A stretch of 41,911 nt of DNA, from NCBI GenBank assembly GCA_944358445.1, contig CALVRC010000013.1, forward strand, positions 1 to 41,911. The letters run 5' to 3'. Every line of letters begins with the position of its first letter. Positions within the stretch are counted from its first letter, which is position 1. Below, in pieces: positions 1-41,911 of this stretch. The position numbers were made by a program, and so were the translations under genes. Source of the DNA: an uncultured Bacilli bacterium (lineage in GTDB: Bacteria; Bacillota_I; Bacilli_A; RF39; UBA660). Below the pieces are notes generated by a model that saw only the letters and a list, made by a program, of their open reading frames with translations, searched no databases and had not been told where the DNA came from.

Positions 1-120
1 ATAAAATTTATAAATTACAAGAAGTTGTGAATTCTATTTGATTATTCATTTGTTGCACTTGACTTTTTAATTTATAAAGGCAAATATCATATAAGTTAAA
101 AAAACGTAAAACAAACACTA

Positions 121-149
121 TTGACAAAAAAAATAAAACTAATTATAAT
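121..149 (+). promoter_or_regulatory. Consensus sigma-A promoter for the first gene
   Basis: The sequence shows TTGACA at 121-126 and TATAAT at 144-149, separated by exactly 17 bases. Both hexamers match the vegetative sigma factor consensus perfectly. The coding sequence starts 27 bases downstream at 176, behind an AAAGGAA ribosome binding site. This is the strongest-looking promoter in the window and suggests high constitutive expression. Confidence 0.85.
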
Positions 150-175
150 ATTACATACTTTGAAAGGAAAAATTT

Positions 176-1003
176 ATGACACAAGATGAAATAAAATTAA
201 TTTTAGAAAATATGGATTTAGAAGTTTTAAAAACTTTGCAAGAATATTATCATGAATATTTAAAAGAAACAAACTTAGTTAATAATTTAAAAAGAAATTT
301 AGATAATTTTAAAAAAGATAGAAATGATGAAGTTAATCCTACAAAAAAGCAAATAGAAATTAAAAAGGCAATAAATACATTGAAAAGGCTTCCTAAAAAA
401 AGAAGATACCAGTTTGAAGGTACTTTAAATGAAAGTCAAAAAATAGAACATATAGAAATCGAAAAACAGCAACTAAATAAAGATATATTTGAAAATAGAA
501 TATATCCTAAAATGCTTTTTAAAAAATCAAGTAATGGACTTTATAACGCCTTAGTATTTATGATAATAAGTATTATTTTATATAATATTGGTATGTCTGT
601 TGACTTAATTGCTTTAAAAATAATAGCAGTTCTATCATCATTTCCGGCTATTGCCAACTGTGTCTCTTACGTTTGTAATGATACATTAAACTCAAATGTT
701 AAAACACATATTTCTCAAAAGAAAATAGCACAATTAATAAAAAAACTTCAAGCAGATTATATAATTGAAAAAGAAAATTCTGAAAATATGCATCTTCAAA
801 ATCAAATATTTTTAGAATCAAAAGAAGATATTTTTAAAAGAATGCTAAAAACACATCAAAATCACTTAGAAGAAATAATCGAAGAAATAAGAACAATTAT
901 AGAAAGTGATGTTCAAGAGCCGTCTCTAACAAATGAAGAGATAATAGACACACAAACATTAATAAAAAATAGTAACCAAAAAGTTCTAAAAAAGTCGTTA
1001 TAA
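176..1003 (+). CDS. Hypothetical membrane protein with flanking coiled coils
   Basis: 275 residues, not recognised as a known family. The N-terminal ~115 residues and the C-terminal ~100 residues are charged, rich in Lys and Glu, and look helical or coiled-coil. Between them, roughly residues 122-168, lie two hydrophobic segments separated by a short Asp-containing turn, predicting a hairpin in the membrane with both long arms on the same side, probably the cytoplasm. There is no signal peptide. The ATG at 176 is preceded by AAAGGAA and by a perfect promoter at 121-149; a terminator hairpin overlaps the stop codon, so it is probably monocistronic. Possible roles include scaffold or envelope functions, but nothing in the sequence decides this. 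Confidence 0.75.
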   Translation: MTQDEIKLILENMDLEVLKTLQEYYHEYLKETNLVNNLKRNLDNFKKDRNDEVNPTKKQIEIKKAINTLKRLPKKRRYQFEGTLNESQKIEHIEIEKQQLNKDIFENRIYPKMLFKKSSNGLYNALVFMIISIILYNIGMSVDLIALKIIAVLSSFPAIANCVSYVCNDTLNSNVKTHISQKKIAQLIKKLQADYIIEKENSENMHLQNQIFLESKEDIFKRMLKTHQNHLEEIIEEIRTIIESDVQEPSLTNEEIIDTQTLIKNSNQKVLKKSL

Positions 1004-1016
1004 AATAGCGACTTTT
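990..1016 (+). terminator. Terminator overlapping the stop codon
   Basis: AAAAGTCG at 990-997 pairs with CGACTTTT at 1009-1016. The loop contains the TAA stop codon of the preceding gene (1001-1003). The 3' arm ends in a short T run. Confidence 0.7.
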
Positions 1017-1103
1017 AAAATGTAAAAAAATAGGCATATTTTCTCTTAAACAAAGGGGTTTTAAAGTATTTAAATAAATGATATAATATATTAGGTGATT
1101 TAA

Positions 1104-1793
1104 GTGGAACTATTAGATGAATTAGGAATCAAGCCAAATGATATGAATCTTTATGAAACAGCTTTTTCACACACCTCATATTCTAATGAACATGGTGTAA
1201 AAAGCTATGAAAGATTAGAATTTTTAGGTGATGCAGTTTTAGAATTATTAATGAGCGATTATCTCTATCAAAGCAATAAATATAATGAAGGAGAAATGAC
1301 AAAAATAAGAGCTCATTATGTTTGTGAAACAGCTAATTATGAGTATTCTTTAAAACTCGGATTAAATAAATATTTAAAACTTGGAAAAGGTGAAGAAGAA
1401 AATGGCGGAAGATATCGTAAAGCTATCGTTTCAGATATTTTTGAATCATTTTTAGGAGCCCTTTATTTAGATCAAGGACTAGATAAAGTAAAAGAATTCT
1501 TTACCAATAAAATAGTTCCTATAATTGAAAATCATGAAGTTGATTTTTTTGATGACTACAAATCAGCTTTACAAGAATTTGTCCAAACAGGAAAAAAAAG
1601 TTTGGAGTATAAATTAGTAAGTGAAACAGGTCCATCACATAATAGACAGTTTACTGTTGAAGTAATTATTGATAATATAGTTTATGGAACTGGTAGATCA
1701 CATAGTAAAAAATCAGCCGAACAAGAGGCTGCCAAAGACGCTTTAAATAAAGCACAGAAAGGAAGTTTATTATGGGAAGAGCATATGAAGTAA
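1104..1793 (+). CDS. rnc: Ribonuclease III
   Basis: 229 residues, normal length for bacterial RNase III. This enzyme cleaves double-stranded RNA, including the 30S rRNA precursor, in the cytoplasm. The signature ERLEFLGDAVLEL is at about residues 35-48. A second acidic cluster, SDIFESFLGALYLDQG, lies near residues 110-126 and supplies the other metal-binding residues. The last ~70 residues form a double-stranded RNA-binding domain ending in KKSAEQEAAKDAL. The start is GTG at 1104, behind TAGGTGA; a TATAAT at 1082-1087 gives a very short 5' leader. The 3' end overlaps yebC by 22 bases, so the two genes are translationally coupled and probably form one operon. Confidence 0.97.
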   Translation: MELLDELGIKPNDMNLYETAFSHTSYSNEHGVKSYERLEFLGDAVLELLMSDYLYQSNKYNEGEMTKIRAHYVCETANYEYSLKLGLNKYLKLGKGEEENGGRYRKAIVSDIFESFLGALYLDQGLDKVKEFFTNKIVPIIENHEVDFFDDYKSALQEFVQTGKKSLEYKLVSETGPSHNRQFTVEVIIDNIVYGTGRSHSKKSAEQEAAKDALNKAQKGSLLWEEHMK

Positions 1794-2488
1794 GAAAAGC
1801 AAGCATTCAAAAAACAGGAGCTGCAAAAGCTAAATTATATTCAATGTACGCGAGAGAAGTATATCAAGCAGCCAAAAACGGTGGAACTGAATTAGAAGGC
1901 AATCCAACATTAAAAAGATTAGTTGAAAAAGCTAAAAAAGAACAAGTACCAAATGATATTATTAATAGAGCAATAGATAAAGTAAATAGTGGAGCAGATG
2001 AAACATATACTGAAGCTAATTATGAAATTTTTGGTCCATCTGGTTCAACTGCAATTGTTGCTTGCCTAACAGATAATGTTAATAGAAGTGTTAGTAGTAT
2101 AAGAGCAGTTATCAATAAATGCCATGTTAAAATGGGGGCTCAAGGTAGTGTAAGCTATATGTATGACCATTTATGTATAGTAAGTTTTAAAGGGCTATCT
2201 GAAGAAGAAACATTAGATGCCTTATTAGAAGCTGGATTAGATATAACAGATATTGAAAGTGAAAATGATGAAGTAATAGTTTATGGCGCCCCAAATGATT
2301 TGAATAAAATTAAAGAAGCCATTTTAGCTAAATTACCAAATGTAGAATTTGATTTAGATGAAATAACAATGCTTCCAAAAGAAAAAGTTACATTAACTGG
2401 AGAAGATAAAGAAACCTTTGAAAGAATGCTTAATCTATTAGATGAAGTTGAAGATGTTCAGCACGTATATCACAATGTAGAGCTATAA
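1772..2488 (+). CDS. yebC: YebC/PmpR family translation and regulatory protein
   Basis: 238 residues, typical length. YebC/TACO1 family members are cytoplasmic; some act as DNA-binding regulators and YebC2-type members have been linked to relief of ribosome stalling at proline-rich stretches. The N terminus MGRAYEVRK resembles the MGRxxxxR start of the family, and the segment GGTELEGNPTLKRLVEKAKK near residues 36-56 is diagnostic. The C-terminal half has the acidic Glu/Asp pattern of domains 2 and 3. The start ATG lies inside rnc behind AAAGGAAG. A terminator overlaps the stop codon, so the rnc-yebC operon ends here. The subtype (YebC1 or YebC2) is not resolved. Confidence 0.93.
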   Translation: MGRAYEVRKASIQKTGAAKAKLYSMYAREVYQAAKNGGTELEGNPTLKRLVEKAKKEQVPNDIINRAIDKVNSGADETYTEANYEIFGPSGSTAIVACLTDNVNRSVSSIRAVINKCHVKMGAQGSVSYMYDHLCIVSFKGLSEEETLDALLEAGLDITDIESENDEVIVYGAPNDLNKIKEAILAKLPNVEFDLDEITMLPKEKVTLTGEDKETFERMLNLLDEVEDVQHVYHNVEL

Positions 2489-2498
2489 AGCTCTTTTT
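2480..2498 (+). terminator. Terminator of the rnc-yebC operon
   Basis: GAGCT (2480-2484) pairs with AGCTC (2489-2493) around an ATAA loop that contains the yebC stop codon, followed by five T residues. Short but classic. Confidence 0.75.
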
Positions 2499-2604
2499 AT
2501 ATGTCTTTTTTTAGAAAAAATAACAAAATACACCCCCACCACCCCCACACTGGGGTTAATTGACAATTTTGTGTAAAGCGCTTAACTAAATAAAACCATT
2601 ATAC

Positions 2605-2634
2605 TTGTAATTTTCAGGGAGGGGGGGATATAAT
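2605..2634 (+). promoter_or_regulatory. Probable promoter with a G tract in its spacer
   Basis: TTGTAA at 2605-2610 and TATAAT at 2629-2634 are separated by 18 bases. The spacer contains GGGA followed by seven consecutive G residues (2617-2627). Homopolymer tracts in promoter spacers are known to cause phase variation in mollicutes and other bacteria by changing spacing through slippage. A second candidate -35, TTGACA at 2560-2565, lacks a good -10 at the right distance. The gene start is at 2664 behind GGGAGGAG. Confidence 0.55.
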
Positions 2635-2663
2635 ACAAATAATAAATATAGGGAGGAGCAAAC

Positions 2664-4073
2664 ATGAAAAAAAGATTAAATAGTAGCCAGCGAAATTATA
2701 TAATAATAGGCTTATGTATGATATTAGTCATAATGGGAGTAGGATATGCGGCATTTTCTAGTCAACTTAAAATATCAGGAACATCAAATATAGCAAGTAA
2801 CTTCTTAGTTAAAATAACTGATATACAAAGTAAAGTTTTAAATGGTAATGCGAGTGATGCAGAGGCACCAACACATACAGATACAACAGCAACATTTAAA
2901 ACCAATTTAGTAAGCCCAGGAGACAGTATGCAGTATGATATTACAGTAATTAATGAAGGAGATATTGATGCTGTACTTAACAGTATACAGGTAAATACTG
3001 GAAATAATGATGCTATATTATTTGAAACATATGGAATAAATGAAGGAGATGCCTTACTTAAAGGAGCAACTGATGTACTTACAGTTATAGTAAGATATGA
3101 TAGTAGTGTGACAAGGCAACCAGAAAATACAGAATCAACAATAACTGTAACATTAGATTATGGGCAATCTAGTGGAACAGCAGTGCCAGGTGGTGCAGTA
3201 ACACTTCTTGGAGGACAGTCTGTAGATGTTGTTGATAGTGGAGATGGGCTATATGCTGATGAATATGAGTTCGGAAGATATATTTATAGAGGACAAAACC
3301 CAAATAACTATATAACATTCAATGGAGAAACATGGAGAATTATAGCTAAAGAAACAGATGGAACATATAAAATAATTAGAAATGATGTTTTACCAAATCG
3401 AGCATTTGATGAAGCAAATCATCGAAGTACAGAAAATAACTCATATTGTCAAAACCCAGGATACGGTTGTGGAGTATATGCAGCTGTAGAAGGAATATTC
3501 TCGTCACCAAGTGGATCACAAAGCGGAACAATAACAGAAGACTCATCAATAAAAATATATTTAAATGATGATTATTATGTAAATAATATAAATGAAACAG
3601 CTAAAGAACAAATGACATCTCATTCATTTAATATAGGGGCAGTAGAATATTTAAATGAAAACGGAGCCGAAGCAGATAGTATAGAAAAAAATATAGCAGG
3701 AGAAAAAATGTACCAATGGACAGGTAACGTAGGACTAGCCAACGCAAGTGATATCTTAAGAGCAAGTACTAATTCATTATGTACTTCTGCAACTACATCA
3801 TTTAATGATACTGATGCATGTAATAGTAATTACTTATTAGATAGTGGAAGTACAAGTTCGTTATCTTATTGGGTAATAAACGCCACTTCTCGCGAGTCTG
3901 GTGGCGGTTCGTCTAACGCCTGGTATGGTTATGTAGATGACTCGTATATGGCAGTGAGCATTTTTTCTGCGTACCTTTCTACTTCCGCTCCCCGCCCAGT
4001 AGTCTTTTTGAAATCTGATACTACTTTGTCAGGTAGTGGAACTAAAGAAAATCCATTTGAGATAATTGCATAG
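2664..4073 (+). CDS. Exported surface protein with a DGR-type variable C terminus
   Basis: 469 residues. Residues 1-30 are a signal or anchor segment ending in GVGYAAFSSQLKISG, the pattern of TasA/camelysin-like (SipW-type) substrates. Residues ~35-170 form a beta-rich domain of the kind seen in secreted fibre proteins. Residues ~205-465 resemble the exported DUF6273-like or C-type-lectin-like domains (GETWRIIAKETDGTYKII, later APRPVVFLKSD, then GSGTKENPFEI). Codons 402-449 switch to about 50% GC with few adenines, unlike the rest of the gene; this segment is described separately as a candidate variable region. The start ATG has a strong GGGAGGAG site. The promoter spacer contains a G tract, so expression may vary. 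The ligand is unknown. Confidence 0.8.
   Translation: MKKRLNSSQRNYIIIGLCMILVIMGVGYAAFSSQLKISGTSNIASNFLVKITDIQSKVLNGNASDAEAPTHTDTTATFKTNLVSPGDSMQYDITVINEGDIDAVLNSIQVNTGNNDAILFETYGINEGDALLKGATDVLTVIVRYDSSVTRQPENTESTITVTLDYGQSSGTAVPGGAVTLLGGQSVDVVDSGDGLYADEYEFGRYIYRGQNPNNYITFNGETWRIIAKETDGTYKIIRNDVLPNRAFDEANHRSTENNSYCQNPGYGCGVYAAVEGIFSSPSGSQSGTITEDSSIKIYLNDDYYVNNINETAKEQMTSHSFNIGAVEYLNENGAEADSIEKNIAGEKMYQWTGNVGLANASDILRASTNSLCTSATTSFNDTDACNSNYLLDSGSTSSLSYWVINATSRESGGGSSNAWYGYVDDSYMAVSIFSAYLSTSAPRPVVFLKSDTTLSGSGTKENPFEIIA
3867..4011 (+). other. Candidate DGR variable region (VR)
   Basis: By hand count, codons 406-449 (3879-4010) contain 67 G or C in 132 bases and only 20 A, whereas the sequence just upstream is adenine-rich. 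32 of 44 codons end in C or T (NNY), against 17 of 45 in an upstream stretch of the same gene. Adenine-specific mutagenesis of AAY codons in a template repeat yields NNY codons depleted in A, the hallmark of a diversity-generating retroelement target. The segment sits at the 3' end of a surface-exposed domain and finishes in the conserved PRPVVFL, the normal position for a VR. No reverse transcriptase and no template repeat are visible in the window, so the retroelement would have to act from elsewhere. Confidence 0.6.
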
Positions 4074-4104
4074 AAAAATAAGGTTATTTTTAAACCTTAT
4101 TTTT
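4074..4104. terminator. Bidirectional terminator between convergent genes
   Basis: AAAAATAAGGTT (4074-4085) pairs with AACCTTATTTTT (4093-4104), a 12-bp stem with A and T runs on opposite sides, so it can terminate on both strands. It includes the stop codon (4097-4099) of the minus-strand femAB gene. Confidence 0.85.
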
Positions 4105-5344
4105 TAAATACTCCAGTAATTCCAAAGGAATTTTTATAAACAAAATATCTAGGAGAATTAGTAATTAATTCAAAATCACCCGCATATTCAATAACATTCG
4201 CATGAAAATTAAGTTTAAATTCATTTAATCCCTTATATTTATTGTTAACTTTATTAATATTAGCCACACCACCTAAATATAATTTCTTATATCCAAGCTT
4301 CGCATATCTACCCATTAGTTTCCAAATCATCAATTGTTTAGCCCCAAAATGTTTATACTTTTTATCATAACCGTCAATCGCAAAATAAACATCATCTTGC
4401 CATTTAATAACTAAAGCAGAAGAAGTAATAATTCCATCAGGATAGTTTTTCAAGTATTCAGTTGCCTCAGCTAACTGGTTACGGTACTTAACAACCTTCT
4501 TATCAACCTCTAATTTTTCACTAATAAGTTTATCTGAATTTCCTTTTTGATTCATTAATTTTTGACTAAGTTCAGTACTTTTTTTATAATACTCATTATA
4601 TTGTTTTTGTGTATACTGTAAATAATCAGTTGTATCTAATTTACTATAGTAAAAATCAATTAAATTATCTTTACCAAAAAACCTATATAAATCCTCAAAA
4701 TATTGCAAACCTCTAGGATATTTTCCTTTAGTTTGCTCATATAAATATTTTAAATCATCAATATCACCATGATACACCTTAATGCCATCACGAACAGCTT
4801 TTCTAATTTTATTACGGCAACTTCTATCAATATTACCAAACAATTTAATATAATCTAAATCTAAATTAATATAAGCTTCAAATCTAGGTTTTAATGCCTC
4901 AAAATAATTATTATAGCCTAAATGAAAATACCCAAGCTTTTTAAGTCTATTAAAAGTTTCATCATATAAATCATTATTAGTAATTGCATGTCCAGCACTG
5001 TTATATACTTTTCTTATAATCATTGGATTAATTTTAATTGCCACAATATCCTTTTTTCCTAAATATTTTTTAATCAATTTTGTAAATGTTTTTACTAGCT
5101 CATCGTCATTATAATCAATTAAATAGCCTCTAGGCGCTAAAGCATATTTAAATCCATTAATCTTATATACCAAAATCAAACTAGCTGCTTTAAGTACATT
5201 GCCATCCATAAGTCCAACAAACATAGAACTATAATTTTCTTCATTCATTGTAAAAGCATAATAAGGAGTTTGATATATAGATCCAGGTTTAAATAATTTG
5301 GCAAATTCTAAAAATTCCGAATTTGAAAGAGATTTTATCTGCAT
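4097..5344 (-). CDS. FemAB-family peptidoglycan bridge aminoacyltransferase
   Basis: 415 residues, the normal length of FemA/FemX/FmhB proteins. These cytoplasmic enzymes use aminoacyl-tRNA to add amino acids to the lipid II stem peptide. Two GNAT-like halves are visible (about residues 1-165, and 166-240 plus 300-415), interrupted at residues ~240-300 by a charged coiled-coil arm, as in FemA. Family-type segments include FKYALAPRGYLIDY near residue 70, SCRNKIRKAVRDGIKVYHG near 175-195, and ITSSALVI near 305. The start ATG follows AGGAGG. It implies a cross-bridged cell wall, which argues against a wall-less mollicute. The amino acid added cannot be predicted. Confidence 0.92.
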   Translation of the reverse strand: MQIKSLSNSEFLEFAKLFKPGSIYQTPYYAFTMNEENYSSMFVGLMDGNVLKAASLILVYKINGFKYALAPRGYLIDYNDDELVKTFTKLIKKYLGKKDIVAIKINPMIIRKVYNSAGHAITNNDLYDETFNRLKKLGYFHLGYNNYFEALKPRFEAYINLDLDYIKLFGNIDRSCRNKIRKAVRDGIKVYHGDIDDLKYLYEQTKGKYPRGLQYFEDLYRFFGKDNLIDFYYSKLDTTDYLQYTQKQYNEYYKKSTELSQKLMNQKGNSDKLISEKLEVDKKVVKYRNQLAEATEYLKNYPDGIITSSALVIKWQDDVYFAIDGYDKKYKHFGAKQLMIWKLMGRYAKLGYKKLYLGGVANINKVNNKYKGLNEFKLNFHANVIEYAGDFELITNSPRYFVYKNSFGITGVFKK

Positions 5345-5421
5345 ATAAACGCCTCCTACCTATCTAATTATACCAAAATAATGCCATAATATATAGTTTT
5401 TATCTTAAAAAAATAAAATAA

Positions 5422-5447
5422 AAGCATCAGAAATATATCCAATGCTT
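5422..5447 (-). terminator. Terminator of the DUF1540 gene
   Basis: On the minus strand AAGCAT and ATGCTT form a hairpin around a 14-base loop, followed by a T-rich tail (complement of the A-rich 5407-5421). The stem includes part of the stop codon of the gene. Confidence 0.55.
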
Positions 5448-5607
5448 AATTCAATTCTGTTTTAACATAATTATCACACATTGTAGACTCTTTTTCATCA
5501 TTAGCTCTGCAACACGCCACTTTAATCTGATTTAACATGCAAGCGTCCTTCATAACATCACAATGTTTACAATCATAAACAGTGCAGTTAATTTTTTGAT
5601 TATTCAT
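5446..5607 (-). CDS. Small cysteine-rich DUF1540-type protein
   Basis: 53 residues, found by reading the gap between two larger genes. The start ATG at 5607 follows an excellent GGAGGTAA site. The protein begins MNNQKINCTVYDCKHCD and contains seven cysteines, spaced as in DUF1540 proteins: CxVxxC, then a Cys before an LNxIKV segment, a CC pair, and STMCDNY near the C terminus. DUF1540 proteins are small, probably metal-binding and of unknown function. It is divergent from the downstream dehydratase-like operon, with 90 bases between the two starts, and has its own terminator. The cysteine pattern and ribosome binding site make coding very likely; the function is not known. Confidence 0.85.
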   Translation of the reverse strand: MNNQKINCTVYDCKHCDVMKDACMLNQIKVACCRANDEKESTMCDNYVKTELN

Positions 5608-5697
5608 AAAAAATTACCTCCATTAATATCCTTTACTAAAAACACATAATTATTCATAAAAAATAAATAACCTTAATATATTTGTAATGGTGATATT

Positions 5698-6600
5698 ATG
5701 AACAGAGTCGGTATTCCTCGTAGTCTGTTTTACTATTATTATAAAGATTTATGGATTGATTTTTTTGATAGTTTAAATATCCCGTATATTATAAGTCCTA
5801 ACACTAATAAAAATATCATGAGTAGGGGAGAAACCGTCGCTAATGATGAAATGTGTTTATCTTTAAAAAATTATTTAGGACACATAGATTATCTAAAAGA
5901 CAAATGTGATTACATATTAGTTCCAAGAATAAGAAATTTTAAAAATAACAACCAAACATGTACAAATTTTTGGGCTATTTATGATATTGTAAAAAATTTA
6001 TTTAATGTAAATATTTTAAATTATAATATCGATTTAGAAAAGAAACAAACTCTAAAAAAAGGTCTATTTAAAATAGGGAAAGAATTAAACAAAAATAATC
6101 ATCAAATAAAAAAAGCCTATAAATATGCCATTACCAAAGAAAAAAAGAGAATAAAGCAAAATCATATAATAAACCAAAACAAACTAAAAAGTAAAAAGAA
6201 AAAAATTTTAATAGTAGGTCATCCATATAACCTATATGATGAACTAATAGGCAAAGATATCATAAAATATTTAATAAAAAATAATATTGAAATTATTTAT
6301 TCAGATAAATTTGATTCAAAAATTACAAATCCTTTAAGTAAAAAAATATCCAAAGACCTTTATTTCAAATATAGTAAAGACAATTTAGGCGCTATAGCTT
6401 ACAGTGAAAAAGATATAAATGGAGTTATTTTTATATCATCATTTCCATGTGCACCAGATAGTTTAGCTAACGAACTAGCCATGAGAAAAATTAAACTACC
6501 TTATTTAAATTTAGTTATAGATAATAATTCATCATTTACTGGCCTAGAAACTAGATTAGAAAGTTTTTTAGATATGATAGGAGGAAAATTAAATGACTAA
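5698..6600 (+). CDS. DUF2229-type acyl-CoA dehydratase activase-related protein
   Basis: 300 residues. It resembles the DUF2229 segment that accompanies 2-hydroxyacyl-CoA dehydratase activators: it begins IPRSLFYYYYKDLWIDFF and continues with the SPNTNKNIMSRGETVANDEMC and GHIDYL blocks. Conserved cysteines at about residues 56, 95 and 250 (in DEMC, QTC and FPCAPDS) are candidate Fe-S ligands. In many Bacillota this domain is fused in a single giant protein with the next two gene products; here it is separate. It overlaps the next gene by 8 bases. Only a weak GGTGAT precedes the ATG. The substrate is unknown; a role in an ATP-dependent low-potential electron transfer system is an inference from the family. 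Confidence 0.8.
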   Translation: MNRVGIPRSLFYYYYKDLWIDFFDSLNIPYIISPNTNKNIMSRGETVANDEMCLSLKNYLGHIDYLKDKCDYILVPRIRNFKNNNQTCTNFWAIYDIVKNLFNVNILNYNIDLEKKQTLKKGLFKIGKELNKNNHQIKKAYKYAITKEKKRIKQNHIINQNKLKSKKKKILIVGHPYNLYDELIGKDIIKYLIKNNIEIIYSDKFDSKITNPLSKKISKDLYFKYSKDNLGAIAYSEKDINGVIFISSFPCAPDSLANELAMRKIKLPYLNLVIDNNSSFTGLETRLESFLDMIGGKLND

Positions 6601-7657
6601 AATAGCCTTTCCCCATATGGGTGACTATCACGTTCCAGCAAACTATCTATTATCACATATCTTTCCAAACACAGAAGTAATAAAAGCTCCTAAAATAACT
6701 TCAAAAACCATTGAACTAGGTACTGAGCACTCTCCAGAATTCGTCTGTACACCATTTAAATACACCTTAGGGACGATGATAGAATGCTTAGAAAAAGGAG
6801 CTGATACTTTAATCCAAATGGGTGGTGGGTGTAGGTATGGTTATTATAGTGAACTTCAAGATAAAATACTAAAAGATATAGGATATAACTGTAAAGTGAT
6901 TAATCTGGTAACTGAAGGAAAAACAAACATAAAAAGAATAAATAACTTATTAAAAAGTATAGAACCAAAATATTCTAAAATTAAAGCTTTATATTATGGG
7001 TTTATTACATTTAAAATGGTTAAATATATGGATAAGATAGATGATTATATTAGAGAAAATATAGGATTTGAATTAAAAAAAGGATCATTTGAAAGTTTAA
7101 AAGAAGAAATGTTAATTGCCTTCACCCATATAAAAAATTATAAAGATTTAAAAAAAACATATAAAAGATATTTAGATAAATTACACAAAATTAAAGTCCA
7201 TAAACCAGATAATAGAATTAAAATAGGCATAATAGGAGAGTTATATACAATCATGGAACCTTTTTCCAATTATTTTTTAGAAAAAGAGCTAGCTAAACAT
7301 CATATAGAAATAAAAAGGTTTACAAATGTTCATTACTTATTATTTGAAAAATCTCATAAATATAAAAAATATAAAAAATATGCTAAAGAGTATTTCAAGT
7401 ATAATATGGGAGCTGACGCTTCAGATAATATAGCTAGGTGCAAATACTTATGTAGGGAAGACTATGACGGAATCATTCATATAAAGTCATCCTTCTGCAC
7501 TCCCGAAATAGGAGCCATGCCAATTATTAATAAAATTGCGAATACTTATCAAAAACCGGTTCTGTTTTTCAGCTTTGATTCAGCTACCTCAGAAACTGGT
7601 ATAAAGACAAGATTAGAAGCATTCTACGATATGTTAGAAATGAGGAAAGATAAATGA
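6593..7657 (+). CDS. 2-hydroxyacyl-CoA dehydratase-like (HgdB/double-cubane-type) protein
   Basis: 354 residues. It resembles the dehydratase component, or double-cubane-cluster proteins, of the HgdA/HgdB superfamily. Seen in the sequence: SPEFVCTPFKYTLG near residue 56, MGGGCRYGYYSE near 76, ARCKYLCREDYDG near 283, and SSFCTPEIGAMP near 302. The cysteines would hold an Fe-S cluster. The ending FFSFDSATSETGIKTRLEAF is shared with the end of the preceding gene (VIDNNSSFTGLETRLESF), so the two proteins are related in fold. It overlaps both neighbours (8 bases upstream, 4 downstream), indicating a tightly coupled operon. Catalytic dehydration is not assured; the set may instead be an ATP-driven reductase of unknown substrate. 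Confidence 0.82.
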   Translation: MTKIAFPHMGDYHVPANYLLSHIFPNTEVIKAPKITSKTIELGTEHSPEFVCTPFKYTLGTMIECLEKGADTLIQMGGGCRYGYYSELQDKILKDIGYNCKVINLVTEGKTNIKRINNLLKSIEPKYSKIKALYYGFITFKMVKYMDKIDDYIRENIGFELKKGSFESLKEEMLIAFTHIKNYKDLKKTYKRYLDKLHKIKVHKPDNRIKIGIIGELYTIMEPFSNYFLEKELAKHHIEIKRFTNVHYLLFEKSHKYKKYKKYAKEYFKYNMGADASDNIARCKYLCREDYDGIIHIKSSFCTPEIGAMPIINKIANTYQKPVLFFSFDSATSETGIKTRLEAFYDMLEMRKDK

Positions 7658-8589
7658 AAGATTGTTATTTAGGAGTAGATATTGGATCTATATCCACTAA
7701 AGGCGTTATAATTGATGATGATAATAACATAATTACATCCACGTATATTTGGACTGAAGGAAATCCTACAGAAGCTGTAAAAAAATTATTGAATGTGTTA
7801 AAGAAAAATTTACCAAAAGATTATGTGATAAAAGGTATAGGTACAACAGGAAGTGCTAGAAAACTAATTGGTTTGATGCTAAAAGCTAATATAGTAAAAA
7901 ATGAAATAACCGCCCATGCCATTGGCACGTTAACTTTTTATCCAAACATTAGAACAATATTAGAAATAGGTGGACAAGACTCTAAAATAATATTAATTAA
8001 AAATGGCATAATAACTAACTATGCCATGAATACTTTGTGTGCAGCAGGAACAGGTTCATTTTTATCAAGTCAAGCCAAAAGATTAGGTATTAATGTAGAA
8101 GAATTTGGTGATTATGCTTTGAAATCTAAAAATCCAGTTAAAATAGCTGCTAGATGTACTGTTTTTGCTGAATCAGACTTAGTGCATAAAGCTCAGGTCG
8201 GTTATCCCAAAGAAGATATCATTGCCGGGCTTTGTAAAAGTGTAGTATTAAATTATTTAAACAATGTTGGTAAAGGTAAAAAAATAATTCCACCTATCAT
8301 TTTCCAAGGTGGAGTTTCTAAAAATAAAGGAGTCGTTAAATATTTTAAAGAAATATTAAAAGAAGACATTATTGTCGATGAAAATAGTCATCTAATGGGA
8401 GCTATAGGTATAGCAGTTTTAGCTAGAAGAAATAAAACAGGAAACACTTATTCTTTAGAAATGAGTAATCTAAAATTTATAACTAAAGCTTTTGAATGTC
8501 ATAAATGTCCAAATACTTGTGAACTGCTTAAAATATATAGAAATGATGAGTTAGTTGATTCATGGGGTAGTAAATGTGGTAAATATTAA
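7654..8589 (+). CDS. Acyl-CoA dehydratase activase (BadF/BcrA/HgdC ATPase family)
   Basis: 311 residues; an ASKHA-fold ATPase that drives electrons into the partner dehydratase or double-cubane protein. The phosphate-binding motif DIGSISTKG is at residues 9-17, with a second motif GIGTTGSAR at 61-69 and EIGGQDSK at 104-111. Cys129 in NTLCAAGTGSF and Cys168 in AARCTVFAESD are the two cysteines that in this family bridge the [4Fe-4S] cluster between two subunits. A C-terminal extension carries four more cysteines (CHKC, NTC, KCGKY), typical of the long form. It follows the dehydratase-like gene with a 4-base overlap and is the last gene of the operon. Confidence 0.9.
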   Translation: MKDCYLGVDIGSISTKGVIIDDDNNIITSTYIWTEGNPTEAVKKLLNVLKKNLPKDYVIKGIGTTGSARKLIGLMLKANIVKNEITAHAIGTLTFYPNIRTILEIGGQDSKIILIKNGIITNYAMNTLCAAGTGSFLSSQAKRLGINVEEFGDYALKSKNPVKIAARCTVFAESDLVHKAQVGYPKEDIIAGLCKSVVLNYLNNVGKGKKIIPPIIFQGGVSKNKGVVKYFKEILKEDIIVDENSHLMGAIGIAVLARRNKTGNTYSLEMSNLKFITKAFECHKCPNTCELLKIYRNDELVDSWGSKCGKY

Positions 8590-8607
8590 AATCATTTAAA
8601 AAATATT

Positions 8608-9612
8608 TTAATTTCGTCCCCATTTTTTATTAAACTTTTCTACTTGATTTAAACCGTTAGAATCATATTTTTTAACTCTTAATTTTGGCTTTACATCTTT
8701 TTCATAAAGCCTTTCATGGTCCAAATCAAAATTAATTAAAGTTTCATTGACTGTATACATTTTATCATTAAATATAAATTGTTCGAAGCTACCAGAATTA
8801 ATATAACCATCATTATCAAAAAATAAATTCATTCTTAATGCACCTGGATATTTATGTTTCCCCAAAGTTAAATTACTTAAAGTAGGAATATTTACTAAAA
8901 ACCCTGAAGCGTCATCAGTAAAAGCCATTTTGTGCTTATGTCCTTCTAAAACCATTTTTCCATTAATTGGTTCAAAAGAATAATCAGGTATATTATGCCT
9001 TACAAATAATTGATCATTTTCAGTGTTAATAATTCCAAGACCATAACCTAAAGGAATCAAATCACTCCTCGCACTTTCTAAAGCTTTTTTAATGTCAATC
9101 CCAGATTTAAATAAACTAAAATCATGATTACCTAAACATATCAAATTTAAAATACTATCATCAAAAGGATAATTCTTAATTGTATATTCTAATTGCTTCA
9201 AAGGATCGCTAATTTCTTGCTTTTCTCGATTAAAAGATCCATCAACTAAATCGCCGGCATTTATAATTATATGAATATTACATTCCTTACAGTAATCATA
9301 AACCATATCTAAATAATTCATGCAAGAAAGACTATTACCATAGTGGGTATCACTAATAAGCATAGCTGATAGACTATAGTGATTCTTAACTCTAAGGTCA
9401 ATAGTATTAGTTTTCATAAACTCAGGAAATTTTTTAAAATAATAATTAATATTTCCATCATCATAAATAACCTTTCTTAAAAGCCATCCGTCATTCTTTA
9501 GTGATTTTACTTTTTTATAAACTTCTGAAATAGGTATATTTAATTCCGAAGAAATTTCATTCAATGTTTTTTCTTCTTTTAGTTTATTTAAAACTTCTAT
9601 ATTTTCTAACAT
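8608..9612 (-). CDS. HTH-metallophosphoesterase, paralogue 2
   Basis: 334 residues. Residues ~1-60 look like a winged helix-turn-helix (TLNEISSELNIPISEVYKKVKSL). Residues ~80-270 are a calcineurin-like metallophosphoesterase: D88 and H90 in SDTHYGN, GDLVDG at 120-125, GNHD at 161-164, and GHKH at 225-228, so all metal ligands are present. This domain hydrolyses phosphodiesters or phosphomonoesters with two metals. It is a tandem paralogue of the gene just upstream, separated by 11 bases, and shares an operon with it. The start ATG at 9612 follows AAGGGAG. The DNA-binding-like N terminus suggests action on nucleic acid or ligand-responsive regulation, but that is inference. Confidence 0.8.
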   Translation of the reverse strand: MLENIEVLNKLKEEKTLNEISSELNIPISEVYKKVKSLKNDGWLLRKVIYDDGNINYYFKKFPEFMKTNTIDLRVKNHYSLSAMLISDTHYGNSLSCMNYLDMVYDYCKECNIHIIINAGDLVDGSFNREKQEISDPLKQLEYTIKNYPFDDSILNLICLGNHDFSLFKSGIDIKKALESARSDLIPLGYGLGIINTENDQLFVRHNIPDYSFEPINGKMVLEGHKHKMAFTDDASGFLVNIPTLSNLTLGKHKYPGALRMNLFFDNDGYINSGSFEQFIFNDKMYTVNETLINFDLDHERLYEKDVKPKLRVKKYDSNGLNQVEKFNKKWGRN

Positions 9613-9623
9613 ATAAAACTCCC

Positions 9624-10547
9624 TTATTTTAGTATTAATTTTTTTTCATCATAATTTTCGTGTTTTAGAAAAAATTCTAAATTAAACTCACTAAAAACTT
9701 CAAAATTGCTTTTCACTCCAATTTGTTTGAAAAAAGCGCTATGAATAAACCCATTACCAAATAATAATTCCATTTCTAACATTCCAGGATTTTCCTGATT
9801 ACCAAAGCATAAATCACTAAGTGGAGGTACATTTACAAAATAATTATTTCTATCTATTTTTACTTTCATTTTATGATGATGGCCTTCTAAAATAAGCTTA
9901 TTAGGAATAGGCTTAAAACTAATTCCGTTTAAAGGATGATATAAAGCAAATTGATCTCTTTCAATATTAATTAAAGAAAAACCATATCCCGCACTTATTA
10001 AATCCTGTCTATGACTAGAAATAGCCATAGATATATCCCTTCCGAATTCGTTAGATACATAATCATGATTACCAAAACAAATAAAATTTAAAATATAATT
10101 ATCATGAGGATAATTGTTAATTACACGTTCTATTTGTTCATCAATATTAGAAATAGTTTGATTACCTCTAGTAAAATTACCATCAATTATATCACCACAG
10201 TTTAAAATAACATGAATATTATGATTTCTCGCATAATCATAAGCTTTATATAAATAACTTAAATTTTCTAAAACATTACCTATATGAATATCTGAAATAA
10301 CTAAAGCTTTAAACTTAGAACTATCATATAATTTGATATTTATAGTATGCTTATTCAAATCATTTTCAAACTCATATTTAATCTCACCATTATCATAATA
10401 TATTGGTCTAATAAAATAACCTTCATTTTTAAGTTTAGTAATTTTTTGATGAATCTGTCTAGGACTAAGCCAAAGCTCGTATGCCATTTCATTTAACGTG
10501 TGCCCCTTATCAATCATCTCAAATATTTCCATTTCTTTTTCTGTCAT
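9624..10547 (-). CDS. HTH-metallophosphoesterase, paralogue 1
   Basis: 307 residues from the ATG at 10547, chosen because AGAGGGA lies 6 bases upstream; an in-frame ATG 36 bases earlier (10583) has no ribosome binding site. The N-terminal ~55 residues form a winged HTH (HTLNEMAYELWLSPRQIHQK). The phosphoesterase domain carries SDIHIGN, GDIIDG, GNHD and GHHHK, all metal-binding motifs intact. It is clearly homologous along its length to the next gene (ADGLVDG/GDIIDG, NYPHDN/NYPFDD, shared LEGH(H/K)HKM), so the pair arose by tandem duplication. Nothing nearby identifies the substrate. Confidence 0.8.
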   Translation of the reverse strand: MTEKEMEIFEMIDKGHTLNEMAYELWLSPRQIHQKITKLKNEGYFIRPIYYDNGEIKYEFENDLNKHTINIKLYDSSKFKALVISDIHIGNVLENLSYLYKAYDYARNHNIHVILNCGDIIDGNFTRGNQTISNIDEQIERVINNYPHDNYILNFICFGNHDYVSNEFGRDISMAISSHRQDLISAGYGFSLINIERDQFALYHPLNGISFKPIPNKLILEGHHHKMKVKIDRNNYFVNVPPLSDLCFGNQENPGMLEMELLFGNGFIHSAFFKQIGVKSNFEVFSEFNLEFFLKHENYDEKKLILK

Positions 10548-10683
10548 ATGATCCCTCTTAACTCCATTGTAACATTTATACAAATAAAAAAATAGTAACT
10601 ATTAAAAATTTATTTCAGAAACGTAGATTTTTATTTGAAATTCCGTTTTATGGCAAAAAGCTGAAATAAGTTTGAATATAGTA

Positions 10684-10751
10684 CAATAAAATGTAAAATC
10701 AAGGGCGAACGACAGTGAGTTTATAAAACCCTTGATTTTTACATTTTATTG
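10684..10751. repeat. Long inverted repeat (about 22-bp arms)
   Basis: The arms at 10684-10705 and 10729-10751 are complementary except for one extra A in the right arm. The 23-base loop contains GGCGAACGACAGTGAG-type sequence that stands out in this AT-rich context. It could be a strong bidirectional terminator or the terminus of a MITE-like element. Confidence 0.75.
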
Positions 10752-10766
10752 ATTATAATACTTAAT

Positions 10767-10790
10767 ACAAACAAAGCTAGCTTTGTTTGT
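10767..10790. repeat. 24-bp perfect palindrome
   Basis: The 12-base half-site ACAAACAAAGCT is followed directly by its exact reverse complement. With no loop and no T tail it looks more like a protein-binding site or a recombination remnant than a terminator. Confidence 0.75.
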
Positions 10791-11058
10791 TATCTATAAA
10801 TATATACATCTTATGATTATTCAATTGCTTTAATAATATTAAAAAAACAGAAATCAGTATGAAAAACGGAAATAACCTCTGTAATTTTGTCATGCAAAAA
10901 TTTAAGTAATAGTAATTAATATTAGGCAAAATTAAAAGACTTATTTCCACTTTTACATCCCAAAGCAGCAATAAGTCTTGTAAATTAAATGGTTCTTCAT
11001 AAACCTGCATTTAGTCTAAAAATTTGCGAATTTATTTCAGAAATGTATAGAAAAATAT

Positions 11059-11087
11059 TTGACAATCATCATAAACTAGTGTATAAG
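11059..11087 (+). promoter_or_regulatory. topA promoter
   Basis: TTGACA at 11059-11064 and TATAAG at 11082-11087, with 17 bases between them. The transcript would begin about 20 bases before the ATG at 11116, which follows AAGGAAGTGA. Confidence 0.75.
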
Positions 11088-11115
11088 TTATATTAGTCAA
11101 AAAGGAAGTGAACTA

Positions 11116-13149
11116 ATGGGCAAAGATTTAGTGATTGTGGAGTCTCCAACAAAAGTAAAATCAATTAGTAAATATTTAGGAAATAACTACGTTGTATCAT
11201 CTAGTAAAGGGCATATTAGAGATTTATCAACTAAAGGTAAATATGGTTTAGGAGTTGACATTGAAAATCATTTCAAACCAGATTATAAAACAATAAAAGG
11301 CAAAAAAAGTGTTATTGATGAACTAAAAAAAGAAGCTAAGAAAGCCGGCAAAGTATATCTCGCAACCGACCACGATAGAGAAGGAGAAGCTATTGCTTGG
11401 CACCTTTATGATTGCTTAAATTTGAAAGACAAACCTTATAGTAGAGTTACCTTTAACGAGATTACTAAAAATGCTATCTTAGAAGCGATGAAACATGAAG
11501 GTAAAATTAATCAAAATCTAGTAAACAGTCAAGAGACAAGAAGAATACTAGATAGAATTATCGGTTTTAGATTAAGTAAACTAATTCAGTCTAAAACAGA
11601 CGGATCATCAGCTGGTAGAGTTCAAAGTGTTGCTTTAAAATTGATTGTTGATAGGGAAAGAGAAATAAATAATTTTAACCCAGAAGAATATTGGACTATC
11701 GAAGCCGACTTCAAAGATTTTAAAGCCGATTTATTTGCTTATAATCATAAAAAAATAGAAATTAAAACAGAAAGTGAAGCAAACACCATCTTAGATAAAT
11801 TAACAAAAGCTTTTGAAATTGAAAGTGTAGATAAAAAACAAAGAAATAAACAATCAAAACCACCATTTACAACAAGTACCCTCCAACAAACCGCTTCAAA
11901 TAGATTAAGATTTTCATCTAGAAAAACAATGAGCGTTGCCCAAAAACTATATGAAGGTATAGATTTAGCAAGTGAAACAGTTGGTTTAATCACTTATATG
12001 CGTACCGATTCAATTAGACTTTCTAACGAATTTGTATCAGAAACATATAAATTTATTGAAAACAAATATGGAAAAGAATATACTGGACCAGTTAAAATAA
12101 GTAAAAAAACAGAAAACGTTCAAGATGCTCACGAAGCAATCAGACCAACAAGTATTGAAAGAACACCGGAAAGTGTTAAACCATATTTAACTGATGACGA
12201 ATTTAAATTATATAGATTAATTTATTATAGAGCCTTAGCCAGCATCATGGCTCCAGCTAAAGTTGAAGGAACAACCGTTATATTAAATAATAATTATTAT
12301 AACTTCAAAGCTACTGGTAGTGTTATTATCTTTGATGGTTATTTAAAAGTATATAGTGATTACGAGGAAACAAAAGATACCATTTTACCACCTTTTGATA
12401 CATATAACTCAAAAGTAATTGTTTCAAATGATATCATTAAAGAACAACATTTTACTGAGCCTCCAGCTAGATATACTGAAGCAAAACTTATTAAAGAAAT
12501 GGATGAATTAGGTATAGGTAGACCTAGTACATATGCCACTATAATCGACAATATTAAAAATAGGGGATATGTTAATCTAGTAGAACGTAAATTTGTTCCA
12601 ACAGATATTGGCTTTGAAGTAAATGATAAACTTCAAGAATGTTTTAATCATATAATAAATGTAAAATATACTGCTAATATGGAAACAGATTTAGATAAAA
12701 TAGCAGAAGGCAAAGAAGTGTGGTATCAGGTCTTGGAAGATTTTTATAAAGAATTCGAACCAGCCGTTAAAGAAGCTTTTGATAAGCTTCCTAAAAAAGA
12801 AGCAGAACAAACAGGCGAAATGTGCCCAGAATGTGGCCATCCATTAGTAATTAGAAAAGGTAAATATGGACAGTTTGTTGCTTGCAGTAATTTTCCTGAG
12901 TGTAAGTATATAAAACAAGAACCTAAAGAAGAAATCGTTATTTGTGATTGCCCAAATTGTGATGGAAAAATAATTGAAAAGAAAACAAGAAAAGGAAAAA
13001 TCTTCTATGGATGCAATAATTATCCAAAATGTAAAACAGCGTATTGGGATAAACCAACTGGTGAAAAATGTCCAGACTGTAATGAAATGTTAGTAGAAAA
13101 GAAAAACATTATCAAATGTTCAAAATGTGATTATAAAAGAGATTTATGA
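11116..13149 (+). CDS. topA: DNA topoisomerase I (type IA)
   Basis: 677 residues, the usual size for Bacillota. It relaxes negative supercoils by cutting one strand through a 5'-phosphotyrosine. The N-terminal Toprim domain shows IVESPTKVKSI (residues 6-16) and the acidic DHDREGEA near residue 90. The SAGRVQSVALK block is near 165-176. The catalytic tyrosine is Y294 in LITYMRTDS. At the C terminus are three four-cysteine zinc ribbons beginning CPEC, CPNC and CPDC, the last shortened. The start is well supported by ribosome binding site and promoter. It ends in ATGA, overlapping the next gene by 4 bases, so the two are translationally coupled. Confidence 0.98.
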   Translation: MGKDLVIVESPTKVKSISKYLGNNYVVSSSKGHIRDLSTKGKYGLGVDIENHFKPDYKTIKGKKSVIDELKKEAKKAGKVYLATDHDREGEAIAWHLYDCLNLKDKPYSRVTFNEITKNAILEAMKHEGKINQNLVNSQETRRILDRIIGFRLSKLIQSKTDGSSAGRVQSVALKLIVDREREINNFNPEEYWTIEADFKDFKADLFAYNHKKIEIKTESEANTILDKLTKAFEIESVDKKQRNKQSKPPFTTSTLQQTASNRLRFSSRKTMSVAQKLYEGIDLASETVGLITYMRTDSIRLSNEFVSETYKFIENKYGKEYTGPVKISKKTENVQDAHEAIRPTSIERTPESVKPYLTDDEFKLYRLIYYRALASIMAPAKVEGTTVILNNNYYNFKATGSVIIFDGYLKVYSDYEETKDTILPPFDTYNSKVIVSNDIIKEQHFTEPPARYTEAKLIKEMDELGIGRPSTYATIIDNIKNRGYVNLVERKFVPTDIGFEVNDKLQECFNHIINVKYTANMETDLDKIAEGKEVWYQVLEDFYKEFEPAVKEAFDKLPKKEAEQTGEMCPECGHPLVIRKGKYGQFVACSNFPECKYIKQEPKEEIVICDCPNCDGKIIEKKTRKGKIFYGCNNYPKCKTAYWDKPTGEKCPDCNEMLVEKKNIIKCSKCDYKRDL

Positions 13150-13535
13150 AAATAGAAAAATTAAATTATAGCAAATTAGATAAGGACATAAAACAAACAC
13201 TAATTGGTAAAGAAATTAAAAATGGAAACTGTATTTATTATAGAATATATGATAAATTAAATTATGATTTTTGGGTTTTTAGTAATGAAAATAATAGGCT
13301 AATGATAAATGTTGTTAAACCAGATATTTTGAAAAACAAAAAACTGACTTTATTAATTTTTGAAAAATTAAAAGAAGATTTTGAATATATTGAACTACAT
13401 ATACCAGAATATTTAAATGAAACATATTCTTTAGCTATCAGTTATGGATTTAAATACAAAAATAGTCATGAAATTATAACTGCAAAAAAAGAAATCATAA
13501 AAATTGATGTATTGAAAAAAGACTTACGAAATTAA
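13146..13535 (+). CDS. Small protein of unknown function coupled to topA
   Basis: 129 residues. Its ATG overlaps the topA stop codon in ATGA, so it depends on topA translation. The composition is soluble and mixed alpha/beta. The C-terminal half (LLIFEKLKEDFEYIELHIPEYLN, then SLAISYGFKYK) has the rhythm of the last strands and helix of a GNAT acetyltransferase, but the protein is short and lacks an obvious acetyl-CoA-binding (R/Q)xxGxG/A loop. It could be a degenerate GNAT domain. A strong terminator overlaps its stop codon. Confidence 0.65.
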   Translation: MKIEKLNYSKLDKDIKQTLIGKEIKNGNCIYYRIYDKLNYDFWVFSNENNRLMINVVKPDILKNKKLTLLIFEKLKEDFEYIELHIPEYLNETYSLAISYGFKYKNSHEIITAKKEIIKIDVLKKDLRN

Positions 13536-13548
13536 TCGTAAGTCTTTT
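13517..13548. terminator. Bidirectional terminator between convergent genes
   Basis: AAAAGACTTACGA (13517-13529) pairs perfectly with TCGTAAGTCTTTT (13536-13548) around a 6-base loop that contains the upstream stop codon. A and T runs on both sides allow termination in both directions. Confidence 0.9.
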
Positions 13549-15150
13549 CTAATTAAACCAATTATCAAATGAATATTTAAACACTCTATAAGCATATTTT
13601 TTAGCCCCGTATCTAAACTGACTAATTAAATCACCACTCTCATCGTATTCTCCAAATGAATTATCCATTCCACTGCCAACAACTAAATTATCATCAACAA
13701 ATTGAACACTGCTGACAATACTTGAATAAGGAATTTCCAAACTATCTTCAAGTTCATAAGTTCCATCATCCTCATTAATTTTATACATATAGAAATATGA
13801 TGTATCTCCTTCTTCATAAGTCCCAACACCTGGGTAGTTAGTCCATTCAAAGTCCGGTCTTGTCACGATTGACCCATAGTTATTATTAAACATAATCAAA
13901 TAATATTCACTATCAGATTCTCCTGGAATATAAGTGACCGAATGTTGACCAGCAGTATCTACAAAATCACCAGTTTTATCATAAAGTAAATCATCATAAG
14001 ACGTTCCTTCAAGCATACTTTCATCAGTAATCAAATACTTAATAGTAGGATTAGTTTCATAATCAGATACATAAACAATTGTTGAAATTTCTCTAGCACT
14101 CAAAATTAAATCATCACCTTTAAGGGTCAAACAATTCAAGTGAATCCAATCTAGTGTTTCGTTATCTTCTGGTAAAATAGCTTTTTCATAAAGCTCTGGA
14201 AGTAAATCTTTCATATCTACTACTTTTTTAACATCACCAGACTCTAAATCTAAAGTAATAATTACATCTTCTTTAGTATCAGATCCAACCTCATCTACTA
14301 AAATAACTAATTTATTTCCATCTAAAATCATATCGTGATGCATTCTATATTTTCCAAGATCATACATTTCTACAATCTTACCTAAAGAATCAACCTTCAT
14401 TATCCCACGGCTTTCATAAGGATAATACATATATCCATCATCAAATATAATTCTATCAGCTCTATAATCATTTAAAACAAGTTCATTTCTTAAAATTCCT
14501 TCATTATCATATAAATAAATATTTGCCTCATAATTCTTATCATGTCCAAGTACTGTATATAATCCATCAGTTAACTCATTATCGCTATCACCATCTGTTT
14601 TTTCAACTTGAATATCAATATCTTCTTCAATTTTTGGAGTAGTAATTTCAGTCTCAAAAGTTATATTTCCATCAGTTATACTTAAAGTATTTGTCTCACC
14701 CGGAATAAATCCAACTAATTGGTATTCCTTATTATCACCCAAATCATGACTATAATCCGCATAGCCATCAGTACTTACTTTATAACTTAAATTATCATAA
14801 CTTTCACCCAAATAAACATAATATGAAAGACTTCCAGTACCATATGGGTTGTAAATAATTAAAGGATTTTCAATTGAATAATCATCATTTTTTAAATCAT
14901 TAATTTTACTTTCGATAACAGCTTGGTAAACCAAATTAAAGATATCTATATCCTCATCAGTTTCAACTTCATAAATGCCTTCATCATTTTGTGTAAGTGA
15001 AATATGCCTATTTAACCAATTAGAATTTTCAAACCGCGTATTTTGATAGTATTGATAATACTTATAACCACCAAATCCAGCACATACCAGCACTATTAAA
15101 ATTAAAAACCCCACTAATATTTTCTTTTTATGTTTCCTTATTTTTTCCAT
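13549..15150 (-). CDS. Membrane-anchored arylsulfotransferase-like (ASST family) protein
   Basis: 533 residues from the ATG at 15150. An in-frame ATG at 15156 abuts the AAGGAG site directly, so the second ATG, 6 bases from it, is preferred. A single N-terminal transmembrane segment (about residues 11-26) would anchor a large extracellular domain. The C-terminal ~350 residues look like the beta-propeller of PAPS-independent arylsulfate sulfotransferases: RMHHDMILDG, DWIHLNCLTLKGDDLILSAR and AGQHSVTYIPG match in order the His, His-Arg and catalytic His blocks (about H272, H337, R353, H402). The enzyme family moves sulfate between phenolic compounds. The acceptor here is unknown, and the disulfide seen in enteric enzymes is absent. 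Confidence 0.82.
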   Translation of the reverse strand: MEKIRKHKKKILVGFLILIVLVCAGFGGYKYYQYYQNTRFENSNWLNRHISLTQNDEGIYEVETDEDIDIFNLVYQAVIESKINDLKNDDYSIENPLIIYNPYGTGSLSYYVYLGESYDNLSYKVSTDGYADYSHDLGDNKEYQLVGFIPGETNTLSITDGNITFETEITTPKIEEDIDIQVEKTDGDSDNELTDGLYTVLGHDKNYEANIYLYDNEGILRNELVLNDYRADRIIFDDGYMYYPYESRGIMKVDSLGKIVEMYDLGKYRMHHDMILDGNKLVILVDEVGSDTKEDVIITLDLESGDVKKVVDMKDLLPELYEKAILPEDNETLDWIHLNCLTLKGDDLILSAREISTIVYVSDYETNPTIKYLITDESMLEGTSYDDLLYDKTGDFVDTAGQHSVTYIPGESDSEYYLIMFNNNYGSIVTRPDFEWTNYPGVGTYEEGDTSYFYMYKINEDDGTYELEDSLEIPYSSIVSSVQFVDDNLVVGSGMDNSFGEYDESGDLISQFRYGAKKYAYRVFKYSFDNWFN

Positions 15151-15366
15151 ATACATCTCCTTCTTATATAAATATAGTAACCAACTTTTGTGAAATTTAT
15201 CTGAAAATCATCGCATAAATAAAAATTTTACAGTTTTAAAAGAAAATGGTAAATTATTTTATATACTAGGAATTTGCTTTGCAAAAGGTAAAAGTTTGCA
15301 AAAAAGTTATTTACAAATATAACTATTCATGATATATTGATTGCAATAATGATAGAGGGTGATGCT

Positions 15367-16213
15367 ATGAAAATACTAAAAGGCTATGTGTTTAGAATGT
15401 ATCCAAATGAAAAACAAGAAAAGTTAATTAATAAAACTTTCGGCTGCTCTAGATTTATATATAATCATTTTTAGGATGATAAAATTAAAGAATATAAAAA
15501 AATTGGCAAAAATAAAACAGCTTATGATTAAATTAAATTAATCCCATTACTTTTTAAAGAATATCCGTTTTTAAAAGAAGTAGATAGCCGCGCACTTAGA
15601 ACAAGTCTATTTAATTTAGAAGATGCTTATAAAAGATTTTTTAACGGAAATGGTTATTCTAGATTTAAAGCTAAAGGAGTACATGAAAGTTATAAAATTA
15701 ATAATATTAAAAGTAGTTATAATGGTATGTTTACAAAGAGGAATATCTAGATGTAAGTCTGGAAGTAAAAATAGATATAAAATGAAATTAAAAATACAAA
15801 GGTTATATCAAAAAATAAGAAATGTAAGAAAACATATGATACATGATATAACAAATAAATTAATAAACGAAAATGACATTATAGTAACTGAAAATTTAGA
15901 TGTAAAAAGTATGCAGAAGAATCACTATGTAGCAAAAGGATTAAATGAAAACCCAATATCAGAAATAATCAGAGTACTTAAATACAAAGCTGATTGAAAT
16001 AATAAGAAACTAATTCAAATAAACAGATATTATCCAAGCAGTCAAATATGCAGTGTATGTAATTATCAAAATAAAGAAGTAAAAGATTTAAGTATAAGGA
16101 AATGGGAATGTCCAGTATGTCATACAGAGCATGAACGTGATTATAATGCAGCAGTTAATATAATGTTTAAAGGATTAAAAATATATATGAGAGGAATAGA
16201 ACAAGGTATCTAA
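15367..16213 (+). pseudogene. tnpB: Decayed IS200/IS605-type TnpB gene
   Basis: Reading from the ATG at 15367 (ribosome binding site GAGGGTGAT) gives the TnpB N terminus (KGYVFRMYPNEKQEKLINKTFGCSRFIYNH), then in-frame stops TAG and TAA, then conserved blocks up to NNIKSSY. Around 15735-15755 the frame shifts and about 100 codons, including the RuvC-I aspartate region, are missing. The remainder follows in another frame: SGSKNRYKMKLKIQRLYQKI, TENLDV (RuvC-II), a TGA where TnpB normally has Trp, then the zinc finger CSVCNYQ...CPVC and ERDYNAAVNI (RuvC-III). The nuclease must be inactive. No TnpA is present. A small hairpin, TTTGC/GCAAA at 15273-15285, may mark the left end. Confidence 0.9.
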
Positions 16214-16350
16214 TCAATAAATTTTGACATAAATAAAATATAAATTAGGGCAAAAGACTATCCGATACTGGTCTATGGAGAAATCTTAGGTTTCTGTGAA
16301 GTAGAAAAAGCTTACCGTGAGGTAAGCTAGTGCCAAAATTTATTTTGGTA
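16214..16350 (+). ncRNA. Probable omega-RNA / right-end region of the TnpB element
   Basis: Immediately after tnpB lies a non-coding stretch richer in GC than its surroundings. It contains a perfect 8-bp hairpin with a GTGA loop (16309-16328) and, just after, a CCAAAAT/ATTTTGG hairpin (16333-16348). In IS200/IS605 elements the TnpB guide RNA is made from the 3' end of tnpB and the right end of the element, so position and structure fit. The exact 3' boundary and any guide segment cannot be fixed from one copy. Confidence 0.5.
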
Positions 16351-16373
16351 TTTTGTTCCAAGGAGAGATAAAT

Positions 16374-16907
16374 ATGAAATTATATGTAATTCGACATGGT
16401 GAAGTAGATGTTAATGCAAAAGGATTATTAAATGGAAGAAACGATAGTATTCTTAACGCAAAAGGAATTAAACAAGTTAAACAAGCCTCAGAAATATTAA
16501 AAAATATTCATTTTGATTTTATTATTTGTTCTCCATTAAAAAGAACAATAGAAACAGCTAAAATAATTAATATAAATAATAAAAATATTATTTATGATAA
16601 TAGAATCTTAGAAAGAGATACTAAAAAAATGATGTATCACAATTTTCAAGATGTTGATCATAATTATTTTTATAATTTAAAATATGATATTATTTATGAA
16701 GACTGTGAAGGGTTTAAAAGCGTTTTTACACGCGTGGCTAATTTTATTGAAGACATAAAAAAACACTATAAAAATAAAACAATTTTAGTAGTCACACATG
16801 GTGATGTATGTAAGGCTATTTATAGTTATTTAAATCATATATCTGATATATCTGAAATCATTAATTTTCAGCAAGATAATGGCGAAGTTTTATATTATGA
16901 AATTTAA
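16374..16907 (+). CDS. Histidine phosphatase (phosphoglycerate mutase-like) family protein
   Basis: 177 residues from the ATG at 16374, which follows AAGGAG at good spacing; an upstream in-frame TTG at 16353 lies before that site and is rejected. The N terminus has the catalytic motif YVIRHGEVDVN with the phospho-accepting His in RHGE. A second block, CSPLKRTIETA, provides the second arginine, and VVTHGDVCKAI near residue 145 provides the second catalytic histidine. Length and pattern fit small broad-specificity phosphatases such as alpha-ribazole or sugar phosphatases. The substrate cannot be predicted. A perfect 26-bp palindromic terminator follows. Confidence 0.9.
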   Translation: MKLYVIRHGEVDVNAKGLLNGRNDSILNAKGIKQVKQASEILKNIHFDFIICSPLKRTIETAKIININNKNIIYDNRILERDTKKMMYHNFQDVDHNYFYNLKYDIIYEDCEGFKSVFTRVANFIEDIKKHYKNKTILVVTHGDVCKAIYSYLNHISDISEIINFQQDNGEVLYYEI

Positions 16908-16964
16908 TGATAAACATTGGCATATTTTTAATCTTTGGGAGTATTTATCAAAATATAGCACATA

Positions 16965-16990
16965 AAAACCCTTGAAATTTCAAGGGTTTT
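16965..16990. terminator. Palindromic bidirectional terminator
   Basis: AAAACCCTTGAAA is followed directly by its exact reverse complement. It ends transcription of the phosphatase gene on the plus strand and, with its T run on the other strand, would serve the tRNA-Arg gene on the minus strand when that gene is intact. Confidence 0.85.
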
Positions 16991-17001
16991 AATTTCATAA
17001 A

Positions 17002-17047
17002 TGGCGTCCCCGGAGAGATTCGAACTCGCGACCCACGCCTTAGAAGT
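17002..17047 (-). other. attL: 3' fragment of tRNA-Arg(UCU)
   Basis: On the minus strand these 46 bases read as the 3' part of a tRNA: anticodon loop CTTCTAA (anticodon TCT), anticodon stem GGCGT, variable loop, T arm GCGAG-TTCGAAT-CTCTC, acceptor strand CGGGGAC, discriminator G and encoded CCA. The D arm and 5' acceptor strand are missing: upstream bases do not pair (the expected ACGCC before the loop is absent). This is the expected left attachment site of an element integrated into a tRNA 3' end; the complete tRNA should be rebuilt at the right junction, beyond this window. Confidence 0.85.
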
Positions 17048-17061
17048 CAACTGCGTTTTCA

Positions 17062-17265
17062 AAATACCTATCAACTATTATTAACACACATAAAACACAA
17101 ACAGTCAATAAACATAGGAAAAACAAAGTCTTTCGTTTATTTGTATTAACAAATTAATTATAATTTAATTTTAAATTACTATCAACTATTTTTAATCATT
17201 TTAACTCATTTTAACAAAAGTGGGTACTAAAATGGGTACTAAAAAACAAAAAAAGTGGGAACTAA
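17062..17265. repeat. ICE left-end short direct repeats (putative integrase arm sites)
   Basis: Between attL and int there is no gene. CTATCAACTATT occurs twice (starting near 17068 and 17180). GGGTACTAAAA occurs twice in tandem near 17222-17245, with a related GGGAACTAACTAAAA just after. Repeated short sites at this position in tyrosine-recombinase ICEs are commonly arm-type integrase or excisionase sites, but the role is inferred from position only. Confidence 0.45.
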
Positions 17266-17295
17266 CTAAAAAGTTGATCAACTTTAGTTAATTCC
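17257..17295 (-). terminator. int terminator
   Basis: A long imperfect inverted repeat, centred on the palindrome GTTGATCAAC (17273-17282), has arms running from GGGAACTAAC to GTTAATTCCC. It lies just downstream of the int stop codon. Confidence 0.7.
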
Positions 17296-17302
17296 CTTTA
17301 TT

Positions 17303-18583
17303 TTAAAGCTCTAAACCGTCCCACATTCCAATAATTTTATCGCCAATTTCTCTATTTGAGTGGGTATAATTATCGGTTGTTTTTTCATCTGTATGTCCCA
17401 TTAAATTCATGATTTCATTTATAGTAATTTCTGGATTAGTTCTCATATAAGTACAAAAGCTATGACGTAACCCATAAAGAGTTACATTTTTATTTGGTAG
17501 TAATCCCTTATTTCTTTCTCTGAATTTAGTCCAGTTATGGCTCAAAGTATCTGGGTGCATTAAGCCTCCAGTTTTTCCTAAAAATAAATTTGGGACAATT
17601 TCTAAATCTTTACCGTATTTATTTCTTAATAACTGGATTTCTTTTTCACGATATTTTATACACTCACGTATTGCTTCAACACATATAGGTGGTATTGGAA
17701 TACCACGTTTTCCTTTTTCGGTTTTAGGTATATCTCTTTCAACAACCTTTTTAAGCTCTTTGTCAAAAACAACAGAGTGTCTAGCGAACACAAGTCCACC
17801 GATATATTTTTCGCCATCTTTATTAACAAACTCAACGTCTAATTCTATATCTTTATCATGCTTTCTTGTTTTTTCAATATGAAGTCCATTTAACTCGCAT
17901 CTTCTTAAACCAGTACAACAGTCAATAATAAACATACCACCATATTTTTTATTGTAGTCTAATAATAACTTAATTGTAGTAAATAATTCCTCTTTATTAT
18001 AAGTTTCTTTTTCCTTACGAGGTTTTGCTGATGGACATTTTACTTTATGAATAGGATTATACTCGATATAATCCCATATAACAGCTCTGTTTAATAAATT
18101 TCTTAAAACTCGGTATGCACCATTTAAAGAAGATGAGGATAATTTTTCTATTTCCCCATCTGAATTAGGTGTTTGTTTATCACGGTTTTTTAATTCTACA
18201 AATAGCTTATCAATAACATAAGCATTTATTTTTTCTAACGGATAGCCACCTAGTTCTGGTAATATATAATTATTTAATCTAGTTTTATAACCATTTATAG
18301 TTGTAGGGCTTAATCCTGTATCTCTACAAAATTGTAACCACTCTTTACTAAATTCAAATAATGTTATTTTTCCTTTATCCTTTTCTTTTGCTTTTTGATT
18401 TTCTAACTCTGCAAAACCCTTTCTTTTAACAGCTCTAGCATCTCCAATTTTACCTGATACATATTCAGAAAATACTTGTTGATTTTTACCACTACCTTTT
18501 TTTATCAATATTCTATAATAGTTGGGAGCTAATTTAATTATATTAGGCTCTACTGTATATGGATATTTCTTTGTTTCACTCAT
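17303..18583 (-). CDS. int: Tyrosine-family site-specific integrase
   Basis: 426 residues. It catalyses integration and excision at the tRNA-Arg site. Residues ~10-60 are an arm-binding N-terminal domain, ~74-175 the core-binding (SAM-like) domain (TLFEFSKEWLQFC to LLNRAVIW), and ~195-420 the catalytic domain. Catalytic residues visible are R227 (TGLRRCEL), K287 or K290 in the PKTEKGKRGIP turn, R373 (YGLRHSF), H397 (LMGHTDE) and nucleophile Y406 (DNYTH). The usual His of the HxxR motif is Tyr370. The gene lies 9 bases after xis in the same operon, and its stop is 256 bases from attL, the standard location. No clear Shine-Dalgarno precedes the ATG, so translation probably couples to xis. Confidence 0.96.
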   Translation of the reverse strand: MSETKKYPYTVEPNIIKLAPNYYRILIKKGSGKNQQVFSEYVSGKIGDARAVKRKGFAELENQKAKEKDKGKITLFEFSKEWLQFCRDTGLSPTTINGYKTRLNNYILPELGGYPLEKINAYVIDKLFVELKNRDKQTPNSDGEIEKLSSSSLNGAYRVLRNLLNRAVIWDYIEYNPIHKVKCPSAKPRKEKETYNKEELFTTIKLLLDYNKKYGGMFIIDCCTGLRRCELNGLHIEKTRKHDKDIELDVEFVNKDGEKYIGGLVFARHSVVFDKELKKVVERDIPKTEKGKRGIPIPPICVEAIRECIKYREKEIQLLRNKYGKDLEIVPNLFLGKTGGLMHPDTLSHNWTKFRERNKGLLPNKNVTLYGLRHSFCTYMRTNPEITINEIMNLMGHTDEKTTDNYTHSNREIGDKIIGMWDGLEL

Positions 18584-18592
18584 AATTCTGTC

Positions 18593-18889
18593 TTATAGCC
18601 TATATTTATCTTTATTTTTCTTGGTATAAGTAGAAGTATGTTCGTTAATCCATTGATCGACTAATTTCTTTTCAAAATACATTTTATGTCCCTCACGATA
18701 GTATGGTAATTTTTGTTCTTTAATAGCTTTGTTTAAAGTAAATCTACTAAACATTGGGTAATGTTCTAATAATTCATCAGTAGTATAAACCGTAGAAGTA
18801 TTTTTAGGTTTATCATTATTAGCCATTAAAGATATAAATTCGCCGACCGTAATATTTTTTAAATAATCAATAACTTCATCATTAGGCAT
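18593..18889 (-). CDS. xis: Excisionase-like HTH DNA-binding protein
   Basis: 98 residues from the ATG at 18889. The earlier ATG at 18910 is part of AAAATGAAAGGAGG, so the AAAGGAGG it contains is better read as the ribosome binding site for the later ATG. Residues ~45-85 (TDELLEHYPMFSRFTLNKAI to YFEKKLVDQWI) match the MerR-like winged helix of Tn916-type excisionases, ending in a basic tail. Excisionases bend the attachment site DNA and direct the integrase towards excision. The gene lies between virD4 and int in one operon, so conjugation and excision genes are co-transcribed. Confidence 0.85.
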   Translation of the reverse strand: MPNDEVIDYLKNITVGEFISLMANNDKPKNTSTVYTTDELLEHYPMFSRFTLNKAIKEQKLPYYREGHKMYFEKKLVDQWINEHTSTYTKKNKDKYRL

Positions 18890-18912
18890 ATAAGTAATTC
18901 CTCCTTTCATTT

Positions 18913-21108
18913 TTATAAATAATAACGATACTTTTCAGCATCAAAAAAAGTAATAATCGTTTTATTACTTTCACTTACAGTCTTAATTTCCACATTAATC
19001 ATAGGTAGTAGTTGTTCTAGTATTTTATTTTCTTCATACATATTAATTTTTCTATCTAAAACTATTTTATTGTTACTAGCTTTTACTTTTAATAAATCCT
19101 CAATATTGGATATAACAGAAGATAAATTAGGTATGTTATTTTCAATAGGCATAATATCACTGTCATCAGAACTATCTTCGTCATTATTTTGATTTTCATA
19201 GTTCGCTCTCATTTGTTCAACAGTATAATAATTTTGAGTATTTTTCTTAATCATTTTTATTTGTCTAGTAATTGGATTAAAATTATAATTTTTAAATATA
19301 TCACTATATAAATAAGTATCTCTAAAAATAGGATTAGAAACAGTTGGGAAAATAATAGTTTTATATTTTAAAGCGATTATTTCATTAGCTGTTAAAAGTT
19401 CCCTACCGAGTAGAGAAGTAGTCTTATTAGCACCTACTTTAAAGGTGTCAGTACTTTGGCTTATTGACTGGGTTTCAATAGTAGATTTACCAAGTTTACG
19501 ACTAATAACATCAGCACAATCAATACTGTTTGTTTTTAGATAAGTGAGTGCTGAATTATCTTGAATAATAGATGATGATTCTTTCCCATAAACTTGGTCT
19601 AGTTGAGCAAAAGACTGAATAAAGAATTGAAAACGCATATTTCTTGATCTAGCAACAGATACGATCGTTTCAATATCACTCAACGGTGGACAGTTTGCGA
19701 ACTCATCTAATATCCACTCAATTTTACGTGGTAATTTTCCATTATTATGGGGCATATTAGCGATTTTAGTTAGTTCTTTATAAAGAATACCTACAATGAT
19801 AGTAACGAGCTGATAATAGCTCTTATCCTCGTCAGGAACGATAATATAAAGTACACTAGGTTTATCAACTAAAGAAGATATTTCAAAATCACTAGAGCTA
19901 GTAATGTTTTCTACATTAAGGTCATCAAATATTTGCATTTTTTCGCCGAACACTGCCGTAATTGATTTATATGTATTTTCACTCGCCGATAAAATAGAAG
20001 TAAGATAATCTTTTGAAATAGTACCATAATCTCTAGTATTTAAGTTTCTCTGTAAATAGATTTGATTTTCTTTTAATAAAGAGGAGTTTTGAAACTTTTT
20101 AATACTAGAAACATTTATCTTATTTTCTGGTATCAAACCACTTTCGTAATCTTCTAAAAAAATACCAGCAATACCTTTGAAAAGATTTTTAGATGAGTTT
20201 AACCAAAACGGATCTTTTGTTTCTTTTTCAGCGAATATTAAATCAGCTAAATTATTAATAAGTCTAGTAGCTTCAGCTTGACTAGAAGAACTTTGATTTT
20301 GATATTGTTTTATATAATTTAGAAGTTCTGAATTATTAATAGATTTATACTCATAATCAACTTTTTCTTTTAATAAATCAAAAAAATCTTCGCTTTCTAG
20401 TTTATCTTTGATAGCATCAATGTTATTTAAAATATACTCAATGATATAGTCATCTAGTTTATAAGTTACTTTAATATTATTTTTATATTGTTCATTTACA
20501 ATAATTTGTTCAAAATCAATTTGTAAAATATGAAATAAATAACAGATAGAATAAAATAACTTTTCTTCATATATACAATGAATTTTCCACTCGTCGATAA
20601 TTGGTTGCATAATATTTATATGCGTAGATAAATGTGGATTTCTAAAATCAATAGTAATAACATTTTCATACCCATTATCTTTAAATATACTAGAAGTTTT
20701 AGAAAATATTTCGCCTTTAGGATCAGTGATAATTAAACTTTCTTTTTCTTTAGCTGTTGCAAACATAATGCACTCTGAAAGTACGACGGTTGCTGATTTA
20801 CCTGATCCAGTACTACCAATTAATAACCAGTGGGGGCTTATATTATCAAAGTAAACATATTCAAATTGATTATTTTTCTTTTCAAAATAAACAGGAAAGC
20901 CAGCTTCTTTGATATTATAAATATTTTCTTTTTTAAAAGTTTTAGCAATTTCTTTTTTAGTAGCAAACTTTGATGAGCCATACTCATTTTTATTTTTTAC
21001 TTTTCTTTGATTAAGTCTAGGCTGTATTAACACTATAAATATTATTGCACCTATTATCAGAAATAAAATTAAGACATAAAAAAAAGACAGGTTATTGTCT
21101 AGTATCAT
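18913..21108 (-). CDS. virD4: VirD4/TraG-type conjugative coupling ATPase
   Basis: 731 residues. Type IV coupling proteins bring the relaxase-DNA complex to the secretion channel at the inner membrane. Residues ~8-28 form a single clear transmembrane segment. The Walker A motif GSTGSGKS is at 98-105, followed by LIITDPKGEIF. A Walker B-type EWILDEFANCPPLSDIE lies near residue 465, then VARSRNMRFQFFIQSFAQLDQVYG, a characteristic VirD4/TraG block. The C-terminal ~100 residues are acidic and variable, plausible for relaxase recognition. The ribosome binding site is weak (TTGGAT). The 98-base gap upstream contains nothing obvious. Confidence 0.96.
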   Translation of the reverse strand: MILDNNLSFFYVLILFLIIGAIIFIVLIQPRLNQRKVKNKNEYGSSKFATKKEIAKTFKKENIYNIKEAGFPVYFEKKNNQFEYVYFDNISPHWLLIGSTGSGKSATVVLSECIMFATAKEKESLIITDPKGEIFSKTSSIFKDNGYENVITIDFRNPHLSTHINIMQPIIDEWKIHCIYEEKLFYSICYLFHILQIDFEQIIVNEQYKNNIKVTYKLDDYIIEYILNNIDAIKDKLESEDFFDLLKEKVDYEYKSINNSELLNYIKQYQNQSSSSQAEATRLINNLADLIFAEKETKDPFWLNSSKNLFKGIAGIFLEDYESGLIPENKINVSSIKKFQNSSLLKENQIYLQRNLNTRDYGTISKDYLTSILSASENTYKSITAVFGEKMQIFDDLNVENITSSSDFEISSLVDKPSVLYIIVPDEDKSYYQLVTIIVGILYKELTKIANMPHNNGKLPRKIEWILDEFANCPPLSDIETIVSVARSRNMRFQFFIQSFAQLDQVYGKESSSIIQDNSALTYLKTNSIDCADVISRKLGKSTIETQSISQSTDTFKVGANKTTSLLGRELLTANEIIALKYKTIIFPTVSNPIFRDTYLYSDIFKNYNFNPITRQIKMIKKNTQNYYTVEQMRANYENQNNDEDSSDDSDIMPIENNIPNLSSVISNIEDLLKVKASNNKIVLDRKINMYEENKILEQLLPMINVEIKTVSESNKTIITFFDAEKYRYYL

Positions 21109-21206
21109 TGTTGTAATCCAAAATATAAATTTTATGATGATACACTAGTATAGTGGCTATTTTCTTTTTATCAGCCAAATAAATACGGTAATGTGTACCC
21201 CAAAAT

Positions 21207-21560
21207 TTAGCCCAATTCCATGCTGTCTTTTTCAGTATCTTTTTTATTTTCATAAGTGCTTTCTTTATATTTTAAATATTCTTTGTAGGTCATATTTCTA
21301 GGTAATTCGTCAATAACTTCTGCATGATTTCCAACAAATTTTTTAACTCTATAAAAGGTTGGCTCTGGGAAGAAATAATCATCTTGATCGTGTACTAATT
21401 TCTTTTTAGTAGAAATTAAGTCCATATAGATATTTACATATCTATCTCTTTCTGCACCCTCACTACATTGCATACACTCAAAATAAAATTTAATAGCTTT
21501 TTCTCTAGTAGGATATTTGATTAATGTATCATAACATATAACATTTACTTCATTTTTTAT
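21207..21560 (-). CDS. Small conserved-type ICE protein, probable ATA start
   Basis: 117 residues if translation starts at ATA 21560. The first ATG in frame is at 21473, has no ribosome binding site and would cut into what looks like coding sequence: the frame upstream reads KNEVNVICYDTLIKYPTREKAIKFYFEC before that Met. An AAAGGA site lies 9 bases before the ATA; an ATT at 21566 is also in frame but only 3 bases from it. No ATG, GTG or TTG exists between the site and 21473. The protein is soluble, with a segment CSEGAERDRYVNIYMDLI reminiscent of small proteins common in clostridial ICEs, whose function I do not know. It follows the DpnD-like gene directly. Confidence 0.7.
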   Translation of the reverse strand: MKNEVNVICYDTLIKYPTREKAIKFYFECMQCSEGAERDRYVNIYMDLISTKKKLVHDQDDYFFPEPTFYRVKKFVGNHAEVIDELPRNMTYKEYLKYKESTYENKKDTEKDSMELG

Positions 21561-21577
21561 AGTAATCAGTCCTTTCT

Positions 21578-21934
21578 TTATAAGTTCATTTCATTTTCAT
21601 AGATATAATCTATATAATCGTCAATATATTCATTAATACTATTTTTTAAATCTTCTGTGTCAGAACAATGATATTCTGCACCTGATGAGTTTTCTGTACC
21701 AATTATTACCGAGTTATTAATTTTATCGTAGTTAATCTCTAACATAATATCTTCTTTTAATTTAGGATATGGATATTTTTTATAATCCACATTTTCTAAA
21801 TCTTCCCAGTCTAAAACAATATCAGATTTATCATATTTTTCTTTTGCTTTATCTAATGCTTCCTCATAACTATTAGCCTCAATATCAATAACACGGCTTA
21901 ATGTTTCTACAATCTCAATTTGATATTTATTCAT
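21578..21934 (-). CDS. DpnD/PcfM-like protein
   Basis: 118 residues from the ATG at 21934, chosen because AGAAAGGA lies about 10 bases upstream; an earlier in-frame ATG at 21997 has no such site and overlaps another small gene. The N terminus KYQIEIVETLSRVIDIEANSYEEALDKAKEKY followed by DIVLDWEDLENVDY matches the short DpnD/PcfM family found on conjugative plasmids and ICEs, of unknown biochemical role. The remaining ~60 residues are acidic and unrecognised. Its start overlaps by 8 bases the end of the 39-residue membrane peptide, so the two are probably co-translated. Confidence 0.75.
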   Translation of the reverse strand: MNKYQIEIVETLSRVIDIEANSYEEALDKAKEKYDKSDIVLDWEDLENVDYKKYPYPKLKEDIMLEINYDKINNSVIIGTENSSGAEYHCSDTEDLKNSINEYIDDYIDYIYENEMNL

Positions 21935-22046
21935 CTTTATTTTTCCTTTCTTGATTTTCTTCTTTTCTTGAACAATAACTTGAAGTTTTACAAGCACAGT
22001 AAATGAAAAGTAAAATCAGTATTAAAATTATTATTAGTGCTTCCAT
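21927..22046 (-). CDS. 39-residue single-pass membrane peptide
   Basis: A short gene with a good AAAGGAA site 8 bases before its ATG at 22046. The peptide begins MEALIIILILILLFIYCACK, a single transmembrane helix, followed by a polar Lys/Glu-rich tail. Three cysteines lie at the membrane boundary and just after it. Its stop codon overlaps the start of the DpnD-like gene, supporting operon membership. It matches no family I recognise. Position, ribosome binding site and strongly hydrophobic helix support coding despite the length. Confidence 0.6.
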   Translation of the reverse strand: MEALIIILILILLFIYCACKTSSYCSRKEENQERKNKDE

Positions 22047-22048
22047 AT

Positions 22049-22567
22049 TTACAATTCCTTTCCAGTATCAATTAATAAATCAAGGTCAATATGTTTTTCT
22101 TCACAGTCCTTAATAGCTTTATTTAATTCAATAGAATCAGAATCGCTTAAATGCAAATCTTTGGTAGTTATTAAAGTTCCAATATGATTTATAATAACTT
22201 TATTTGAAACATAATCACCATCTGAAAATGAATCACATCTAATATCATAAGTGTAGTATCCTTGTTCTTTTAATTTTTGTCGTTGTTCATTGGATAACCT
22301 TAAACCAGTAATATCAAAAGTATCTTTTTCTTTAATAATTTCTTTTTCACGATACCATAATTTAATATTTTCTTTGGTATCTTTATTGTAGGCAAGCCAA
22401 TAAATATTTTCTGTTATATTTGGAATAACTTTTCCTTGCAAAATCAGATTAAATTTTTTTTGCTTTAAAAACTGTATTACTTCACTTTGAATATTTTTTG
22501 TCTTTCTAGTTTGAATAGTAAACTTGGGTTTATTGGTATCATAATCATATATTTCTATTGTTTTCAT
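22049..22567 (-). CDS. Unknown ICE accessory protein
   Basis: 172 residues, soluble, with no signal or membrane segment. It begins with a beta-rich stretch KTIEIYDYDTNKPKFTIQTRK and ends with an acidic helix-rich tail DSDSIELNKAIKDCEEKHIDLDLLIDTG. No family recognised. There is no ribosome binding site before the ATG, which lies 12 bases after the stop of the upstream gene, so translation probably re-initiates. It is immediately followed by the 39-residue membrane peptide. Confidence 0.65.
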   Translation of the reverse strand: MKTIEIYDYDTNKPKFTIQTRKTKNIQSEVIQFLKQKKFNLILQGKVIPNITENIYWLAYNKDTKENIKLWYREKEIIKEKDTFDITGLRLSNEQRQKLKEQGYYTYDIRCDSFSDGDYVSNKVIINHIGTLITTKDLHLSDSDSIELNKAIKDCEEKHIDLDLLIDTGKEL

Positions 22568-22579
22568 ATATCAAAATAT

Positions 22580-23074
22580 TTAAAGATAAAATTCGTAGTT
22601 TTCCATTTCAGAAATATAATCTTTAAATTTATCCTTTCTTAATTCTTGTGCAAGCTCAAACCCAAGTTCTTCTACAATTTTTTTGTCGTATGATGAAACA
22701 GAAAACATACCATTTTCTGAATCATAAAAAAGTTTACTACTTAAATGTGGTAGTTTATGATCCACAAATGTTCTAATTAAACTTTCATAATCATAACCAT
22801 TTCCATAAATACCGTCTTTATTTCTTTTTTTAAAAATTGATTTATCAAAATACATTTGATCTAAAGATAGAGAATAACTATCATTGTCTTTTAAAATCAC
22901 AAATGGCTTTAAATAATTTTTAAACCATTCATCAAATTTTTTATATTCTTTTTCTTTATAATATATATCACTTAAAAATAAATTAGGATTTTCTGATAAG
23001 TATAATTCAATACCTTTATTAATACCAGTTCCTAATTCTTTTTTAATTTGTTCATATTCTTGTAATATGCTCAT
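22580..23074 (-). CDS. Unknown ICE accessory protein
   Basis: 164 residues from the ATG at 23074, preceded by AAAGGA at good distance; an in-frame ATG at 23092 lies before that site and is rejected. Soluble, rich in Tyr, Phe, Asp and Lys, with several short helix-forming stretches (DEWFKNYLKPFVIL, YESLIRTFVDHKLPHLSSKLFYD). No recognised family. It is the first gene of the accessory operon that leads to virD4-xis-int, just downstream of a strong terminator (23105-23131), so a promoter is expected in 23075-23104 or readthrough must occur. None is obvious. Confidence 0.65.
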   Translation of the reverse strand: MSILQEYEQIKKELGTGINKGIELYLSENPNLFLSDIYYKEKEYKKFDEWFKNYLKPFVILKDNDSYSLSLDQMYFDKSIFKKRNKDGIYGNGYDYESLIRTFVDHKLPHLSSKLFYDSENGMFSVSSYDKKIVEELGFELAQELRKDKFKDYISEMENYEFYL

Positions 23075-23104
23075 TAAATCACATCCTTTCATTTTTAGAG
23101 CATT

Positions 23105-23131
23105 AAAAAAAGACCAACTGTTAAGTTGATC
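23105..23131 (-). terminator. Strong terminator downstream of the ABC cassette
   Basis: On the minus strand GATCAACT and AGTTGGTC form a stem with a 4-base loop, followed by seven T residues (complement of 23105-23111). It lies 115 bases beyond the ABC ATPase stop codon. Almost the same hairpin follows the tetracycline resistance gene at 39833-39862. Confidence 0.85.
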
Positions 23132-23245
23132 AACTTTATAAATTTTAATTTGTTTAAATCATTTTAAATGTGTATGCTATATTTATGGTAAAAAAGGATA
23201 TATCTTATATTTTTCAAAATATATTCTTTCTGTGGATAAGATAGT

Positions 23246-23887
23246 TTACTTTTTATTATATTTATGAATTTTTCCACCGTCTACTTCATAAACAATATCA
23301 GCTAATGTTGTAATATCTTCTTTAATGTGTGAAGCAATTAGTATTATTTTGTCCTTTTTCTTTTCTTCTAATAATATGTTTCTGATTTTATGAGCAGTTT
23401 CATTTTCTACTCCATTAAAAGGTTCATCTAAAATAATCAATTTAGGGTTTTCCATTAACACTTGAGCAATTCCTAATTTTTGTTTTGTACCCAACGAATA
23501 TTTACTATATTTTTTGTTTGCTTCTTTTGTAAGATTTAATTTTTCTAAAATATCATCGATTTCTTTTTTTCCTATTTTATTTTGAATAGAGGCTAAAAGT
23601 TCTAAATTTTCAAAGCCAGTTAAATCTGGAAGAAATTTAGGTTTTTCTATTAAAGCTCTAGTATTATCTGGAAATTCATTTTTTTCAATATAATTTTTGC
23701 CATTTAATAGAATCGTTCCCTCTGTCGGTGGATAAAAACCACATATTATTTTTAGTAAAACGCTTTTACCGGAACCATTTCTACCTATAAAGCCATAGAT
23801 TTTCCCACTATTAAAAGTAAGATTAATATCATTTAAAACTACACTATCACCAAACTTTTTACTTAAGTTTTTAATTTCTAATTTCAT
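23246..23887 (-). CDS. ABC transporter ATP-binding subunit
   Basis: 213 residues, a complete ABC ATPase domain. Walker A GRNGSGKS is at residues 36-43, signature YSLGTKQKLGIAQ near 130 (in place of LSGGQ), Walker B KLIILDEPFNGV near 150, and the switch histidine in ASHIKED near 185. It energises the three membrane proteins encoded upstream, with which it overlaps by 4 bases. ATPases of this small type serve ABC-2 exporters for bacteriocin production or immunity and for lipid or peptide export. It is the last gene of the cassette that begins with the secreted 148-residue protein. Confidence 0.93.
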   Translation of the reverse strand: MKLEIKNLSKKFGDSVVLNDINLTFNSGKIYGFIGRNGSGKSVLLKIICGFYPPTEGTILLNGKNYIEKNEFPDNTRALIEKPKFLPDLTGFENLELLASIQNKIGKKEIDDILEKLNLTKEANKKYSKYSLGTKQKLGIAQVLMENPKLIILDEPFNGVENETAHKIRNILLEEKKKDKIILIASHIKEDITTLADIVYEVDGGKIHKYNKK

Positions 23888-24570
23888 AAATATACCTCCT
23901 CAATAAGTTTTTTAGGTACTTTCAAAAAAATTGAGATTATTAAAAGATGTACAACCATTAACAACGTAACAAATAAAATGGTGTATTTGTTTGTGCTCCA
24001 AATAGTTTTTGGAAAGAAAAATAATAATATTGATAACATAATTATTAATATGTATATATTCTTTTTCATAAGTATATAGATAAAGTATATAAATAAGAAT
24101 AAATATTCAAGTACTGCAATGTACAATATGTCAGTAACAAATAATTGCAATATTCTTAAATCAAGAATATTTTTTTGAAATATAAATAATAATAATATAA
24201 TCAAACTATATTGTATAGCCTTTATAATAATACTTAACGATAAGAATGTTATATTTTTTTTAATAATATATTTTTGAGGTTTTATCCTTAAAAATATATT
24301 TTCTAGATATTGATCTAAATCTTTTGTATATATATCTAAAATTAAATAGATAAAAGTAAAACCATTAAATAATAACATTAATAATGAAATGATGCTAAAA
24401 TTTTTCAAATCAAAGTTTGCACCAACACAAATTTTTACTATATTTATAGACGAAGCTTCACCATGACTATAAATAAAAACGATAAGTAATGGTAAAAGGA
24501 AAGAACATAATAATATTTTCTTTTTTTTATGAAATATGTATGATATATCATTATAAATCAGATATTTCAT
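23884..24570 (-). CDS. ABC-2-like membrane protein (cassette permease 3)
   Basis: 228 residues with about six predicted transmembrane helices and short polar loops, rich in Ile, Leu, Phe and Lys. It overlaps the ATPase gene and the preceding permease gene by 4 bases each, so the three are translationally coupled. It probably forms part of the membrane channel. No substrate signature. Family assignment rests on topology and context. Confidence 0.8.
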   Translation of the reverse strand: MKYLIYNDISYIFHKKKKILLCSFLLPLLIVFIYSHGEASSINIVKICVGANFDLKNFSIISLLMLLFNGFTFIYLILDIYTKDLDQYLENIFLRIKPQKYIIKKNITFLSLSIIIKAIQYSLIILLLFIFQKNILDLRILQLFVTDILYIAVLEYLFLFIYFIYILMKKNIYILIIMLSILLFFFPKTIWSTNKYTILFVTLLMVVHLLIISIFLKVPKKLIEEVYL

Positions 24571-25319
24571 GTAATTGCCAACTTTCTATTTTTTATGGTC
24601 AAAATATATAAAATTCCAATTATAATTTCTAATAACAAAAGTGTACAAACAGAAGAAAATACTTCTAAACTAAATGTGCTATATAATGTTATTGTGAAAT
24701 ATGACCATATAGATAGAGAAACATTTGTTTGATAAGCTATAATTCCACCAAAATAGAATAATAATAGTAAAAATAGACCATTAATTACGATTGTGATTTT
24801 AGAATTAGTATTAATAAAAATCAAAGTAGAAATTATAGTTATTAGTGTGCCATAAATAGCATATCTTAAAATATAAAACAAAAGGAAAACTAAATTGCTT
24901 ATTTCATAATTTTGATATGCATGAATACTTAAATCATTAAATGTTGTTAATAACAGTGGCATTATTAAAAATAATAATATTAGTCCAAAATGAAATAAAA
25001 ACATAGTTGTTGATAATCTTATTAGTGTTTTTATATATCTTTTTTTCGACTTTAACCTTATAACATAGTCAGGGAAATTATTTTTAAAAATAGAACAAGT
25101 ATTAATGTTATTTAAAAAAATAATTGCAAAAAGAAAGACATTGAATATAGGAAACTGTAAAGGAACGAGAATAGAATCAAAAAAATTATTTTTGGATGTT
25201 CCGAGTGCAAATCCACCATATAAGCATAAAATAACGGTTAGAAGAAAGATTGCTTTATATTTATCAGTACTAGTAATATAATTAAGTATTTTTAACTCGT
25301 TATGATATTTGTTTTTCAT
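24567..25319 (-). CDS. ABC-2-like membrane protein (cassette permease 2)
   Basis: 250 residues with about six hydrophobic helices. The N terminus is cytoplasmic (KNKYHNELKILNYITSTDKYKA), as in permease 3 (short N-terminal arm, then first helix). It overlaps permease 1 upstream by 20 bases and permease 3 downstream by 4 bases. No enzymatic motif. Probably a channel subunit. Confidence 0.8.
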   Translation of the reverse strand: MKNKYHNELKILNYITSTDKYKAIFLLTVILCLYGGFALGTSKNNFFDSILVPLQFPIFNVFLFAIIFLNNINTCSIFKNNFPDYVIRLKSKKRYIKTLIRLSTTMFLFHFGLILLFLIMPLLLTTFNDLSIHAYQNYEISNLVFLLFYILRYAIYGTLITIISTLIFINTNSKITIVINGLFLLLLFYFGGIIAYQTNVSLSIWSYFTITLYSTFSLEVFSSVCTLLLLEIIIGILYILTIKNRKLAIT

Positions 25320-26247
25320 AAGCTAAAACCACCTTTTCTTTGCTTTTGAAAGAGTTTATTACAAATATAAATGATATTAACTGTAATAAGAATGATATTG
25401 CTAATGGGATTATGAGATTACTGCCTTCATCAAAAAACCAGTATCCTGCAATATTAAAATAATCACTCAATTCTTTTAAACCTAAAAATTTGTTTAGAAA
25501 TATAATGTAAATTCCAATATAAACAAAAATGTCAATAACAATAAAAATTATGAAAGACATAATAATTGCTACAATTTTATTTTTGTTTTGTTTACAACAA
25601 TATAAAGCAATATTAGCATATAATAAACTTATGAAAAATTGTATTAAGCAAATAATAAATCCATATAAGAAAAAGTGATTATATTTCCATTCGTTATATA
25701 CACTTAAACTTGTATCTACATTACTTAAATCAAAATTGAATCCACTCATTATAGATGAAATTATAAAAATGATAATTAAAGAAACTGGCATAATTAATGC
25801 TGATTTGATGGCTATTTTATAGTTCTTTTTTAAATAATCTTTATATTTCATACGTAATAAATAATTTTCAAACATACCACTACTAAAATGATTGTGAATT
25901 GTTCCTAATACAATTAAAGCAATTATAAGTGGAGAAAAATATTGTAATGTACTAAAGATGGTATGTCTAACTATCTCAGATGTTAAAGTAATTGCATCAT
26001 ATTTTTTATACAGTTTATGTGGATCGGAATTTTTTATATAAGATTTTAAGCTTTCTTTATTTTTAAAAACCTTACAATATTCATGTTCTGGCATTTTTTC
26101 TTCATAGCAATATTCTTTGATTTTATTATATTCGCTTACATAAGAGAAATTTTCTTGATAAAATTGAAAAAAGGAGATTCCAATTAATATTAAAATCAAA
26201 ATGCTTCCAAGTAAAAAATATTTATTATGTTTTATCTTTTTTAACAT
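25300..26247 (-). CDS. Membrane protein with extracellular domain (cassette permease 1)
   Basis: 315 residues. An N-terminal transmembrane helix (about residues 9-27) is followed by a polar extracytoplasmic region of ~70 residues with a CYEEKMPEHEYC cysteine pair that could form a disulfide, then about five further helices. Similar membrane proteins with an external loop occur beside bacteriocin or antimicrobial-peptide ABC systems. It is the first transporter gene after the secreted-protein gene, separated from it by 78 bases containing an 8-base tandem repeat. Its exact role (export, sensing or immunity) is not known. Confidence 0.78.
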   Translation of the reverse strand: MLKKIKHNKYFLLGSILILILIGISFFQFYQENFSYVSEYNKIKEYCYEEKMPEHEYCKVFKNKESLKSYIKNSDPHKLYKKYDAITLTSEIVRHTIFSTLQYFSPLIIALIVLGTIHNHFSSGMFENYLLRMKYKDYLKKNYKIAIKSALIMPVSLIIIFIISSIMSGFNFDLSNVDTSLSVYNEWKYNHFFLYGFIICLIQFFISLLYANIALYCCKQNKNKIVAIIMSFIIFIVIDIFVYIGIYIIFLNKFLGLKELSDYFNIAGYWFFDEGSNLIIPLAISFLLQLISFIFVINSFKSKEKVVLAYEKQIS

Positions 26248-26292
26248 AAAATCTTCCCCTTAAAAAATGATAATAAGATAGAGTATATATTT

Positions 26293-26324
26293 TTATAATT
26301 TTATAACTTTATAACTTTATAAGT
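26293..26324. repeat. Four tandem copies of an 8-base repeat
   Basis: The unit TTATAACT occurs perfectly twice (26301-26316) and with one change on each side (TTATAATT, TTATAAGT). It fills most of the gap between the secreted-protein gene and permease 1 and abuts the stop codon of the former. Copy-number change by slippage could alter expression of the transporter genes. Confidence 0.75.
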
Positions 26325-26325
26325 T

Positions 26326-26772
26326 TTATCTTGAGCCTTTTATTGGATATGGACTGCTATCAATAGTTCCTAAATCCCAATTGAAAGAGCCTGTAGCAGT
26401 GGTTATAAATGATTTAGCAGATTTTAAGTGTAATTTCCAACCACCTTGTGTTTCGGTACCAGAGCCAAAGTCAACATTACTTCCTTGTGGAAGATTTTTC
26501 CATCCAGTAGTAATCATGCCATGAAACATTCCTTGAATTTTACCCTCAATAGCTCTGCCATCTCCTGATAAATCATCAGAAATTGCTGTTTTTTTGACTT
26601 TTTGTGTCATTGACCAGTCGTCACCTTTATCTACTTGTTTACTAACAAATTCTCCTTCCCAAATAGGAATTTTTATATTAATTAATTGTGTATATTGTCT
26701 AGCACTAACTCCAGCCATACTTAAACATAATGTTACTACAAATAGAAACAGTGTTCCTTTTAAATATTTCAT
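26326..26772 (-). CDS. Secreted 148-residue protein, bacteriocin-like candidate
   Basis: The N terminus MKYLKGTLFLFVVTLCLSMA plus GVSARQ is a typical Sec signal peptide with cleavage near residue 25. The mature ~123 residues contain no cysteine and are rich in Gly, Ser, Thr, Lys and Trp, predicting a beta-sheet fold: DDWSMTQKVKKT, DLSGDGRAIEGKIQGMFHGM, TTGWKNLPQGSNVDFGSG, GGWKLHLKSAKSF and TGSFNWDLG. No family is recognised for certain. Its place as first gene of an operon with an ABC exporter, in the manner of lactococcin-972-type and DUF2712-type cassettes, suggests a secreted bacteriocin or signal, but it does not show the lactococcin 972 sequence. Ribosome binding site AGGAGGG and promoter 26814-26842 support the start. 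Confidence 0.8.
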   Translation of the reverse strand: MKYLKGTLFLFVVTLCLSMAGVSARQYTQLINIKIPIWEGEFVSKQVDKGDDWSMTQKVKKTAISDDLSGDGRAIEGKIQGMFHGMITTGWKNLPQGSNVDFGSGTETQGGWKLHLKSAKSFITTATGSFNWDLGTIDSSPYPIKGSR

Positions 26773-26813
26773 TTTTCCCTCCTACAATCACTTATATACT
26801 CTGTCTTAACTAT

Positions 26814-26842
26814 ATTATATCTTATTTATAAAATTTATACAA
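26814..26842 (-). promoter_or_regulatory. Promoter of the secreted-protein/ABC cassette
   Basis: On the minus strand TTGTAT (26842-26837) and TATAAT (26819-26814) are separated by 17 bases. The ATG of the secreted protein lies about 42 bases downstream, behind AGGAGGG. The cassette thus has its own promoter and its own terminator (23105-23131) within the ICE. Confidence 0.7.
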
Positions 26843-26955
26843 TATTGAATAAGATTATAGTATTGACTATTTGAATAAATGTCATATAATGCCAAGTATT
26901 TTGATAATTAGTGATGTTTATAAAGTAAATATCTTTTATTTGATGTAGAAAAAAA

Positions 26956-28401
26956 TCACTTTGATAAATTATTTTTTTCTGAAAACATTTCGTAAAATTG
27001 TTCGGCAATTTTATCTTGTTCATACTTTAATTTTTTAAAAGAACGATATATTGCTTTTTTCATAGGATAACTTTGCTGAAAACTATTCTTTAATATGTAT
27101 TGATTTTCATTATTTGTTTTCTTTTCGTTTAGATAAACTAGCAAAATAGCCTCGTTTAATAAATCATTTAGACTTATATTTTGATTAGTAGCAAAACGAT
27201 TATGATAAACATATAAAGAATTATTTACAATAGCATTTAAAACGTAATTATCGTACTTTTCTAACTTGTCTTTAATGAGTTTACTATCTTTTGCATTTTC
27301 AAAACCTATATTGCTAATAAGATTATCTTTATCAATTTTTAAAAAGATATTGTTAATTTCTTCAATATGCTCATTTATTTTTTGCTTTGAAAGTTGTATA
27401 TCTTTATTATTAAATAATTCTTTTTTTATATCTTTAGTAAGTAATCTAATTTCTTTACCAATACCATTTTTAGGTAAGGAGTTGTATTTTATTTTTTTAG
27501 GATTATTTTTTCTAAATTTATTTAATAAATAACCTAATCTTAAAATTTTATATTCTAAATCTATATTTTTAATATGTCTTAAAGAAAAACTTTTTTCTTT
27601 AGGATTAAAATACTTTTTAAATTGTTCAAAAGATTTATTTAACTTAATAAGTTCTGGAGTAAATACTTTAGCTCTTTCAATAGCAAGCACAGACTGTCTT
27701 TTGATAAAATTCATTTCTCGGTCATCAAGGTTTAATCTTTGCTTAAAATGTAATTTGTTATCAGTACCTAAATACGATTCTTTCTTTTCAATAAAACCAA
27801 TATGAAAGTGATAATTATTTCTATCGAAAGCCTTATGCAAGGAAACAACCCAGTCCATAGTTTTATATGGATCTTGATAGCCACATTGTTTTAAAAACAT
27901 AGGAAGTATTTTAGTAGTAAGTTCTTTTTGTAAATTATCAATACCAATATTTTCATTTACATAATCTTTATTAAAAGAGAGGACGGATAAGTGAATATTA
28001 CTTTTATCAAAGAGTTTAGACCAGTAGAAATTTTTTTTACTGGCTTCGCTATCAGTTACAAATTTACCAAACTTATCCATCATCATTTGCTCACGTTTCA
28101 TAGTGTTTATTTCCATAACAGAAATATCTTTTTTACCACCCATCATATAATCAAATAAATTAGAATTATTACATTTTTCTAATGTTATATTGGCTTTTTC
28201 TTCGTTCCTAGAATAAGTCATAAAACCTTTATTACCAAATAAATAATTTTTAGCTTGAACAGAATAGTCAGTTTTATTTTTACATTGTTTAAAAATTCTT
28301 TTACCGTTTTTATCTTTACCTTTATAGAGAAGAAAATTATTGTCTTTATTATTTACAGCAAAGAAAGGATTATCAATAAATATAACTTTAGGACTACTCA
28401 T
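26956..28401 (-). CDS. Relaxase, MobL/MobP type
   Basis: 481 residues. Relaxases nick oriT, bind the 5' end through tyrosine and are carried into the recipient. The metal-binding motif is visible as H189, H198 and H200 in SLHKAFDRNNYHFHIGF, the arrangement of MobP/MobL relaxases. Candidate tyrosines lie near residues 46-62 (DYSVQAKNYLFGNKGFMTYS). The C-terminal half is basic, with helical segments, without an obvious helicase or primase domain. It overlaps the upstream 76-residue gene by 8 bases, and oriT-like repeats lie 600 bases upstream. The start ATG has a weak ribosome binding site, suggesting coupling. The assignment to MobP2 or MobP3 is not resolved. Confidence 0.88.
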   Translation of the reverse strand: MSSPKVIFIDNPFFAVNNKDNNFLLYKGKDKNGKRIFKQCKNKTDYSVQAKNYLFGNKGFMTYSRNEEKANITLEKCNNSNLFDYMMGGKKDISVMEINTMKREQMMMDKFGKFVTDSEASKKNFYWSKLFDKSNIHLSVLSFNKDYVNENIGIDNLQKELTTKILPMFLKQCGYQDPYKTMDWVVSLHKAFDRNNYHFHIGFIEKKESYLGTDNKLHFKQRLNLDDREMNFIKRQSVLAIERAKVFTPELIKLNKSFEQFKKYFNPKEKSFSLRHIKNIDLEYKILRLGYLLNKFRKNNPKKIKYNSLPKNGIGKEIRLLTKDIKKELFNNKDIQLSKQKINEHIEEINNIFLKIDKDNLISNIGFENAKDSKLIKDKLEKYDNYVLNAIVNNSLYVYHNRFATNQNISLNDLLNEAILLVYLNEKKTNNENQYILKNSFQQSYPMKKAIYRSFKKLKYEQDKIAEQFYEMFSEKNNLSK

Positions 28402-28624
28402 TATGTAACTTTTCTAAAATACTTTTAACATCTTCTAGTACTAAAAGATAATCCTGATTTTGTTTTGCTTGTAATTTTTCTTCTTCATATTTTAAGATAC
28501 CTAATTCTAATAAATACTCTAAGGTTTGATATGAGTAGCACTGACCGACTTCGTTATTAATAATATCAATTTTATCATTAATAGATTTTTTTAAACGGAT
28601 ACATTTTTTAATATATTTTTCCAT
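28394..28624 (-). CDS. Small relaxosome-associated protein
   Basis: 76 residues, mostly helical and charged (KKCIRLKKSINDKIDIINNEVGQCYSYQTLEYLLELGILKYEEEK). It could be a ribbon-helix-helix or coiled-coil accessory protein. It starts 4 bases after the upstream gene and overlaps the relaxase, so all three form a mobilisation operon immediately beside the oriT-like repeats. No family recognised with confidence. Confidence 0.7.
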   Translation of the reverse strand: MEKYIKKCIRLKKSINDKIDIINNEVGQCYSYQTLEYLLELGILKYEEEKLQAKQNQDYLLVLEDVKSILEKLHNE

Positions 28625-28627
28625 AAA

Positions 28628-28951
28628 TTAATCCCAAATTTTATATTTATTCTTTTTGATATTATCATAAAACGAGGTTAAATATTTATCTTTTGTAGGA
28701 TCAGAATTTTCTCTAAAACCATGATTTGCATAACTTTGTTCTTCTAAATTTTTAATTAAATAAACAGTAGATAATAACTTATCTATTTTCTTATCTAGGT
28801 CTTTAATATTTTGAAAAACTTTCTCGTATTCAAAAAAAGTAGATATGATTTCATTGATAGCTTTGTTTTTAGTTTTAATTTTATTTACTTTCATATAACT
28901 TTTAATTTTATCTTCTAAATAATCTTCTATGGAAACTGATCCACGAGCCAT
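28628..28951 (-). CDS. Probable ribbon-helix-helix relaxosome accessory protein
   Basis: 107 residues. The N terminus MARGSVSIEDYLEDKIKSYMKVNKIKTKNKAINEIISTFFEYE has the layout of a ribbon-helix-helix domain (short strand, two helices), as in relaxosome and MobC-like accessory proteins that bind oriT. The rest is coiled-coil plus a basic tail. It is the first gene after the oriT-like repeats, behind AAAGGTG. It probably recognises the repeats and helps load the relaxase. Confidence 0.72.
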   Translation of the reverse strand: MARGSVSIEDYLEDKIKSYMKVNKIKTKNKAINEIISTFFEYEKVFQNIKDLDKKIDKLLSTVYLIKNLEEQSYANHGFRENSDPTKDKYLTSFYDNIKKNKYKIWD

Positions 28952-28995
28952 TTTACACCTTTTTAATAGACTGATTTAAAAAACAGGATATGATG

Positions 28996-29155
28996 TTTGC
29001 CACCTTATGTTGTGCAAAGCCTTATTTCATAAGGCTTTTGTCGGTGGCAAAACACTTTTCGCACTTGCGAAAACAACACCATTTTATTATAAAATTAACA
29101 CCAGTCATTAAATAATTATTGAAATAACTATATAAGTAGAGGTGTAAAAATGGTG
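28996..29155. other. Probable oriT
   Basis: A non-coding 200-base gap holds nested inverted repeats: TTTGCCACC (28996-29004) with GGTGGCAAA (29043-29051); inside it AAAGCCTTAT/ATAAGGCTTT (29016-29038, 3-base loop); next to it TTTTCGCA/TGCGAAAA (29056-29073); and an outer CACCATTTT/AAAATGGTG pair (29077-29085 and 29147-29155). This structure immediately upstream of relaxosome genes is typical of a transfer origin. The nic site cannot be assigned by eye. Confidence 0.75.
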
Positions 29156-29158
29156 CAA

Positions 29159-29632
29159 TTAACTATTATCAGTATTTGTAGGTCGTTTTAATTCTTTTTC
29201 CATATTTAAGTCATTAGAAGATAATTCATTTTGTATATTTTCAAGTTCCAGTAATTTATTTCGGTAAATTTCATTAACTTGTTTTATCTCATTGATAGCC
29301 ATATCTAATTTATATTTTTTATTTAGATAGTTTCTTTTGACGATATAAGATTCATCTTTCATAGTCGATTCTTTATTGACAGTATAGATATATGCACCGT
29401 AATAATTATTTTCATTATAATAAATTACACTCATATCATGAGCTTTATTTTTATATTCTAAATTGTAGAATTTTATCTTATCAATGTTGTTATTATCGAG
29501 CAGAGTTATATCAAATTCTACACCATATTTTACTTTAATGTTTTCTAATTTTCTTTTAAATTCTAACTTTAAATCATCTTGTTTTTTAATCTTTTCTTTA
29601 ATGCTTTTATTATTATCCAATCTCAAAATCAT
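29159..29632 (-). CDS. Unknown protein at the oriT-proximal end of the primase operon
   Basis: 157 residues from the ATG at 29632, which lies directly behind GAGGTG; a TTG at 29626 would have better spacing and is an alternative. The protein is soluble and charged, with N- and C-terminal coiled-coil-like helices and a central beta-rich stretch (MSVIYYNENNYYGAYIYTV). No family recognised. It overlaps the end of the primase gene by 20 bases. It is the last gene of the long transfer operon before oriT. Confidence 0.65.
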   Translation of the reverse strand: MILRLDNNKSIKEKIKKQDDLKLEFKRKLENIKVKYGVEFDITLLDNNNIDKIKFYNLEYKNKAHDMSVIYYNENNYYGAYIYTVNKESTMKDESYIVKRNYLNKKYKLDMAINEIKQVNEIYRNKLLELENIQNELSSNDLNMEKELKRPTNTDNS

Positions 29633-30584
29633 CACCTCGCAATTTTTTAGAAATAAGATTATATTGTTCATAAAAATAAGTAAGATTTCTTATTAGAGCT
29701 TCTTTATTTTCAGTAAGTGCTTTATTAATATCTTTACATTTTCCATCGTCAATAGATTTAATTAACGAATTATTAAAAGACGTTATACCAAGTTTATCTA
29801 GTTCAGATTTCAAATTATTAGCAATTTTTAAACCAGCACTATCATTATCAAGAGCCAGTACAAAAATACCTTTATAATCATATTCTTTTACTAAAGATAG
29901 AAAACGATTTGTATTATAACCATTAAGACTAATTGTTTTTATATTATGAATAATAGTTTCTAAAGATAAGCTATCAATAATACTTTCAGTAACATAGATA
30001 ACTGAATTATCAGTAGAATTTTTTAATAAATCTTCATTAAATAAATATCCTATACCACTAGTTTTATATTTGTTATTAGACGTGGTAGAACGACCAAAAT
30101 AGCTATGTTCATTTAATGGAAATATAATGATTTTTCTTCTTGGATCATAGCCAATAAAATATTTATCTTGCAGTCTTTTATCAATATGGCGAGTATTAGT
30201 TAAGTAATCAGTATTACAAATATTTTTATGACAATAATAAAAATATTTACTAAAATCTTTTTCTTTATAGTCATCTTCTTTAATAGTAGAGGTAGGAACA
30301 ACTTTGTCTAACTCGTTAAATAATTCAGCAATTTTATTATGCTGTTCTCTAAAACTGGTAAGACCATAATGTAACTTAATTAAATCATATATATCATACC
30401 TTTCGCCACAAGAAAAACATTTACAGATTTGATATTTTGGCGAGTAATACATACTAGGGTGTCTGTCAGGGTGATTAGGATTAAGACAATGAAAGTGTTT
30501 TTTTAAATTACTCACATTACAGTATAATTGCAAGTATTGTGGTAAGTAACTTTTGAATTTTTTTATTTCTTCTTCGTCTATCAT
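29613..30584 (-). CDS. CHC2-Toprim DNA primase
   Basis: 323 residues. The N-terminal ~70 residues carry a CHC2-type zinc finger: HC in HFHCLNPNHPDRHPSM, then CKCFSCG. The Toprim domain shows YVTESIIDSLSLE near residue 200 and LALDNDSAGLKIAN near 245, supplying the Glu and the DxD metal ligands. It synthesises primers, probably for second-strand synthesis after transfer. It lacks the helicase-binding C-terminal domain of chromosomal DnaG, as in mobile-element primases. Its ATG overlaps the upstream stop codon by 4 bases (ATGA). Confidence 0.92.
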   Translation of the reverse strand: MIDEEEIKKFKSYLPQYLQLYCNVSNLKKHFHCLNPNHPDRHPSMYYSPKYQICKCFSCGERYDIYDLIKLHYGLTSFREQHNKIAELFNELDKVVPTSTIKEDDYKEKDFSKYFYYCHKNICNTDYLTNTRHIDKRLQDKYFIGYDPRRKIIIFPLNEHSYFGRSTTSNNKYKTSGIGYLFNEDLLKNSTDNSVIYVTESIIDSLSLETIIHNIKTISLNGYNTNRFLSLVKEYDYKGIFVLALDNDSAGLKIANNLKSELDKLGITSFNNSLIKSIDDGKCKDINKALTENKEALIRNLTYFYEQYNLISKKLRGDDFEIG

Positions 30585-30820
30585 TTTTTATCTTTGAAGA
30601 TAGAACTAATTACAGTAATAAACTCTTGATTAGAAGTAATTTTAACTTCATACATGAGTTTTAAAAGGGAATCTGTTTCTTTCTCTTGCTTAACTTTTAA
30701 CTTGTTGTTTTCTTTTTCCAAGTCTTTTAGTTTTTGAAAAAGCAAATTTCTTTCTAACTCATAATCAGAAAGTTTATTAGTAATTGCTTGAAACTCTGTA
30801 ATTATTTTATCCGTATTCAT
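30581..30820 (-). CDS. Small coiled-coil protein
   Basis: 79 residues, almost entirely a heptad-like Leu/Lys/Glu coiled coil (ELERNLLFQKLKDLEKENNKLKVKQ). AAAGGA precedes the ATG by 9 bases. It overlaps both neighbours by 4 bases. Function unknown; small coiled coils in transfer operons may act as adaptors of replication or mating proteins. Confidence 0.7.
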   Translation of the reverse strand: MNTDKIITEFQAITNKLSDYELERNLLFQKLKDLEKENNKLKVKQEKETDSLLKLMYEVKITSNQEFITVISSIFKDKK

Positions 30821-31260
30821 AGCTCAAAGTCCTTTTGTTTTTCTAGTATGTCTTTCATTGCTAAATCTAATCCATGTCTTAAATTTTTATTTTCTAGTAA
30901 CTCTTTTTCAGTAATATTAAGAGCCTCTAAAGTATCCTCATAATCTTCTGTATATGAAAACTCGTGATTATTAAGTTCACAAAAAAACATATCATAAATA
31001 AACCCTGTACCAGTCTTATCTTTATTTATTTCTTCTTTTAATTCAGATATATGTCGTATATTCATTTGATCCCAGTCTTTCATTTTGTCTTTAGGTATGT
31101 AAAAATTATTACCGATATAAAGGACTTTATCTCGGTCAGTTTCTTTAAAGCCTAATTTTTTAAGGCTATCTTTTAATTGGTCGTCATCAAATGCAAAAAT
31201 AAGAGGAAACAAATCACGTTCTTCCTTTTGACGTTTCATTAATTCTTTATATTTATTCAT
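30817..31260 (-). CDS. Unknown transfer-operon protein
   Basis: 147 residues, acidic and soluble. The start ATG has a good AAAGGAG site. Segments such as FAFDDDQLKDSLKKLGFKETD and TGFIYDMFFCELNNHEFSYTED resemble small ICE proteins of unknown role (DUF7659-like), but I cannot assign a family with confidence. It overlaps the following coiled-coil gene by 4 bases. Confidence 0.68.
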   Translation of the reverse strand: MNKYKELMKRQKEERDLFPLIFAFDDDQLKDSLKKLGFKETDRDKVLYIGNNFYIPKDKMKDWDQMNIRHISELKEEINKDKTGTGFIYDMFFCELNNHEFSYTEDYEDTLEALNITEKELLENKNLRHGLDLAMKDILEKQKDFEL

Positions 31261-31275
31261 TTATCAAAACTCCTT

Positions 31276-31914
31276 TCAGTTTATTTCATAGTCATTATTA
31301 GAATAATTTTTTAATAACTCAAAATTATCTTCTTTAATAATTTTATCTAAAACTTTATAATCTATTTTTTTAAAATCTTCCATAGTTATATAGTTATCTT
31401 TATATATAGCTTTAGTTAATTGTTTTGCTAGATACATTGGATTTATAAAAGAAGAATTACAAGAATAACAACAGTTGATTAAACTATCTATTTCTTTAGG
31501 GGATAAATCATTTTTCTCTGAAATGATACCAAGATAAAAACCTAATTCATCATAGGAAAAATCTTCAAATAAATTATTAGTAAGTTCTTTGTATGGATTA
31601 ATTCTTTTAAGAACTCTTTGATTATCAAAAGGACTTTCCAACTTTAAATATTTAGTTAATATTTCTTCTTCCATATACTCAAAAGGTTTAAAGTCTTTAG
31701 GATCAACTCCATCGCCATAGTAAAATGAAAGAGGAAAAAAATCATAATCACTATCTTTATCAAATTTATACTCATTAGTTTCTAAATCATAAATCATAAA
31801 TTCCTTTTTCTCTGGCGATAGTAAGCAACCTGATCCATCATAATACCTTTTCCATATCCACCCTTTTGGGAGTAGTGTAGCAGGAACAAAACTCACTTTA
31901 TCTTCGTTATTCAT
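31276..31914 (-). CDS. Unknown transfer-operon protein
   Basis: 212 residues, acidic, rich in Tyr, Asp and Asn, without membrane segments. A pattern FVPATLLPKGWIWKRYYDGSGCLLSPEKK opens the protein. A cysteine-containing helix, IDSLINCCYSC, lies near residue 145. No family recognised. It overlaps the upstream XRE regulator by 8 bases and is separated by 15 bases from the next gene. Ribosome binding site AAAAGGT. Confidence 0.65.
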   Translation of the reverse strand: MNNEDKVSFVPATLLPKGWIWKRYYDGSGCLLSPEKKEFMIYDLETNEYKFDKDSDYDFFPLSFYYGDGVDPKDFKPFEYMEEEILTKYLKLESPFDNQRVLKRINPYKELTNNLFEDFSYDELGFYLGIISEKNDLSPKEIDSLINCCYSCNSSFINPMYLAKQLTKAIYKDNYITMEDFKKIDYKVLDKIIKEDNFELLKNYSNNDYEIN

Positions 31915-32197
31915 TTTGATTTACCTTTTCATATCTTAAACGGAAAACTAATTCAAAATAACCAGCTAGGACAAGCATTTTTACCAAATCAAGTTTTAAA
32001 ACAGATGATATTCTAACTAAAATATTAGGATTAATGGTAGGTACTTTAGCATTTTCAATTTTACTAATAGTCGCATAACTAACTTTAGTTAAAACAGACA
32101 AATTACGTAATGAAATATGATTTTCTTCACGAGCAGTTTTAATATAATTACCAAGTCGAACGAGATTTTGCTTTTGTAAAGAATTAAGAGATTTCAT
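31907..32197 (-). CDS. XRE-family transcriptional regulator
   Basis: 96 residues from the ATG at 32197, behind AAAGGT; an in-frame ATG 18 bases earlier has no such site. A Cro/CI-type helix-turn-helix occupies about residues 14-70: LGNYIKTAREENHISLRNLSVLTKVSYATISKIEN, then the third-helix region INPNILVRISSVLKLD. It lies inside the transfer operon and overlaps genes on both sides, so it may autoregulate ICE gene expression. Its operator cannot be identified by eye. Confidence 0.9.
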   Translation of the reverse strand: MKSLNSLQKQNLVRLGNYIKTAREENHISLRNLSVLTKVSYATISKIENAKVPTINPNILVRISSVLKLDLVKMLVLAGYFELVFRLRYEKVNQNE

Positions 32198-32861
32198 AAT
32201 CAACTGACCTTTCATAGTTAGGAATACTAGTTAATTTTTCGTCTATATGTATATGTTTCAAATATTTATCCATTGGTAGATTAATAATTTTACTTTTTAC
32301 AAAAAAATGTTCTTTATCCATGTATTCACACATACGATAGTATTTTTGAAAATTAAACTTATCAGGTCGTGAATATGAAAAACAAGTATTATCTTCGACA
32401 AAGCAAATAACATATTTAGACACCAGTCCTTTATCCCATAAATCTTTAGCTCGATTATAAAGTTTCTTATGATTTTCTTCGGATAAATCTAATACGACAG
32501 CTTCACGTTTACCGTTTTCATTTTCGCCCTCTAAAGTAATTCCTACAAGTTTCATCGTATTAGTAGGAATTATTTTATTATTCATATCAAAATATAAAAA
32601 AGGCTTTTGGGACTTATCTTTTAATATCTCGCCAGCGATATGATATTCTTTATAATTTATAATTTCTTCTGGATATACTTTGCAAGAGCAACACTCACAA
32701 ACTTCCGATGGCTTTGTTAAATCATAATAGTCAGATAAATTTTTAAGGCTTACTTTATCATGTGTTTTAATATTATCAATTTTTATGTATTCATTATCAC
32801 AGTTTTCACATTTCATATTAAGTTTTACCATGTAAAAATAAGGTTTTATATTTTTTTCTAT
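32184..32861 (-). CDS. Zinc-ribbon protein of unknown function, probable ATA start
   Basis: 225 residues if translation starts at ATA 32861. The first ATG (32831) has no ribosome binding site. In contrast AAAGGAGG at 32871-32878 is strong and lies 9 bases before the ATA, with an open frame (EKNIKPYFY) leading into the ATG. No ATG, GTG or TTG fits the site. The N terminus contains CENCDNEY and CECCSC, two pairs that would bind zinc. The C-terminal two thirds are mixed alpha/beta. No family recognised. It overlaps the XRE gene by 14 bases. Confidence 0.7.
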   Translation of the reverse strand: MEKNIKPYFYMVKLNMKCENCDNEYIKIDNIKTHDKVSLKNLSDYYDLTKPSEVCECCSCKVYPEEIINYKEYHIAGEILKDKSQKPFLYFDMNNKIIPTNTMKLVGITLEGENENGKREAVVLDLSEENHKKLYNRAKDLWDKGLVSKYVICFVEDNTCFSYSRPDKFNFQKYYRMCEYMDKEHFFVKSKIINLPMDKYLKHIHIDEKLTSIPNYERSVDYEIS

Positions 32862-32884
32862 ATGAATCGACCTCCTTTGATTTT

Positions 32885-33901
32885 TTATTCTGTGTAATAT
32901 GAAGTATCACTAAAATCTATAAAATAAAAAGCATCTAGTCTTATACCTGTATCAGTATTAAGTCCTAAATGCAAATGATTACCTGTGCTTTGTCCAGTTG
33001 TCCCAACCGTAGCAATTTTTTGACCTTTACTAACTGAATTACCAACGATCATTTTAGTAGTCGCACTATTAGGGTATAGATGAGCATAAGTAACTATGTC
33101 GTTAGTACTATCGCATTGTATTTTGATAATATTTCCAGTAGAGTTTTTAGGCTCTTTTTGTTGTGAAAAAGGTATATTTTCACTTTGAGTAAAAGTAACA
33201 GCTTTTATTGTCCCATCACAAATAGAATAAACATTAGTTTGAGCAGGTGCCGACATATCCCAGCCACTATGAAAATTAACATTAGCTTGAGCTGAATCGG
33301 ATAAGCCTAAATCAACATTTCGTTTTTCATTTACCATAGATGTTATACCTGTTACTGTTTCCTTTTTTAATGGGGAAACGTAAGGGTGTCTATAATACAT
33401 AGTTGTATATATGAGGTTATGTTCCTCAACATAACTTTCACTACATAAATCAACAAAATTCATTTTATTATATAGTGGTGGATATGGATTTACTCCAGTA
33501 TTGTAAAACGGTAAATTATTAATTTTTTGACACATATCTTTTGTAGGATACATTTGTTTTTCTTCTTGGTCTATGTTTTTAATGTAAGCATCTTCCCACT
33601 TTTCCGTAGGTAGAGTATTGGGATCGTCCACATTATTTGTAACCTGTAAATACCAAATAACTCTTTCCATAGAAACATAGCCATAATCAAACAGATATTT
33701 ATTAAGTAAGCTACGGTACTTTTCAGCATATAAGTTATTGTTTTCAAGATAGCTTTGTTTACGAAGCTCGGTATTATTATTAACAACAGTTTCCGAGCCA
33801 ATAGAAAAGCCCATAACAGCAAGTACGGCGATTATTAAAAAGAAGAAGAAAAATAAAAAGGAAAAAAGAAGAATCAGTTTAATTAGTAGAAATTTCTTCA
33901 T
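32885..33901 (-). CDS. Membrane-anchored M23 peptidase (conjugative cell-wall hydrolase)
   Basis: 338 residues. An N-terminal hydrophobic segment (residues ~5-32, very Phe/Leu-rich) anchors or exports the protein. Residues ~205-320 form an M23 (LytM-like) metallopeptidase domain with H211xxxD215 (HSGWD), YAHL near 272-275 and H309xH311 (HLHLG), the full zinc ligand set. It cuts peptidoglycan cross-links to let the secretion channel through. Residues ~40-180 do not match a lysozyme domain I recognise, unlike two-domain CwlT-type enzymes. It overlaps the end of virB4 by 23 bases. Confidence 0.92.
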   Translation of the reverse strand: MKKFLLIKLILLFSFLFFFFFLIIAVLAVMGFSIGSETVVNNNTELRKQSYLENNNLYAEKYRSLLNKYLFDYGYVSMERVIWYLQVTNNVDDPNTLPTEKWEDAYIKNIDQEEKQMYPTKDMCQKINNLPFYNTGVNPYPPLYNKMNFVDLCSESYVEEHNLIYTTMYYRHPYVSPLKKETVTGITSMVNEKRNVDLGLSDSAQANVNFHSGWDMSAPAQTNVYSICDGTIKAVTFTQSENIPFSQQKEPKNSTGNIIKIQCDSTNDIVTYAHLYPNSATTKMIVGNSVSKGQKIATVGTTGQSTGNHLHLGLNTDTGIRLDAFYFIDFSDTSYYTE

Positions 33902-36368
33902 CAGTATTACTTTCTTCTAACTCTGATTCTTCTTCATCACCCATATAATACCTTTCGTTTGGAGTAGCGAATATACTAACTCTTAATCTTTGTTTATTCG
34001 TAATATTAAGTAGAAAATCGCCTAACTGGGCTTTATTAAGGAAAGCCTTTTGCGTTTCAGTAAGTGGATTAGATTTATAAATTTGTTGTATGGCTTGTAA
34101 GTCATTATCTTTTAACATACCACATAGTTGATACTGACAGTTATTAAATATTGCTGTTGCATTTTTAAGTTTATTATTTGAGGAAATTAAGTCTTGTGGA
34201 CTTTGGGTAGATACCACTAAACTAGAGTTATATTTTCTTAATCTTCTACTCATTTGGTCTAGGTATTTTATGGTAGCTGGGTTGTCGTCATTGATAAAGT
34301 TATGAAACTCATCTACCACCACCATAACAGGTTGTTGTTTTGTATTTAAGTTGACATCGTTTTTACCAATAATCTCATTATTTAAAAATGTAAGTAAGTT
34401 TAAGATTTGAGCATTACCAACACGAGTGTCATCACCATTTGAAACAAGACTTTTAAAGTTAAAACACATAAGTTGACTATCTAAAGAAATAGCTGTATGT
34501 CCATTAAAAATAGTATCTTGTCCGATAATAAATCTTTTTAATAGTATTTCTAAAGAGGAAATGATTTTTAATTCTTCTTCACTAGTAATATTCTTTTTAT
34601 AATCTTCTAAAAAGATATATAAATCAGAAAATATTGGATAATCTTGACTGCTTAAATTTTGTAACTCCTTTAGAGTAGTGTTTTTCGTAATACCACGAGC
34701 ATTATATAGTTTTTCGGTAATATCAAGTAGGACAACCATCTCTTTCTCTTTGATTTCTTCAAATACACAAGAGTAAAAAGATTCCAAGAAACCTAAATGC
34801 CTATTAAGTATAGGGATTTGTTCTTCTTCGTCATCAGGAAGAAAACGAACTTGTAAAGGATTAATCAAAACCTTGTTCGCAAGATTAATATATTCGCCAC
34901 CATATCTTTGAGTAATTTTTTTAAACTCATTTTCAACGTCCCAAATAAAGACTTTTGTACCACGAAGTAACTCATTGATAATCATCTTTTTTAATAAGAA
35001 AGACTTACCACTACCAGTAGTACCGACAACAGCAACATTAAAGCTAGTTCGTTTTTCTTTATCTTTATAGAAAATATCCCATAAAATTGGTAAACCATAG
35101 CGAGCATCTTCGCCGATTAGATAACCGTGAGGATCATTATGATTAGTCATTGTAAAAGGAAAACCACTAGCAAGTGTCATAGTCGGTAAAAACATAGCAT
35201 AATCCGTCATACCAAAAGAAGTAAGGTCATAAGACTGCCAAGCCTCCATTTGACGAAGTTTCGGAATATCTACCTTTATTGAAAATGGATTAGCATTTGT
35301 CCTAATTTGTTTAAAGGTTTCCTCGCGTTCTTTCTTTGTACCAGCGATAGCTAAAATAATGGTAACTTCTTTAATCTTTTCATCATTATTTGCCAGTTGT
35401 TCTATCAGTAGGCGATAGTTTTCTAAAGTATGTTTAAGGGTATTAATATCAGCTACATTTTTAGAGGAATTATAATCAGCCATTAAAGATTTATAACTAG
35501 AGTTTAAGATATTGATTAACTTTTCTTTTTCCATTGTTTCTTTAATTGTAAAAGATACATGGACATTAGGAAGATTAACGATCGTATCTAAAAAGTTTTT
35601 TTCTATGAAAGGGGGATAACTTTTAATAGCGACCATTTGAATAAGTTTGTCATCGACTTTTAAAAGTGATGGCTGTTCTTGAAGTTTTAAAGGGGAAAGA
35701 AGTTCTACTAGGTTATATATCATTAAATGGTCTAAAGAAGTATCAGAAAAGTAAATCATAGTTAAGACTTTATAAAGCTCTAGTTGATTATCTATTTGAG
35801 TAACGTAAAGTTTTGGATTTGTATTAAGACATAAACTTTCAAACTCATTAATAGATTTTTTTAAGGCTTCTTTTGAATCACAAATGATAGCAAAAAAATA
35901 AGAACTAGCATAAGTAACTTTTTCTTCTTCAATGAAGTTAAGGAAATCTAAATTACTTTTAAGTAGTTCTCTTTGAATATCATTAGTAGAATTTTTAATT
36001 AATTCTTCATAATAAACTTTATTAGCATTTAAGTTGATTTGTTCATCATACTTATAGGCTTTAATTGTAACTTTTAATTTATACAACTGTGAGAGAGTAT
36101 AAAAAAATATCTCTTGTTCTTCTTTATTGGTAAGAGATAAGTCAATGGGATTAACACGGAAAAACTTTGCGTAGGTATCATCTTTCAAATAGATAATACC
36201 ATCTTCAACTTTCCATATATTAGTAAAAACACTAGAGTTTTTAATTTTTCTTTTGAGCATACCAGCTCTTATATAATTTTTTGGATTTTTAGGAGTATGT
36301 TTTTTGACAATTTTTTCTTCTTTATTTTTTCGCTTTTGTTCTTTGGATAGTTCTCGTAAACTTTTTAT
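33879..36368 (-). CDS. virB4: VirB4/TrsE-type conjugation ATPase, probable ATA start
   Basis: 829 residues if translation starts at ATA 36368; 793 from the first ATG at 36260. AAGGAGG lies 7 bases before the ATA, inside the end of prgI, whereas the ATG has no ribosome binding site. The extra N terminus KSLRELSKEQKRKNKEEKIV is Lys-rich, as is common in VirB4 homologues. Walker A GTTGSGKS (residues 413-420 from the ATG) and Walker B VMVVVDEFHNF near 645 are intact. VirB4 powers assembly of and transport through the type IV channel. It overlaps the M23 gene by 23 bases. Confidence 0.93.
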   Translation of the reverse strand: MKSLRELSKEQKRKNKEEKIVKKHTPKNPKNYIRAGMLKRKIKNSSVFTNIWKVEDGIIYLKDDTYAKFFRVNPIDLSLTNKEEQEIFFYTLSQLYKLKVTIKAYKYDEQINLNANKVYYEELIKNSTNDIQRELLKSNLDFLNFIEEEKVTYASSYFFAIICDSKEALKKSINEFESLCLNTNPKLYVTQIDNQLELYKVLTMIYFSDTSLDHLMIYNLVELLSPLKLQEQPSLLKVDDKLIQMVAIKSYPPFIEKNFLDTIVNLPNVHVSFTIKETMEKEKLINILNSSYKSLMADYNSSKNVADINTLKHTLENYRLLIEQLANNDEKIKEVTIILAIAGTKKEREETFKQIRTNANPFSIKVDIPKLRQMEAWQSYDLTSFGMTDYAMFLPTMTLASGFPFTMTNHNDPHGYLIGEDARYGLPILWDIFYKDKEKRTSFNVAVVGTTGSGKSFLLKKMIINELLRGTKVFIWDVENEFKKITQRYGGEYINLANKVLINPLQVRFLPDDEEEQIPILNRHLGFLESFYSCVFEEIKEKEMVVLLDITEKLYNARGITKNTTLKELQNLSSQDYPIFSDLYIFLEDYKKNITSEEELKIISSLEILLKRFIIGQDTIFNGHTAISLDSQLMCFNFKSLVSNGDDTRVGNAQILNLLTFLNNEIIGKNDVNLNTKQQPVMVVVDEFHNFINDDNPATIKYLDQMSRRLRKYNSSLVVSTQSPQDLISSNNKLKNATAIFNNCQYQLCGMLKDNDLQAIQQIYKSNPLTETQKAFLNKAQLGDFLLNITNKQRLRVSIFATPNERYYMGDEEESELEESNTDEEISTN

Positions 36369-36657
36369 ATTGATCCCTCCTTACGTCATCAGTTTCTAAA
36401 TGATAATAAAATGTACGATTTCTAAACAAAAAACTCCCAACCAATATAATTAATTTATATACTCGGTTTTTCTGACTAAAAGATACTGGTACTAATAAAA
36501 AAATGCCAGTAAATAAAAATACTAAACCAGTTTGATAAAAACCAAGCGAAAAGAAAATAATAAACGCAAGTGCGAATATACCAGCTAAAATAATGTCTTT
36601 AACTTCCAAATTAAATAAACCTAAATTCCTTTTAGTACTTTGTAAGGTAATATACAT
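36322..36657 (-). CDS. PrgI/VirB3-like membrane protein
   Basis: 111 residues. Two hydrophobic helices (residues ~24-42 and 46-62) follow a short polar N terminus (MYITLQSTKRNLGLFNLEVKD), and a basic tail ends the protein. Size, topology and position directly upstream of virB4 match PrgI/TcpE-type VirB3 analogues. ATG behind AGGAGGG at good spacing. The virB4 ribosome binding site lies inside its last codons. Confidence 0.85.
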   Translation of the reverse strand: MYITLQSTKRNLGLFNLEVKDIILAGIFALAFIIFFSLGFYQTGLVFLFTGIFLLVPVSFSQKNRVYKLIILVGSFLFRNRTFYYHLETDDVRRDQYKKFTRTIQRTKAKK

Positions 36658-36671
36658 AGAAAGTATCCCTC

Positions 36672-38318
36672 CTATAACTTGTCGCCATCGTTTTTAATCT
36701 CGCTAATAGGTGGTCGCCTACGGTAACTATTAAGACTTCCAAAGGAATTAGGAAAATGTCTATAACCACTAAAACTATGAGCAATGTTACTTAAACCCGT
36801 TTTAGTTTGATTAAATCCCTCTTTGAAATAACCACTACGGACTTTTTCATTATCAAAATCCCAGCGACTATTTAAAGAATCCATTTTCTTATTACCACTA
36901 TGTTCTTGCATCATACCCCAAACTTTTGACGGAAAACTACCGTTAGCATTAGCTTGACGTTCTTGACCTTTAGCAACTTTATTTTGAGCTTTTTCCATTT
37001 TTCTAGCCATAGATTTAACAGTACGATCGTGTAAGCGACCACTACTAATACCAGATGCCCCAAGCATACCAGCATTAGCCATTTTACCAAGTCCTTTAGC
37101 TGTTTGACCTGTACCTTTAATAGCTCCAGCTCCTGCCATACCAATAGCACCAACACTACCTAAAGCTCCAGCCACAGACATTAAAGCATCACGACCAGAG
37201 TTAGCCGAAACATTTTCGCCGATAAATCTATTAAGTACAGTAGAGCCAGTTAAAAGCATCATTGCACAACCTAGATATAAAACACTTTGAGCAACTGTTT
37301 TACTAACATAAGGTAAATTATTAATGTCCGTACTATTTTGAATAGCATTGAACATAATAGAAGTTAAGCCTATGAGTAATAGGACTGCTCCAGCTTGTAA
37401 GACAAGTGAAGTTAATTGCTGATATAAAGCTGACCTTTGTTCTTTACGTCCGATAGAAGTAGCAAAAATAATTGGGGAAATAAGCATTAGAAAAGCAATT
37501 TCTAATTGCCTACGACCAAGCATGATTACACTAAAAGCAATAGCGAATAAAAAGACTGCTCCGACAATAATACCAAATACCCAGTTGAAACTAAAAAAGT
37601 AATCCTCGCCGTCGTTCCAAATACCAGCTTTATATATTTGACACGTTTGATTAAATGAGCCTGAATCGGTAATTGTATCAGCTGTAAGAGTACCGTTACG
37701 AATTAAATTATTAAAGTGTTCAACTGTGGTAACACTTTCTGGGATACTTGCATAACCACTTAATTGTTCTTTTAATTTCTTTACATTTTCTTTATCTACT
37801 TTATCCATATCTTTATGATAGGATTCGTTACCTGAATTATAATAACAGTCCTCATTAATTGTTAAGTAAGCTGTTTTCATTGTATTACCTACCGTAGTAC
37901 CATTAGTAAAATTATTGTAAATAGCTTCAGATAAGTTAATACTAATATTCATACTTTGAGAGAAGATAAGAGAAACTAAAAAGATAAGAAAGCCACATTT
38001 ACATATTTCTTTGACGAGATTAGAAAGAGGTTGCTCTTGCTCGTCAGCATCAAAGATACGAAACGTAACTTTCCATACTGCAAATAAAAAAAGTAATGCA
38101 AATCCAAGAATTACAAAACTATTAAATATTTTAGTAAATGGGGAGTTCTGGACGTTTTTTAACATCTCTATCATATCAAGACTATTGATTTTATATGCAA
38201 CTTCATATAAGACATCAATAGTAGAATAGATAATATTTACTAGCCCCATACCAATATTACGGAGTAAGTCTAGGACACTAAATTTAATATCATTGCCAAT
38301 ACTTAAAGTATAAAGCAT
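36672..38318 (-). CDS. VirB6/TrbL-like polytopic channel protein
   Basis: 548 residues. About seven transmembrane helices span residues ~50-390, with an extracellular loop of ~110 residues (about 130-240) that contains a few cysteines. A Gly/Ala-rich stretch (SVAGALGSVGAIGMAGAGAIKG) follows, then a polar basic tail. This is the layout of VirB6/TrbL and the related VirB6-like proteins of Gram-positive ICEs, which build the inner-membrane pore. The SD AGGAT precedes the ATG. It lies between the VirB2-like and PrgI genes. Confidence 0.88.
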   Translation of the reverse strand: MLYTLSIGNDIKFSVLDLLRNIGMGLVNIIYSTIDVLYEVAYKINSLDMIEMLKNVQNSPFTKIFNSFVILGFALLFLFAVWKVTFRIFDADEQEQPLSNLVKEICKCGFLIFLVSLIFSQSMNISINLSEAIYNNFTNGTTVGNTMKTAYLTINEDCYYNSGNESYHKDMDKVDKENVKKLKEQLSGYASIPESVTTVEHFNNLIRNGTLTADTITDSGSFNQTCQIYKAGIWNDGEDYFFSFNWVFGIIVGAVFLFAIAFSVIMLGRRQLEIAFLMLISPIIFATSIGRKEQRSALYQQLTSLVLQAGAVLLLIGLTSIMFNAIQNSTDINNLPYVSKTVAQSVLYLGCAMMLLTGSTVLNRFIGENVSANSGRDALMSVAGALGSVGAIGMAGAGAIKGTGQTAKGLGKMANAGMLGASGISSGRLHDRTVKSMARKMEKAQNKVAKGQERQANANGSFPSKVWGMMQEHSGNKKMDSLNSRWDFDNEKVRSGYFKEGFNQTKTGLSNIAHSFSGYRHFPNSFGSLNSYRRRPPISEIKNDGDKL

Positions 38319-38330
38319 ATATCATAAATC

Positions 38331-38783
38331 CTATGTTTCAAGAGTACTAATAATTAGGTTTATGATAGACGGAATTAAAATTAAAAGTGCTACACCACCT
38401 AAAGTATATAAAATTGTTTTCTTTTTTCTTTGTTTAGTTTCGTCATCACCGATAATAAACTGGATAACGAATATTACCATAGCGATAAAAGAGAGAATAA
38501 TACCAAACACTTGAATTTGCGTCGCAAGTTTTTTGATAATTGTTCCAAGCGATTCTATGGTAATAGAGCCACCCTCAATTTTATCAACTGCGAACACAGG
38601 TGTAGCTTTAATAAAAAAAGAAAGAAGAAGTGCCGATAGTAGCAACTTCTTGTTTCTGAAAAATGACATTATTTTAGAATTATGATAAAATGATTTTAGC
38701 TTATTATTTTTAATAAGCTGTTCATGGGAAAGTGCTGGTAGTTTGGCGACGTCTAGCACTTTTTCTTTTTTGTTTACACTCAA
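38331..38783 (-). CDS. VirB2/TrbC-like pilin or small membrane subunit
   Basis: 150 residues, start TTG at 38783 overlapping the stop of the preceding gene in TTGA. A polar N terminus of ~40 residues is followed by a signal-like segment (LLLSALLLSFFIKATPVFA) and then two hydrophobic helices (LGTIIKKLATQIQVFGIILSFIAMVIFVIQF and the C-terminal helix), the topology of VirB2/TrbC and TcpD-like proteins. The long N-terminal extension before the signal is unusual. Position next to VirB6-like supports the role. Confidence 0.78.
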   Translation of the reverse strand: MSVNKKEKVLDVAKLPALSHEQLIKNNKLKSFYHNSKIMSFFRNKKLLLSALLLSFFIKATPVFAVDKIEGGSITIESLGTIIKKLATQIQVFGIILSFIAMVIFVIQFIIGDDETKQRKKKTILYTLGGVALLILIPSIINLIISTLET

Positions 38784-39379
38784 TTTAACATCAACTCACT
38801 TTCTTTGTTGTTTGATTTAAACATTTCTAGGATAGCTTTAATATTATCAATAGCTATCTCATTTTTTTCTCGTTCGTATTGTGGGAGTAAATTGTATTCT
38901 ATATCATTTAGTAAACCATTGTTACCAAATAAGTATCTACCACTAAATAAAGTAGTATTATTGTTTCTTTCTATGACGAGATAATCAATTCCATTAATTT
39001 GATCTACCTGTGAATTTGATAACTTATAGTCATCATTTTCAATAGTGAGATCGTTTAAGGTTTCAATAGAATATCTACCACTCGGAATTTTCTCGCATGA
39101 AGAAGTATTAACGATTACGTTAATATCATAATCTTGCATTTCAACCTCCTTATCAAATTTGAATTTTAAACTATTCATTTCATTAGATGTATAATCTAAA
39201 TACGATTTTTTATCTTTACCGTTATTGTTTGAAACAAACATAATAATTTTATCTTTATCTAACATATACAAGATAAGATCGCCTTTATTATTTTGTCCGA
39301 AATACTTAAATTCGATATTTAACATATTATATAAATTATTAAGTTCTTTAAATGTATAAGTTTTATTTTTATTTAGCAT
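38780..39379 (-). CDS. Unknown transfer-operon protein
   Basis: 199 residues, acidic, rich in Asn, Asp and Leu, without membrane segments or signal. It opens with a helix (FKELNNLYNMLNIEFKYFG) and is otherwise beta-rich. No recognised family. A GGAAAAG site overlaps the SSB stop. It ends in the start of the VirB2-like gene. Because it lies between SSB and the secretion genes it may have a regulatory or DNA-processing role, but nothing in the sequence shows this. Confidence 0.65.
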   Translation of the reverse strand: MLNKNKTYTFKELNNLYNMLNIEFKYFGQNNKGDLILYMLDKDKIIMFVSNNNGKDKKSYLDYTSNEMNSLKFKFDKEVEMQDYDINVIVNTSSCEKIPSGRYSIETLNDLTIENDDYKLSNSQVDQINGIDYLVIERNNNTTLFSGRYLFGNNGLLNDIEYNLLPQYEREKNEIAIDNIKAILEMFKSNNKESELMLN

Positions 39380-39382
39380 AAA

Positions 39383-39748
39383 TTACTTTTCCAATTCTTC
39401 TGTTTTTTCTTGATTATCTTTCTCTTTTTCTAAAGTGTATTCTATCTTATCAACTACTAAATCAGTAGTATAAACTTTTTCGCCTTTATCATTGGTATAT
39501 GAGCCTGTTTTAGTATGGGCTTCAATATCAACTTTTTGTCCTTTATCTAATTCATTAACTAATTTTTCTGGATCTTTCCAAACCTTTAAACTGATAAAAT
39601 CAGCAACTGTTTTTCCTTTTTCATTAGTGTAAGGACGGTTACAAGCGACATTTAAGATGGCATACTTTTTTTCATTACCTTTCAAAATAGGTTTTCTAGT
39701 TAAGTTACCTTTAAAATGAGAGAAATTAATATCTTGTTCTTTTTCCAT
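39383..39748 (-). CDS. ssb: Single-stranded DNA-binding protein
   Basis: 121 residues. The OB-fold pattern of SSB is recognisable: FKGNLTRKPILKGNEKKYAILNVACNRPYTNEKGKTVADFISLKVW, then KVDIEAHTKTGSYTNDKGEKVYTTDLVVDKIEYT. It is shorter than chromosomal SSB and lacks the acidic DDDIPF tip; the tail is Glu/Lys-rich. It coats transferred single-stranded DNA. First gene of the transfer operon after the tet terminator. The start ATG has AAAGGA 9 bases upstream. Confidence 0.9.
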   Translation of the reverse strand: MEKEQDINFSHFKGNLTRKPILKGNEKKYAILNVACNRPYTNEKGKTVADFISLKVWKDPEKLVNELDKGQKVDIEAHTKTGSYTNDKGEKVYTTDLVVDKIEYTLEKEKDNQEKTEELEK

Positions 39749-39832
39749 AAAATCAAATCCTTTCTTTATTAAATATCTAAAAATAAGTATTTATATATAA
39801 CGGTTTTACACCACCTCCTTTAAATAGGGTAT

Positions 39833-39862
39833 AAAAAAAAGACCAACTATTTAAAGTTGATC
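39833..39862 (-). terminator. Terminator after tet(44)-like gene
   Basis: On the minus strand GATCAACT (39862-39855) and AGTTGGTC (39848-39841) form a stem followed by eight T residues. The same hairpin arms occur in the terminator at 23105-23131. Confidence 0.85.
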
Positions 39863-39896
39863 TCATCGATAAATTGTAATTTTAGTGAATAGTAAC

Positions 39897-41819
39897 TTAA
39901 TTTTCTTTTTTATTAAACATATGGCGTACTTTATCTATTCGATTATTTGGTCTACGTGATTGAATAACTGGTTCACAAGTAGCAATTTGATAATCTTTTA
40001 ATTCTGTCAAAAAAACTGCTTGCCCATTTGTATATAGAGTTAAAGTATTACGATATTCATTAATACAACGTACAGGAATATGTCCTGTAAAAATAACTTC
40101 ATCATTTTTTGATTGACTTGTTTCAATTATTGCACAATGTTTTTGTGCATCTTTATATGCACGAGAAAAGTATCCCTCTGGTGTAAAAAGTATAAACGAA
40201 AGATATGGCTCTAATAATTGCGTTCCCGCTTTTTTCAATGTTTGTTCAAGTACAATTGGGGCAAGAAAGCGAAAATCCGAGGGAGTACTAACAGGGCTAT
40301 AATAAACACCATATTCAAAACATATTTTACAATCTGTCACTTTCCAACCATACAATCCTTGCTCCAGTCCATAATTAATACCTTCTCTTACTGCATTTTG
40401 AAAACTTTGATTTAAATAACCGAGTGAAACTTTGCTTTCGTACTGTATTCCAGTGCCAATTGGAAGTGGAGTTATTGATAATCCAATTGATGCCCAAAAT
40501 GGATTTGGTGGTACTTCAATATGAATAGTATAATCTGCCTTTTGTAATGGCTTTTCCAAATAAATTACGGTTGGATCTTCGATTCTTATGTTTATGTGAT
40601 ATTTTTCAATCAACAGAGAACAGATAACTTCTAACTGCACTGTTCCTAAAAAAGAAATGATGATTTCATGTGTTATCGTATCAACATAATAACGTAAAAG
40701 AGGATCAGTATCTGCAATTTCTGTAAGAGCATCCAATAATTTTTCTCTCTCTTCTATTTTTATCGGTTCAATTCTTGTTCGTAGTATTGGTACAGTCTTG
40801 TCATTCCATACATTGCATGGCAAAATCTTTTCATTTCCTATAATATCGTTCAATCTTAATGTATTGTTAGGTATAATAAAAATATCTCCAGAACAAACTA
40901 TTTCTGTCTGTATCATTTCTCCATTTGAAGGAATATATATTTCTGTAAGTTTCATTTTCTTTTTTTCTGACAATACAATTGTATCTCGTAAGTGTAATGT
41001 TCCACTGTAAAGACGCAAATAAACTAATCTTTGCTTATGGTCTGTATATTCAATTTTAAAAACTCTTCCACATAGTTCTGAATCATTCTTATTCATTTCA
41101 GGACAAAAAAGATTTGAAATAGCTTCAATGAGTTGTTGAGTTCCTATATTATTTTTAGCACTTCCATGGTATATAGGAAACAACGAACCTTTTTTAACAC
41201 ACCTATATTCTTCATGCGTTAATTCCTGTATAGTCAATTTTTCTCCTGCAATATATTTTTTTAAAAGTTTATCATTTTTGGAAATTACAGGATCCCAATC
41301 ATCTAAATCAATGATATTTTTAATTGATATTTCTGGAGTTAATGTTACATTTTGCATAACAATAATATCATTTGAAAGTTTTTCTTTGATATTTTGATAA
41401 ATATTATTTAAGTTAATTCCATCCTGATCTATTTTATTTATAAAAATAATTGTTGGTATATTCATTTTTTGAAGTGCATGGAATAGTATTCGGGTTTGTG
41501 CTTGTACACCATCTTTAGCAGAAATTACTAAAATTGCTCCATCAAGAACAGATAAGGAACGATACACTTCTGTTATAAAATCTGTATGTCCAGGAGTATC
41601 TACAATATTGATTTTGTAGTCATTCCAATTAAAAGAAGTAACTGCTGCCTGAATTGTGATTCCACGCTGACGTTCTAAAAACATAGTATCTGTCCTTGTT
41701 GTTCCCTTATCTACACTGCCTAATTCTAAAATTGCTCCACTTGTATAAAGCAGACTTTCCGTTAAGGTCGTCTTTCCTGCATCTACATGAGCAAGAATAC
41801 CAATGTTGATTATTTTCAT
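39897..41819 (-). CDS. tet(44): Tetracycline resistance ribosomal protection protein, tet(44)-like
   Basis: 640 residues, full length. An EF-G-like GTPase that binds the 70S ribosome and removes tetracycline. GTPase motifs are intact: AHVDAGKT (10-17), DTPGH (74-78) and NKID (128-131). The C-terminal region contains [19 protein letters not shown] and [16 protein letters not shown], family-diagnostic. From memory of the family, [12 protein letters not shown] (where Tet(M), Tet(O) and Tet(W) have PGHMDFLAEVYR) and the ending RHMFNKKEN point to Tet(44), an allele reported from Campylobacter and Clostridioides elements; an alignment is needed to fix the allele. Ribosome binding site AGGGAGG. Only 92 bases upstream are visible, so the leader-peptide attenuator common in this class cannot be assessed. 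Confidence 0.9.
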
Positions 41820-41868
41820 GGAATTTCCCTCCCTACAAATTTATCTTTTAACTTAAAATCAATATTTG

Positions 41869-41911
41869 CTAATTTTGTTCTTTTAAACTATTCTCAAAAT
41901 CAATTATCCAC
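41869..41911 (-). other. Possible C-terminal end of a further gene, cut by the window edge
   Basis: A minus-strand frame enters from the right edge and ends at TAG (41871-41869) after 13 codons (WIIDFENSLKEQN). This is too short to assert coding, but it may be the end of a gene preceding tet(44), or part of its leader. Confidence 0.2.

Follow-up and report, generated by a model that had tools for sequence, protein, structure and literature searches.

Positions 3879-3999 of the window, the whole 41,911-nucleotide stretch of DNA analysed here, are in all likelihood a genuine variable region (VR) of a diversity-generating retroelement (DGR), one of seven such tails scattered over the genome and probably orphaned by the loss of its own DGR. 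That a DGR made the tail is hardly in doubt; that this DGR has been lost rather than left unassembled is probable. The window is contig C13 of a gut-bacterium assembly (1.43 Mb in 40 contigs, 90.9% complete).

The compositional anomaly of the target-gene tail is real. Codons 406-449 (3879-4010) contain 20 A in 132 bases, have a GC content of 50.8% and end in C or T in 32 of 44 cases, exactly as counted in an earlier note on this DNA (GC about 51%). For codons 361-405 upstream (46 A in 135 bases, GC 29.6%) that note had given 17 of 45 pyrimidine-ending codons, and our recount gives 26/45. Among 10,686 overlapping 44-codon segments from the 43 ORFs of the window, a content of 20 A or fewer is unique to codons 406-449, and the six segments with a GC content of at least 50% all lie in the target gene. 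A pyrimidine-rich third position alone is unremarkable, segments with at least 32 such codons occurring in 15 of the 43 ORFs. From these letters the earlier note had deduced a probable DGR variable region at 3867-4011, with an abrupt change of composition at about 3879, in the C-terminal end of a lectin- or DUF6273-like domain of an exported protein and with neither reverse transcriptase (RT) nor template repeat (TR) in the window. We agree in the main: alignment to the TR of a relative sets the VR limits at 3879-3999, with mismatches concentrated at template A, and no RT or TR was found in the window.

The VR ends on a GC-rich motif, CGCTCCCCGCCCAG, which also closes the TR of the relative G014 and reads GCTCCCCGCCCAG in that of G009 (Table 1). 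In the BPP-1 DGR the GC-rich VR end is directly followed by a stem-loop. An inverted repeat occupies this position in the window; it was found in only 14 of 30 tails, which rules it out as a conserved stem-loop, and it is probably non-functional. The target gene has a YebC gene and a FemAB gene as neighbours, one on each side. Elsewhere the window carries conjugative-element genes and, at the contig end, a tetracycline-resistance gene.

Table 1. Features of the window and of the DGRs on G014:C66 and C19.
Sequence	Feature	Position	Strand	Basis or remark
Window	Target gene, 469 aa, with hydrophobic N-terminus seen by eye (export signal or anchor)	2664..4073	+	ORF and translation
Window	DUF6273-like domain	3216..4070	+	Pfam matches of the family, structure model, structural matches to phage proteins
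Window	VR, probable	3879..3999	+	Alignment to the G014 TR; A-poor block
Window	GC-rich VR 3' end CGCTCCCCGCCCAG, IMH-like (putative role as IMH)	3986..3999	+	Common to G014 and G009 TRs
Window	Inverted repeat AGTAGT...ACTACT	3998-4003 and 4020-4025	+	Just 3' of the GC-rich VR end
Window	Conjugative-element genes	17303-41819	-	
Window	Coupling protein	18913-21108	-	
Window	TraG-like ATPase	33879-36260	-	
Window	Tetracycline-resistance ribosomal protection protein, TetM/TetW/TetO/TetS family	39897-41819	-	1233.5 bits, cut-off 1100; contig end
G014:C66 (L065)	Target gene, homologous tail type	2-940		5' end cut at contig start
G014:C66 (L065)	TR	1094-1217		
G014:C66 (L065)	MutS-domain-I-like ORF	1498-1908		Pfam MutS_I, 24.7 bits, cut-off 20.6
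G014:C66 (L065)	Avd-like ORF			bAvd 33.7 bits, under the cut-off of 40
G014:C66 (L065)	RT	2221-3318		
C19 (L019)	DGR: target gene, three tandem TR-like repeats, Avd ORF, 218-aa ORF with hydrophobic N-terminus, RT			
C19 (L019)	TR-like repeats	5559-5665, ~5718-5830, 6086-6192		

The 3' end of the target gene matches six more places in its own genome, on contigs C5, C18, C9, C15, C2 and C4 (69-73% identity), the C2 member being a 100-codon fragment. Aligned, the seven tails show a strongly variable block of ~120 bases followed by the GC-rich end and a VVFLK-coding sequence. On C18 and C9 a 271-base tract covering the VR and the gene end is identical within a 1,034-base alignment at 90.8% identity and appears conversion-like, and the target genes of C19 and C2 are 99.9% identical across 2.9 kb, their identical VRs included, which suggests a recent duplication. 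Used as a genus-wide query, a guessed template, made from the tail alignment by placing A at the variable positions, matched 15 of 44 genomes at E<=0.01, the window genome included and some only weakly, in places with two matches a few hundred bases apart on one contig. A tblastx comparison of window positions 1-12000 with the relatives' loci revealed no shared neighbourhood of the window gene among the matches listed.

Among the relatives, the congeneric G014 carries the clearest template of the window class, next to a homologous target gene (Table 1). Its TR and VR differ by 26 mismatches, 23 of them at template A, so that 23/37 A but only 3/87 other bases have changed. On G009:C13 the TR and a MutS-domain-I-like ORF occur with an Avd-like ORF that is truncated; no RT was matched there, and the TR/VR pair is less clean (14/28 A versus 12/96 others changed). 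The TR-like pieces of G001:C134 and G013:C39 are either chimeric or truncated, and neither genome yielded an RT match. The exact TR pattern occurs on three contigs of the genome_contigs collection, the same as those of G014, G001 and G009, and had 0 matches in viral_contigs. An RT match was obtained in 33 of the 44 genus genomes, several of the DGRs being broken. By eye, a small MutS-domain-I-like ORF beside Avd is also discernible in the DGRs of L066, L132, L135-L139 and L141, and is seemingly absent from that of C19. L138 (G023:C23) and L137 (G032:C5) each have a DGR RT that is interrupted directly behind GLPIG by an insert of ~3.5 kb with three tyrosine-recombinase-like ORFs (by eye), whose proteins are identical at both ends. 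A further ORF of ~210-220 aa with a hydrophobic N-terminus lies beside the DGR or its target in L001:650-1306 (C19), L130 (C2) and L141:5626-6249 (G021); the C19 copy has no Pfam family above cut-off.

The G014 TR, another species' template, served as a ruler for the window-genome tails because the cognate TR of the window genome has never been seen. Against it, the window tail has changed at 26/36 template A and at 23/85 other bases (p 4.7e-6). The share of non-A changes exceeds that of the true G014 pair (3/87), and these 23 changes imply that another TR made the tail or that the tail has drifted. Comparisons among tails drew on a set of 30, restricted to those ORFs of the relatives' or own loci that fit a motif; this leaves out L048, a clear tail ending in ALRPVV, and short matches in G005 and G015, and the entropy runs also omit L027, the tail of which is identical to that of L026. 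For the window genome, which has six distinct tails, mean column entropy is 1.23 bits at the 36 template-A columns and 0.51-0.57 at those of C, G and T (p 5e-5, the permutation floor); in 29 genus tails the values are 1.58 and 0.66-0.77. The contrast in the window genome holds at codon position 1 alone (1.33 versus 0.45) and at codon position 2 alone (1.19 versus 0.51), both with p 1e-4, again the floor. Each of the seven window-genome tails, taken singly, has changed more at template A of the G014 ruler (p at most 6.6e-3), as have 27 of the 30 genus tails at p<0.05, uncorrected and for tails that are not independent, the misses being L040, L060 and L061.

Measured against the G009 TR instead, only 15 of the 30 tails reach p<0.05. 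The C4 tail is A-directed with both rulers and has fewer non-A mismatches against the G009 TR (18/96) than against the G014 TR (25/87), so that at least two TRs of the window class have probably acted. Furthermore, with the identical C18/C9 pair excluded, the tails of the window genome differ more from each other at non-A VR columns (0.16-0.36) than over 330 bases upstream (0.06-0.24); therefore, a single shared TR cannot account for all of the variation.

Ordinary hypervariability without a DGR, be it through gene conversion, selection for diversity or the horizontal acquisition of a tail whose codon usage differs, would be in keeping with the many paralogues (31 matching stretches in the window genome, some being halves of one gene), the conversion-like tract and the abrupt change in composition. 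It does not, however, predict that variation at both codon position 1 and codon position 2 is tied to the A of another species' template, or that a homologous gene has a TR-Avd-RT cassette as its neighbour, and we regard it as very improbable. As the variation is tied to template A, codon usage or horizontal transfer is rejected as the whole cause.

The earlier note had also taken the window tail for a remote target of a DGR elsewhere in the genome. One half of this forecast is borne out: the genome contains a single DGR RT, on C19, together with Avd and TRs. The other half, that this DGR targets the tail at present, lacks support, its templates being of another class. The C19 RT has an open frame with a YMDD motif, and its best solved match is 8ub7_A (E 2.6e-27), which we take to be the BPP-1 enzyme; the Avd ORF reaches 44.9 bits with Pfam bAvd (cut-off 40) and had 0 matches in a PDB sequence search. 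At the 11 of 107 positions where TR3 and the local VR disagree, the template base is always A. Since no second DGR RT was found and its local pair is A-directed, the C19 element might be supposed to diversify the window VR from one of its three TRs, but these encode a different tail, FNN..SSGEL..GYGVRPIS, the first two did not retrieve the window when used as queries, and a scan of C19 with A as wildcard yielded no convincing partner for the window VR. Contradicted by tail class, TR search and wildcard scan, this origin has next to no probability. Low-stringency BLAST of the relatives' loci against C19 returned long, mostly AT-rich noise among the matches listed.

Each of the C19 TR-like repeats (L019:5559-6192) is preceded by a conserved GGGATTAATCTAATTTGTG-like element, and a 96% copy of TR1 is joined on C2 to the 3' end of a target gene. 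The window genome also has tails of a third class, SP....VFNV....GVSPAVYL, at L159 (C2:15338-16033), L162 (C24) and L163 (C10); a related TR occurs in G019:C62. Compared with this TR, the C2:15338 tail looks A-directed (19/42 versus 20/90), and the C24 and C10 tails, which have a 994-base identical tract in common, are unconvincing in this respect (27/48 versus 43/101 each).

The 1.43 Mb of the 90.9% complete assembly were searched for a template matching the window tail without yielding a TR of that class. Because the genome yielded no matching template, the window VR is probably left over from a machine still present in a close relative. Relatives have a DGR or a remnant between aspS and an acetyltransferase plus thymidylate kinase gene (genes named by eye): an RT remnant in G020; a target, TR, MutS-domain-I-like ORF and RT in G019; and, assigned by the genes after them, the DGRs of G014 and G009. 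On C4 of the window genome, aspS is followed within ~50 bases by the homologue of the post-RT sequence of G020 and G019, contiguous and with no DGR. A second site, flanked by phosphatase-like and mraY-like genes, is occupied by a DGR in G021 and is empty and contiguous on C9, and a third DGR site was seen in G025. The window genome moreover has no good match to the MutS-domain-I-like ORF (best E 0.0135).

The main rival to loss is that the genome does contain the cognate TR, perhaps together with an RT of its own, in a part missing from the assembly, so that the window VR would be a live remote target, possibly of the C19 RT and Avd acting in trans. The missing ~9% of the genome counts in its favour and against loss, as do the 40 contigs of the assembly and the fact that the relatives' DGR contigs are often short or end near the DGR, C66 of G014 comprising 5,437 bases and beginning inside the target gene. 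The intact C19 RT frame would fit as well, and remote targets are known from Treponema denticola (available text of PMC4891356). However, the two known DGR sites are contiguous and empty, there is a single RT, and the MutS-domain-I-like ORF has no good counterpart; in addition, the VRs of the C18/C9 and C19/C2 pairs have not been rewritten since these pairs arose, because the tract or VR is identical within each pair, which argues against live targets. We judge this reading rather unlikely. Loss is favoured by the lack of a cognate TR, the one RT, the poor MutS-domain-I-like match, the two empty sites and the broken-down DGRs of relatives; given 90.9% completeness, and a close look at two of the three DGR sites, it is not proven.

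On the reading that the DGR was lost, an ancestor would have possessed one or more DGRs with TRs of the window class. Copying of TR RNA by the RT would have been error-prone opposite A, and mutagenic retrohoming of the resulting cDNA would have rewritten the tail VRs. DGRs of this class would since have disappeared from the genome, the tails staying behind as frozen variants, of which at least one pair may have been homogenised through ordinary recombination, and the DGR that survives on C19 has templates of another class.

The diversified protein is a putative ligand-binding surface protein. Pfam DUF6273 is matched by 21 of 27 aligned family members; the whole window protein itself gave nothing above cut-off in Pfam, NCBIfam or PHROGs. 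Its domain was modelled with a pLDDT of 88.5 and a pTM of 0.90, and a structural search of viral proteins returned six matches below E 0.001, of which two, the top match among them, are named DUF6273. In the PDB, Foldseek returned a single match below E 0.001, the Thomasclavelia ramosa IgA peptidase 9qa6; the accessible part of a paper on an IgA peptidase of this type names its N-terminal domain DUF6273, and a published DALI search, as excerpted, likened DUF6273-like domains to C-type lectins (PMC10743442). No tblastn match to the window gene family was obtained in 50,697 phage records.

Both leftover targets and DUF6273 targets of DGRs have been described, and the window tail is an instructive further case, remote and most likely orphaned. 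According to the available text of Nimkulrat et al. 2016 (PMC4891356), T. denticola isolates have two to seven target genes, many of them remote, and targets persist in isolates without RT and TR, where they differ from the TRs of other isolates chiefly at A and are described by the authors as likely leftovers. The window genome resembles this situation in its several targets, many remote and probably left behind with no matching TR, but the T. denticola targets are, in that text, FGE-sulfatase-type lectin proteins, whereas here they are DUF6273-like proteins of gut Bacilli, and another DGR class is still present. Excerpts on Faecalibacterium prophages (PMC11792537) describe DUF6273 DGR targets with the VR at the C-terminus of this domain, and those on gut-phage tentaclins (PMC10743442) a DUF6273 domain with a C-type-lectin-like fold; the domain is the same, yet theirs are phage proteins, whereas the family described here is chromosomal, with targets far from any RT. 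Several VRs were counted in 271 of 948 DGRs (PMC6642488, in the portion available).

The C19 DGR resembles that of BPP-1 in its RT, the bAvd ORF, the GC-rich shared 3' end and the A-directed changes, but is set apart by its additional 218-aa ORF and its tandem array of three TR-like repeats; further differences from BPP-1 are the MutS-domain-I-like ORF of the relatives and the spread of targets over the chromosome. A MutS-like accessory gene is known from the DGR literature; our literature search brought up no paper evidently devoted to it, nor one joining Coprosoma with 'diversity-generating', and the matches listed for DGR together with Mollicutes, RF39 or Bacilli contained no mention of DGRs. 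A 2026 reconstitution in E. coli, as far as its accessible text goes, deleted mutS to help preserve DGR substitutions.

These results show that a remote or orphan VR can be detected from the composition of a single gene and then confirmed with the template of a relative. We tentatively envisage, as a possibility that is itself rather doubtful, that DGRs of this genus come and go at recurrent sites, that tails outlive their machines and that the MutS-domain-I-like ORF protects the mutated heteroduplex. If so, this ORF would interfere with mismatch repair, and the heteroduplex at the VR would thereby be protected. The genome, with three kinds of tails and one surviving machine, would be a record of successive DGR classes, and each lost DGR would leave behind a stock of DUF6273-like surface proteins, frozen with different mutations and later reshuffled by gene conversion. 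In so DGR-rich a genus, one could measure how DGRs are acquired and lost and what becomes of variable proteins once they are abandoned.
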